Of a DNA stretch of 64,000 nucleotides, positions 1 to 64,000 are shown piece by piece. Below the pieces are notes generated by a model. That model had not been told where the DNA came from, did not search any database, and was given only the letters and a program-made list of their open reading frames with translations. Each line of letters opens with the position of its first letter. The stretch's first letter is position 1. The position numbers and the translations under genes are program-made. Location of the stretch: positions 75,231,706-75,295,705 of the forward strand of contig OZ020586.1 in the NCBI GenBank assembly GCA_963971535.1, read 5' to 3'. The stretch comes from Notolepis coatsorum. Its lineage: Eukaryota; Chordata; Actinopteri; Aulopiformes; Paralepididae.

Positions 1-390
1 TTTCTGTTTTCCTTTTCTAAGCATTTTAGGGGCTACATGTGAATCAGTAAAAGTTGCGGGACGCCCAGATGTTTCCACGATAGAAAGCTCGCGTGGATCC
101 CATAATAGGCTCACTTAATACAGCGTTTTTAAAATCACGCGACATTTTCAGGGTCGCGAGCCGACCTTTTCCCCTCGTTTTCGATGATGGAAGTGATTTA
201 GGAAAAGCTTCGGCACGCCGAGAGGTCCCCGTGGATTTAATCTCGCGAGGATCGGGGCAATATTCGGCCCGTGGGAACAGTTACGGGTTAATACAATGTT
301 CAGAGTGCAGAAGGGAAAATATGGCACCTGCCCCGCCTCCAGGTGGAATATTATGCTGAACGTCTTCCTCCCAGATTGCAGAATTCCTCC
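1..390. other. No recognised feature
   Basis: Unique-looking sequence with only short open frames and no recognisable domain. It ends where a LINE 3' end begins. Confidence 0.4.
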
Positions 391-608
391 ATCTATACAT
401 GTGTAATGTATAGATGTAGCAGTACTGTCTATCTGTATGTCATGTATGTCATATATGTTATGATGAATTGAAAATGGGGGACCCTGGTGGAAACAAGACG
501 AAAGTCTTTCTCTGGTCTGCATCCCCTTAACAATTGTATGTATTGAGATGTACTGTACTGTACCCATTCTGCAATCTGTTAATAAACTTTTCAATCAATC
601 AATCAATC
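391..608 (+). mobile_element. 5'-truncated LINE 3' end, (AATC)n tail
   Basis: About 215 bp of a LINE 3' untranslated region. Its recurring words are ATGGGGGACCCTGRTG, GTCTGCATCCCCTTAACA and CCATTCTGCAATCTG, then AATAAA and a (TCAA)n tail. The same 3' end occurs at about 3.6, 22.0, 27.1, 37.5, 38.5 and 62.2 kb, so it is a high-copy family. Tandem tetranucleotide tails and severe 5' truncation are usual for L2/CR1-group elements. Confidence 0.8.
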
Positions 609-610
609 CA

Positions 611-966
611 GCTCCGTTTTAAACTTTTAGGGTGTGGCCAGTGGCAGTCAGCTCGAATCTGATTGGCTAGGATCGGATTTGGAGTTTGGACTCACTCTAT
701 AATGCTGGAAGCCTGGAGAAAGAGACCTACCCACTGCTTCTCTCCTATACTAGCTGCAGTAGTGAGCACAGTCTGACAGTGTGTTAGAGGGAGTGAGAAA
801 AAAAAAAAACACAGATGCACAGATGAAAATGAATGTAAACTATATTAAATATATTAAATTATATTTTAATTTTTTTTTTTTTTTTTCATATTTCATATTT
901 CATAATTTGATATGAAATTTATAGGGAGGCATGGCTTCCGTTGGCTTCCACAAGGATTCGCCACTG
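611..966. other. No recognised feature
   Basis: Contains poly-A (about 799-810) and poly-T (about 870-886) runs and AT-rich sequence. No gene is seen. Confidence 0.4.
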
Positions 967-1138
967 TAGATGTTAGAGAGCATGTGAAGCAGATCAGTTA
1001 GATGTTAGAGAGCATGTGAAGCAGATCAGTTAGAGAGCATGTGAAGCAGATCAGTTAGATGTTAGAGAGCATGTGAAGCAGATCAGTTAGATGTTAGAGA
1101 GCATGTGAAGCAGATCAGTTAGAGAGCACGTGAAGCAG
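967..1138 (+). repeat. Minisatellite, 24/32-bp units
   Basis: Tandem units built on TTAGAGAGCATGTGAAGCAG. A variable GATG insert gives alternating 32- and 24-bp periods, with about six copies. Confidence 0.85.
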
Positions 1139-1437
1139 GCAGCAGACTGGTCTTATGGGATAATAATACCCCCCCCCCCCCCACACACATTTCCATACGT
1201 CCTACTTTTATTGTTATTTATTTATTTATTTATTATTATTTAAAGTGTATGCGCTGAATAATTAGCTCGCCACATACTCCAATCAGGGTCATGCCAATGT
1301 GCAATTTCCATGGCGACCCCATCAACCCCCCCACCTCACCCCACCGCCACCACCACCCCTCCCCTCTCTTAGCCCGGTTGCGAACAGGACTGAGACGAAT
1401 AAAGTGTGGGAAAACACTCTGTTACAGACAGTGATGG

Positions 1438-1816
1438 GGGAGGAGAGAGGAGGAGAGGAAGAGAGGAGGAGAGGAAGAGAGGAGGAGAGGAGGAGAAGAC
1501 AGGAGAGGAGAGAGGAGAGAAAGAGGGGAGAGGAGAGAAAGATTGAAGAGGAGAGCAAGAGAGGAGAGCAAGAGAGGAGGGGAAGAAAGGAGAAGGAAGA
1601 GAAGAGAGGAGAGGATAGGAAGAGAGAAGAAGACAAAAGAGAGGAGAAGAAGAGATGTGAAAAGAGAGGAGATGAGAGAGAAAGAAAGGAGAGGAGAGGA
1701 GAGGAGAGGAGAGGAGAGGAGAGGGAGGAGAGGAGAGGAGAAGAGAAGAGAAGAGAAGAGAAGAGAAGAGAAGAGAAGAGAAGAGAGGAAGAGAGGAGAG
1801 GAAGAGAGGAGAGCAG
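1438..1816 (+). repeat. 380-bp polypurine tract, (GAGGA)/(GAAGA)n
   Basis: Almost purely A/G on the plus strand, made of GAGGA, GAGAG and AAGAG units. The long open frames on both strands here are products of the repeat, not genes. A tract this long can form intramolecular triplexes (known property, not seen directly). Confidence 0.9.
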
Positions 1817-1901
1817 CCTGCGTCTGGACTGGAAACATGACTGTTGGATGGGTGGGTGTGAGTGTGGGGGGTTGGCATATTGTAGTCCTCGTCTGTCTGG
1901 G

Positions 1902-1902
<1 letters not shown>

Positions 1903-1985
<83 letters not shown>

Positions 1986-1994
1986 TGTGTGTGC
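1903..1994 (+). repeat. (TG)n microsatellite
   Basis: About 40 TG units ending in a GCGCGTG-type degenerate edge. Confidence 0.95.
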
Positions 1995-2098
1995 GCGCAT
2001 GCGCTGTGTGTGCTTCTATTCATTTGTGGGCAATTAATATCAGTTTTAGTTAGTAAGGCCACGAAGCCCATTCCAGTCCAGATCAAACAGTGTGATGG

Positions 2099-2160
2099 CA
2101 GTCTATACAGCAGTCTATACGGCTGTCTATAAGGCAGTCTATACAGTGGTCTATATTGTA
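2099..2160 (+). repeat. Short tandem repeat, GTCTATA units
   Basis: Four to five imperfect copies of a 14-16-bp unit, GGCAGTCTATACAG-like. Confidence 0.6.
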
Positions 2161-2561
2161 CTATGGTCTATACTGTACAGTCTTTTAGCCTGTGGGTCCT
2201 AACTAAGCTAAGCTCCCAATCCCTCTGATGTTGGAGTCCGTCATCACATGGTCTGATGCTGCCCGGCTCAGGCTGAACACAACAAGCTCATTACACACAC
2301 TTGTACTTATAGCAGAATTTTAAGGAATGACTTGCATATTCTGTAGGTATTTCATGAAGGATATACATTCCTATAGTTCAGTGTAATATAACGACGAAGT
2401 GCTCTGGATCAGTGGCTGTCAATGTTTCTTTGTCAATTTGTGAGCTAAAAATGGAGGGATGCCTTTTTGTGACGCTAGGTGGTCAAGCATAGGAGATATA
2501 GTGAATTTTGACACCAAAGAATGATCATTAGTTTCCTTTTCCAGCCTGTTTCACTTGATTG
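2161..2561. other. No recognised feature
   Basis: Single-copy-looking AT-rich sequence between a short tandem repeat and a foldback MITE. Confidence 0.35.
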
Positions 2562-2933
2562 AAGGAACAAGGCAACATTACGGTAAATGCACTTACTGTC
2601 TTCTCCAGAGTCAGACAAGAAGATACAGATGTATCAATTTCCTCTCTGTGCGTTCAGTAGAAAGCTATCCGGCTGCAAGCTAGCCTAGCTTAGCACAAAT
2701 GAAAGGAAGCAGATACGGACCACTAGCCTAGCTTAAAACTCCGGGAGAGGTGTTTTTTGGCCAACAGCTAGACTAATGGTTCATATCCACTTCCATTTGT
2801 TTGTGCTAAGCTAGGTAGCTTGCAGCCGGATAGCTTTCTACTGAACGCACAGAGAGGAAATTGGTATCTATCTTCTTTTCTGACTGTGGAGAAGATGGTA
2901 AGCGCATTTCCCATAATGTTGGCGTGTTCCTTT
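2562..2933. mobile_element. Foldback MITE with about 150-bp inverted arms
   Basis: The left arm starts AAGGAACAAGGCAACATTA and the right arm ends TAATGTTGGCGTGTTCCTTT. The inner parts pair over TCCTCTCTGTGCGTTCAGTA and GCTATCCGGCTGCAAGCTA. There is no coding capacity. Superfamily is not assigned because no clean target duplication is visible. Confidence 0.8.
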
Positions 2934-3314
2934 AATGTAATTTTTTTTCAAGATTTGCATACTATTCCATATTCTCAGTAAAAAAAGTCTTGGTACTGGA
3001 CTGGGCCTCAACCACTTTAGGTTTTGATCTTGTCTCCATCTGGACTAGTCTTGGTCTCGTGGAGTCAGATTCAAGTCTGAGTTTATTCATTTATTATGTT
3101 AATCACATCACATGTGTCAATGGGCTTCACAGGCCCACAGAGGTCCAACACGCCCTGGATTAACACCCAAAGGAGATAGAAAGAAAGAAGAAGAATTCCC
3201 ACAGAAAAAACCTTGATAGGGAAAAAATGAAGGCATTCCAATGAGAGATCCCCCCGAACTAGGACGACCAGATAGGAAGTGAGCAACGACTTAGTAGAGA
3301 AATACAGTGAGGAA
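2934..3314. other. No recognised feature
   Basis: AT-rich sequence with short runs. Nothing coding is recognised. Confidence 0.35.
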
Positions 3315-3460
<146 letters not shown>

Positions 3461-3569
3461 TCAATACAAGGAAAATCACAGATAGGAGTAAGAGATAAGC
3501 AGAGGCAACAGTGCATAACACTCTGAAATATACTCACTGTAGTATATCAACAAAGGAACTTCTAAGAAT

Positions 3570-3755
3570 TTGATTGATTGAAAACTTTATTAACAGATTG
3601 CAGAATGGGTACAATACAATACGGCTCAATACAAAACAACTGCTAAGAGGATGCAGACTAGAAAAAATACTTTTGTCTTGTTTACATAAGGGTCCTCCAT
3701 TTTACAATTAATCAGGACATTTATGACATACAAGACATACAAATATACAGTACTG
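3570..3755 (-). mobile_element. 5'-truncated LINE 3' end (minus)
   Basis: Reverse complement of the 391-608 family. Reading rightward it has the (TTGA)n tail, then CTTTATTAACAGATTGCAG and the GGGTCCTCC-like block. Diverged relative to the 37-38 kb copies. Confidence 0.75.
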
Positions 3756-3871
3756 TGTAAGAAAAAAGAGATAATAAAAAAATCATTTAGACATTCACCG
3801 GGGTGTGAGTGGTTGCGATGAATGAGTAAATTCTAACCTCTCTCTCTCTCTCTCTCTGCTCCTCCGTTTAG

Positions 3872-4174
3872 GTCAGCAGTCAGAGCGGAGCTCCAGAGAG
3901 GTCTGCTGTGTCTCTCGTCGACAGAGGTTCCTCTGAGAAGAACGTCTACGCCGCGCCAAACGGGTCTCTATCGGGGATCGACCTGCTGGCGAGACGGGAG
4001 ACATTGTCCTTCTTCTCTGCTGTCATTTTAACCGTCTGTAGTTTGGTAGTGAAAGGGTTAACCCTCTGTAGTGTGCTTGTAAAAGGGTTAACCCTTTGTC
4101 GTGTGGCAGTGAGAGGGTTAACCTTCTGTATTGTCGCAGTGAAAGGGGTTAACCCTTTGGTAGTGTGGCAGTGA
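3872..4174 (+). other. Candidate exon, product not recognised
   Basis: A (CT)n tract and CTCCGTTTAG form a good 3' splice acceptor ending at 3871. The frame that follows stays open to a stop near 4174, and its first 50 or so residues (for example EKNVYAAPNGSL and IDLLARRETLSFF) have ordinary protein composition. From about 4030 the frame runs into a 30-bp tandem repeat, so the real coding part, if any, stops before or within it. No family is recognised and no upstream exon or promoter is visible. It may be a chance open frame. Confidence 0.25.
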
Positions 4175-4185
4175 AAGGGTTAAAG
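4030..4185 (+). repeat. 30-bp minisatellite
   Basis: Five imperfect units of about 30 bp centred on GTGAAAGGGTTAACCCT, alternating with CTGTAGTGTGGCA-like sequence. GGGTTAACCC is itself palindromic. Confidence 0.85.
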
Positions 4186-4795
<610 letters not shown>

Positions 4796-4873
4796 TGTTA
4801 GATGAGGACACACTGTGTTCTCGGACATTACTATAAGAAACATCTGCACTTCTACACATCTACACATCTACAC

Positions 4874-4894
4874 ATCACACGCACACGCACACGC

Positions 4895-4976
<82 letters not shown>
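4874..4976 (+). repeat. (CA)n microsatellite
   Basis: Begins with CACACG repeats and becomes pure CA. It lies about 80 bp from the 206-bp GT tract on the same strand, so the two tracts are complementary and could pair. Confidence 0.95.
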
Positions 4977-5106
4977 TTTTTTTTTTAAATAAATATATAT
5001 ATATATCTAACCCTAACTAACCATACTGTCATGCACTTGTCCTAATAAACTAACCTACACTGTAGCACTCAACACTTTGATGAACATTGTTACTCAGCTG
5101 ATAGAG

Positions 5107-5190
5107 TTGTGCCCTTCCTGATGACTTGTCGTACAGAACTTGTAAGTCGCTTTGGATAAAAGCGTCAGCTAAATGACTAAATGTAAATGT
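5107..5190 (+). mobile_element. SINE 3'-tail fragment
   Basis: CTTGTAAGTCGCTTTGGATA followed by AAAAGCGTCAGCTAAATGAC and a TAAATGTAAATG tail. This is the conserved tail seen in many fish tRNA-derived SINEs of the V-SINE/HpaI type. The tRNA-like head is not recognised. Confidence 0.7.
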
Positions 5191-6889
5191 AACAGCATAG
5201 TTTGTAGGATCTGTAGCTCAGTCTGAGAAGGATTTCATTCCTCACATGATGACTTGTATTAATATATTTTTTTACCCTGTAATCCTAGGACTTGATATTT
5301 GAACTTTCAACTGATGTAAGCCATTTAAACTTTTAAAAACATTTAAAAATTATTTTCTGTTGCAGTGTTTGCTGATATCAAAGCTAACAGGAAATAGACC
5401 GGGGTTCAAACTGTCGCCTAGTAACATAATTCCGCTGAAACCATGTATAGAGTTAGTTGATGGCTTCAGTTGACAGTATGTACAATAAACAACACCAATG
5501 GTAGTGATATATTTAAGTCTTAGGTTAGGCATTATATTGTCTCAGCATCGCCTAGGGTTATTTCATGGCAGACTTTAATCAAATAGATATATTTATATTG
5601 GGTGTGATTTGTTTTACTCTATGCAAATGTGACATTGCACAAATTCACAATCAAAAACACTTTTAATCAAGAAAATCACTATCGGTAAAGCAGCTGTGTT
5701 ATTGTACGTGATTTGAAATCATACAGAGTGTAATTTTGGAAATGTATTTGATATGCAAGCCAGACAAAGTTATTGTATTACTGTAATTAAGGTATTTGCA
5801 CTTTGTGAATGCATGCGTGTCCAGAATCAGGGTACTGGGTGATGAATGGTGTGCTGTGATGAAAATATGTTATGAATATTGATGATATTAAGTGTGCACT
5901 ATAGGAGTGTTGGTGCAATATGTGTGATAGTGTCAATCAGATGCATGTTGGAATCAATGGAGAGCAGATGTGCTTTATGGGAATTGTGGAATGAATGTGG
6001 AGCCTCCTACTGTGTATACATCTTATAAAATGGGTAGCTCAAATCAAGCAATCTGATTGGTTCATAGCCGTGGTGTATTGAGCGTAATCCACAGTTATGA
6101 TTCTAATTCCTTTTCACAAAATCATGGTTTAATCAGTATCACTGATTAAAAAAAGATGCCAGCTAGTTGTTAGTATGTATGTTGCATAGCAACCGCCTTG
6201 CAGTGCAGGCAGCCAGGAGGGTTCTCCGCTTCGCCCCTTAGCTGTGATATAATAACCACATATATCGTGAGCTATTGCTTAAATACATTTTGACTTCTAA
6301 AATGTATGCAGAATTTTATACAATATTTGCACTCAAACAATTCACTTTAAAATGGGCGGTGTCACAAAAAAAACAACAACTAGAATTTCTGAAAAATCAA
6401 TGTTTGGTAAATTTTACTTCCAAGAGCAAGAATGCAATATAACGTGTGCAATGGATTGTGTGTTTGTGATTTGAATGTTACTTACTTAGTTAGTGGGAAA
6501 ATACAATTTACAGTATTCTGCCTTCTTCAACATCATATCATTCTAATGTTGTCATGTTGTAATGAATGTTAAGAACCACGTGACTGTTTACAATCAATAA
6601 AATGTATATACTGAGACATTAACTGTCCATTTGGAATGCTGATTTTATACTGTATCTTAAATGTTGTGTCCTTAATGTGTAATTATTAATTATGGTGACT
6701 AAAAGTGTAACTGAGGGGTACAATTCCCTGACTGTATTGAATAAGTATGGTATCATTAAACCACTACTGAGTTATGTACATTACTACTGGCCATACAGTA
6801 CACATGTATATGAGATGAACACCCCCACAATAACACGGCTCAACAAGAAAGTACTGTTTATAATAATATTTATTAGAAGAGCACCAAGA
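5191..6889. other. AT-rich stretch without recognised gene
   Basis: About 1.7 kb with only short frames. It contains an AATAAA near 6597 and a GTTGCATAGCAAC motif near 6180 that resembles an RFX X-box, inside sequence that looks like a degenerate MITE. Nothing is assigned with confidence. Confidence 0.35.
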
Positions 6890-7498
6890 TTATCTTACAT
6901 TTATTCAGATTGAGAGTTGCGCTTGTAAGGCGAAGAATGTGCATGAATAGGTCAAGAGCGTAAGTCCATGAGCATATTACGAAGGGGATAATTAATACCA
7001 CCTGTAGCATAAGAATTATATATGGTACACTAGTACAGGGGTTCCCAAACTTTTCAGGCCGGGGCCCAGAAAATAAGGCATCAGAGAGCCGCGGCCCAAT
7101 GCACATCGTCTGGCTTCTTTTTTTTTTTTTTTTTGCCAGGCGACCGATTTTTAAGCCAAATATCACTTCAATCCTATTAAGTTAGTTCAAGTTAGTTATT
7201 CATTTATATGTGCTATTTATGAGAGGGCTAACTTGTTGCAAAATAATAATGATAATAATAATAGCCTCATTAAAATACTATTGTTGCTTCGGTTGTTTTC
7301 AGCATTTTATGTGCATAATCTGTTATTTGGTTTGAAATGTTCGTTGAAATAAGTAGATTTTTCGTTTTTGTTTATTTATTAAGTTAATATAAAACCATAT
7401 AGTCACATTTTAGAATACAATAGAAAATAATTTTAGAATACAACTAGAAACACTGTCCTGGCCTGCTTCTAAGTTCAGTGGCCTGACAAAAAAAAAAA

Positions 7499-7535
<37 letters not shown>

Positions 7536-8618
7536 TCTCGCGGCCCATCCGTGGCTGCTCGCGGCCCACCTTTGGGTCGCGACCCCGACTTTGGGAACCA
7601 CTGCACTAGTAGGTCAGCTGGAGATACTAAGGGGGTTCCCTCCGGTTGTAAGCCAGCAGGGGAGAGGATTTGTCGGTAGCAAAAGTCTGGATCAACGAGG
7701 AATAAGGAGACTCCAGGTACAGGAGACAGTGCAATAATCCCTTGATCCGTAGACAAAGCAACAGCTATTCTCCGGTGTGCAGTGCCGCATGGAGGAAAGC
7801 TAGCCAGCCTCAGAGTCCTAGAGGCGGGCTCGACGGTGCTCCTCACAGGGTAAATCCCACACGGTAGTGGGGGTAGACGATTCTCTGCTCCAACATCCAC
7901 AGGACCAAAGCATTATAATCCAGCCGAAAAGGGCTCTGTAGTCGTCGGTGTAGGTTATCCAGTGTACATATCCACACGGTTCTCGTCTAGGGCTCCTCGG
8001 ATGACGGCACAAGGTTAGGCCGCCCAGCCTGGATAAGCACACTAGCTCGGTACGATGAAACATTGGTAATGCTGGTCACTGTAGAACGGTAGCCGCACGA
8101 TACACTATACATGATAATAGACTATTACTTAATAATAGAATAGGTCGAACTCGACGATACAGCGTTAAACTCTGACACTTCAGCTATCAATTCGCACGCG
8201 GTCTCAAGGCTCTATTTCGGGGCAAAACGGGCCCACTTCACAGCACGTTGTATCGTGGTGTGAGGCTTCAACTTATTACGGTAACTAACTGCTGTATCCA
8301 CCTGCGACGTATCTATACGTAAGGTGAACAATCTAGTACCAGCCTTATTTCTGTCTCATATTACTGCGCAGAACCGGGCATGTCCAGGCATGTCTTAGCG
8401 GTGACTTTTAACTAGACATTGGGGGTATGGTCGTGGCGCCTAGGGGATCGCTGTCCAATAGGAGAACGAATATTATGGTCTGGCCTGTACTAGGTAAAGG
8501 GATATTCCGTGTATATGTACAAAGAATATACAAGGGATATCAGACGATATACAAATACTATACAATATATCTCAAGTACTAAATATATATATTCGGTTTA
8601 ATCTGACCCTTTGTAACA
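6890..8618 (-). mobile_element. Probable 3' LTR of the BEL/Pao element, split by a hAT MITE
   Basis: On the minus strand the pol frame is followed about 95 nt later by a purine-rich AGGAGGCGGC and then TGTTACAAAGGG, which fits a polypurine tract and an LTR start at 8618. About 1.1 kb of non-coding sequence continues to a hAT MITE (7036-7603) and resumes beyond it, with AATAAA-type signals near 6860-6910. The far boundary is uncertain because no second LTR exists here for comparison. Confidence 0.45.
7036..7603. mobile_element. hAT-type MITE with 8-bp target duplication
   Basis: Left end CAGGGGTTCCCAAACTTTT and right end TTTGGGAACCACTG are imperfect inverted repeats of the hAT/Charlie type. 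The flanks carry a perfect 8-bp duplication CACTAGTA (7028-7035 and 7604-7611). The 568-bp body is non-coding, with CGCGGCCC motifs near both ends and long poly-T/poly-A runs. It is inserted in the BEL LTR and so is younger than it. Confidence 0.92.
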
Positions 8619-8712
8619 GCCGCCTCCTAATTAGTCCGCACCTAATTAGAAAGCAGAGACAGATTAACCGCACTGTCCACTACTCAATGTCCGTTGTGAG
8701 GAGTAGGGCAAT

Positions 8713-11700
8713 TCACAAAGTCAGGGGGTCATGGTCGTCATCAAGAGAGTCGGGGAGCCTTGGCAACTCTATCAGCCTCGCCACGGGTCGGGTGTATGTC
8801 CGCCCTTGGACGAGCACTTCTGCCGCTCTGACCTTTCCGTCGGCACCAGTGATCACTTTGCTTACGCGGCCGGCCGGCCACATAGCTCGGGGTAGTGACT
8901 GGTCGATAATCATGACGACTGTGCCCTCCGTCAAATTGTCTCTTTCTTTTACCCATTTCTGGCGGGTCTGTAGAGACGGTAGATAGTGGAGGAGGAAACT
9001 GTTCCAAAACTTGTCAGCCAATACTTGACTGTACCTCCACATTCTTCGGCCGTTCGCTTCTTCAGGTCTGTACACTGTCTGTGGGAGCGCGGGGTCCAGC
9101 CGCCCCATCAAGAGAGTGTTGGGGGTGACTGGGTCGACATCTGCTACATCACTTGAGACGTAACCGAGGGGCTTTGAGTTCAATACTCCCTCGATCTCCG
9201 TGAGGACTGTCGTGAGGACTTCTTCCGCCACGGTCTGGGCCCCAAGCACGACGTACAGGGCTGTCTTTATTGAACGTACTTCTCGTTCCCAAGTTCCCCC
9301 GAAGTGAGGTGCATTCGGGGGGTTAAACTGGAAATCAATCTGAGAGGGAGCGAGGTGGGTCTTAAGTTCTGGGCCCATAGCTTGGAAGCTCTCTCTCAGC
9401 TCTCTTTCTCCGCCTTTGAAGTTTGTCCCGTGATCAGACAATAATATAGACGGTTTTCCTTTTCGCGCTGTGAATCTCCGGAAGGCCATAAGGAATGAGT
9501 CCGTACTCATGGTTGGAAGGAGTTCTATGTGTATCGCTCGGGTGGTCATGCATTTGAATACAATACCCCACCGCTTCTCCGTCCCTCTTCCTTTCTTCAC
9601 ATACAGCGGGCCGAAACAGTCCATACCGGTGGAGTGAAAGGGCTTGTCGCCGAGTCGGAGGCGACAGGGGGGTAGGTCAGCCATCCGGGGTATACTGGGC
9701 TGTGCTCGCCACTTGCGACAGTCTAGACAGGTCCGCTGGAAGCGTCGTACTGCTTCTCTTCCTTGCAGTATCCAATAGCGACGTCTGATCTCCGCGAAGA
9801 CTCTCTCTGCCCCGGCGTGGTGCACGTCCTCGTCGTATTTCTTTATGATGAGCTCTGTGACCTTGTGTCGGCTGTTTAAGACTATCGGGAACTTGACGTC
9901 ATCCGTTAAGTCTGGGGCCCTCCTCAGACGACCACCCACTCTGATGAGATTATGGGCGTCGCTCTCAGGGGCCAAGTGGAGCAGTCTGCTGTCTGACGGG
10001 ACTGGCTTTGATCCCTGCAGACAGTCTAGCTCGTCGGGGATCGAGTCTCTTTGGGCTCGCTGTAGCAGGAGGAGTTCTGCTTCTTCGTAGTTAGCTGCAT
10101 TAATGTTAGTAGTGGACGGAACCTCAGGGTGGTGCCACAGGAATGTCTTTAACTGCGCACTCTCCAGGGTGGGGCAGTCGTCTATGTTGGGATCTGTGGG
10201 GACTAGTGTGTGTGTCAACCCACAGAACATAGATTTCTTCTTCTCTGTCTCCTCTTCACTCGCCTCCCGTGGGGTGGGTGTAGGCCACTCTTCTTCCGGG
10301 AGCTTGAGGAACTCGGGACCGTCACTATAGAGATTGTGACGTGTGAGGTCATCCAGGGATATTCCCCGTGTGATGACGTCGGCTGGGTTCTGCTTTGTGT
10401 CCACATACCTCCAGCATGCTGCTTCTGTTAAGTCTTGGATCTCTGTGATTCTGACTCCCACGAAGACCTTGTATCTACACGAATCGGACTGGATCCATGT
10501 GAGTACGGTCATGGAGTCTGACCACAGGATTGTTCTTTGCACCGGGATGGAGAGTTCACGTTGGATTAACGTGGCGAGTTGCGCTCCTACTAGGGCTGCG
10601 CAGAGCTCTAGACGCGGGATAGATTGTTGCTTGCGGGGGGCTATTCTTGAGCGAGCCAGGATGAAGGCAGTATGTATTTCTCCTCCCTCCTCTCGGGCCC
10701 ACAAGTAGGCCACCGAACCGTAGGCTACTTCGGAGGCGTCGCTGAAGACGTGCAGGTCCATCTGACACGTCTCCGGCCTCACTGTGGGTGGGAAGTAGCT
10801 GCGGCGTATGTTGACACCTGGGAGCGAGCTGAGTTCTGTCTCCCACTCTCTCCATGTGGAAGCAAGGTGGTCGGGTATGGGGTCGTCCCAGCCCTGGTCC
10901 TTGTCCCATAGCGCTCGTACAATCATCTTTGCCCTGGTGGTGTAAGGTAGAATACATCCCAACGGGTCATATTGTCTGGCGAGTGTTCTGTATACACTCT
11001 GTCTTGTGGTCGGTAGTGAAATCAACCTTCCCTGCTCCTTGGTCAGGGGTGTGTGTCTATAATGGAGCGAGTCTGTTTTGAAGCGCCAGACTAGTCCCAA
11101 TGTCATTTCTTGGGCTTCTCCTGGGATGGTCGCCATCCAGGTCTCGCTGCTTGCTGCTTTGTCCTCTGGGGAGAGGCTGCGCAATACTTGAGGGTCGTTG
11201 CTGGCCCACTGCCGGAGATCAAAGCCGCCTTTGATCAGAGAGGCGCGGAGCTTGAGTAGGAGGGCCTCGGCTTCTTCTGGCGTCGAGACGCTTTGCAGAC
11301 AGTTGTCCACGTAGAAACTATTTCCTACACTTTGTCGGACCTCTTCATCAGCTGCTGGGTCCTCTGCGACGTGTTTTTGCAGTGCGAACGTAGCACAGCA
11401 TGGGCTGCATGTGGTTCCGAAAGGGAGGACTTCCCATTGATAGATGGATGGTTGCTCATCCCCGATCCTCTCTCTCCATAAGAACCGCAGCAGGGGCTTG
11501 TCCTCTTCCACTAGTCGCACCTGCAGGAACATCCCTTTGATGTCGCCGCTGATGGCCACCTTGTTCTGGCGGAAACGTAGCAACACGCCTAGTAGAGAGG
11601 GGCCGAGTGTTGGGCCGGGCAAGAGCTCTTTATTCAGATTTTGTGATCCGATCTGGTAGCTGCAGTTAAACACAATACGATCCTTGCCGTTGTGGTGGAC

Positions 11701-11898
11701 TTTGTGGTGCGGCACGTACCATGATTCGGTCGTCTGATCGGCCTCTTTAATGTCAATTCTCTTTATGTGTCCCGCTGTGATTAGCTTGTCAATCTCAGCG
11801 CGGTACACAGTAGCTTGAGCGGGGTCTCTGGCTAGGCGCCGCTCTGTGTTCGATAGATACCGCTCCGTCGCTTCTTTTGGGGCGTGGAAGGTAGGCAT
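8713..11898 (-). CDS. BEL/Pao retrotransposon Pol, 5'-truncated
   Basis: A 1061-codon uninterrupted frame. Order of domains: reverse transcriptase (about 1-230, with SGDIKGMFLQV and the catalytic-box position SFYVDNCLQS at 194-203), the Pao-type connection region, RNase H (HVFSDASEVAYGS, LWSDSMTVLTWI), integrase with zinc-binding His/Cys (HHAGAERVF to RTCLDCRKW) and core residues in STGMDCFGP, LLSDHGTNF and GGTWEREV, and the C-terminal domain usual in this family (LLHYLPSLQTRQKWVKERD). The reverse-transcriptase box reads YVDN where YVDD is the textbook form. The frame starts inside the reverse transcriptase; Gag and the A17-type protease are absent upstream, so the copy is incomplete. The intact frame suggests a fairly recent insertion. 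Confidence 0.92.
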   Translation of the reverse strand: MPTFHAPKEATERYLSNTERRLARDPAQATVYRAEIDKLITAGHIKRIDIKEADQTTESWYVPHHKVHHNGKDRIVFNCSYQIGSQNLNKELLPGPTLGPSLLGVLLRFRQNKVAISGDIKGMFLQVRLVEEDKPLLRFLWRERIGDEQPSIYQWEVLPFGTTCSPCCATFALQKHVAEDPAADEEVRQSVGNSFYVDNCLQSVSTPEEAEALLLKLRASLIKGGFDLRQWASNDPQVLRSLSPEDKAASSETWMATIPGEAQEMTLGLVWRFKTDSLHYRHTPLTKEQGRLISLPTTRQSVYRTLARQYDPLGCILPYTTRAKMIVRALWDKDQGWDDPIPDHLASTWREWETELSSLPGVNIRRSYFPPTVRPETCQMDLHVFSDASEVAYGSVAYLWAREEGGEIHTAFILARSRIAPRKQQSIPRLELCAALVGAQLATLIQRELSIPVQRTILWSDSMTVLTWIQSDSCRYKVFVGVRITEIQDLTEAACWRYVDTKQNPADVITRGISLDDLTRHNLYSDGPEFLKLPEEEWPTPTPREASEEETEKKKSMFCGLTHTLVPTDPNIDDCPTLESAQLKTFLWHHPEVPSTTNINAANYEEAELLLLQRAQRDSIPDELDCLQGSKPVPSDSRLLHLAPESDAHNLIRVGGRLRRAPDLTDDVKFPIVLNSRHKVTELIIKKYDEDVHHAGAERVFAEIRRRYWILQGREAVRRFQRTCLDCRKWRAQPSIPRMADLPPCRLRLGDKPFHSTGMDCFGPLYVKKGRGTEKRWGIVFKCMTTRAIHIELLPTMSTDSFLMAFRRFTARKGKPSILLSDHGTNFKGGERELRESFQAMGPELKTHLAPSQIDFQFNPPNAPHFGGTWEREVRSIKTALYVVLGAQTVAEEVLTTVLTEIEGVLNSKPLGYVSSDVADVDPVTPNTLLMGRLDPALPQTVYRPEEANGRRMWRYSQVLADKFWNSFLLHYLPSLQTRQKWVKERDNLTEGTVVMIIDQSLPRAMWPAGRVSKVITGADGKVRAAEVLVQGRTYTRPVARLIELPRLPDSLDDDHDPLTL

Positions 11899-12253
11899 AC
11901 CCTCTCGCCTCAGGCGAATGAAAAACTATTATTTATATTTGATATATTAACGTTATATTGTGCATTGGAAACGCAAACATACTTAAAATGAGTAAATATT
12001 ATTCATTTTAAACATGTTTATTTTATTTCTAGGGCTCTAAAAAGAAAAATACAAAAAAAATATTTTCTTCTTCTTCTCTCTTTTAACCAGGGAGGGCGGC
12101 GCTCTAGCGCCCACTATCGGCCGGCCGCCACTGCTCTGAACCTTGGTGCTATCTGGCGAACCACCCCGCGTTTACACCCATTTAAGCAGAACCAACATTC
12201 CACCGTCTCCGTCATCAACGGGTCAGGTAAAAATAATGCGTGGAGAGTGAGCC
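11899..12253. other. No recognised feature beside the truncated BEL end
   Basis: AT-rich sequence where BEL gag and protease would be expected. Includes a GC-rich patch GGCCGGCCGCC near 12119. No Gag-like frame is seen. Confidence 0.4.
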
Positions 12254-12487
12254 TCAGCGCGAGAGCGCACACACACACGCTGTATACGTTTGAAATGAAT
12301 CGTTCCAGCAAAGTATGCTTCTATTATTCGAATGACTTGTTTTTAATGTGTATCATGTAGTAAGTCCTACTGTAGAACATGACATAATAGCATGATATCT
12401 GATTTATTAATGCCAAATAATGGACGACGACCGCAATTGCTACTTGAAAAGTGTAAATGATGGATTAGTCAGTAGTAATTCATGATG

Positions 12488-12553
12488 GCCCGTTTAGCTC
12501 AGCTGGTTAGTTTGCTGCCTGTGGAGCGAAAGGTCCCGAGTTCAAAACTTTTG
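12488..12553 (+). pseudogene. tRNA-like pseudogene, left arm
   Basis: GCCCGTTTAGCTCAGCTGGT begins a tRNA-like unit with a good A-box. The T-arm position reads GAGTTCAAAACT, short of a full B-box, and no acceptor stem closes. Read as a tRNA-derived relic rather than a functional tRNA. Confidence 0.5.
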
Positions 12554-12581
12554 CTTACTTTTCTTTTTTTGTAACGTTAAA

Positions 12582-12836
12582 TAATTTATCCACTCTGGTG
12601 TCCCAAAAAGGACAATAACACCACCTTATGCATACTGCACCTTATGTGAATACTGTGATACTGTGAATACTGTATATTTCAGTTGGTTAGATAGTCAATT
12701 ATATTGACTTATTTGTTTACACTGCTTGTGTTGTTTTTACTACCTGTACCCCCCCCCCCCCCCCATCCCCCATACTGCTATGATGCCTGAATTTCCCCAA
12801 GGGGATCAATAAAGGAATATCTTATCTTATCAACCA
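12582..12836 (+). mobile_element. LINE 3' end with (TATCT)n tail
   Basis: Ends TTTCCCCAAGGGGATCAATA followed by AAGGAATATCTTATCTTATC. The same 3' end recurs at about 29.74 kb and, inverted, at 62.7 kb. It interrupts the foldback element exactly between its arms. Confidence 0.75.
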
Positions 12837-12879
12837 GAGTGGATAAATTAATTAACGTTACAGAAAAAAAAAATTAAGC

Positions 12880-12945
12880 AAGAGATACAAACTCGGGACC
12901 TTTTGCTCCACAGGCAGCGCACTAACCAGCTGAGCTAAACAGGCC
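12880..12945 (-). pseudogene. tRNA-like pseudogene, right arm
   Basis: Inverted counterpart of the 12488 unit: GCCTGTTTAGCTCAGCTGGT, then GTGCGCTGCCTGTGGAGC. Better preserved in the D-stem region but with a degenerate T-arm. Confidence 0.5.
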
Positions 12946-13089
12946 ATCATGAATTACTACTGACTAATCCATCATCTACTGACTAATCCATCATTTACAC
13001 TTTTCAAGTGCCAATTGCGGTCATCGTCCATTATTTGGCATTAATAAATCAGATATCATGGTGTGTGCATGTGTGCGCTCTCGCGCTGA

Positions 13090-14740
13090 CTCGTTAAGCC
13101 TTTCCCTACGCATATTAATTTCTGGAGCATTTCTTTATCCACTATGGTTGGATGGTGTATTGTACTCGCAAATCGCTTCCTGTTGAATGAATCGGTTGAG
13201 TGCAATGCCGACTCTCTACTTTCCCCGTCTTCACAGCCTAGAATATGACACGCCCACTCATGATGTCACGGTTTGCGAGGAAAAAACAACTATTTTCCGG
13301 TGCCAGCTGAGCACTGGTTTGTCACGTTCTGAACCAATTAATCCCGGTCTGAACGCGCCGGCCGGTGCGAGATTACGTTCGGGAACCGGCTCCAGCACGG
13401 AGCCTGGCTGGTGTAAAAGGGCTAACTTGTGGGCAGACAGAACCCGATTTGAGAAAGTTCCATGTTTTGGCTTGAGTTCTGTACTGGTGAATATTCAATA
13501 AACGTTGGTTGAAACACACCAACTGGAGTTTGACAGTCCTTCTCTTCTTCAAATAAGATATCCTACAATAGTCAGTGACAACAGTAGAATATATATCACT
13601 GATTCTTGAGAGTCATGTCCTACATAGAAAAGTCTTCTTTATGTAAAAAAAAATCAAGAAATGTATATGTACAAAGTAAAATCTAAAGGAAATGTGTATA
13701 CCCATGTTATTATTCTCATATCTTTTTTCAGTTTCAATTTAATTTAAATGTATGCTAGAAAGTAACAGGTCACACTATCAAACCGCCCAAAATTACTTTT
13801 AAAAACTCTACAAATTTAAAAATATATGATTATAAAAGAATGGTTATATCAAACAATACATACAGTGAACTTCAAATAATATTTCTGTAAAAATCTACCT
13901 ATCAAAGTTGTGTCCTCAGTTTCCGTCAACACGTCAGACTTTTTCATAATTCTGGATAAATCAGGCAATAGTATGGTCAGCTATATCCCTGAGGACCCCT
14001 TTTCCACTTCCGGTGTATCATGAATTCAGCAGTACAACACATGATCTGGTAAGTTTGACTTGTTTTGATATTTTAGACAAACAATGTTGATATCACTGCG
14101 GTCACAGGCAGCTTGTGTGTGTCAAACGCCAACCTTCCCAATAATGACGATCTTAGTTAAGAATGTTGGATTGAATTTAGGCATTTTCGTGATGTTAATG
14201 CGGCAGCTAGTAACTAAGGAAAAACAACATGGCTGCAGTGGTACACTACACATTTGACAGCCCTTTTGTCAATTCCGTCAGATGTCAACACTGTGTATGT
14301 AAGCTGACAGAGTAGACAAATCCTTCCATAACCTCTTAATGTAGTAATATAATATTACTTATGAACATGGTAAAATATTCCAATGATATTTCATTGTTTT
14401 ATTTATACATACATGTACATATAGCCTGATTACACTTTGACATATAGGGTACACACACTTTAAAGAGTTTGTTCGAACTGAACAAATTAAAATAGGATAC
14501 TTTTTTAATACACAAATTAAGTTGTGAAATGAATAATGTTTATTTTCAGAAAGGGTGTTTTTAACTAATTCCTTTCTCTACAAATATTAAAAACGAATGT
14601 AGAAATATATTAAAAAAATACATATATAATTATTCTAAAACATGTTTTGTCCCCTTATCTGAAGAATCAGTGATATAGCAGGTAATAGTCAGTGACAACA
14701 AGAAAATATAGCAGGTAATAGTCAGTGCTTCAGCTCCCAG
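13090..14740. other. AT-rich stretch; LTR-like block at 13150-13560
   Basis: No gene recognised. The part from about 13150 to 13560 is more GC-rich and ends with AATAAACGTTGG and an ACACACCAACTGGAG-like segment, which could be an old LTR or a 3' end. No target duplication supports this. The remainder is AT-rich. Confidence 0.3.
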
Positions 14741-15906
14741 CCCCCCCCCCCCCCCCCCCCCCCCCCCCCCAGACAGCAGCAGAAAGTTATGGCCCCCTGA
14801 TTACAATAGTCCTAGAATCCAAAAACAAAAGCTCATGTCTGTGAGGGGAAAATCGTGGAATTGGTGCCCAAGGGCCCCATTAGCATTCTGCATGGCATGT
14901 CCCCCTAGGCTGTCTCCTACCCCCCCCCCCCCCCCCCCCCCAGTGTGGAAGAATGGCCCTGAACCAGGAGGATGGATGGGGGGTGGAATGGAGGTTGCAG
15001 AGGGCCCGACTTGGGGGGGAATGCCACAGCTGAAAGTCAGGGAGAAGACAGCTTGACAAAGGAGAGGCAGGTTGTTGGAGAGGCCCACAGAGGGGAGGAG
15101 TCGACGGTCTTGAGGGGGCTCCAGCCATGGAATCAGGGGGGGGGGGGTGTCTGAGGGGAATGGGTTCAAGTTCAAGAGCAAGTACCCCCCCCCTGAGATC
15201 ATGATGTTTCAGATGCCAATCTGGAGCTGGAGCTGGAATCGCGTAAAGTTGGTGTGAGTATAGACTAGACCCTTTTACTGTCAGTAAACATTGAGGTGGA
15301 AGTTGATATGAAGTACAGAGACCCTTTTACCATCAGTAGTAAGGTGGAAGTTGGTAGCGTATGCTAACAGGAAGCACCAGTTGTGATACACTCAAACCAC
15401 GTCACCCATTTAACCTTCTAAACCCTCAATTGACCCAATAAACGATAGGACATCATTTGTATATTTGCTATTTCTAAGCTTATTCTTTCAGTCAGTATCA
15501 AGTGTTCAGGGGGACCAGGCCTTTATTTATGGGGCAGTGTTTTTATGTGAGCAGCCATATTTGACTGGGGGAAAAAAAACATCCAACAGCATTACAATGA
15601 TGTTTTTATGTGAAGCAAGTGTCTAGCATCATGTCAAACGCTTCTCATGTTTTTATGTTTTTTTTTATGTGTAGCACTGAAGCCCAAGAGGCCAAGACAC
15701 ATTTCCCCTCGAGGACAAAGAAGTTTACTCTACTCTACGCTGACCTCACATGTCATAACAACACCATTCCAAAACTGTCATGAAGCATAGACTCTCCACT
15801 TTAATATAGGCTACCATGGGGCTAAGCCATGAATATACCACTGCACTGGCTTTAGAATGTTGTAGAAAGTTTCAACTGCCATTCATCAAACGGAAACTGT
15901 GTCAAC
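14741..15906. other. Poly-C tracts and unassigned sequence
   Basis: Two C runs (about 14740-14770 and 14920-14941), then GA-rich sequence with imperfect direct repeats (for example ACCCTTTTACYRTCAGTA twice at 15270-15340). The frames here are G/C-run artefacts. Confidence 0.4.
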
Positions 15907-17075
15907 ATGAACTACTCCGTGGACAACATTACGGTTGATTTAACGTACCCGTTAAACGTAACCATAAACAAGTGGATAGATAAAGAGGACGGGCCTACAT
16001 CTACTGGTATTCAGAAAAACAGCATTATTAGACATGCCAATCCAACAAAAGACGAGCTGGACGTGCTGGAGAAAAGCTGCAATGAAATCAACACCACCAA
16101 GTCAAAGGCCATTAACACATTCCCTGCCACGCACTTTCAGCATCTTATACCATTCTCTGCCAGTACTGTAAGTCTATGGAGATGTTCACCTTCTTTGCAG
16201 GGCTATAACTTTTTAAATTGTATTGCTAAATTGACATTACTATGGCCCATTCAACATCGATTATCTATCGTTCAGGATGTAGGAACGTTTAACTTTTTCA
16301 TGCATACATTCATACGAAAATACCGTCTAGAATATAAATATGTTTTTATCGTTTTCTGCAGTAATTCCTAGAACGTGAGATATCTGGCATAAACGCATAT
16401 ATAGATTATCAAATGCCGTTTGTTGCCGATCCACGCTATATTACAAATTTCAACTGTACATGATCCTAAACGTTATGACTGATCATGCGCGGATGAACGG
16501 AGGGGGGGGGGGGGGGGGTCGTTTATAATTCCGTGATCGTCGTTAAATACTTTATGTAGTATGGGTGATATATAGATCAGAGCAGTTTGCATGGATAATA
16601 ATAAACAAACAGGCTGAAAGTAATGTCAACGTCCTCTTACCGTTGGGCGATGAGACTGGAGCAAAAAGATCCCAGTTATTTGATGGGGATCGAGTCGATC
16701 CATTTCCGGTTTGTATAATAATAATACACGCCCAAATCATGTCGATTATTGAGTTATGGCAGCGATCCATATCCATGGTGTGTGGCTAGAGTCCCGCAAC
16801 GATATGCGAGTGGCCGGACGCATTTCGGAGACGCACCGAGATCCAACCGGCCATTTCCGGTTTGGCAACTCGCCGATCATCCACCAGGGGGCAGTATTGA
16901 AGCGTTGCAGAGTTGTGCCGAGTCCCACTGCATCAGACCAGGCTCCGTGAGGGAAATATGAATAACATGGTGAAAATATGAAATATGATCTCAATAACGT
17001 CGTACGCCGTGGATTGGCAGAATTCGCATGAACTTGAAACACGTCGTACAACGGTATTGGCGCAGGATGTGTTAA
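15907..17075 (+). mobile_element. Dispersed TTAA-ended repeat, plus copy
   Basis: Homologous over about 0.9 kb to the reverse complement of 63059-64000. Shared blocks include GCAGGGCTATAACTTTTTAA, GTCGTTTATAATTCCGTG, TCGATCCATTTCCGG-like and GTCCAAATCATG-like words. The right end is GTGTTAA, the same terminal motif as the other copy. TTAA termini are typical of piggyBac-type transposons. A 154-codon frame (15907-16371) crosses into the shared repeat and is not recognised as a protein. The left boundary is not determined. Confidence 0.6.
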
Positions 17076-17432
17076 GAATAGAAGCATGATTGTGTTGTAA
17101 GTTTATTCCTACTCGATATAAATGTGTTGAGTCAGTAATTATTTTGAGCTCAGAAGGCCTGTGCATGGCCCAACTCCCGGAACGGTCCAAAGTGCTGATC
17201 CCCCAAGGTGCTGATGACTTTCTCAGACTTTTGCTTGCATTAGACTAATACGTCATTAGTTTGCGTTGCCAAGCTTGTTGATAGCCTACTCCATTTGAAA
17301 TTCCATAGCAATAGCAACGAGACATCTTTAGGACATTTCTTTTTACTCCAAGTTCACTGAAATCAATATAAAATACCCTAGAATTGTCTGTATTCATCCT
17401 ATATTTTTCCAGAGGTGCAACCTGCTGTATAA
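17076..17432. other. No recognised feature
   Basis: Sequence between a TTAA-ended repeat and a hairpin MITE. No gene seen. Confidence 0.3.
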
Positions 17433-17552
17433 AAGCAATAATACACTCAAAGCCTGTGGTATGTCATGAATATTGCCATAGCTGTGATGCGCCCGCGGGC
17501 ACGAGAACGAAGCTCTTCATGACATACCACGGCTTCTCGTGTATTATTGCTT
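17433..17552. mobile_element. Small hairpin MITE
   Basis: Arms of about 38 bp: AAGCAATAATACACTCAAAG and TGTGGTATGTCATGAA pair with the right arm ending CTCGTGTATTATTGCTT. The loop contains CGCCCGCGGGC. Confidence 0.75.
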
Positions 17553-19000
17553 AATTATTAGATATTGATGGAGTAAAACTAATGGTTTGGAATAAAAGAA
17601 GATTTGTTTTTATTTCAAACTATGGAAATATAACAGGGCGGTTGTGGAGTTATCTGGAGTTATCCAAAGCCGGGGGTAAGAGACATGTCACTATGGGCCA
17701 AAATACCCCCTTAAGGGCAAATGCCCCCTAGGCAAATGATGATTGTGTGTAGTGGCTACTGGGACATAATTCACAGCATTCTAGCCTATTGTAGTGTTTA
17801 CTACATCTCCCGTGACCCTTAGCGGGGGATGATGTAGTTAAAGAGAGACAAGTGAAAGATGAATGAAAGTGTTGTTTGTGCGACAGTAGAGTGCGTAATA
17901 AAATAGTTTATTTTTGCATCGGAACACGACTCTGTCTGCACTATCATTACTGCACTCTTACAGTACATTACTTATCCAAGTTATAAAATCATTCTATTTA
18001 TACTAGTACGTTCTCACCTATTTCTAGAAATGTGTCTTAACTAATTCTCATGAAACTTCTCATGTCTAGCCTAGTTAGCTACAGCTGGCAAGCCAAGGCC
18101 TGTCCTAATGGTAGAGCTAGCAGTTAACACCCTAAGCCTGCTCTAATGGTAGAGATAGCAGTTTAAGCCTGTCCTAATGGTAGAGCTAGCAAATATGCAT
18201 ATAAAGTGTTCATCTTCATTTTTCTTTCATTCATAAATGTTTTATTTCTTGTGATAGCTCCACAGCAGCTGTCTGTCCTGCACGGCTGAATGTGACAGAG
18301 AAGAAAACTGAAAATGAAAGGGAAGGGTTTCATAAGTTATGCAACCTTTGAACCTTGTCATTGTTGCATTGTTTTCATGGATAATACAATTTCTGTATAG
18401 TGGTGCCACCTATCTTTTTATATTCTGAATGTATTAATGAGTCAGAGATTATGGAGGCCCCAGACATGGTTTTCGAAAAATATGACAGAACCCCCTCCTC
18501 CCCCTTAATAACCCTGTTACTTACATGCAAATAAGCCAATGCAACCTCAGACTCATGACTCAGATTTAGTGATAGAACGTGCCACATGTAAACGGATCCA
18601 TGAGACTGGGAAACAAAAATGTATTCAAAACCAATATTCACGATTCATGGTGATTCTGAATCTCACAACACTTCTTTTCTTCTCCAGATTTTAGTTTTTA
18701 AGTTGTTTTCATTCAATGTCTCAGAGGACTCCTGAAGTGTGACCTCAGTCACCTCAGCAGGAGGGGTTTTATATGCAGCTGATTCTGATAGTGTCGGAGG
18801 GGCCAGGGTCAGAGGAAGTGTGCTTATTGACCTGGCTGTTAGCTGCTTTGTGCCCAGAGGTCGGCGGTCAGGATGCAGAGGTCAGGGGGCAATCTTTCAA
18901 CGAGGGTCATAGGGGAGAGAGGAGTGTGTGTGGGCTCTCTGATCTGGCCGTGAAGATTTACTTGCACACACGGCACAGACACAAACATATGAACGCATGA
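17553..19000. other. No gene; short tandem repeats near 18.1 kb
   Basis: Contains three imperfect copies of a CCTGTCCTAATGGTAGAG unit (about 18098-18190). No exon recognised. Confidence 0.35.
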
Positions 19001-19001
19001 A

Positions 19002-19230
<229 letters not shown>

Positions 19231-19703
19231 ACACACCCTCCTGTGCACCTAAAATCCCATTCAATCCCACTCAACCTGTTACCTTTATATCTCTGTACAC
19301 ACTTTACCGTTTCGTCAAACTCTTCCTACAGCTTGCGTTCTCAGGACTTTCTATCCACCTCAGTCCCATGAGTTTGCACTGAGTTTGGGAAGAGGGCTTT
19401 TGTGTACTCTGCTCCGTTTACCTGGAAATTCCTGGAATGGACTTAAAAAATCTCTTAAACTCCTATTACTTTGCACAGTTTTAAAACCCTAGTTACTGAC
19501 ATTTTAATTACCGATATGGGAGTGTGCAAATGCTTCTCTGCTTAATTCCTACTGGTTACTGTACATGCTGCATTAATGTTATGTTTGATACTTAGCCTAA
19601 CCTGACCTTCCCTTTCAATAAATGCCACCCCCCCCTGGCTGCTCTTTTTATATTTATCTTTTTGTCCTTTGTCTATGTTCATTTACTGTCCTGTATGCGT
19701 GTA
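19231..19703. other. No recognised feature
   Basis: Includes CTTTCAATAAATGCCACC (AATAAA near 19617), possibly a retroelement 3' end. No coding potential recognised. Confidence 0.3.
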
Positions 19704-20012
19704 TGCCTTATATACGACGGAACTGTGTTTCCGCGTTCGAGTTTTGCGCTCTGATTGGCCAGGTCATGTGACATGTGCGCCAATCGTGGGACAGCAAGTT
19801 CTGCGCCTATTTCCGGGTCTAACAGCCTGCAAACTACCTGGCGTTCTATCGCCATGCTCTAAGACCAACTCTAACCTTAACCAACTTCAAACGAGCGCCT
19901 AAGCTTAACCAGTGTAGAAACTTGCGGTCCCACGATTGGGCGTACATGTCACATGACCAGAAATTACCTGGCCAATCAGAAACGCGGAAACGCAGTTCTG
20001 TTGTAGACGGCA
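19704..20012. mobile_element. Foldback MITE with about 85-bp arms
   Basis: Left arm words CGACGGAACTGTGTTTCCGC and GATTGGCCAGGTCATGTGAC pair with CATGACCAGAAATTACCTGG and GCGGAAACGCAGTTCTG. The centre is non-coding. Confidence 0.8.
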
Positions 20013-20152
20013 TTCAGGCGTCCTGTATGGTTGTTTTTGACTTTAAGTTTGTTGTTGTTTTATGTCAGGTGTTGCTCGAAAAAGAGCTCTTTGATTAAAA
20101 TAAAAACTATTTAATGAGAGACATTGGTCTCTGTTTTGTTAGCAGGAAATAC

Positions 20153-20819
20153 CAGTGGTGGAAGAAGTACACAGTTCCTTTACTTAAGTAAAAGTAGATA
20201 GAAATACCCAGATAAATAAGTAGCTACTCTGGTCAAAGTAAAAGTCCTCTATTCAAATTCTACTTAAGTAAAAGTAGAGAAGTATTTGCTATTGAATGTA
20301 CTTAAGTATCTAAAGTAAAAGGTATGCATTCTACATGACGTTTGTGTATTCCAGTGATTGGGAGCATTCAACCCTCCATCCATTGACCTCTACAGGTGAT
20401 GTTAAAGGTATATTGTCCAGTTATGCTGCTCTGATTAAAGGTGACGTTAAAGTGGTATGTGGTCCAGTTATGCTGCTCTGATTAAATGTTATGTTAAAGT
20501 GGTATGTGCTCCTGTTCTGCTGCTCTGATTAAATGTGATGTTAAAGTGGTATGTGGTCCAGTTATGCTTCTCTGATTACGTCCTCTTGAAGTTGACAGGC
20601 TTCAAATGTGAAAGTATATAATCTTCATACATTTTTGCCATGTTTTCTATGCAAAATATTTTTCTTCAAAGTAACTAGTAACTGATGGGTTCAGATAAAT
20701 GTAGTGGAGTAAAAGTATAAAGTTCCCTAAAATAAAAATACTCACGTAAAGTACAAGTAGCTAGAAATTGTACTTAAGTGCAGTAATGAGTAAAAATACT
20801 TAGTTACTTTCCACTACTG
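20153..20819. mobile_element. hAT-type MITE, CAGTGGTGGAA termini
   Basis: Left end CAGTGGTGGAAGAAGTA and right end TTAGTTACTTTCCACTACTG are inverted repeats of a MITE group common in fish. The flanks GGAAATAC and GGAAAGAC form an 8-bp target duplication with one mismatch. The ends are rich in ACTTAAGTA repeats. The middle (20395-20575) has four copies of a unit containing CTCTGATTAAATGTGATGTT. Confidence 0.9.
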
Positions 20820-21240
20820 GGAAAGACTTATAAAAACATAATTTCATTAAGTTAAGCTGTAGGAATATTTCTCCTAAAGGTACATGCCTAAGTAAATGGA
20901 AGATTGCTCCACTTCTGCAAGGTCAATTTGCATGTTCTTGGTATCTAGGAACATCTAGGGACCTGGGGGTATGTATTTCCAGTGTCAGAAATATTGTGTC
21001 TGTTACTAGGCTGATTAAATTGTAATGAAGAAAAGGAGAATATAAATTATGATTTATGATTTTTGCATCTTTGATCATGTTAAATCTGCGGGGTACGAGA
21101 AAATGCTCACTGAGCTCATTCACCACCTTATTGAGATCATGTGTACAAAAAATCCAAGCAAATGAATAAAGGGAAGATGATTAAACAGAAGGATTTGTAG
21201 ATACAGTAATGAATGATAATCGATTTTAATTATAAATTAA
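20820..21240. other. No recognised feature
   Basis: AT-rich sequence between a MITE and a SINE. Confidence 0.3.
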
Positions 21241-22185
21241 AGTGGCACAGTGGTTAGCACTGCTGCCTCACAGCAAGAAGGTCATGGGTTCGAACCCCAG
21301 CAGGGGGACTTTCTGTGTGGAGTTTGCATGTTCTGTGGAAATGTGTGTGGAAGTGTAATGTTCTCCCTGTGTTCTTGTGGGTTTCCTCCAGGTACTCATG
21401 TCAAACCCAGATTCGGCTCAAATAAGGGACTAAACACGTTTCGCAATTATGCCACATCAATGTGGAACGCCCTACCCAAAGCTGTAAAGGAATGTGGATC
21501 ACTACCCACTTTCAAAACCTCTCTCAAGGGACACCTACGGGAGACTGCAATTCAACACTGGCCCCTGTAAATATCCTAACCCAATCATTCCAACCCCCTC
21601 CAATGTACAGTCATTTACCTAGTATGGTTTTGTCAATAGTTCAATGTACAATTGTGTTTGTTTGTACAGTGTCTCCTCCCCCCCCCCCTCAATGTACAGT
21701 GTTACTTGTTTATACAGTATGCCCCCCGCCCCCCCCCCCCCCCCCCCCCCCAACCACCTCCAATGTAAATTACCCAGTATGGTTGTCAATATCCCAATGT
21801 ACCCAACCCCCCCCACCCAACCTCCAATGTACAGTTTCTACGTCAAATGTATATACTCCCTTTTCTTGACTCCTTCTGTATCACAAACAGTACTGTATTT
21901 GCAAATCTGGTATGTCATAAATGTATAGATGTAGCAGTACTGACTATCTGTATGTCATGTATGTCATATATGTCTATATGAATTGAAAATGGGGGACCCT
22001 GATGGAAACAAGACAAACGTCTTTCTCAGGTCTGCATCCCCTTAACAATTGTATGTATTGAGCCGTACTGTATTGTACCCATTCTGCAATCTGTTAAATA
22101 AAGTTTTCATTCATTCATTCATTCATTCATTCATTCATTCATTCACTCTGGTTTCCTCCCACACCATAAAGACATGCATGTTACT
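21241..22185 (+). mobile_element. tRNA-derived SINE split by a LINE
   Basis: The tRNA-like head (GGCACAGTGGTTAGCACTGC, then GGTCATGGGTTCGAACCCCA as B-box) and GTTTGCATGTTCT-type body run to about 21400. The next SINE words, TGGTTTCCTCCCACACCATA and AAGACATGCATG, appear at 22149 onward. The intervening 740 bp is a LINE. ACTC at both junctions is a possible short target duplication. Confidence 0.8.
21404..22144 (+). mobile_element. 5'-truncated LINE with C-terminal ORF2 end, (ATTC)n tail
   Basis: 21412-21570 encodes the end of a LINE ORF2 (FRNYATSMWNALPKAVKE followed by SLPTFKTSLKGHL), a tail seen in L2/CR1-type proteins. The 3' UTR has repeated CAATGTACAGT words, poly-C tracts, the shared GTCTGCATCCCCTTAACA block, AATAAA and about nine ATTC units. 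Inserted inside a SINE. Confidence 0.85.
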
Positions 22186-22504
22186 AGGCAGGGACTACAG
22201 ATGAAAACTAGCTCATTAGCTAATTCTGGCACATTTACATTGATGTAGAAACTGAAGATGTTGATTAATGTGCACTGCCCCTGGGTAAAAATAAATAATT
22301 TAACTTAAACTTAAATATTATAGGTACATTATAATGTCCCTAGTCCCTAGTTTTTTCTTAATTTGAATAGATGAGATTCAAAACACAATGTTTATCACAT
22401 ATTAATAGACAGAAAATATTGACATACAGTTTTGAGCTGCATCTCAAATGATTCCTTAGGGTCCCAGCTTTCTGATGGTGTAGGGCACTTGTATGTGGCC
22501 CCTA
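22186..22504. other. No recognised feature
   Basis: AT-rich sequence between SINE and MITE. Confidence 0.3.
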
Positions 22505-22512
22505 CTGTAGAC

Positions 22513-22707
22513 CAGGGGTGTAGAGGTGGGGGAAAATGGAACTGATTACTCAGGGCCCCAAGCTGTGGGAGGGCCCTCAGAGGGTCTGGATTAAAATATA
22601 TTTTTAAAGGTTTTTACTAAAAGGTGTGTATGAATCACAGCTGGGGAGGGGAGAGGGGCTCAGAGACGACTCGTGCACAGGGCCCAGAATTTCTTGCTAT
22701 GCCACTG
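22513..22707. mobile_element. Short hAT-type MITE
   Basis: Ends CAGGGGTGTAG and CTATGCCACTG form imperfect inverted repeats. The flanks CTGTAGAC and CTGTTGAC are an 8-bp duplication with one mismatch. The 195-bp body is non-coding and G/C-rich. Confidence 0.75.
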
Positions 22708-23689
22708 CTGTTGACCTTGAGCCCCTCTCACTAATACTCCCCTACCCCAGCCACCCGCAAACACCAAACTCCAGAGGTTTAAAGCCAAGAACCAATAACT
22801 AAAGCCCCCTGTATCTCAACAGGATAAACACCTGAAGGTGTCATGATGGCTTATTTCTTGTGACATCTTCAAGGTGAATGTTTGGGCTATTCCTTCAGGA
22901 CTTTTGGGGGTCTGTTATTGACATGATTGACTAAGCCCTTCATCTTTGCCGGGAGGAATATTAAGTTAATAACTTCGGGCTGTTTGTGTTTTCCTTCGGT
23001 CATGACATGTTCTATCAGGGAGGGTGTCTTGGACGGGGATGTGGTGGGGATTGATGTGTGAGGTGTTTGGGGGACTGGCTGTTCGGGGGGGGGGGGGTTC
23101 ACATGCCTTCGAACAACACTGTACTTATTGTACTTTCCTGCTAACACCCTCCCTCTCCTAGAGAACAGTCGCATCCTCCTCTCGCTGCTCTCCTCCTCTC
23201 CTACCTGCTATCTGTACCCCCCCCCCCCGTGCGGATGTTCCGCGCCTACACGGCAGCGGAGATACACTGTGGCTGGTGGGGCACCAGGATGCTGATGATG
23301 TCTCGCCCTCCCAATCCCCCCCCCTACCCCCCCGCGGGTGTTCCACGCCTAACATGGCAGCGGAGATACACATACATCTGTCTCAAGACTAGTCCTGCAT
23401 GTAAAATGCGAATTTATGTGTGCCATTATTACTACCAAATGTAATAATTGTGGAATATTACTATAATGAGCTGTGTATGAACCAAGCATCTCACTGTAAT
23501 GTACCTGTGCTTTATATGTGACAAATAAGCTACTACTACTTATTTTATGCCTATTCTTATCTCTGCACGTTCTACCTTGCACTACTTTTATTGTCTTTTA
23601 TACAGTACCTATTCTTATGTCTGCACTTTATGCATTGCTTTTATTCTGTCAACTGTATGTACATTTTATGCCTATGTTAATTTTATGCT
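22708..23689. other. No recognised gene
   Basis: Contains a G run (about 23087-23097), two C runs near 23217-23228 and 23318-23334, and duplicated words (GTTCCRCGCCTA with GCAGCGGAGATACA at 23238 and 23340). A LINE-like GACAAATAAGCTACTAC lies near 23520. Confidence 0.35.
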
Positions 23690-24224
<535 letters not shown>

Positions 24225-24516
24225 ACAGTGACTTCACACAGTCTCTGACTTTGGGCCCCTCGTCCTGGTACTTTTTTTTTGATCCACTTTTTCTCCCCAT
24301 TTTCTATTTTTCTCCCATCCCAATTTCGTAGTATCCAATTCTTCCCTCCCCTGTCTTGAACGTTGCTAGACTATGCCTCCCACTGGTCGGCTGTAGTGAG
24401 GACAGAAGCCTTGCATCACGTGTCCCGTCCGGTACACGAGGAGGCAGCCTGTCGCATCTGTAAAATGACTTTCTTTTACATAATAAAGTATAAAAAAAAA
24501 AAAAAAATACTGAAAT

Positions 24517-24994
24517 CAGTGTTGTAGTCGAGTCACTAAATCTCGAGGTCGAGTCTCGAGTCCCCAGTGTTTGAGTCAGAGTCCAAGTCCGAGTCACCAA
24601 AGAAGAGCCCGAGTCGAGTCCCCATTACCCTAGTCCGAGTACGAGTCCAAGTCATCAAGTCCACTCCAATCTGGCAGACAAAGAGCAGACATACACATTT
24701 AAAAAGGTCTACATTAAACATAAATGACACAGCGGTCACCATTTCAAAGGGAGTCTATTTACTTTGTGACACAATAGCCAAACTTAATGCACTAGCCATC
24801 AATATCTTATGCCAAATGATTAGGGCCTATTACAAAAAAAAAGTATTAAAAGAAAACCTGTTTATTAATTCCGAGTCCGAATGCAGTCAATGCTCGAGTC
24901 CAAGTCCAAGTCTGAGTCATCAGTACTCAATCCAAGTCGAGTCACGAGTCCTGAAAATCAGTCCATGACTCGGACTCGAGTTACTACAACACTG
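24517..24994. mobile_element. hAT-type MITE, GAGTC-rich
   Basis: Ends CAGTGTTGTAGTCGAGT and CTCGAGTTACTACAACACTG are inverted repeats. The flanks carry a perfect 8-bp duplication ACTGAAAT (24509-24516 and 24995-25002). Many CGAGTCC-type pentamer repeats lie near both ends. Non-coding. Confidence 0.92.
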
Positions 24995-25002
24995 ACTGAA
25001 AT

Positions 25003-25402
25003 ACTGTGAAAGAGTCTGAGGCTTATCTGTCCATAAATGAACATTGTTCCCCGTTGATCCTTTCCTGACGTCAAGTCATTCGCATGCGGGTTTCCCACAC
25101 AAATATAAAATGGTCTGGTGGTGGTGGGCGTTCAAATGTGGTGAATTGTCACTTGACTTTTCTCAGGCCCTTGATAAGAGAGTTGCAGGAGGAGAGGACA
25201 GCGTCTCACAGGCTGCTCTACATACTATATACATACGAAACGCCCCATTCAGACGCAGAGGAATCAGCCGTGTCACGGCACTCTTGGACGGGAGGTTTAA
25301 GTGCTTCATTACACATAGAAAAAGACCGGGTCAGACAGAGCAGACAGCAGGAGAATAGGCTGGTGAGATGAAGCCCTTCAAACTGTCTGCGTCGGACTAG
25401 GG

Positions 25403-25405
<3 letters not shown>
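25003..25405. other. No recognised feature
   Basis: A short open frame at 25044-25358 overlaps another in the next frame. Neither resembles a known protein. Confidence 0.3.
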
Positions 25406-25494
<89 letters not shown>

Positions 25495-25603
25495 TGGGCG
25501 ATGGTGTGGGAGATTGTGCATTGTGCTTGTCTTCATGTCTGAATCAGGGACGTGCATGTCCGCCTGTGTCTGTGTTTAGGAATGTGTCTCTGTCTGGGAA
25601 GTG

Positions 25604-25683
<80 letters not shown>
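25406..25683 (+). repeat. Two (GT)n microsatellites
   Basis: GT tracts at 25406-25492 and 25611-25683, separated by a GTCTGTGTCT-rich spacer. Confidence 0.95.
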
Positions 25684-25686
<3 letters not shown>

Positions 25687-25743
25687 ACACACATACACGT
25701 GTGTATGATACTCGTGTTTGCATTGACGAATGAATGCCTTCAA

Positions 25744-25873
<130 letters not shown>

Positions 25874-25879
25874 TAGTCA

Positions 25880-26040
25880 GAACTTAGAACCATCACAGAC
25901 ACACAGCGGTCGGGTCAGAACTCAGAACCATCACAGACACACAGCGGTCGGGTCAGAACTCAGAACCATCACAGACACACAGCGGTCGGGTCAGAACTCA
26001 GAACCATCACAGACACACAGCGGCCGTGTCCCAACCATCA
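25880..26040 (+). repeat. 38-bp minisatellite
   Basis: Four units containing AACCATCACAGACACACAGC and GGTCGGGTCAGAACTCAG. The unit's ACAGACAC matches the adjacent CAGA tract, suggesting a shared origin. Confidence 0.85.
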
Positions 26041-26204
26041 CAGACATAGCTGTTTGATGTCTGTGAGACAAGCTGAGGGGTCAGAGAGCAATGAGTTGAC
26101 AGGAGTGACAGCCTTTCACATGCTAATGCTGCAGAGAGGCTCAACACACCCGCAGTGTCGAGAGAAAACACGAGGGGCTGTGAAGAGATGCTGAAGTGGG
26201 ACGG

Positions 26205-26275
26205 CAGGGTAGCCTGGAGGTAAGAGAGGCAGACCGGTAATTAAAAGGTTGTTGGTTCGATCCTTGAGAGCTTGT
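26205..26275 (+). mobile_element. tRNA-like SINE head
   Basis: GTAGCCTGGAGGTAAGAGAG and GTTGTTGGTTCGATCCTTGA resemble A- and B-box regions spaced as in fish tRNA-SINEs. No clear tail follows. Confidence 0.5.
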
Positions 26276-26453
26276 GTTCTAGCTTAGCCCCTGTTTCACT
26301 CTAATGCAATGCACTAGAGTTACTTCTCACTGCTTTCTGACTCTTTTCCCCCGGCAGTGAGATGAGAACAAGCCACACGACTCCTGAACAAGGACAAGAA
26401 CAGGAGATTAAAACACTCTTGAACACACACACACATACCTCTTAAAAACTCTT

Positions 26454-26945
<492 letters not shown>

Positions 26946-26997
26946 GCACAGTGTAACGTGTCTGCTGTATGATGACATGCATGCACCTGTTAACAAA

Positions 26998-27212
26998 TGT
27001 AACAGTACTGTATATCTGTATGTCATGTATTCACTATGAATGGAAAATGTGGGACCCTGATGTAAACAAGACAAACGTCTTTCTCTAGTCTGCATCCCCT
27101 TAACAATTGTGTGTATTGAGCCGTACTGTATTGTACCCATTCTGCAATCTGTTAAATAAAGTTTTCATTCATTCATTCATTCATTCATTCATTCATTCAT
27201 TCATTCATTCAT
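26998..27212 (+). mobile_element. 5'-truncated LINE 3' end, (ATTC)n tail
   Basis: Same family as 391-608. Ends TTAAATAAAGTTTTCATTC with about 12 ATTC units. The next LINE copy begins directly at the end of this tail. Confidence 0.85.
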
Positions 27213-27342
27213 GTATGTCATGAATGTCATGATATATATCTGTATCATGTTGCGTATGTCATAAATGTCATTCTGAATTGAAAATGGGGGACCCTGATGT
27301 AAACAAGACGAAAGTCTTTATCTGGTCTGCATATCCCCTTAA
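27213..27342 (+). mobile_element. LINE copy X, piece 1 of 3
   Basis: 5'-truncated LINE 3' end starting at the tail of the preceding copy and running to the TTAA inside GCATATCCCCTTAA. The rest of the same 3' end resumes at 28736 and again at 37148. Confidence 0.85.
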
Positions 27343-28735
27343 CACTTTCACTGCCCAAGCTTAATTCCTTTTTACCCCCTTGAATGCCCAGTACCACTTC
27401 AATGTTAGCGTTAATATCACCTAATCTATGTTTTAAATTATGGCTATGTGTCTAATCTGCCCGTCGCTTATCAAAGACTCATTTTCCAGTCAACATTGTC
27501 ATAGCAGATTGTTTTTTTATCGCTTCATTTCCGTTTTCTAGCATTTTGAAAAGCACTCGATTTCACGGAAAAAATAAGACATTCCATGATAATCGCCCTT
27601 TACTGGAATATTCTAGAACGTTGTAATTTTTCGGCCTATTTATGAATAGTTTTCAAATAAACGCTAGATTATCGATAGTATATGTGTGCGCATGCACGCT
27701 CGTGCCGCGAGCTGAAAATCGATTCTCCTAGTTACTGACCGCTCGCACAGCCAAACAGCCATATCACATAATCACATAAAAGCTTATATCTCTGTGAAAA
27801 CGGATCTGATTATCCTAAGCTTGGTAACATAGATTCCTTACCTGAGATCAGATGGTATCCAAATGGATTATTCCAATTCCTGATCGCCATTCGAAAAAAT
27901 CAATCCTTTTATTGATTCACCGTGTATACTGTAAAAACACTTATTACATGGCGTTTTCACATTCGCCGAAATGCTTGCTTGTGATTGGTCAATAGCGCTC
28001 CGTTACCCCTAGCAGCGGTCAATTATCACACAATAATGACCGCTGTGCGCAGCTGTTCGCAATCAAGCCCACAATAATGACCGCTGTGCGCAGCTGTTCG
28101 CAATCAAGCCCACTGACATCAGTGCTGCCGCCGGCGAAGCTGCCGGCGATGACAGGGGGCGGAGCGACGAGCGGAGCCAGAAGCCCAGAACCAGTGTTGC
28201 GAGTCGATGTAAAATGAATTAGGTATATTGTTAGTAAGTTAGCCATGTAATAAGCGGGATAATGTATAGCTATACTCGATCATTGTCGCAAAATAATTGA
28301 CCTTCACTGACGTTTAAAACACCTCGGCGAGGCGCCTCGGTATTTTAAACTCTGTGTCGGTCAATTATTTTGCGACAATGACCTCGTAGCTATACATTAT
28401 CCCTTACATAATCCCCGCTGCTCTGAGCCTCACTAGTGGAGCTGATCGACCCCGGCTGCGTGAGTGAGAAGTAAAATGTGGAGTCAGGGATTTTTTTTCT
28501 CATTCATTTTCATTGAGTTCAATCCAAAAGGGTGAATTACTATCTGGGAGATGATAGGGGGCGCTTTTTTCACATCTGAGCGCCTGGAGTGGCTGAATTT
28601 CCAACGGTAGACTCGGTTGATGAAATATGAATTCAGATCGCTAATAAAAAAAAACGAGAAAAAACGAATATTCTCGTGATGGGCCTTCAACCCGCGGGGG
28701 GTAAACCAGAGAAAACTCGGGTTGGGCAATCAAAG
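27343..28735. mobile_element. Non-autonomous piggyBac-like (TTAA) transposon
   Basis: Inserted at the TTAA of a LINE: TTAA flanks at 27339-27342 and 28736-28739, and the LINE reads across if the insert is removed. The inner ends CACTTTCACTGCCCAAGC and the complement of the right end, CTTTGATTGCCCAACC, match at 13 of 16 positions. No transposase frame. It contains a duplicated 47-bp unit (28025-28112, CAATAATGACCGCTGTGCGC) and a hairpin MITE. Confidence 0.85.
28256..28403. mobile_element. Hairpin MITE with CG-rich apex
   Basis: GGGATAATGTATAGCTA and CATTGTCGCAAAATAATTGA are repeated inverted on the right. The apex holds CCTCGGCGAGGCGCCTCGG, itself palindromic. The 148-bp unit should fold on itself over nearly its whole length. 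Confidence 0.85.
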
Positions 28736-28768
28736 TTAACAATTGAGTGTATTGAGCCGTACTGTATT
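28736..28768 (+). mobile_element. LINE copy X, piece 2 of 3
   Basis: TTAACAATTGAGTGTATTGA and GCCGTACTGTATT continue the LINE 3' end interrupted at 27342. It ends in ACTGTATT, the target duplication of the next insertion. Confidence 0.85.
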
Positions 28769-29087
28769 TAGGGTGACCAGATCCCAATAAACCAAATGTG
28801 GTACAAATGGTATGTTTGTGAGGGACAATGTGGGACACCCCACCCCCCCCCCCCCCAGTGCAGCCCCCTCCCCTTTTTTTGGTGGACTGTCCCTGTCGCC
28901 TCCTTCAAGGCTCATCCACCACTGTCCTCATTAAAATGACCACAAGCCCATTATGTTTTGCCCTTATTCATATTTTCTTTTTTCCCCTTTTGTCTCTAAT
29001 GGGTGTTAAGTACTCAAAATAAATAAAATTACCACCCAGACTTACTATCACTTATGATTATAGGTCTGGACCCGCAGTCTTATCACA

Positions 29088-29204
<117 letters not shown>

Positions 29205-29639
29205 CTCGAGTCCCCCCTCTCTCTTACTCTGCCCCCCACAGATTCTGGACTAACCCCCTCTGACACACAAAGTAAAGTGTCTGTGTGTGTGTCACACACA
29301 CAGACACACACTGCCACTTTACTTTACTGCCATTAATTAGTTTGTTTATTTAGTGTACATCATATTAGTTTACTGCCATATCACTGCCCAGACCTCCTCC
29401 CCTCCCGTGTTTACGGCGAGCGCCGTAAGAACTGTTTCTGGACGGCTGCCACGTATGCGCGCTGTAGGAGTGGATCCTAAGACTGTCTCCCGACCCCGCC
29501 TGTCCATCCCTCCCTCCCTCCCGCCCGGCGCAACGACACTTTGTTTAACTACTCTGTTGTTGATGCAGCCTGACTATCGCATATGGCGTCTCAGGCATTC
29601 TGTAGATGACATGTGTCAACAAATGTACATGTCTGTTTG

Positions 29640-29789
29640 AATTTATGCTGTGCCATTGTTACTGTAAAAAATTTTATGATTGTGATGTTGTTATTATTAT
29701 TAATGAGACGATGAGCTGTATGTGTGTGTCGCTGGAATTTCCCCAAGGGGATTAATAAAGGAATATCTTATCTTATCTTATCTTATCCA
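29640..29789 (+). mobile_element. LINE 3' end with (TATCT)n tail
   Basis: AATTTCCCCAAGGGGATTAA and TAAAGGAATATCTTATCTTA, the same 3' end as 12.83 kb. The 5' limit is approximate. Confidence 0.75.
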
Positions 29790-30099
29790 TCATCTCACTG
29801 CCACTTTACTGCCATTATTGTATTATTGTATTTTACTGCCATTATTTATTATTCATACTTACTATGTACCACTGCTGCTAAAAGTGTTGCACTAAGTTCT
29901 CGTTTACCTCTATTTACATTCACTCATACATTCACTTTTTTTTAGCTACTGTCTACATTGTATATAGTCCTGTATACTGTCCATATGTTACTTTAGTGTA
30001 CTATGTTACTTTATGTTTATAGTGTAGGCCTACTATATGTTACTTTATGTTTATATTAGATCTTGTTCTTTATATACACCGTGGGAAGGCGGGAATGCA

Positions 30100-30170
30100 A
30101 TTTAATTTATCTGTATGTCTTGCACATTACGAGAGGTGACAATAAAGCTGACTTTGACTTTTGACTAACA
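30100..30170 (+). mobile_element. LINE 3' end fragment
   Basis: GAGGTGACAATAAAGCTGAC followed by TTTGACTTTTGAC: a short 3' terminus with a degenerate tail, just before the gypsy insertion. Confidence 0.5.
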
Positions 30171-30246
30171 AAAGTAACTCACCAAAACAACTCACACGTC
30201 CAGGGATTCACACTGGCACTGCAGTGATGAGAGCAGGAACAGTAAT

Positions 30247-31218
30247 TGTGAGGTTTTGTCCGCTGCTCACCCACTCGCTCTGTTCCTTTAAGGTATTTCG
30301 GTTAATTAATTGCATTCTCCTCTCCACACGCTTCTTCCTGTAGATGCCGTTTGATTGGTGCTCCCCCAACCACACGCTTCTGGAGCAATGATCAATTCCA
30401 TCCCGCAGCTGTCACTGCTTGTCATTAAGCACCCTTGGCTTTATATACCCCGATCCCCCTATTATTGATGTTGGATCGTTCTGAAATATTCTCTGCATTT
30501 GCTTGTTCCTTCCGTTGCTGCTTTCCCTGTTCTTTGCCTCCCAGGACTCTCGTGAAGTATCCCGTTTGGAGAACCTGCTTCCCCGTTACGAAGCGCTCGC
30601 CCTGTTTGATCCGCCCGCTTCACGTATGCGCTCCGGTGAGTTTTTGTAAAGACAGTCTTTTGGATTCAATCGTTTTTGCGTGTGTTAAAGCACTGAAGAG
30701 ATCCTGTTTTTCGTTCAGACTGTTCTCACCCTTTTTGCCTGTTGGATTTTCACTTTGGATTTATTGTTTGGACATTGCTCACTGTGTGTTTCACACCGAA
30801 GATTTTGTCACTTGGATTTATTGTTTGGACATTGCTCACTGTGTGTTTCACACCGAAGATTCTGTCACTTGGATTTATTGTTTGGACAAGTCACTTCACC
30901 AGTCACCTGTCAGTTTACAATTGTGCACTGAGCTAACTCGGACTCTCTCTCTCTCCCTATCCGCCTCTCCCCCGGAGTATATGCTGGGAGGATTCTGCAG
31001 AGCGGCTCATACGTCACGGACAAATTCCACAAGCGTCACCCCCCCGGGAGAAGCTGCAGAGCAGCAAACATTCCTCACATTCCTGTTTCCCAGTTTCTTC
31101 TGTTCTCCACCAATTTCTTTCTGTTTACTCAGTAAATAAACACGCCCTTGATTTTGGCTAACTCTAAAACAACTCTCTCTGTGCCGTTTGCGTTTGGGGT
31201 CGGTGTCAAACCGTAACA
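30247..31218 (+). repeat. 5' LTR of the gypsy element
   Basis: Begins TGTGAGGTTTTGTCCG and ends CAAACCGTAACA. TATA box at 30441-30447, AATAAA at 31135-31140. An internal 57-bp unit (TTGGATTTATTGTTTGGACA and TTTCACACCGAAGATT) is present about three times at 30755-30890. The 234-codon frame over the LTR is also present in the 3' LTR and is not taken as a gene. Confidence 0.95.
30441..30479 (+). promoter_or_regulatory. LTR promoter and predicted self-primer
   Basis: TTATATA at 30441 lies about 28 nt upstream of GTTGGATCGT (30470-30479), the expected spacing from TATA box to transcript start. That 10-mer is exactly complementary to ACGATCCAAC just after the LTR. In Tf1/sushi-group elements the 5' end of the transcript primes its own reverse transcription (established); its use here is inference from the match and its position. 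Confidence 0.75.
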
Positions 31219-31220
31219 TT

Positions 31221-31230
31221 ACGATCCAAC
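31221..31230 (+). other. Predicted self-priming primer-binding site
   Basis: ACGATCCAAC begins 2 nt after the 5' LTR and is the reverse complement of the presumed transcript start. No TGG-starting tRNA 3'-end complement occurs at this position, which favours self-priming over tRNA priming. Confidence 0.75.
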
Positions 31231-31234
31231 CAAT

Positions 31235-32335
31235 ATGACGACCCCAGCCGACACAGAGAGAGTCAGAACAGCACTAGCTGGCCAGATCGAGTTAACCAAG
31301 GATCACAGTCACCAACTAGACAGGGCTGCGGCTGCGGTACAGGAACTCAGGGAGCAGGTCCAGCCTATTCAGGGGTCCCTGGGCGCTCTGGCAGACCAGC
31401 AGTCAAGTATTCTCCTCCATCTACACGCGCTGAGTGACACCGTTAACGCCTTGCTTGTACCCCCACTTCCTTCAGGAACATTGGCCGGCGCATCACCCGC
31501 AGTCCTGGCAGGCCCCGCGCTTCCCGATCCCGCACCTCGGGAGCCCCGTCTCTCCCAACCACGGCTGTTCGACGGCAACTTCGAGGATTGTGCCACATTC
31601 ATCATGCAATGTGAGTTGGTTTTTCGTCATCAACCCAGTCGTTTCACTTCAAGAGGAGCCCAAGTGGCCTATATGACTAACTTGCTCTCAGGCCGGGCAG
31701 CCCAGTGGGTCACTTCCTCCTGGGCAATGGAGGCAGACTTCTGTTTCTCCTATCCAGACTTCGTGGCTGAGCTCCGCAGGGTGTTCCACCATCCAGCCCG
31801 TGGTCTGGACCCTGGAGCCCGGTTGGGTACCTTCCGGCAGGGCAGCGGCGGGGTTACCGACTACGTGCTGGAGTTCAGACTGGCGGCGGTGGAGAGCGGT
31901 TGGAACGACCAAGCACTTCGTCTTACCTTCATGAGGGGGCTCAGCGACGCAGTCAGGGACCAGCTCGCGACCCGGGAGGAACCTGAGTCCCTCGAGGACC
32001 TGTTCAGCCTCGCCATTCGCATCGACGGACGCCTCCAGGAGAGAAGACGTGAGAGAACCCGACAGGGACCTCCTGAGGTACTCCGAACCCCCCGTACTCG
32101 TGACGGTACTGCTGGTCGCTCTGCCCCCAACACGACTGGTGGTCTTTTCCCCTCCCGTTCGGTACCCGAGGAGGAACCCATGCAGCTGGGACGTTCTCAT
32201 CTGAGCCAGGCTGAGAAGGAGGCGAGGTTCAGGTCCGGTCTTTGCCTCTACTGCGGTCGGGAGGGACACCGAATCGCCAACTGCCCCACCCGGCCAAAAG
32301 ACCAGGCTCGCCGGGACCCCGGGAGATCCTGGTGA
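31235..32335 (+). CDS. Gypsy Gag polyprotein
   Basis: An intact 366-codon frame with a true ATG 4 nt after the primer-binding site. An N-terminal helix-rich part with heptad-like spacing (about 20-70) is followed by a Pro-rich linker, a capsid-like domain ([19 protein letters not shown] to about residue 260), an Arg-rich stretch, and one CCHC zinc knuckle at 337-350 (C-x2-C-x4-H-x4-C). Gag builds the particle and packages RNA. The end overlaps the pol frame, which is open from 32215 in the -1 register. No canonical X-XXY-YYZ slippery heptamer was seen in the overlap. Confidence 0.93.
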
Positions 32336-33929
32336 GCCGCTTTTCTCATTCCCAGAGCCGTGCACCACCTGGCCATCTGATGAGCGTCACCCTGGCCTGG
32401 GCGGACCAACGGGCAACGGTGGAGGCACTCATTGACTCGGGGGCAGACGAGAGTTTCCTCGACTTCGAGTTCGCTACCCGGGCCAACATTCCACTTGAGG
32501 ACCTAGTGAGGCCTTTGGAGATATTCGCATTGGACCAACACCGCCTGGCCGACATCTCTCAACGCACCTGCCCTGTCATGCTGACCATTGCTGGTAACCA
32601 CGTTGAGAGACTCCAGTTCCTTATCACCAGATCCCCTCTTGTCCCATTGGTCCTGGGTCGGCCCTGGCTCGCGCTGCACGAGCCCCACATCGCCTGGTCC
32701 TCCGGTACCATCAAGGGCTGGAGCTCCTCCTGTCATGCCCATTGTCTACAGGCGGCGTCCTGTCCCCCGCCCCGGAGGTCCGTTGGTGAGCCTCCTCCAG
32801 ACCTTTCGACCATACCCCCCGAGTACCACGACCTCATGGAGGTTTTCAGTAAGTCCAGGGCTCAGGCCCTTCCACCCCACCGTCCGTACGACTGTGCCAT
32901 CGACCTCCGCCAAGGGGCTCCCCTTCCCGGCAGCCGCCTCTACAGTCTGACCGTTCCGGAGAAGAAGGCGATGGATCAATACATCTCTGAGTCCTTGGAA
33001 GCAGGACTCATTCGGCCTTCCTCCTCCCCGGTGGTGGCCGGTTTCTTCTTTGTTGGGAAGAAGGACGGGGACCTTCGACCCTGCATCGACTATCGCCAGC
33101 TCAACGAGATCACCATTAAGAACAAATACCCTCTACCTCTCATGAACTCCACCTTCGAGCCTCTCACCCAGGCTACCGTCTTTACCAAGCTGGACCTCCG
33201 GAGTGCCTACCATCTTGTCCGTATCCGTGAGGGCGATGAATGGAAGACCGCCTTCAAGACTCCCAGGGGCCACTACGAGTACCTGGTGATGCCGTTCGGC
33301 CTCACCAACGCTCCGGCGGTATTCCAGGCACTCATGAACGACGTCCTTCGTGACATGCTGGAGGAGTTTGTGGTAGTGTACCTGGACGACATCCTCATCT
33401 TCTCCAAGACCCTCGAGGAGCACATCCAGCATGTCCGCCGTGTGCTGGAGCGCCTCCTCCACAATCGGCTCTTCGTCAAGGCGGAGAAGTGCCGATTCCA
33501 CTCCGACTCCGTCGATTACCTGGGCTTCATTGTGGAGAAGGGCTTGACCCGAGCTGATCCTCGCAAGATCCAAGCAGTGGAGGAATGGCCTGAACCCACC
33601 TCTCGGAAGGAGTTACAGAGTTTCCTCGGGTTCGCCAACTTCTACCGAAGGTTCATCCGGAACTACAGTCAAGTGGCGGAACCGCTTACCAGACTGACCT
33701 CTCCCGCCCTGCCGTTCGACTGGTCCCCAGCGGCGTGTGCTGCGTTCCGCTCCCTCAAGAAGAGGTTCACTTCCGCCCCGATCTTGCTCCACCCAGACCC
33801 CAAGAGACAGTTCATCGTTGAGGTGGACGCCTCGGATACTGGACTGGGAGCTATCTTGTCCCAGCGATCGGCAACGGACCAGAAGGTACATCCGTGCGCC
33901 TTCTACTCGCGTCGGTTCCTCCCTGCCGA
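32215..33929 (+). pseudogene. Gypsy Pol part 1: protease, reverse transcriptase, RNase H start
   Basis: Open in the -1 register relative to gag. Counting from 32242, the aspartic protease motif DSGA is at residues 65-68 ([13 protein letters not shown]). Reverse transcriptase follows with [26 protein letters not shown] and the catalytic YLDD at 33379-33390. RNase H begins at [14 protein letters not shown]. After [11 protein letters not shown] the frame is lost near 33930: comparison with the usual spacing in this family suggests about 22 nt missing, and the conserved continuation [18 protein letters not shown] is found in another frame. Beyond the break the original frame runs only to 34029. 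Confidence 0.9.
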
Positions 33930-34335
33930 GAGGAGCTGCTGGCGGTCGTGGCTGCTTTGGAGGAGTGGCGTCATTGGCTTGAGGGGGCCGAGGAGCCGTT
34001 TACCATCTGGACGGACCACAAGAACCTGACGTACATCCGTGCTTCCAAGCGCCTCAACGGCCGGCAGGCAAGATGGGCCAGCTTCCTCAGTCGGTTCGAC
34101 TTCTCGCTGACGTTTCGTCCTGGTTCCCGCAACACGAAGGCCGACTCCCTGTCCCGGTTACACTCCAAGGGGGCTCCAACCACTGAGGACCCGACTCCCA
34201 TCCTTCCGGAGGCCAGGGTGGTAGGAGTCGTCACCTTGGGCATCGAGGGGGTGGTAAGGCGTGCCCTACGCTTCCATCGCGCTCCAAGCAATGTACCGAG
34301 TCATCGTCTCTTCGTCCCCGACTCAGTCCGGTCCC
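33930..34335 (+). pseudogene. Gypsy Pol part 2: RNase H end and linker
   Basis: Second register, starting at [15 protein letters not shown]. Contains the RNase H end ([12 protein letters not shown] and [10 protein letters not shown]) and the linker to integrase. The frame is lost again near 34335. A one-base deletion in the CCCGGTCC region would account for the register change (inference from frame arithmetic). The residues that follow in this register to 34433 are nonsense. Confidence 0.85.
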
Positions 34336-35644
34336 GGTCCTCCAGTGGGGCCATACCAGCCGGTTCGCCTGCCACCCGGGCGTTCATCGCACGTTCTCCT
34401 TCCTGGCTCGTCGTTTCTGGTGGCCCACCATGAGGAACGACGTCAAGGAGTTCGTTCTGGCCTGCGCGGTCTGCGCCCGCAGCAAGGCCTCCCACCAGGC
34501 ACCCTCTGGGCTGTTACAGCCACTTCCCGTTCCGAGCCGTCCTTGGTCACATGTGGCGCTGGACTTCGTCACAGGTCTTCCCTCCTCCCAGGGGAACACT
34601 TGCCTTCTGACCGTGGTGGATCGGTTCAGCAAGGGGGTTCACCTCGTGGCCCTTTCCAAGCTTCCCTCGGCGGCCGAGACGGCGGACCTCCTAACTCACC
34701 ACGTGTTTCGCCTCCATGGGTTTCCCCAGGACATCGTCTCGGACCGGGGGCCCCAGTTCACTTCCCAGGTATGGCGGGCTTTTTGCAAGGGATTGGGGGC
34801 AACGGTCAGTCTTTCCTCTGGTTATCATCCCCAGACTAACGGACAAACGGAGAGGATGAACCAGAGCGTGGAGTCTGCTCTTCGGTGTGTGGCAGCCGAG
34901 AGACCAGCTTCTTGGAGCCGTTTCCTTCCCTGGGTCGAGTACTCCATCAACTCCATGGTCAGTTCCGCCACCGGCCTCTCACCCTTCAAGGTATCCCTGG
35001 GCTACCAACCCCCTCTTTTCCCTGCACAGGAGATGGAGGTGGCAGTTCCCTCCGTGCAGGACCACCTCGACCGGTGCCGACGGGTCTGGGAGATCACCAG
35101 GACCGCGCTGCTCCGGACATCTGAGCGCGCCTGTCGTGGGGCCGACCGGCGCCGGGTTCCTGCGCCGACGTACCACCCTGGGCAGAGGGTGTGGCTTTCC
35201 GCGAGGGACCTCCCGCTTCGGTCCTCGGCCAAGAAACTTAACCCCCGTTTCGTCGGACCTTTCGAGGTTCTGAAGGTACTCAGTCCGGCGGCTCTGCGCC
35301 TTAAACTTCCTGCGTCCATGCACATTCACCCCGTTTTCCACGTGTCCCGGGTTAAGCCTGTTTCCCTCAGTACCCTGATGCCTCCTGCTCCGGATCCACC
35401 ACCCCCCAAGATGGTGGACGGTCACCCCCAGTGGCAGGTCCGCCGGTTGATGGGCGTTCGACGGCGGGGTCGGGGGTTCCAGTACCTGGTGGACTGGGAG
35501 GGTTACGGCCCGGAGGAACGGAGCTGGGTCTCCCGCCAGCTCATCGTGGATCCCGGCCTGATCACAGACTTCCATCGTGCCCATCCGGGCGAGCCGGGTC
35601 GGCCTGGTCGCCGGGTGGCTCCCGTGGAGGGGGGGGTACTGTGA
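34336..35644 (+). pseudogene. Gypsy Pol part 3: integrase and chromodomain
   Basis: Third register. The integrase zinc-binding His/His/Cys/Cys set runs from about 34365 to 34470 (ending [10 protein letters not shown]). The catalytic core shows D in [12 protein letters not shown] in [13 protein letters not shown] and E in [10 protein letters not shown]. The C-terminal part has the [19 protein letters not shown] segment and then a chromodomain ([17 protein letters not shown]), which in chromoviruses directs integration to particular chromatin. The stop codon lies just inside the 3' LTR, as is usual for compact gypsy elements. Confidence 0.9.
35625..35639 (+). other. Polypurine tract
   Basis: GGAGGGGGGGGTAC immediately before the 3' LTR start; the expected plus-strand primer. 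It is inside the end of the pol frame. Confidence 0.85.
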
Positions 35645-36611
35645 GGTTTTGTCCGCTGCTCACCCACTCGCTCTGTTCCTTTAAGGTATTTCGGTTAATT
35701 AATTGCATTCTCCTCTCCACACGCTTCTTCCTGTAGATGCCGTTTGATTGGTGCTCCCCCAACCACACGCTTCTGGAGCAATGATCAATTCCATCCCGCA
35801 GCTGTCACTGCTTGTCATTAAGCACCCTTGGCTTTATATACCCCGATCCCCCTATTATTGATGTTGGATCGTTCTGAAATATTCTCTGCATTTGCTTGTT
35901 CCTTCCGTTGCTGCTTTCCCTGTTCTTTGCCTCCCAGGACTCTCGTGAAGTATCCCGTTTGGAGAACCTGCTTCCCCGTTACGAAGCGCTCGCCCTGTTT
36001 GATCCGCCCGCTTCACGTATGCGCTCTGGTGAGTTTTTGTAAAGACAGTCTTTTGGATTCAATCGTTTTTGCGTGTGTTAAAGCACTGAAGAGATCCTGT
36101 TTTTCGTTCAGACTGTTCTCACCCTTTTTGCCTGTTGGATTTTCACTTTGGATTTATTGTTTGGACATTGCTCACTGTGTGTTTCACACCGAAGATTTTG
36201 TCACTTGGATTTATTGTTTGGACATTGCTCACTGTGTGTTTCACACCGAAGATTCTGTCACTTGGATTTATTGTTTGGACAAGTCACTTCACCAGTCACC
36301 TGTCAGTTTACAATTGTGCACTGAGCTAACTCGGACTCTCTCTCTCTCCCTATCCGCCTCTCCCCCGGAGTATATGCTGGGAGGATTCTGCAGAGCGGCT
36401 CATACGTCACGGACAAATTCCACAAGCGTCACCCCCCCGGGAGAAGCTGCAGAGCAGCAAACATTCCTCACATTCCTGTTTCCCAGTTTGTTCTGTTCTC
36501 CACCAATTTCTTTCTGTTTACTCAGTAAATAAACACGCCCTTGATTTTGGCTAACTCTGAAACAACTCTCTCTGTGCCGTTTGCGTTTGGGGTCGGTGTC
36601 AAACCGTAACA
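35640..36611 (+). repeat. 3' LTR of the gypsy element
   Basis: Same length as the 5' LTR, with three differences seen by eye: C/T in the CACGTATGCGCTC region, C/G in CCCAGTTT and A/G in GGCTAACTCT. Carries the same TATA box and 10-nt self-primer (35863-35872). Confidence 0.95.
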
Positions 36612-37147
36612 GTAATGGCACAATAATAAAGTACAGAATACAATTATCTTCCACCTGCACTGATTTGTGGGGGGGGGGTTACCGGTTACATGAATGACTA
36701 CTCGCATCTTATTTATTGTTATCATTCGTTTTCAATCTAAACCCTTTGGGATTGCTTTCCCCTTTTCAAACTTGGACCAAGCGCTACTCTCTCGTGCTGA
36801 GCAGCGGAGATACTGTAACAGCAGCGTGTGTAACTGATCTGATCCGTAGCGCGCATGTATCCCTTGCCTGGGTTCGTTGCGCCAGGCTCGAACGGATCCT
36901 CCGCACGCAACAGCGTTAGGACTTGTTGTCATGTCGCCTGGATGTCCAGGATGCGGTGTCACTCGCGGTCAGATACTAGTAACGTTACCGCAACGCATAG
37001 AGGTTCTTCACATTGGCTGGGGGGGGGGGGGGGGGGCGTTAGCGCGGATGACAACTAATCATGCGGGACATGGTCTCAATTTGCATGACGCGTGAAAAGA
37101 GACAGAAATGTGCAATCACGCGCAATGCGTGACGTCTGGTCACCCTA
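36612..37147. other. Right part of the hAT-type element, non-coding
   Basis: From the GTAAT duplication to the right inverted repeat. Includes G runs (about 36668-36677 and 37020-37036). No transposase. Confidence 0.5.
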
Positions 37148-37201
37148 ACTGTATTGTACCCATTCTGCAATCTGTTAATAAAGTTTTCAATCAATCAATC
37201 A
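37148..37201 (+). mobile_element. LINE copy X, piece 3 of 3
   Basis: ACTGTATTGTACCCATTCTG and the AATAAAG 3' terminus with a short (AATC)n tail complete the LINE interrupted at 28768. Confidence 0.85.
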
Positions 37202-37460
37202 GCAAGAAAGAGAACGCACCAACATAGCTTAGGTAACATGACAGAGCAAGTTAAGAAAGAGAACGCACAGACATAGCTTAGGTAGCATGACAGAGCAAGT
37301 TAAGAAAGAGAACGCACCGACATAGCTTAGCTAGCATGACAGGGCAAGTTAAGAAAGAGAACGCACCGACATAGCTTAGCTAGCATGACAGAGAAAGTCA
37401 AGTAAGAGAACGCACCAACATAGCTTAGCTAGCATGACAGGGCAAGTCAAGAATATAGTA

Positions 37461-37616
37461 GAACTATATGAATTGAAAATGGGGGACCCTGATGGAAACA
37501 AGACAAACGTCTTTCTCAGGTCTGCATCCCCTTAACAATTGTATGTATTGAGCCGTACTGTATTGTACCCATTCTGCAATCTGTTAAATAAAGTTTTCAT
37601 TCATTCATTCATTCAT
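37461..37616 (+). mobile_element. 5'-truncated LINE 3' end, (ATTC)n tail
   Basis: GAATTGAAAATGGGGGACCC to AATAAAGTTTTCATTC. It abuts an inverted SINE. Confidence 0.85.
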
Positions 37617-37716
37617 GCAAACTCCACACAGAAAGGCCCCCTGCTGGGGTTCGAACCCAGGACCTTCTTGCTGTGAGGCAGCAGTGATGACCACTGTGAC
37701 ACCGTGCCGCCCTTAT
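37617..37716 (-). mobile_element. tRNA-derived SINE head (minus)
   Basis: On the minus strand: GGGCGGCACGGTGTCACAGT, B-box GGGTTCGAACCCCAGCAGG and GTGTGGAGTTTGCATG. Same SINE family as 21.2 kb. Confidence 0.85.
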
Positions 37717-38003
37717 ACAGGTAGTATACCGCCCCCGTTGGGCCTGTCCTTGATGTGGCAAACAGTGTTGACTGCAGCGGCTATTCTACCTCAAACTGGA
37801 TCTGACTACCACAGGCGCGATGGATCTGCTCTACGTCGCCCTCAGTTGACCGGCATCTAACCATGCACGCTCTACTCTACTTTTAGCCTTCATCTTATTT
37901 TCATACCAGCGCTCGCATTATATGCTTTTTTTTTTTGTTCTTAGTTAGTTCTTATTTTAATTTTTAAATGTTCTTATGTGCTTTAGATACTATTGCTACT
38001 ATT

Positions 38004-38634
38004 GGACTAAACACGTTTCGCAATTATGCCACATCAATGTGGAACGCCCTACCCAAAGCTGTAAAGGAATGTGAATCACTACCCACTTTCAAAAACACTC
38101 TAAAAAAACACCTAAGGGAGACTGCAACTCGAAACTGGCCCCTGTAAATGTCTGAACACAACCCCCTCCAATGTACAGTAAATTACCAAGTATGGTCTTG
38201 TCAATAATCCAATGTACAGTTTTGCTTGTACAGTTGTACAGTGTCCCCCACCCACCCCTCCTACCCCCCCCCCACCCACCCAACCACCTCCAATGTACAG
38301 TCCCCCCCCACCCCCACCTACCCAATCCAATGTACAGTTTCTACGTCAAATGTTTATACTATTTTTTCTGGACTCTTTTTGTATCACAAACAGTACTGTA
38401 ATTGCAAATCTGGTATGTCATAAATGTATAGATGTAGCAGTACTGTCTATCTGTATGTCATGTATGTCATATGTTACGATGAATTGAAAATGGGGGACCC
38501 TGATGTAAACAAGACGAAAGTCTTTCTCTGGTCTGCATCCCCTTAACAATTGTATGTATTGAGCTGTACTGTACTGTACCCATTCTGCAATCTGTTAATA
38601 AAGTTTTCAATCAATCAATCAATCAATCAATCAA
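38004..38634 (+). mobile_element. 5'-truncated LINE with C-terminal ORF2 end, (AATC)n tail
   Basis: GGACTAAACACGTTTCGCAA begins the coding end shared with 21.4 kb (NYATSMWNALPKAVKECES). Then come the CAATGTACAGT-rich 3' UTR with C runs, the common 3' block, AATAAAG and six AATC units. Inserted in the 49-bp array. Confidence 0.85.
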
Positions 38635-38721
38635 GAAAGAGAACGCTCCGACATAGCTTAGGTAGCATGACAGAGCAAGTTAAGAAAGAGAACGCACAGA
38701 CATAGCTTAGGTAGCATCATG

Positions 38722-39053
38722 TGTTGAGGGTAGAGGCTCTGTGTAGAATTGTTAGTAACTGTCTAACTACATATGTAACTGTTCACACTAGTGTCTGTCT
38801 ACCTGCATATATATCTGTGTCCACTGGAGGGCGTTCTAGGCGGAGACACTCTGGAGTACTACCAGGTGGCGAGTATAAGTAGCTATGTCTCCTCCCCCTT
38901 CTTTCGCTCCCCCTCAGTCTCTCAATAAGAGAGGACTCATGTGTTACTGCTCCTACCATGTGAATAAACAAATCAAGCCAGTTAAAGACTAAAGACAGGA
39001 AACCATGCCTCTTGACCACATTATAGTCGCTCTATAGCTGAGTTCTGTTAACA
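38722..39053 (+). mobile_element. Probable solo LTR
   Basis: A 332-bp insert in the minisatellite that begins TGTTGAGGG and ends CTGTTAACA, with a GAGTATAAGTAG TATA-like box and GTGAATAAACA poly-A signal in LTR order. The flanks TCATG and GCATG would be a 5-bp duplication with one mismatch. The superfamily (gypsy or copia) is not resolved. Confidence 0.65.
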
Positions 39054-39627
39054 GCATGACAGAGCAAGTTAAGAAAGAGAACGCACCGACATAGCTTAGC
39101 TAGCATGACAGAGCAAGTTAAGAAAGAGAACGCACAGACATAGCTTAGGTAGCATGACAGAGCAAGTTAAGAAAGAGAACACTCCGACATAGCTTAGCTA
39201 GCATGACAGAGCAAGTTAAGAAAGAGAGCGCACAGACATAGCTTAGCTAGCATGACAGAGAAAGTCAAAAAAGAGAACGCACCAACATAGCTTAGCTAGC
39301 ATGACAGGGCAAGTCAAGAAAGAGAACACTCCGACATAGCTTAGGTAGCATGACAGAGCAAGTCAATAAAGAAAACACTCCGACATAGCAAGTCAATAAA
39401 GAGAACGCACCGACATAGCTTAGCTAGCATGACAGAGCAAGTCAATAAACCATCTTTGTCATCCATCTTTCTTCTCATATCTCTGAGTATATGGGTGCAT
39501 GTTCTGTTTCAGAACTGACAACACTACTATAGAATAATGCTCATTTTGGGTATAAAAATGCAAACAAACAATCTGTGGGTCCACAAAATCAGTCTCCCAT
39601 TCACTGTCTCTGGAGTAGCTGCAGACC

Positions 39628-39665
39628 ATTCGCTTTTATCCAAAGCAACTTACAAATTGTGTGCA
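39628..39665 (-). mobile_element. SINE tail fragment (minus)
   Basis: CGCTTTTATCCAAAGCAACT is the reverse complement of the conserved tail seen near 5140. Confidence 0.55.
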
Positions 39666-39775
39666 ACACGTCAACAGGAGGGGTGGACCTCTGGCAGCTA
39701 AGTGGTATTGTTTGTCTGGCCGTGCTGAACTTGAGTGCTACACTGAGTGCATAGTAGTATAGACATAGTAGCAAG

Positions 39776-40060
39776 TTTCAAGTTTGCTTTTATTTGTCAC
39801 GTATAAAGTACATTACAGTGAAATGCTTGGTTCATATGAGCCCCTGAGAATGTGCTTCATACAGTAAGAAAAGTAAGTAAAAGAGGAATAAAGTCCTAAC
39901 ACCATACAAACATACAACATATAATATACAAACTAAAGTACAACCTAAGTACGATGAAAGTATACAATGAAGTAAAAATGCAGACAATGAGGTACATAAA
40001 ATAAAAAAATAAAAATGAGGTATGGATGTATAGTGCACATTTCTTTATAGACTCTTTATC
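39776..40060 (-). mobile_element. LINE 3' end (minus)
   Basis: On the plus strand AGTTTCAAGTTTGCTTTTAT and TTGTCACGTATAAAGTACAT: the complement of a GACAAATAAAAGC-type 3' end with a CTTGAAA tail. The body further right is AT-rich and non-coding. Right limit uncertain. Confidence 0.55.
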
Positions 40061-40139
40061 TCTTTTCTCCTTCACCACATTTTTAGCTCTATTTCAGCTC
40101 TCTGTTTGTCTTTGTTTTTAACACGTATTAATTCTGTTG

Positions 40140-40205
40140 ATGCTGTGATGGACACCTGAATCTCCCTTCTGGGATAAATAAAGGTTTTCAATTCAATTCA
40201 ATTGG
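40140..40205 (+). mobile_element. Retroposon 3' end, (TTCAA)n tail
   Basis: TCTGGGATAAATAAAGGTTT followed by TCAATTCAATTCAAT: a third tail type in this window. Confidence 0.6.
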
Positions 40206-40451
40206 ATTTCTTAATTTGGATGGAGTTCCCCTTTAAAACCTTTGCTCCTGAAATTGTGGTTTAATTTAATTTCTCCAGATTAAAAAAGATCTAGCTAATC
40301 TCTGCACATGACGATCTCTGCTGATGTGGCCGACTCAAACCCAAATGACCCAAACAAATAAACTCCAGAACATTTGTAAAGCAAAAAGAAGTTGATGCCC
40401 ACAAAAGAAGGACATTTGTTTGACAACCCCCCGCCCCAAGATCCTGTAATG

Positions 40452-40582
40452 CAGAGGTTCTCAAACCTTTTCATGTCAATAACCCCAAATTCATACATAA
40501 TAGTCTATAGATTTCATAAGATTTTGTTCCCTCATCTTTGTTCTTAGACACAGTTTGCTTTATAGGAATCCCATAGCTCTCT

Positions 40583-40634
<52 letters not shown>

Positions 40635-40878
40635 ACTTTATTTGTATAGCACCTTTCATAAACAAAAATTGCAGCTCAAAGTGCTTCACAACAGAAAGAA
40701 AGACAGGCATAAAATGAGCACATAAAGTGCAGACATATTAGTGTGGAGATACCAGAGGAGAGGGAGAAACCTGTGACAATATAATCATTTGTACACATTC
40801 TTTCATTGTGTTAACTTCTACAAATTATCACTGTCCCCATTTCCCTGGGAGTCCCCTCAGGACCTCCCTTTGACCACC
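40452..40878. mobile_element. Degenerate hAT-type MITE with internal retroposon tail
   Basis: The left end CAGAGGTTCTCAAACCTTTT resembles hAT/Charlie termini. The right end near CCCTTTGACCACCGG is weak and no 8-bp duplication is visible. An (AAT)n tract and an inverted retroposon 3' end (GCTCAAAGTGCTTCACAACA) occupy 40583-40700. Confidence 0.4.
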
Positions 40879-41326
40879 GGTCGTCTGTATCTCAGACGGG
40901 GAGGGGGCTGCCGGCCTGCTGCAGACACTTCATCAATGGCCAGTTGAGACTGTGAGAGCCGTGAGAGCCAGACACACAGAGGCACATGCAGGCATGACGG
41001 CAATATGTCAAGCACGTACCGGCATTCTCTGTCCCCCTCCTTCTAATGTCGGAACAACTGCATATCGTTAGCCTCATACGATAATTGCCTAAGTAATTTT
41101 TCAAGATTTTTGGAAAAGCACATTTCCAGCAAATGTGTAAGAGTTTTTCATTTATATTTTGGAAATAACTTCCACAAGGTGTATCAACAAGTTTGCAAAA
41201 ATACAAAAACACAACAACCATTGCGTAACAAAATAAGGTGACTTTTAAACAAAATATGTTGTGACTTAGGCATTTTTTTCTCTTACATACATGTCATACA
41301 CTAGGCAGTTGTTTTACTTGCCCTAA
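40879..41326. other. No recognised feature
   Basis: No gene or repeat recognised beyond short AT-rich runs. Confidence 0.3.
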
Positions 41327-42005
41327 GTCAAGTCAAGTCAAGTCAAGAGTTTTATTTGTCACGGCATACAAGTATACAATGAAATGCGGGGGGTCTTGCC
41401 CGCAATGATTGTGCATAATACAATAATAATAATATAATAAGAATCCAATAGAACGACATTGTGCAATAATACAAGTAATCAAAGTAGGGCATATCGGTAT
41501 ATGTACATGAGTTTTTACAGAGCATGGTAGGACATGCTAGGTCCTGTGATAGTGCAATACACTGTTAGCTACGGATGAGGCACTGGGTCTTTATGTACAC
41601 TGCTATACAATGCTATATTATACAATCTCAAGTTATACTATACTATTCTTAAAGTGACCTTTCCTTTTGTAAAGTGACCATAAGTGTGAGCGTGTGCAGC
41701 ATGAGTGTGTGTGTGCTCATGTTAAAGTGGCTGCTAGTGTGTGAGCGTGTACAGTGTGTGTTTTGTGTGTGTGCTCATGTGTGCTTGTGTGTGGAGAGTT
41801 CAGTGTTTAAGGCTCTGATGGCCTGGGGGAAGAAGCTGAGCCGAAGTCTCTCTGTCCTAGTTGCTGGTGACCGCAGCAGCTTGAACAGGCTGTTGTTGGG
41901 GTGGTGAGGGTCTTTCATTATTCTGCAGGCTCTGGATTTGCACCTCTTGTTATATAGGACCTGCAGGGGTGGTAGTGCAATACCCGTGGTACGCTCGGCG
42001 ATCGC
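41327..42005 (-). mobile_element. 5'-truncated LINE (same family as 53.1 kb), minus
   Basis: Starts with the (TCAAG)n tail complement, then AGAGTTTTATTTGTCACGGC and 3' UTR, and near 41.78-42.0 kb the end of ORF2 in reverse ([20 protein letters not shown] and [15 protein letters not shown]). Compared with the 53 kb copy it lacks a few residues after LLRS. 5'-truncated at about 42005. Confidence 0.88.
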
Positions 42006-42660
42006 CATCTGTGTATGTAACGTTAAAATTCACAAGTCACACGAGAGAGTTAGGCAGGCGCCCCGACCGACCAGTAGGAGTCGCAGGACCAGGACACACC
42101 CCACCGGCTTCCCACCCGCTAACACTGCTAATTGTGTTAGGGACGACCAAGCCGGAGGTCCCACTGAGAATTATACTTTTAACACACTTAATATACTTAA
42201 AATATACTTTCATTGTGGGAAAATATACTAATGTTTGACTTTTGACCAAAGAAATCATTCTAGAATAGTCTATTTTGCATAATTGAAGACTTCCTTCTGT
42301 TCTTCTTTAGACTAAAAAGGAAGCACTAAATCATCTCCCACTATTTCCCTGTAACAGCCATAAAACATTCACCCTTTAATACTAACAAAAGGCACACCCT
42401 CAGGGCATGAAGCCTTGTTGCCTGGTGTCAAAAGGCTGTGTCCATCAATACAAACCCATAAGAAAGTCATCAGAACAGGCTTCCCAACCTCAGCTGGGAG
42501 CCCTTGTATAAAGACGGGGTCATCTGAAACATTCCTAATCAAACTAGACACTTGGTCAATCAAACTGGCCACTATTCTGACACCAAAACTACTGCCAACT
42601 GATTTTTGCATAGAAGCTATACTGTATAAACCATGCAGCTTATAATCAGAAGCTACTGAA
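42006..42660. other. No recognised gene
   Basis: Short frames on both strands (for example 42369-42611 minus) have no recognisable domain. Confidence 0.3.
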
Positions 42661-42663
42661 AAA

Positions 42664-42756
42664 ACCTATGTAGTTCTCTGTGTGGTTCTCTGTGTTGTTC
42701 CCTATGTAGTTCTCTATGTGGTTCTCTGTGTGGTTCTCTGTGTTGTTCCCTATGTA
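42664..42756 (+). repeat. 12-bp minisatellite, segment left of element A
   Basis: Units TGGTTCTCTGTG and TAGTTCTCTATG, with TGTTGTTCCCTA variants. Each unit holds a GTT triplet. The same array continues between A and B and after B. Confidence 0.9.
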
Positions 42757-42775
42757 GTTCTGTGTCGTTATGGCT

Positions 42776-42928
42776 TGCTCAGCACCTGTCTGCATATATC
42801 TCGCTTCAGCGTATATACACTGAATAAAAACTTCCACCATGTACCTTTACATGCCAGCATTCATCTGACCACACCCCCATCTGCTTACCTTCATAAGCAG
42901 GGGTGGGGCCACACACTCATCTCCTTCT
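42776..42928 (+). repeat. Left inverted terminal repeat of A
   Basis: About 150 bp from GCTCAGCACCTGTCTGCAT through ACTGAATAAAAACTTCCACC to ACACTCATCTCCTTC, pairing with 45482-45630 with one mismatch seen by eye (CTGCTT/CCGCTT). Contains AATAAA. Confidence 0.88.
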
Positions 42929-43019
42929 CAAATTTCATCCACAAGCGAGTGCCTGTTATATGCCCACTTGACGTGGAGAAAAAATGTAGTCTGAGGAAAG
43001 GAAAACAGAAGAACAAGGA

Positions 43020-43089
43020 GATACGTTGACATCATATCTTTATTTTCTCTCTCACTATTTTCGAGAAAATACGGCGATATTGTCTTCGT
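43020..43089 (+). other. 70-nt block identical in elements A and B
   Basis: Identical base for base to 46341-46410, starting GATACGTTGACATCATATCT. It contains TATTTTCTC and GAGAAAATA, a possible 9-bp stem. The surrounding sequence is clearly more diverged between A and B, so this block looks constrained or recently homogenised. Confidence 0.8.
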
Positions 43090-45342
43090 TACTGGAGTGT
43101 CTGGATCATTCCGACCTTCAACGGCTTTTTCGTATTAGGAGCTCACGCCGCTGACATGCTTCCCAGCTACAGTTCTCCTTGCTGCGGCTGGATGGGGTTA
43201 CCCTCCGGCAACACAGCTGGACTGTAGGACGCACCGACTGTTGTGAGAAGCGGTTGTTTCCAGGTTGGGTACGTACTGTTTTGCTTGCGAGCTCTGGTTG
43301 TTGTTGATGCTGTGGGGGTTAGCTAACAATTTACGAAACGCAGACTCCAGGCTAGGGTCCTCTGCTCGGCTTAAACGGCGGTCGGAGGATCTTGGTCTGA
43401 CGCCCATGATGGTTGATCTAGTGGGCCGCGACTAGATCCTGGTGATCCCAGGATTCTCGAGCGGATGCTTCTCTGTCTCGTGCAGGCCCCATCTTTCATA
43501 TACAAATGAAAGTATACCCTAACGAGGAAATGTGGGCATAGGATCTTCTTTATCGGGAGTTCCATTCTCAAAGGGCCCCGCTGTATGTCTGGATCACCGT
43601 TGACAACTGTGTTCTGACATTCTTTTTCTTTTCCCTTTTGGGGGAGGGACTGGGACAGCGGCCTGTCTGAAGTGTGGCTTGTTATGTCATTGTGTACAGT
43701 TCAGGTGATAGCTGCTTAGCTTGCGTGCTAGTTTGTGGACTACTGTGTTAGCCAGTCAGCTGTTAGCTGCGCAGCTGTTAGCTGCAGCGTTAGCTTGCTG
43801 TGTTTACCAGGCTAGTAAACGTTAGCTTGTTGCTATCAGCCGAACGGCTGTTAGCTTAATGCTACACTGTTGAACGTTTTCTGTGACTATAACATGCCTT
43901 AAACACTCTGACTACGACATCATCTTTGACAGAGGATGTTAGTCGAACCTACCGGGAGCCCTGCCAGCGAGGACTGCGTCAACATGGAGAACCGTAGCGG
44001 CTGGGTGGCGCAACGACGCTGCCCTCGTTGTCAACACAGGAATGCTGTGTTCAACGTCGGTGCCCCGTTAGCCAGATTGCAGTTCGCTTGGCCTGCGCTC
44101 AGGGTAGGAAGGTCCGGACCGGACCTTAAACACTTCTTCTTTCCTTCCCTTCTAAATGTTTTGTAATAACGATGTTTTCCAAAACGGGTGTTGCTGCAAT
44201 ACATTGAGGATACGACGCGTGTTGTGTGTGAATTGTCTTGTCACTGGTATAGCTTCTCTCTTGAGAACATGTGTGTTCCTGTACCGTGAACTCACAACTA
44301 AGGCGGTTAATTAACCTATAAAGCTATGCTTAGTGACATATGAGTGAAGAATGAATTCTTTTCTCAGCCTGTAATGACAATGAACAGTGTGTTCACATAT
44401 TAACAGGGTTACCTGTTCAACTTGGCCGTATAAAGGGTAAGGTAGGAGGGGTGATCCCCCCGGTTTCCCTGGGGCTTCGCCACCCTCCTCTCAGACATGT
44501 TGTTTACAATATATTGTGTCACTGTGTTTGTGGGGATACGATGTAACCCTTAGCTTAATTGCTGGGGTTGTGCTAACCGCTTGAGAAACTATATTTTCCC
44601 AAAGAAAAGATTGTTTGGTCGCTTATCGTGTGTGCTTAGCAAGGCCTGTGGCCGATACATAATCGAGGATTCTGTATTCTCTCGTTATGAAAAACGGCGT
44701 TCGTCTGTAGCAAGAGTGTACTTTGCCATTTTTTGTTGTGATAAAGGGTTGTGTGTGTCTTGTGATCTACAACTGGGTTAGGTTTGGCCACAGAAGCACA
44801 TGTGTAAGTCTGGTACCGGGGCTCTTAAAGGGGCCCTCTCTATTCTGTGTTTTTCCCTTAGTAAAAATCAGATAGCAGGTTAGCACATGAGCTGTGTGAA
44901 GCTGTTAGACACTTCATGTAGCTGACTATGACTGTGTCATGCTCTTTTTTGTCATTACATCGTATCATGGGTGTGGGGTCGTAAAGGGGTGAACTGGTAA
45001 TCCTTTCCTCCCCTGCTACGGCCTTGCCACGGGGTTGGGTTTGCTCTTGACCCCGTGATTTTGGGGGCAGTAACGAGGTTGTTCCTTCCGTTCGTTCCCG
45101 GGTGGCATGCGGGTTGTGCGTGTGTGTAGTCGTGGGGTCAAGCCACGGTCTGCTCACCCTGTGCGTTGAGTTGCTTGAGTGCCTCTTCGCACGTCGGATC
45201 CGTCGCCCTCCCGTGAACCTCCAATAGGGGGGGTATCCTCCATTAGGGAGGGTCGGGGGGGCTCGGTCCTCCCCGGTCTGATGGTTGTGGGGGGGCCTCA
45301 GCGGGGTACATTTGTCGGGCTATGGCTCCGCTCAGCCCCTGT

Positions 45343-45435
45343 TATGCAGACAGGTGCTGAGCAAGCCATAACGACACAGAACGAAGGGTTATGTATATAA
45401 CCCAGTTCTGTGAGTTATGGTGCGCTCAGCACCTG
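45343..45435 (+). repeat. Internal complementary region of A
   Basis: 45343-45382 is the exact reverse complement of the left end 42757-42796. 45386-45435 is the exact reverse complement of the right end 45621-45670. GAA lies between. In DIRS elements this region templates the joining of the two ends into a circle (established for DIRS-1). Confidence 0.88.
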
Positions 45436-45481
45436 GACGCCGCTGCGGCCCTTGATTTTTCATTGTGGTGAAATTTGTTGG

Positions 45482-45630
45482 GAAGGAGATGAGTGTGTGG
45501 CCCCACCCCTGCTTATGAAGGTAAGCGGATGGGGGTGTGGTCAGATGAATGCTGGCATGTAAAGGTACATGGTGGAAGTTTTTATTCAGTGTATATACGC
45601 TGAAGCGAGATATATGCAGACAGGTGCTGA
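45482..45630 (+). repeat. Right inverted terminal repeat of A
   Basis: Complement of 42776-42928, from GAAGGAGATGAGTGTGTGGC to ATGCAGACAGGTGCTGAGC. Confidence 0.88.
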
Positions 45631-45671
45631 GCGCACCATAACTCACAGAACTGGGTTATATACATAACCCC

Positions 45672-46078
45672 CTCTATGTAGTTCTCTGTATGGTTCTCTG
45701 TGTGGTTCTCTGGTTCTCTGTGTGGCTCTCCATGTGGTTATCTATGTGGTTCTCTGTGTGGCTCTCCATGTGGTTATCTATGTGGTTCTCTGTGTGGCTC
45801 TCCATGTGGTTATCTATGTGGTTCTCTGTGTGGTTATCCATGTGGTTATCTATGTGGTTCTCTGTGTGGTTCTCTGTGTGATTCTCTGTGTGGTTCTCTG
45901 TGGTTCTCTATGTGGTTGTATGTGTGGTTCTCCATGTGGTTCTCTATGTGGTTCTTTGTGTGGTTCTCCATGTGGTTCTCTCTCTGTATGGTTCTCCATG
46001 TGGTTCTCTCTCTGTATGGTTCTCTATGTGGTTCTCTGTGTGGTTCTCTATGTGGTTCTCTGTGTGGTTCTCTATGTG
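45672..46078 (+). repeat. 12-bp minisatellite between elements A and B
   Basis: About 33 imperfect units of TGGTTCTCTGTG / TGGTTATCTATG / TGGTTCTCCATG. The repetitive open frames in three registers are artefacts. Confidence 0.92.
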
Positions 46079-46100
46079 GTTCTGTATCGTTAGTGGCTTA

Positions 46101-46247
46101 GCTTGGCATCGCTACTGCACTATCTCGCGTACGTGCACGCGTACTGAATAAACCACAAATGTACCTCTAATACCAGTATTAGTCTGACCACACCCCTCAT
46201 CAGCTTACCTTCATAAGCAGGTGTGTGGTCACCTGCTCTCCTCCTTC
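46101..46247 (+). repeat. Left inverted terminal repeat of B
   Basis: GCTTGGCATCGCTACTGCAC to CTGCTCTCCTCCTTC; complementary to 51208-51354 with no mismatch seen. Shares with element A the inner words CTTACCTTCATAAGCAGG and CTGACCACACCCC but differs in the outer GCTTGGCATCG part. Confidence 0.92.
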
Positions 46248-46340
46248 TCGCTTTCACCACAAGGAAGAGGTGCCTCGGTAGATCCCCACACTTGACACCA
46301 TGATGGAAGAAATTGGATTAGGAACAGCTTGGGAAACAAG

Positions 46341-46410
46341 GATACGTTGACATCATATCTTTATTTTCTCTCTCACTATTTTCGAGAAAATACGGCGATA
46401 TTGTCTTCGT
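46341..46410 (+). other. 70-nt block identical to element A
   Basis: Counterpart of 43020-43089. A one-base indel follows, then ACTGGAGTGTCT is again identical. Confidence 0.8.
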
Positions 46411-48466
46411 ACTGGAGTGTCTAGAAGATGATGATCATTCTACAAACCCTCCACCGGTTTTCGTATTGGGAGCACGCCGCTGCATGCTTCTCAACTGCAG
46501 TTCCTTGCTGTGTTTGTTGGGGTGAAACCTGTCAGGCCACAGCTGAACTGTCGGACATGCCGCTGTTGTGAGGAGCGGTGCGTTCCAGGTTGGGTGAGTA
46601 GTGTTTGCTGGCGGGCTCCACTTGTCTGTTAGTGCTATGGGGGCTACTTGACAAAGTTTATGGAAACCGGCCCCAGGCTAGGGTCCTTTGTTTAGCCGTC
46701 TAGGCGACAGAAGGCCTTGGTCTGGCGACCATTATAGTTTTAACTAGTGGGCCGCGACCATTGACACTGGTGATCCCTGTGTGTTCTGGACGAGTGGATT
46801 CTCTCTGTCACCGTGTTAAGACCCCATCTTTCATATCCAAATGAGAGTATTCCTTCACGAGGGGATATGTGCATGTAATGTGCGATAGCGGCAGATTCAT
46901 GTTCAAAGTCAGCTATACAGGCCAGTTGGTACTGTGCTGATTCCGCCGGACGTGTTAATGTCACCGTTGTGAAGCGGTGTTGACGTCTTGTTTTCTCTTT
47001 TCTCTTAAAAAGTGAGGAGGGTTCAGAACGGCGGCCTGTCTGGGTGAGTGTTATGTCATTGTTTACATGTTCATAGCTTACGGTTAGCCGGTCGGTGGCC
47101 TGGCGCGGGGTAGCTTGGCTTCTCGCGCGCCGCCGGGAGCTCGCTCCTGATCGCGTGCGTCGTAGATCGGCGTCTCGCGAGCGGAAGCAATAGCACCCGA
47201 ATGGTTGGAGCAGCCGTTAGCTTGATGCTATTCTGTTGAACGTGCTTTGATTTTTAACATGTTTTACACTCTTGACCACGACGTCATCCTTGACAGGGGA
47301 TGTTCGTCGACCCTGCCTGAGCCTAGACGGGGATTGCGTCAACAAAGAGGGCTGTAGCGACTGGTGGAGCGGCGACGCTGCCCGGATCGAACAACACGGG
47401 ACGGCTGTGTTCTACGGTGGCTTGTGACTGCACTTCGCTGATCTGCGTTCCGGGCAGGTACGGGGTTGGCCAGACCTCATAAACACGTCTTCTGGTTTTA
47501 CCTTGCTAAATGTATTGTGAATAACGGTGTTTTTTCCCAAAACGTGTGTTGTTGCAATGCATTTGAGATACGTTGCGGGTTGTGTGTGAGCTGTTTTGTC
47601 ACTGGCAGTTAGCTTCTCCGTGCAGGTCGTGATGTATTGATCTGGTTGTTGTGTGAGAAACATCATGGTGTTTATGTGTACCGTGTACTCACTACTAAGG
47701 CAACTAACCTATGAAGCTATGCTTGGTGACGAGTGAGTAAAAGAATGTTCTTTCTCAGACTGTAATGACAATGAACAGTGAGTTCACACATTAACAGGTT
47801 TTCCTGTTTTAACTGGCCGTATTGAGGGTAAAATAGGAGGATTGTGTTTCCCCCCCCGGTTCCCTGGGGACTTTATCACCTCCTATCAGACATGTTGTGC
47901 ATTAATTGTGTCTTTTGTGTGGTAGGGATACGATGTAACTCTCAGCTTGATTGCTGAGGTTGTGCTAAATCTGCTGGAGAAACTTATTTCCTAAAGGGAA
48001 ATTGGTTTGGTTGCTGTCATGTGTGCTTAGCAAGGCCTGTGGTCGATACTAATCAAGAATGATGTATTCTCTCATTGTGAAAAAAACGGCGTTCCTCTGT
48101 TGAGTGTTTTTGCCATTTTTTGTAGGTGATGATGGGTTGTGTGTGTCATGTGACCTACAACTGGGTTGTACTGGCCACAGAAGCACATGTGTATGTTGGA
48201 CCGGGGTTCTTAGAGCCCTCTCTATTCTGTGTTTTTCCTTAGTAAAAATCAGATAGCAGGTTAGCTCGTGCGCTGTGTGGAGCTGTGAAACGCTTCATAG
48301 AGCTGACTATGACTGTGTCATATTCTCTTTTTGTCGTTACGTCGTATCATGGGTGTGGGGTCGTAAAGGGGTGAACTGGTAACCTTTCCTCTCCCCATTG
48401 TTCTGTCGGTCAGGGGTACACCCCCTGTCCTTCAAGGTTCCCGTCACGTGGCGGTTCGGCACGTTA

Positions 48467-48498
<32 letters not shown>

Positions 48499-49696
48499 GG
48501 GAGTTCCTGGTCCCACGGCCTGGTATATTGGGCGTGTGCACCGCAGGAATTCCCCCGCCATAGAGTACGTCACCGTGCGCGTCTCTGTTGGTAGGACTTC
48601 CGTGTGCTGTTCAGGTCCATGTGATGGATCTGTTTTCAGGGGGGGTGGTCAGGGCTCCTCCTCACCAAGCGCCTACTCAGGCCTTCTGTGAGTTCGGACT
48701 CCTTCTTCCATGTGAGGAAGCCTCCATCAGAGTACAGAGCCTTCCTCCTCAGATTGTCAAAGTGAGTGGACCCTCTAGAAGGGTCCTTTTCTATTGTATG
48801 TATATTCGATTCAATTCGTTTATTGAGTGTGTATGGGTTCGGTGCCTCTTCCCCGGAGGCCCTAAAACCAGTTTTTTACATGGCTCAAGGTGCAATATAT
48901 TCTTTTCAATCTGTACAGCTCGCGTGGGAAGTCTCTCTGGGGATCCCCGTCTCTTTCCTATGGGAGGGTGGTGGGATGTAAAAATGTGAACATTTTTTAC
49001 CCCGGCTGTGTAGACTGGGATACATACTGTTGATGCTTCCTTCTTTCTATTCCAGAAGTGTTGGAGTTAGGGAGTGTCACACCCCTCTTGTCGTTCCCCT
49101 GGGCGCCTTGGGGATTCAATGACAGGTCTAAATAGCCTGTTCATTGATGGGGGTGTGTCCCGACGCACGTATAGTGCTAGCTCGCTGTAAACAGGCGATT
49201 GACTGGCACGCCTTAGTTGCTTGTGGTTGAAACAGCGTTTTTATAAAGCAACTGAGATGGGGGTTTTTCCTCTTCCGGCGACCACATCCCATGACCTGGG
49301 TGGGTTGTCGACGGATTCTCGTTCATGTCTGGGGGATGATGACGGGATGGATCTGAACATATGTAGTGGGGTCTCACGCCCTTGGGGTGGGCCACCAGGC
49401 GCGGTTTGTCCCAACGTCTGGGTGGCGCCTTCTTTTCATGTTAAGATCAACACGCATATCTGCCCTTCTCCTGGAGTAGGCATGTCGGCGTGGTTAGGGC
49501 ACGGGACTGGTTCTGGTCACGCTGGTCCAGATCAGTTGAACCCGTTGTCCGCCGGGGATGCAGATCTGCTGTTCTGGTACCCTGAGGGACTTGGGCTTTT
49601 TTCAGGGGGAAAAATGCCAGGTCGGTCTGGGTGTCACAGGGTTAAGCGCTATGGAGACCCTGGTTGGGTATGTTTTTACTCAGCACTGTCGTCATG

Positions 49697-49816
49697 GCTT
49701 ACAGCCATGCCATTCTGTACGCGCTCGATCTCGTCGGATCTCGGCCGCTACACAGGTTGGTCCTGGTTAGTACTTGGTTGGGGGACCGCCGGGGAATACC
49801 AGGTACGGTGTGCTTA
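49697..49816 (+). pseudogene. 5S rRNA-derived sequence, copy 1
   Basis: 120 nt aligning end to end with vertebrate 5S rRNA: GCTTACAGCCATGCC at the start, CTCGATCTCGTCGGATCTCG, CTGGTTAGTACTTGG in the middle and GGGAATACCAGGTACGGTGT near the end. The C-box region reads CTTGGTTGGGGGACCGCC, a few changes from consensus. Too diverged in the first third for a functional rRNA. Sits inside DIRS-like element B. Confidence 0.85.
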
Positions 49817-50396
49817 GGGGCTGGTTCTCCATTATTTTTCGCTCCTCTCTCACGCATGGCGAAGAGGGGCCTGTGGGGGTGGTTTTTTGACCTCCTCTGG
49901 TGACCCTGTGCTTCCCGTACCGCCAGGCCCGGTCCGAAGTGATGTTTGCGACCCGTAGGCCTGGGTTAACCCTTTTTGGAAACTGAAACACTTGTACTGC
50001 GGTATAGCCGGTGTATACCCGCAGGTGTGTTTTGGAGTTTTTTCTTGAGGGGTTATAGGAACAACCACCGCATTGGGTAACACCGAGGTGGTTGATTCCC
50101 TGGTGTGTTGGAGCAGTGTCAACTCCCGGGTTCACCGTTTGAGGGTGCCCCTGCACGTTCATGACGTCTGCCAATCGTGTCAGCCTTCTCTGCCTCGACC
50201 CCTCTGGGTGGGGGTTGTTAAATGGAGGCTTGGTCATGCAACACCGCCAGCTTACGCTCCTTCCGCCGGGGCGGCTGTGTTCAGCTGTCCCCTCTGGCGC
50301 CTGTCTCGTCCGCAGTCTCCAGGCTAGGGTTAACAGCCTGTTGCCTGGTTTTTCCCCGGTGCGCTGCCTGCTTCCGTTGGTTAACCTTTTTTGTGT

Positions 50397-50450
50397 GCTT
50401 ACGGCCATGCTGACTGCCTATTCTGCAGGGTCAGTGTGCCAGGCGGTGTA
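50397..50450 (+). pseudogene. 5S rRNA-derived remnant, copy 3
   Basis: GCTTACGGCCATGCTGAC matches the 5' end of 5S rRNA; GTGCCAGGCGGTGTAC downstream may be a remnant of its 3' end. Most of the middle is missing or unrelated. Confidence 0.35.
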
Positions 50451-50475
50451 CTATTGGGGGGACGGGGCCCGCTCG

Positions 50476-50580
50476 GCTTACGGCCATACCGACCTGAACA
50501 CGCCCGGTCTCGTCCGATCTCGGAAGCTGGGCAGGTTCTGGCCTGGTTGGTTCCGCCTGGGAATACCAGGTGCAGTAACT
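50476..50580 (+). pseudogene. 5S rRNA-derived sequence, copy 2
   Basis: GCTTACGGCCATACCGACCT, GAACACGCCCGGTCTCGTCC and GATCTCGGAAGCTGGGCAGG are very close to vertebrate 5S. About 13 nt are missing in the internal promoter (C-box) region, where CTGGTTGGTTCCGCCTGGG replaces the normal longer segment. It ends AATACCAGGTGCAGTAACT. Confidence 0.88.
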
Positions 50581-51067
50581 GAGGGGCCTTTGTCCGAATA
50601 CGCTGGCGATGTGGGGGGCGGGGCACTACGTGCCCACCTGGTGGGGTCTTGATGCTGGCATCATGGACTTCTCCGGGCCCCCATTCCAGGGAGTCCAGTC
50701 CTTTTGGTGGGTCTGGGTCTTCCTTCGTGCTCCGCTGCTACGGCCTTGCCACGGGGTTGGGTTTGCCCTTGACCCCGTGATTCTGGGGGCAGTAACGAGG
50801 TTGTTCCTCCGTTCGTTCCCGGGTGGCATGCGGGTTGTGCGTGTGTGTAGTCGTGGGGTCAAGCCACGGTCTGCTCACCCTGTGCGTTGAGTTGCTTGAG
50901 TGCCTCTTCGCACGGTCGGGTCCGTCGCCCTCCCGTGACGTCCCTAATAGGGGGGCTACCCTCCATTAGGGGGGGTCGGGGGGGCTCGGCCCTCCCTGTT
51001 CTGATGGTTTTGGGGGGCTGTCAGCGGGGTGTATTTGTCAGCCAAGTGGCTCCGCTTGGCCTCCCTT

Positions 51068-51163
51068 GTGCAGTAGCGATGCCAAGCTAAGCCACTAACG
51101 ATACAGAACGTTAGGTTATGACTATAACCAAGTTCTGTTAGTTAGGGGCGATGCTTGGCATCG
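51068..51163 (+). repeat. Internal complementary region of B
   Basis: 51068-51109 is the exact complement of 46079-46120. 51107-51163 is the exact complement of 51344-51400. The two overlap by AAC (51107-51109), the complement of the terminal GTT, giving a 96-nt region. Confidence 0.93.
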
Positions 51164-51207
51164 GACGCCGCTGCAGCCCTTGTCCTCACCTTGTGGTGAA
51201 AGCTTGG

Positions 51208-51354
51208 GAAGGAGGAGAGCAGGTGACCACACACCTGCTTATGAAGGTAAGCTGATGAGGGGTGTGGTCAGACTAATACTGGTATTAGAGGTACATTTGT
51301 GGTTTATTCAGTACGCGTGCACGTACGCGAGATAGTGCAGTAGCGATGCCAAGC
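51208..51354 (+). repeat. Right inverted terminal repeat of B
   Basis: Complement of 46101-46247, followed outward by ATCGCCCCTAACTAACAGAA and TAACCTAACGTT at the element end. Confidence 0.92.
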
Positions 51355-51400
51355 ATCGCCCCTAACTAACAGAACTTGGTTATAGTCATAACCTAACGTT

Positions 51401-51496
51401 ATCTGTGTGGTTCTCCATGTGGTTCTCTATGTGGTTCTCTGTGTGGTTCTGTGTGTGGTTCTGTGTGTGGTTCAGTGTGTGGTTCTGTGTGGTTCT
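51401..51496 (+). repeat. 12-bp minisatellite, segment right of element B
   Basis: Continues the TGGTTCTCTGTG array with TGTGTGGTTCTG variants and ends near 51496. Confidence 0.88.
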
Positions 51497-51814
51497 ACAG
51501 TGGAATTTTGAAGCCGCTCTTCAATTAGCGAGCCACACGTTCTTTTGAAAAGGAGGAGGAACTCCATAAAGACATCTTAAGCACTGGCCTCCACCCATGC
51601 CTTGACCCCACGACCCCTGGGGGTCACCGGCCACAATGCAGTCCCATTTGGGGCCGTGTTGTTGTCCTTATATGGCGGAAGGGAGGCGTGCCGACCCTCG
51701 CCCTTCACTGAACCTGGTCCCTGAACATCCTCAGATCTTTATCAATGCAATCAATTCAAGTTCCAACTCTGTTCTGGTTTGCTAATAGTCGTTTATTTGT
51801 TGTGATACTGAGAA

Positions 51815-51818
<4 letters not shown>
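51497..51818. other. No recognised feature
   Basis: Contains GACCCCACGACCCCTGGGG and a TTATATGG TATA-like word. No gene assigned. Confidence 0.3.
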
Positions 51819-52275
<457 letters not shown>

Positions 52276-52689
52276 AAATTACCCTGTTTCCTATTACAGA
52301 GACAGGACAAACCTTTGCCCAGCTGTCAGGTGCTTCTCCTTGACAGGCCTGAAATCCTCACGCCACTAACAGTACGTTTGCCAGTTTGTCTAAGAAAGCT
52401 TATTCCATATGGAGGTCAAATCCACAGCCTCTCTCAAGGAGAAGCACCTCTTACTGTATGTGATCTTTATTAAGTTGAGTGAGATGTGTTTTTGGTGCTT
52501 GAGCTGGCGGCATCTTTCCTGACTGGACTCACTCAAATTGGACTTGTGAAACAGACAAACATTTAATAAAAAGCAGCCAGATATTAGGTCTTTATTACCC
52601 TGAAATGACTATAATGTCTTTATTACCCTGAAATGACCATACAAGGACATATTTTGTGTTGGTAGTATCAGTGGCCACATTGGATTTAT
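52276..52689. other. No recognised gene
   Basis: Two copies of CTTTATTACCCTGAAATGAC near 52590-52637; no coding potential. Confidence 0.35.
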
Positions 52690-52867
52690 TAGTTAGTCAT
52701 TATTATTATTACATCACACTTCGGATATCTATACTATCAGTTATTATTACATCACACTTGTGATATCTAGTCTACTAGTCATTATTATTATTATTACATC
52801 ACACTTCTGATATCTAGTCTACTATCAATTATTATTACATCACACTTCTGATATCTAGTCTATAGTC

Positions 52868-52951
52868 ATTCTTCTTCTTCTTCTTCTTCTTCTTCTTCTT
52901 CTTCTTCTTCTTCTTCTTCTTCTTCTTCTTCTTCTTCTTCTTCTTCTTCTT

Positions 52952-52981
<30 letters not shown>
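52868..52981 (+). repeat. (CTT)n microsatellite
   Basis: About 37 TTC/CTT units (GAA on the other strand), replacing a TTATTATTA stretch of the satellite unit. Confidence 0.95.
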
Positions 52982-52983
<2 letters not shown>

Positions 52984-53061
52984 ATCACACTTATATATCT
53001 GATATCTAGTCTACTAACAACTATTACATCACACTTCTGATATCTAGTCTATATCTTAATC

Positions 53062-54735
53062 AATCACTGGCGGAGTCAGTGGTCCCTGCCTGCTTCAAGA
53101 GGTCTACCATCATCCCTGTGCCGAAGAAACCCTCCCCAGCATGTCCAAATGACTACAGACCGGTGGCACTCACCTCTGTGGTCATGAAATGTTTCGAGAG
53201 GCTGGTCAAGGACCACATTTGTGCCTCCCTCCCCAGTGATATGGACCCTATGCAATTTGCATACAGGACAAACAGGTCCACCGACGACGCGGTCTCCCAG
53301 GTACTGCACAGCACCCTCTCGCACCTTGACCGTCAGAAGGGGGGCTATGTGAGACTGTTGTTCATTGACTACAGCTCAGCGTTCAACACCATAGTCCCCA
53401 CCAGACTGGTGGACAAGCTGATCGAGCTAGGTCTGAGCTCCGCCCTGAGCGCCTGGGTACTGGACTTTCTGAGCGAAAGACCCCAGGCGGTCAGGGTGGG
53501 GGGTCAGACCTCCAACACCATCACCCTGAGCATCGGGTCCCCACAGGGCTGTGTTCTGAGCCCCCTGCTGTACTCACTCTACACACACGACTGCGTGGCC
53601 AAGTTCAGCTCCAACTCCATAGTGAAGTTCGCAGATGACACGGTGGTGGTGGGGCTGATCTCGGACAACGACGAGAAGGCCTACCGGGAGGAGGTTGAGG
53701 TACTGGAACGCTGGTGCCAGGACAACAGCCTGCTCCTGAACATTGGCAAAACCAAGGAACTGATCGTGGATTATAGGAGAGGACAGCAGGAGACACACAC
53801 ACCACTGATGATAAACGGGGCTACCGTGGACAGGGTGAGCAGCTTCAAGTACCTGGGGGTCCACATCTCAGAGGACCTGACATGGTCAACACACATAGGC
53901 ACAGTAGTAAAGAAGGCGAAACAGCGTCTCTACCACCTGAGACAGTTAAGGAAGTTCAGAGTATCGGGGAAGATACTCCAGTCCTTCTACTCAGGAGCTG
54001 TAGAGAGCATCCTGACCGGAAACATCACTGCCTGGTATGGAAACAGCACGGCACAGGACAAGAAGGCCCTACAGAAAGTGGTGCGCTCAGCCGAGCGTAC
54101 CACGGGTATTGCACTACCCCCCCTGCAGGTTCTATACAACAAGAGGTGCAAATCCAGAGCCTGCAGGATAATGAAAGACCCTCACCACCCCAATAACAGC
54201 CTGTTTCAGCTGCTGAGGTCAGGCAGACGCCTGCAAATCCCAGCTACTAGGACAGAGCGGCTTAGGCTCAGCTTCTTCCCCCAGGCCATCAGAGCCATGA
54301 ACAATGTACATTGAGTGCTCAGAACATTGAACTGTCCACACACAAGCACACATGAACACACACACGACACGCACACTGTGCACGCTCACACACGAGCAGC
54401 CACTTAACACTTTAACATGAGCGGGCACACACTCATGTCGCACACACGCACACTTATGGCCAAAGGAAAGGACACTTTAAATTAGAATAACAGGAACAGT
54501 GTATTGCACTACCAAAGCTAACTAGCATGTCACACATGCGCTGTAAATAACTATGTACAGATACCGAGATGTCACTCCATGTTACCTGCTACCTGTTACT
54601 GCACAATGTTGTTTCTTCTTTTGATTCTATTATATGTACCACTGTATTGCACATCGTTGCGGGCAAGACCACCCGCATTTCATTGTATACCTGTATGCCG
54701 TGACAATTAAAACTCTTGACTTGACTTGACTTGAC
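53062..54735 (+). mobile_element. 5'-truncated LINE, Rex1/CR1-L2-like, (CTTGA)n tail
   Basis: Inserted in the satellite; TAGTCTA near 53045 and at 54737 may be the target duplication. Encodes the reverse transcriptase part of ORF2, a 400-nt 3' UTR ending GTGACAATTAAAACTCTTGA, and a (CTTGA)n tail. The minus copy at 41.3-42.0 kb belongs to the same family. The clade name is tentative. Confidence 0.9.
53079..54314 (+). CDS. LINE ORF2 fragment: reverse transcriptase
   Basis: 411 codons without interruption to a TGA at 54314; the 5' end is truncated, so no real start codon. Reverse transcriptase motifs in order: [33 protein letters not shown] (motif A), [16 protein letters not shown] (motif B) and the catalytic FADD in [12 protein letters not shown] (motif C), then FKYLGVHIS and the thumb/C-terminal region ending [15 protein letters not shown]. 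The upstream endonuclease is missing. The unbroken frame implies a recent insertion. Confidence 0.92.
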
Positions 54736-55224
54736 TAGTCTACTATCAATTATTATTACATCACACTTCTGATATATAGTCTACTAGTCATTATTATTAC
54801 ATCACACTTCTGATATCTAGTCTACTATAAATTAATATTACATCACATTTCTGATATCTAGTCTACTAACAACTATTACATCACACTTCTGAAATCTATC
54901 CTAATATAAATTATTAATACATCACACTTCTGATATCTAGAGTCATTATTACTCTTAAATCCCACTTCTGATATCTAGAGTCATTATTACTCTTAAATCC
55001 CACTTCTGATATCTAGTCTACTATCAATTATTATTAGATCACACTTCTGATATCTCTACTATCAATTATTATTAGATCACACTTCTGATATATAGTCTAC
55101 TATCAATTATTATTATTACATCACACTTCTGATAGTCTATCAATTGTTATTACATCACACTTTTTTTTTTACTAATAGTCGACTAACGGCACATTTTGGC
55201 CAATCATAGTCGACTATCCAAATC

Positions 55225-55576
55225 CTTACACCCCTTCCTGACAGGGAGCGACGCGAGCGAGCGTGATTGCGAAAATGATTAAAATGTATTCGTTTCAATC
55301 TATCCTGACCTGCCGCGAGCGACAGCGAACTGAGCAGCGATGTCGTCTACCCCTCAGATATTCGCTCGCTGTGTCTCTAGTTGAGCGATTACGCGGCCGA
55401 GTCCCGCCCCTAAACACTTTTTATTGGTCAAGAATCGCAGGCCCCCCCCACGTGTGCTTCCAGGTAACACACACACACAGACACACTCGGACACGCGCCG
55501 CCTCATATCAGGACAGTGTCGCGCGCGATTTCGTCTCTAGTTCGCTCGCTCGCTCCCTGTCAGGAACCGGTGTAAC
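55225..55576. mobile_element. GC-rich MITE in the satellite
   Basis: Left end TTACACCCCTTCCTGACAGG with GAGCGACGCGAGCGAGCG; right end CGCTCGCTCGCTCCCTGTCA with GGAACCGGTGTAA. The arms pair for about 35 bp with short gaps. The interior has more CGCTCGCTG copies and CACGTG. The sharp GC contrast with the AT satellite supports insertion. Confidence 0.75.
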
Positions 55577-56241
55577 ACGGGGACAGCCTATTATTACATC
55601 ACACTTCTGATATAGTCTACTATCAATTATTATTACATCACACTTCTGATATCTAGTCTACTAACAACTATTACATCACACTTCTGATATCTAGTTTACT
55701 AGTCATTGTTATTATTACATCACACTTCTGATATCTAGTTTACTAGTCATTGTTATTATTACATCACACTTCTGATATCTAGTCTAATATCAATTATTAA
55801 TACATCACACTTCTGATATCTAGTCTATAGGCTACTATCAATTATTATTAAATCACACTTCTAATATCTAGTCTACTATAAATTATTATTACATCTCACT
55901 TCTGAAATCTAGTATAGTCATTATTATTATTACATCACACTTCTGAAATCTAGTCTATAGTCATTATTATTACATCACACTTCTGATATATAGTCTATAG
56001 GCATTATTATTATTACATCACACTTCTGATCTATAGTAATTATTATGATTACATCACACTTCTGATATCTCTACTAGTCATTATTGTTATTATGATTACA
56101 TCACACTTCTGATATCTCTACTAGTCATTATTGTTATTATTACATCACACTTCTGATATCTAGTCTACTATTAATTATTATTACCTCACACTTCTGATAT
56201 TGTAAGAGCCCTTTTTCACGTCTACTCAACTGCACCATCTC

Positions 56242-56247
<6 letters not shown>

Positions 56248-56299
<52 letters not shown>
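56248..56299 (+). repeat. (CT)n microsatellite
   Basis: About 25 CT units. Confidence 0.95.
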
Positions 56300-56302
<3 letters not shown>

Positions 56303-56343
56303 TACAGTCCATGTATTGTCCAACAAAGCACACTATGGAGTCA

Positions 56344-56630
56344 TTAAAGGGGCACTTCATCAAAAAACAATGCTGATTTATTTTGCACATGATCGCACAC
56401 ACATCCAAAAACAAGTTTTGCACACATTCATTTAGTTGGACAGTTATTGAGAGTAAATTACTTATTTGAATATGGTCACTAGTTATGTCATAGAGGACAT
56501 TGTGTTGTGGTAATTATTACAGCACAATACAATTATAAGGTATTGCTATTTTTTCATACATGAAATCTATAATTTCATGGAACTGTAATTAACAATGAAT
56601 CAGCATTGTTTTTGGTGAATGCCTCTTTAA
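56344..56630. mobile_element. MITE with about 35-bp inverted repeats
   Basis: Left TTAAAGGGGCACTTCATCAA with AACAATGCTGATT; right end, in complement, TTAAAGAGGCATTCACCAAA with the same AACAATGCTGATT. Non-coding, 287 bp. Confidence 0.85.
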
Positions 56631-57048
56631 TATTTGGATTTTGGACAGATTGACTGATTGGAGCAGTTCCTGCCACATAATCTGAGACATTTCAAGTGTC
56701 CATCAGTCCAACGATCATGTCTGAAAAATGTAGTCGTCAGTCATTATTTTCCATGTCCTTGTTTCAAGAAAATATGATGTGGTGCTTCCATCTGGTGGTC
56801 AAACAGGGTAGCACCATCGCTTCTGGGCCCTGTCATTACAGGTACACGTACACACTCTATGTATCTGTCACTGTCCAGTGTGTGTCTGTTGCATCTCCAA
56901 AAGTAAACTTTTCATTAATTACAGCCCTCATTTGGAATTTGAAGTTTGACTTGTAGATCGAAAATAAACGTGTACATTTTATTGTGTGTCGGTTGGGAAA
57001 CTGTGGCTAAGAAATGCACTTTGCATGGTGAGATGGGCCGGAAGACGG
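56631..57048. other. No recognised feature
   Basis: Short frames only; nothing recognised. Confidence 0.3.
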
Positions 57049-57310
57049 AGCGATGTGGCTCAGGAGGTATACAGCGCTCATCTGGTAATCAGAAGGTTCC
57101 CAGTTCGATTCCAGCTTCTCCTGGCAGCGTATCGAAGTGTCCTCGAGCAAGACACTTAACCCCTAACTGCTCCCGATGAGCAGGTTGGCACCTTGCATGG
57201 TCGCCTCCGCCATCGTTGTGAATGTGTGAGTGAATGGGTGAATGTGAGGCATAAATTGTAAAGCGATTTGGATAAAAGCGCTACATATACATGCAGTTAA
57301 TTTACCATAT
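57049..57310 (+). mobile_element. tRNA-derived SINE, near complete
   Basis: GATGTGGCTCAGGAGGTATA (A-box), GTTCCCAGTTCGATTCCAGC (B-box), the CGAGCAAGACACTTAACCCC core, GTGAATGGGTGAATGTGAGG and the tail AAGCGATTTGGATAAAAGCG. The order and about 260-bp length are those of common fish tRNA-SINEs. Confidence 0.85.
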
Positions 57311-58628
57311 AAGCACTTGATCCACATGAAATAAAGCACAAACACATTAGTGTCAATGGTGGAAAGACGATCATTTAATCATTTCACAAAACTTTATTAC
57401 AACATAAAGCTTATGAACAAAAACTGTCTGTAGGAATTGAAAGGCATTTTTCAGTGAACAGCAATTCAAGTTGTTGTTGTATATTTATTGAATAATGGGT
57501 AATGGCATAGCTGCCTTAGTGTCAATCAGCATGAAGATAGACATTAATGACTGACTAGTTGTCGGTGTGCTTTATAGTCATAACGTTCAAACTCTGGGCC
57601 CATTTTGACCACTTTGCTAACAGAGCTGCTGGTGATATAACCATTGAGGCATTAGGAAATAGCTTCTACTTGTCTTGCTATGTCTGGTGTTTGCAAAGTA
57701 TGCAAACAATTATTTTGACCAGGTTAGCCATGAATTCACATCGAAATGAAAGATCAAAGAGTACATTCGAATGCACTTTACATCTCAAGAGTCACTAACC
57801 AGGAGTCACTAACCAGGAGTCAACACCGATTCTTAAAGACTGTTGGAGTTGACTCTCCATCATTATTTGAAGCTATAGGGAAACTATATATCGGATATCA
57901 GAAAGATATAATTTGGATATTTTCATTTTTAAGCCTTTCTTAAAGCTGTTTACCTGTTAGCGGTAACTAATGAGTTGGCCATCCAATGGCAAGGGACTTC
58001 CGCCCTTTTAGCATTACCATGACCATTTGAAGATATTTCATAAATTACTGAAAGACACCAAATTGACATAAAATATCTTACTATTTTTCAGTCAATCAAA
58101 TCCTAGTATAATGCAAACGTTGATAACCCGCGAAAGACAAACATTGTTCATTGTTCACCGTAGAGAATTGGGTTTTTGGATGTCGATGTTCAATATCAAC
58201 ACCAAGTACAACACTGCGGTCTATTCCTACCCCATCATGTTTTAAAAAAAACGAAGTGACTTTTGCACACTTTGCTTTAGTGTTTTATCGTAGGTAACAT
58301 TATGCACCAGAAAGGGGAAGCATGTTACTTAAGTCCCCGTTACGTCATAATTTATTTGAAAAATCGGTTTCAATCCCTCTTCATCGCATGTTCACTTTAG
58401 CCATACAGCAACCTTTCCACCTCTATGTGATATGTATAGGCTTTCCCCCCACAATTAATGGTGTTTCCATTCAGGTGTTCTTACGCACAACTTTAAAATC
58501 ATACTGGTATCTAGTGTGAAGAACAGCATGGGTTGTGTTGTGAAAGGACTCCACACCCTTCAACAACGTCATTGGTATTGGTAAGTAGGAAATAGGGAAC
58601 GGGTCCAAAGTCTTCTGAACTTTATTTA
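57311..58628. other. No recognised gene
   Basis: 1.3 kb of AT-rich sequence. ACCAGGAGTCACTA is duplicated near 57795. No exon or repeat family recognised. Confidence 0.35.
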
Positions 58629-58800
58629 ATGGGTTCATTGCAGAACCAGGGAGTAGTCTGTGCTTCAATGGGTTCATTGCAGAACCAGGGAGTAAGTAGT
58701 CTGTGCTTTAATGGGTTCATTGCAGAACCAGGGAGTAGTCTGTGCTTTTATGTGGATTCAGAGTTGGGTTCATTGCAGAACCAGGGAGTCTGTGCTTTTA
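58629..58800 (+). repeat. About 38-bp minisatellite
   Basis: Four copies of GGGTTCATTGCAGAACCAGG with AGTCTGTGCTT; the last two are separated by ATGTGGATTCAGA-type spacers. The open frame here is an artefact. Confidence 0.85.
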
Positions 58801-60016
58801 TGTGGATTCAGAATTGTCGTAGTCGCTTCACCTGCCTGCTGTGGAAGATGAATCAAGAAGACTGTATGAAGAAGCAGGCAGCTGATTAATATGCAGCTTG
58901 TTGAAAAAGCCAAACGCTATGTTATCAGTTTGAGACAACAGACCAGCTGTTGGTTAAGGGGTGTGATCACAACTACATGTGATTTGGTTTGGTCCAGACC
59001 ACGGTATGGTCCAGACCACTTTTCTGTTCCATTTCATATTTGGTTTGTTTAGGTTCCGACTGCCCAATAGACCTGTTCGCTGTATACGTAAATGTACAAT
59101 GTTCGAGCCAATCAGCAATACCAACTGAGTCACGTGACTAAGTTGGCCCATACCTGCGCGAGCTGCTGCGCTAAAAAAAAAGTACGACAGGGCTATATGG
59201 AGAAACCATGACACTCCCCTGACTAGTTGTTTTAAAACTAAAACGTCTGGATGTCATTTAGCCAAATCAGCATGGCTGTAAGTGTGAGTCTTTCACCTTT
59301 ACATGGATTGATTGTTTAGATCGCTAGCATGGAACAAATGCAAATATATTGTTGTCTGCCCCTATTCCAGGATTACGTTCCTTTTGCCCCTTGATGCTTG
59401 CACACTGAGTCTGACATGGACAGCAGACAGGTCTATTGCAAAGTGAAACAAGGCTTGTAATTAAAGATAGACCCATAGAACATTATTGGACAACTTTGGT
59501 GAGCTGTCAAGATTTGGTCAAGGTCATCATATCAAATCCTTTTCTTCACCCAAGCTGCCTTCTGCTGCAGGGTGTCACACAGTTTCTTGGCTTTCACACG
59601 GAATAGCTCCATTGTTTTCTTTCTGTCGGCTATCCAAGCACAGGTGACTGCATCTCCTATCAGATGTCTACTTGTATCTTTCTTTCCTATATTTGGTTGG
59701 GATTGTGTTCTAGGACCTCTCCTGCCCCAAACAAACCAAAACAAAGACAGTAAATGATCCACGGTTCAAATAAATTGCAATAAAGAAAAAGTAAATTGAC
59801 CATTGTAGTTCACGTGTGCAGGTGTGCTTCATTTAAAGTAAAACTAGAAAATCTGCTATACATTTAACCTGGAAACTGGTTGCTCATGTTGATGATGTGG
59901 GTGTGGCTGAGAGATATGACTGAGATAGCAGTCATGATGCACAATATCCCCAGTGACAAGGCACAACACTGAGGGAAACAAATAAATACACAGAAGAAAG
60001 AAATAGTAGTAAAGAT

Positions 60017-60017
<1 letters not shown>
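58801..60017. other. No recognised gene
   Basis: Contains AGCCAATCAGC and GTCACGTGAC near 59108-59140 (CCAAT- and E-box-like words), but no first exon is seen. It lies downstream of the lectican stop codon and may hold its 3' UTR in part. Confidence 0.3.

Positions 60018-60101
<84 letters not shown>
60018..60101 (+). repeat. (AT)n microsatellite
   Basis: About 42 AT units. Confidence 0.96.
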
Positions 60102-60102
<1 letters not shown>

Positions 60103-60467
60103 CTTTGTTTTTACCTGTGTGCATTGCTATGCTGTCCTGCTCAAGCATTCATTGGCAAAAAAATTAAAATAATAATTGAACCCTTGCACTGAAGAAGAAC
60201 CATATAACTCCATTTAGGAATGTTTTGGACTGCCCTTGAATTTGGATTGTGAATGTTATACATCACAAGACACGACTCTACCTCTACTGTCTTTATACGA
60301 ATGAACACAACACTCACCATCTTTAGATAATAAAGTTTGAACAATTTGTTCCTCTGAAAAACTCAAATGGAGTCATGTGGTTCTTCGTCTGAGGTACTCA
60401 ATTCTATTTTCTGTCTTCACCTCGTCGTGTTAGAATAGTTGCAGAAAGGAAATGAGGAAAGTGAGTC

Positions 60468-60589
60468 TCAGAACTTGATGTCCCAGTATTGGGGCGATTC
60501 CTTCGTGGTCGGAGCGTCGTCCTCGGCCGTGTCCTGGCTTGTGGAGGCGAGTGATGAGACTGCAGCTGCCTGTGCCTGGACCCCTGGCC
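60468..60589 (-). CDS. Lectican proteoglycan, C-terminal coding exon
   Basis: Minus strand: acceptor GTTCTTGCAG at 60590-60599, then 2 nt completing a split Gly codon, 39 residues and a TGA at 60468-60470. The tail is acidic and Ser/Thr-rich and ends SPQYWDIKF. The phase fits the donor of the sushi exon exactly (CCT-G joined to GG-CCA). Lecticans (aggrecan, versican, neurocan, brevican) carry a short non-conserved tail after the sushi domain; this one is not alignable by eye to a particular member. Confidence 0.8.
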
Positions 60590-60602
60590 CTGCAAGAACA
60601 AC

Positions 60603-61045
60603 ACCTGTTAGCTGTGAGAGGAAGAGGAGGGTTGACCTGAAACAACACCTATCGGCTGTGAGAGGAAGAGGAGGGTTGACCTGAAACAATACCTATCGGC
60701 TGTGAGAGGAAGAGGAGGGTTGACCTGAAACAACACCTATCGGCTGTGAGACGAAGAGGAGGGTTGACCTGAAACAACACCTATCGGCTGTGAGAGGAAG
60801 AGGAGGGTTGACCTGAAACAACACCTATCGGCTGTGAGAGGAAGAGGAGGGTTGACCTGAAACAACACCTATCGGCTGTGAGAGGAAGAGGAGGGTTGAC
60901 CTGAAACAACACCTATCGGCTGTGAGAGGAAGAGGAGGGTTGACCTGAAACAACACCTATCAGCTGTGAGAGGAAGAGGAGGGTTGACCTGAAACAACAC
61001 CTATCAGCTGTGAGAGGAAGAGGAAGAGGAGGGTTGACCTGAAAC
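60603..61045 (-). repeat. 44-bp intronic minisatellite with splice-acceptor-like units
   Basis: Ten units at 44-bp spacing (first core at 60611, then 60655, 60699 and so on to 61007). On the gene strand each unit reads CCTCCTCTTCCTCTCACAGC, a pyrimidine tract followed by CAG, i.e. a 3' splice-site-like sequence. The array ends 13 nt before the real acceptor of the last coding exon. Confidence 0.9.
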
Positions 61046-61109
61046 TCCTTGGAAACCTTTTATTACTCGTTTTCAATTTCACTTCATTTTCCAAAAATGG
61101 ATAGATGAC

Positions 61110-61465
61110 ATCAAGGTACATGAAGCTGCACTGTGTAACTTTAGCTCAATAGTGGCACCCTGTGGCTATGAAAGGTAACTGATCAGTGTTTTACACAGAC
61201 TGTGGAGGATGAGAGAAAACAGCATGGGAACTCTAGGTAACTTTGGGAGTGAATACAACTCTCCCCTCCCTCAATAACTTCTGCCAGGTACCCTCGAGCA
61301 AGGCACTGATCCCCCCAACTGCCCCAGCGGAGCTGTTCAGTGGCCAACGGTTGACGACTGTGGTTGTACTGGCAGCTCCCAGTTGGGAGTGTGAAGCAGG
61401 GCATTGCTGCAGTCAACCTTCCCTGAATAAATAAAGATAAACAGTTTAAAAAAAAAAGAGCAAAA
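61110..61465 (+). mobile_element. SINE-like retroposon in the lectican intron
   Basis: Contains TACCCTCGAGCAAGGCACTG, a SINE core word shared in type with 57.1 kb, and ends CTGAATAAATAAAGATAAAC with an A-run. It lies within about 10 nt of the sushi-exon donor on the other strand. The left limit is approximate. Confidence 0.55.
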
Positions 61466-61473
61466 CATCTCAC

Positions 61474-61656
61474 CAGGTAGACAGAGAACCTGGGGTCTTT
61501 CCCACAGACCCCCGGCCAGGCATCGGACCAGAGGGTGGCGTCTCTGCAGGAAGCCCTGGGCACAGTAATAGCGGATGACTGCGTCGGTCTCGTACCTCTG
61601 GCGAAGCTTTCCGTAAATGGATGCATTTGGGACCTTTGGTGGCGGGCCACAGAAAG
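61474..61656 (-). CDS. Lectican sushi (CCP) domain exon
   Basis: A 183-nt exon on the minus strand, with acceptor CCTCCAACAG and donor G|GTGAG. It encodes one complete complement-control-protein domain with its four cysteines and Trp: CGPPPKVPNASIYGK, RYETDAVIRYYC, HPLVRCLAGGLW and ERPQVLC. The 183-nt length and position after the lectin domain match lectican genes. RYETDAVIRYYC and CGPPP resemble brevican and neurocan most; member identity is not settled. These proteoglycans act in the extracellular matrix, notably of nervous tissue and cartilage. Confidence 0.9.
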
Positions 61657-61769
61657 CTGTTGGAGGAATCGGAGAGAAAAAGCTAATTCATCAAATGGAA
61701 TGAATGTACAGTACATGGATTTGTCTCTGTAGTAATGATGTAAAGACACACCAACAATGTTTTTGCAGG

Positions 61770-62312
61770 CTACGCTCCTCTGACCTCCTCCACACCAACA
61801 CCCTCTCTTGTACCTCACACTCCTCCGACACTGGTCTCCTCATCATTCCTCACACCAGACTGTGTACTGTTGGGGACAGAGCCTTCAGTGCTGCTACTAC
61901 CCTCTGGAACACTCTCCCAGCCTCAATGTCTTCAGTGCTGCTACTACCCTCTGGAACACTCTCCCAGCCTCAATGTCTTCAGTGCTGCTACTACCCAACA
62001 AGGGACTAAACACTATCCAACTAAACAAGGGACTAAACACGTTTCGCAATTATGCCACAATAATGTGGAACGCCCTACCCACAGCCGTAAAGGAATGTGA
62101 ATCCCTACCCTCCTTCAAAACCGCTCTCAAAGAGCACCTACGGGTTTCTTCCCCTTCGGATGTATATATTTTTTTATGATCTACTGTATATTTGTATGTC
62201 TTGTATGTCATAAATGTCTTGATTAATTGAAAATGGAAGACCCTTATGTAAACAAGAAGAACGCCTTTTTCTGGTCTTCATCCTCTTAGCAGTTGTTAGT
62301 ATTGAGCCGTTT

Positions 62313-62379
<67 letters not shown>

Positions 62380-62400
62380 CCCTCTGGAACACTCTCTCAG
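61770..62400 (+). mobile_element. LINE within a LINE, in the lectican intron (antisense)
   Basis: 61770-62000 encodes a LINE ORF2 end (TRLCTVGDRAFSAATTLWN) with a 47-bp unit containing CTCTGGAACACTCTCCCAGC repeated in tandem. 62014-62378 is a copy of the (AATC)n family (NYATIMWNALPTAVKECES, 3' block, 15 AATC units). After its tail the CTCTGGAACACTCTC word appears again, so the second LINE is inserted in the first. Confidence 0.8.
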
Positions 62401-62545
62401 CCTCATTTAGCCCCCCCCCACATCAGTAAACATGCAAATACAAAGAGATTCCAGTTTTTCATGTCCAATTTTACTATGGAGGTCAATGGAGAAATTGGAC
62501 ATGGAATGACTGTGTGGTTATGTCCACTGCCTGCAGCCTACTCAC

Positions 62546-62690
62546 AGGTGCTCTTCCTGCAGGTGTAGGCTAGATGGTAGTTGCAGGGAACGTCGCTCCA
62601 GCGGCCAGCATCATGCCACACCATCACCACGCAGTCCTCCCCAGACAGGAAGTAGCTGTCAGGCTGTCCATGGTACCAGTTTTCATAGAG
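62546..62690 (-). CDS. Lectican C-type lectin domain, last exon
   Basis: A 145-nt exon on the minus strand. It encodes [19 protein letters not shown] then [20 protein letters not shown] and AYTCRK, the C-terminal third of a lectican C-type lectin domain, including the Glu-Asp-Cys and Trp-x-Asp calcium/sugar-site region and the last disulphide cysteines. Exon length and both phases fit lectican genes (donor ACCT|GTGAG joins CT-TTC-TGT of the sushi exon). Earlier exons must lie beyond the window. The acceptor, TTATCTTATGTAG, is formed by the tail of a LINE. Confidence 0.92.
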
Positions 62691-62693
62691 CTA

Positions 62694-62850
62694 CATAAGA
62701 TAAGATAAGATATTCCTTTATTGATCCCCGTGGGGAAATTCGGGTGTCATAGCAGCATGGGGGAGGGGGGAGGGGAGGTACAAGTAAAGGCAGGGTAATA
62801 GTCAATACAAATAAAATTAGATCTGAATATAGAAATATTAGAAAAGTAAA
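62694..62850 (-). mobile_element. LINE 3' end with (TATCT)n tail, adjoining a splice acceptor
   Basis: On the minus strand: GAATTTCCCCACGGGGATCA, ATAAAGGAATATC and then TTATCTTATCTTATG, ending at the acceptor of the lectin exon. Same family as 12.8 and 29.7 kb. It has the same orientation as the gene. Confidence 0.85.
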
Positions 62851-62973
62851 CAGGGTAAACAAAGGTGATGATGAGGGTCTGTGCATGGACCGCGGAACCG
62901 GTAGGGCCAGTAGGGCCATGGCCCTACCAACTTTGGGGTGTATCAAACATCAAACATTATGTAAACATTAATA

Positions 62974-62974
<1 letters not shown>

Positions 62975-63047
<73 letters not shown>
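62975..63047 (+). repeat. (AAT)n microsatellite
   Basis: About 24 AAT units beside AACATTA repeats, immediately before a TTAA-ended repeat. Confidence 0.93.
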
Positions 63048-63048
<1 letters not shown>

Positions 63049-63058
63049 TTAATTAACA

Positions 63059-64000
63059 TTAACACTTTAATCGCCGGAAACGCCGAAACTCGTCATTGCC
63101 CGCCATGCTCATTCTGCCGAAGACGCCGTAACACGTCTTTGATATCAATATTTCAAAAATCTGTAATCGAAATCATATTTCTCTCCCGGGGACCTGAGAT
63201 ATACTGCTGAGCTCCACTCAACTCTCTAACGGTTCAAGAGCGCCATCTGGTGGCCGATCGGCAGATCGCCCAACAGGAAGTCATGTGGATGAAGTGGTGC
63301 TCACCCATATTTCGTCCGGGCACTCGCTATCATTAGCAGGACTCCATCTTGACACAGTGAACACCGATCGGTGCACATAACTCGATAAACAACATGATTT
63401 GGACGTATATACTATTATACAACCTGGAAATGGATCGGATATTTCGACATCCCATAATAGGAAAAATTCTATTCCACGCTCATCCCCCAACGGCGCGAGG
63501 AAGATACGGTGAGTTTCAGCGTTATTTTCTAATGTCTGCTATACTAACTGGTCTGATGATCATATGACCCACACTAGATGAATGATATAACGTTGCCCAC
63601 GGAATTATAAACGACCCCCGCCCATCCGGTCAACATCAGATCATACGTAGTAACTTCTAGAAGTACCTCCAGTTGAAATTTTTTATCTGGCACCGATCGC
63701 TACCAAACTGTATTTGATCATCAATATAATGCATTTGGGGCTATAAATCAAGTTCTGGAGAAAGCTGCAGAAAACGATAAAAACATACTTATACTTTAGA
63801 CCGTATTTTAGTATGAATATGTGAATGAAAAAGTATAACGTTGCTACACCCTGAACAATAGATATAGGACATTGAATGGGCCATAATAATGTCAATTTAG
63901 CAATACAATTTAAAAAGTTATAGCCCTGCAAAGAAGGGGAACTTCTCCATAGACAAATAGAGCTGGCTAGGGATGGTAAATTATGAATTTAACCATGGCG
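63059..64000 (-). mobile_element. Dispersed TTAA-ended repeat, minus copy (runs off the window)
   Basis: Starts TTAACACTTTAATCGCCGG at 63059 and is homologous in reverse to 15907-17075 (shared ACGGAATTATAAACGACCCC, AAAGTTATAGCCCTGCAAAG and others). Non-coding as far as seen. The TTAACACTTT end matches that of the 27343 transposon. Confidence 0.7.

Follow-up and report, generated by a model that had tools for sequence, protein, structure and literature searches.

The window, a stretch of 64,000 nucleotides of Notolepis coatsorum DNA, contains two elements, A and B, which lie about 400 bp apart within one kind of 12-bp repeat. An earlier reading, made from the letters alone, had dealt with A by itself; element B, the minisatellite target and two 5S rRNA-like segments within A go beyond that account. 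The features are as follows, with positions counted from the first base of the window.

42669..42765, no strand: 12-bp minisatellite left of B (TRF), reaching a few bases into the end of B
42757..45670, + strand: element B, 2914 bp, the second non-coding element of DIRS1 type
42777..42927, + strand: left conserved inverted repeat (ITR) of B, 150/151 with 45482-45632
45343..45435, + strand: internal complementary region (ICR) of B, 40/40 to 42757-42796 and 50/50 to 45621-45670
45482..45632, - strand: right conserved inverted repeat of B
45672..46083, no strand: 12-bp minisatellite between B and A (TRF)
46079..51400, + strand: element A, non-coding DIRS1-type, 5322 bp
46079..46247, + strand: left terminus of A, an outer divergent part of 22 nt and then an exact inverted repeat of 147 nt
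46335..48390, + strand: non-coding interior of A common to B
46341..46409, + strand: 69-nt block of identical sequence in both elements, long hairpin possible
48391..50727, + strand: segment of about 2.34 kb in A, absent from B
49697..49814, + strand: 5S rRNA-like segment 1 (RF00001, 66.2 bits)
50476..50581, + strand: 5S rRNA-like segment 2 (RF00001, 52.3 bits), lacking much of the C box
50808..50913, + strand: 106-nt block of identical sequence in both elements
51068..51163, + strand: ICR of A, 96 nt, halves 51068-51109 and 51107-51163
51208..51400, - strand: right terminus of A, an exact inverted repeat of 147 nt and then an outer part with a GTT end
51398..51496, no strand: 12-bp minisatellite right of A (TRF)

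The longest exact inverted repeat of element A, measured anew, spans 147 nt without a mismatch (147/147, 46101-46247 and 51208-51354). The left half of the ICR (51068-51109) is complementary to the left end (46079-46120) at 42 of 42 positions, and the right half (51107-51163) is complementary to the right end (51344-51400) at 57 of 57. The two halves overlap by one AAC (51107-51109), and GTT forms both outer ends of the element. This is in full the arrangement of DIRS1-like elements, in which ICRs match both ends and overlap on a 3-bp circular junction, here AAC. The sequence-only reading had reported perfect 147-bp inverted terminal repeats, a 96-nt internal region exactly complementary to both ends, a single AAC overlap and GTT at both outer ends, and our measurements reproduced each of these. 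Exact runs of 42, 57 and 147 nt led us to reject chance complementarity for the ends of A. Perfect inverted pairs of at least 30 nt are not rare in the window, where 10 of 17 lie outside A and B; the special feature of the two elements is their architecture, not long inverted pairs per se. The ICR fold is far more stable than that of shuffles (z -7.38), as is expected for a self-complementary region.

Element B shows the same architecture, with a related non-coding interior, within the same minisatellite. Divergent outer parts are present in the terminal repeats of A and B, so that both carry conserved and divergent ITRs. The right end of B is about 6 bases shorter than its ICR predicts, which indicates that its junction is not intact and that this side of B has not retained the 3 bp. 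In both elements, DIRS1-type termini and ICR are self-consistent, complete in A and nearly complete in B. The end sequences of the two elements differ, whereas within each element the ends match their own ICR exactly over the aligned stretches. An alignment of the two left ends contains 7 mismatches and 4 gap letters, exactly as many of each as an alignment of the corresponding ICR halves. A short motif, present once at each end and once in each ICR half and so four times in each element, is found nowhere else in the window, and its sequence differs between A and B. The comparison amounts to natural compensatory evidence for joint rewriting of ends and ICR.

The arms of the inverted repeats differ at 0 of 147 positions in A and at 1 of 151 in B. 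They are near-identical within each element although the interiors of A and B are 77% identical, which suggests that coding was probably lost before insertion, provided that no gene conversion between arms followed insertion, as the use of arm identity as a clock assumes. When A (46331-51062) was read through in six frames, no Pfam family appeared at E values up to 1; in B, likewise read in six frames, the one match, GSAP-16 (E 0.14), is far below cut-off. As a positive control, the same read-through approach recovered the RVT_1 domain from a LINE at another place in the window. Neither element gave a six-frame match to reverse transcriptase, RNase H or tyrosine recombinase, by a test that is limited for very old coding remains, and this indicates that A and B are not autonomous DIRS1-like members. 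The longest stop-to-stop frame of A, at 216 aa, is not unusual: over 200 shuffles the corresponding frame averaged 158 aa and reached 314 aa at most. Mismatches between A and B show no codon periodicity, and interior indels shorter than 60 nt number 42, 21 and 10 for lengths of 1, 2 and 0 modulo 3, so that phase is not kept.

These data bear on the possibility that the two elements are ordinary coding DIRS with genes decayed beyond recognition. The 5.3 kb of A is the length of a coding DIRS, with GaDIRS1 given as likewise 5322 bp (PMC3266345), and some ancient remains are invisible to Pfam. However, the near-identity of the arms makes decay after insertion unlikely. Six-frame Pfam searches with nothing above cut-off, mismatches without codon periodicity and indels that do not keep phase also argue against decayed genes, which leaves this explanation improbable. 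The sequence-only reading had seen no coding frame in A and had named a mutated full DIRS coding interior as the finding that would speak against it. Pfam and frame length agree with the former claim, and neither they nor codon periodicity or indel phase point to such an interior; the features that we tested agree with its description of A as a DIRS relative that lacks coding capacity.

The two elements might instead not be independent, if one insertion had been duplicated within the minisatellite and one copy had changed later. Their spacing in the same 12-bp repeat is consistent with this scenario, as is an interior identity that reaches 92-99% in some parts when scored per 100 columns, but other interior stretches are just 60-75% identical. 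Furthermore, duplication would be expected to yield elements that are alike and have mismatched ends, whereas the arms and ICR of each element agree almost perfectly with one another, which makes this origin very unlikely.

The insertion site was reconstructed from the flanking arrays. The empty site of A fits the array at 26 of 27 positions with one GTT and at 16 of 24 without GTT, which indicates that a single GTT restores the register of the array and that there is no target duplication. The reconstruction for B, whose right end is altered, is poorer, at 23 of 27 positions. A DDE transposon with the ends of A is unlikely, given the ICR architecture and the absence of target duplication at A. 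Tandem repeats are prone to misassembly and three repeat stretches frame A and B, but the diagnostic ITR and ICR matches are exact, internal to each element and present in two different sequence versions, which makes an assembly artefact around the minisatellite scarcely credible.

Taken together, we conclude that A and B very likely belong to one non-coding lineage within the DIRS1-like retrotransposons, which are of the tyrosine-recombinase type. Arm differences of 0/147 and 1/151, interiors that are 77% identical and the lack of a coding signal suggest that this lineage was probably moved in trans, and that its members are not copies decayed after insertion. In such a cycle, the element RNA would be reverse-transcribed by the enzymes of an autonomous DIRS. 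The ICR, with its complements of both ends, could then serve as a splint that restores the ends and joins them into a circle at the AAC/GTT junction, which a tyrosine recombinase supplied in trans would integrate at GTT without target duplication. The replication mechanism of DIRS-1 is presented in PMC5633606 as proposed and not fully shown by experiment. Two gene-less, apparently once-mobile elements point to the sequences that are sufficient in cis.

The two blocks that are identical in A and B, of 69 nt and 106 nt, are candidate packaging or priming signals, although recombination between copies, instead of selection, may be their source. The hairpin of the left block has no greater stability than shuffled sequences (z -1.31 in A and -0.89 in B), and the RNA fold of the right block gives z values of -2.98 and -2.87.

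Both 5S rRNA-like segments lie in the 2.34-kb part of A. We scored them against a 5S sequence and Pol III box positions that we take to be standard: segment 1 matches the A box at 10/15, the intermediate element at 6/6 and the C box at 15/18, and segment 2 at 11/15, 6/6 and 7/18, respectively. They resemble 5S rRNA copies that were captured long ago, through template switching for instance, and may be no more than passengers. Alternatively, they could be functional as in Cassandra, as a Pol III promoter or in RNA-protein capture. In favour of function, there are two segments, which share the sense orientation and each begin with the first base of 5S; segment 1 retains the intermediate element and most of the C box by this assumed yardstick, with TTTTT downstream at 49835, and the fold of segment 2 is more stable than those of its shuffles (z -2.50). 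However, the whole 2.34-kb segment is absent from B, segment 2 has the poor C box noted above and is not followed by four consecutive Ts in 50582-50700, segment 1 folds no better than shuffles (z -0.01), and transcription starting there would omit the left half of A, so that function seems doubtful. The segments are unlikely to be part of a tandem 5S rDNA array: beyond them the local scores, 20 and 19, fall inside the range of shuffled sequences, which average 20.1 and 17.8 and reach 31 and 25. ARAGORN found no tRNA in 42000-52000, and four further Rfam matches in 45000-52000 are all below gathering scores.

A more speculative proposal, to which we give a small chance, is a long-lived gene-less DIRS lineage that keeps cis-signals only and in one branch uses functional 5S modules, as a tyrosine-recombinase counterpart of Cassandra. 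The cis-signals would then comprise the end and splint system with the 69-nt and 106-nt blocks, and the 5S-derived modules would serve transcription or RNA entry into particles.

In the literature searched, phrases for non-autonomous DIRS elements matched no paper, and further phrases led to PMC5753468, with passages on domesticated DIRS genes, and to PMC11506328; a Repbase or Dfam entry for such elements is possible. Surveys based on coding domains would overlook gene-less DIRS elements; the survey tool of Piednoel et al., as described in PMC3266345, needs such domains, so they would not be listed there. Exact-pattern scans gave 0 matches in viral contigs, and in genome contigs 0 in one scan and 1 in another, with records near this genome possibly omitted. 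The one match, from a bacterial MAG, consists of 20 identical bases with nothing matching beyond, and we judged it to be chance.

Among known systems, SIRE is, like A and B, a non-autonomous derivative of a tyrosine-recombinase retrotransposon. It consists of 185 bp and 220 bp of the ends of VIPER around about 30 bp, and VIPER belongs to a group other than that of A and B; unlike SIRE, A and B retain ITR-ICR-ITR ends and a long common non-coding interior. A long non-coding interior between complete terminal signals is also found in LARDs, non-coding LTR derivatives whose name occurs in PMC8498967; they have LTR ends where A and B have ITR/ICR ends. Cassandra, Ajax and Helenus (TRIMp3) resemble A as non-autonomous elements with small-RNA-derived sequence, which is 5S rRNA in Cassandra and Ajax (PMC10886601). 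As described there, however, they are short LTR elements of 311-1263 bp with the RNA-gene sequence in their LTRs, whereas A, an ITR/ICR element of 5.3 kb, carries its 5S-like segments internally and B has none, which sets A apart from TRIMp3.

The closest comparison is with teleost DIRS1-like retrotransposons. GaDIRS1, GaDIRS2 and TnDIRS1a are described with a GTT start and an AAC junction (Piednoel et al. 2011, PMC3266345), and that account includes, for DIRS1-like elements, a four-way sequence common to both ITRs and both ICR halves. These three were discovered by way of their coding domains and encode gag, RT-RNase H and tyrosine recombinase, none of which was detected in A or B. Their conserved ITRs measure 144-148 (147 in A), their divergent ITRs 19-21 (about 22), their right extensions 26-27 (about 25) and their ICRs 36-46 and 56-57 (42 and 57), and GaDIRS1 and GaDIRS2 share the GTT end of A (PMC3266345). 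In the sizes of its parts and in its GTT/AAC junction, A is thus close to GaDIRS1, GaDIRS2 and TnDIRS1a as they are described there.

Element A (46079-51400, 5322 bp) had been described in the sequence-only reading as a non-coding DIRS-type element with GTT at both outer ends, and upon re-measurement all of its measured features held: the longest inverted repeat without a mismatch measures 147 nt, and the internal complementary region at 51068-51163 matches the left end at 42/42 positions and the right end at 57/57, with an AAC common to both end matches. Using the ends and interior of element A as blastn queries against the window, we found a second such element, element B, at 42757-45670 (2914 bp). 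The internal region of element B (45343-45435) is complementary to its own ends over 40/40 and 50/50 positions, its conserved inverted repeats, or arms, match at 150/151, and its right end is approximately 6 bases shorter than its internal region predicts.

Comparing the left end of A with that of B gives 7 mismatches and 4 gap letters; the matching halves of the internal regions differ by identical counts. For the right ends the counts are 8 mismatches and 11 gap letters, against 11 and 5 for their internal halves; they are unequal because the right end of B is short. Within each element, the aligned stretches are complementary at every position. A motif common to both ends and both internal halves is present in four copies in each element and absent from the rest of the window, and its sequence in A differs from that in B. 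This joint change of ends and internal region, together with the four-copy motif, is as expected under the splint model for DIRS circle formation set out in PMC3266345.

By blastn, the interiors are 73% identical across A 46335-48394 and 95% identical across A 50730-50989. When A 46250-51050 was aligned to B with the A-only segment excluded (2558 columns), 77% of ungapped columns were identical, and identity per 100 ungapped columns ranged from 60 to 99 across the whole alignment. The A-only segment (48391-50727, ~2.34 kb) is missing from B, through either an insertion in A or a deletion in B. A G-rich run of ~34 bases lies within it at 48468-48501. Because the arms differ at only 0/147 positions in A and 1/151 in B, both insertions look young. 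The interiors are far more diverged than the arms. Assuming no post-insertion homogenisation of arms, the non-coding interior is therefore probably older than either insertion, and the lineage probably moved in non-coding form.

The earlier claim that A has no visible coding frame was borne out: neither eight internal ORFs nor its six read-through frames matched a Pfam family, the latter at E up to 1. The six frames of B gave a single match, to GSAP-16 (E 0.14, below its cut-off). A LINE region used as positive control returned RVT_1 at 3.7e-29, from an intact frame that does not gauge sensitivity for old remains. The longest frames, 216 in A and 153 in B, fall within the range of 200 simple shuffles each (mean 158, maximum 314; mean 126, maximum 239). 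Mismatches between A and B favoured no codon position, and indels shorter than 60 nt numbered 42, 21 and 10 for lengths of 1, 2 and 0 modulo 3.

Three stretches match exactly between A and B: 106 nt at 50808-50913, 69 nt at 46341-46409, and 41 nt at 48342-48382. Each is longer than any run obtained from 2000 column shuffles (maximum 40), and they could reflect recombination between copies or selection on cis-signals. The 69-nt left block is able to fold into a long hairpin with stability not above shuffles (z -1.31, -0.89), and the 106-nt right block gave z -2.98 and -2.87 in two folds.

The A-only segment also contains two 5S-like segments, each scoring above the Rfam 5S_rRNA gathering score of 38:

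49697-49814, plus strand, 5S-like segment 1 (Rfam 5S_rRNA, 66.2 bits)
50476-50581, plus strand, 5S-like segment 2 (Rfam 5S_rRNA, 52.3 bits)

Compared with a 5S reference sequence, segment 1 is identical at 98/121 aligned positions and segment 2 at 94/108, and each begins at 5S base 1. Segment 1 mostly keeps the C box and has TTTTT downstream at 49835; much of the C box is gone from segment 2. Beyond the segment borders, similarity was not above shuffles, except for six common bases immediately downstream. Twelve bases at 50397-50408 also match the start of this 5S reference, which may be chance. We read the two segments as old captures of 5S RNA, with any function putative. Since they are diverged and the insertion of A looks young, they were probably already carried by its lineage in earlier rounds.

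TRF detected a 12-bp minisatellite on both sides of the A/B pair as well as in the gap between the two elements. Joining the A flanks over one GTT restored the array register at 26/27, versus 16/24 without GTT; for B, with its altered right end, the best register was 23/27, starting at 45672. GTT occurs 46 times in 598 array letters (two of them spacers), a density 4.4 times that of the window, and therefore site density alone may account for both insertions in the array. Left of B, the minisatellite (42666-42761) has a 48-bp higher-order unit (2.0 copies, 97%).

The window also holds a BEL/Pao-type element (8716-11925, minus strand; a 1070-aa frame with Pao peptidase, RT and integrase zinc-binding domains), a Ty3/gypsy-type element (30247-36611; gag, RT and integrase-chromodomain frames, flanked by two 972-bp direct repeats of 99.7% identity), a CA repeat of ~200 bp followed by a 42-bp tandem repeat (51816-52287), and a 434-aa LINE-type reverse transcriptase frame with an ALKBH8_N match (53010-54311).

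Among the literature matches listed for non-autonomous DIRS elements and for DIRS elements with 5S, as far as their text was available, none was recognised as like A or B. Two sources describe SIRE/VIPER as a known case of a non-autonomous tyrosine-recombinase element (PMC6681497) and 5S-bearing non-autonomous retrotransposons among LTR elements (PMC10886601). The DIRS part sizes and the 5S start point to a probable fish host. In PMC3266345, the sizes of the terminal parts of GaDIRS1, GaDIRS2 and TnDIRS1a are close to those of the termini described above.
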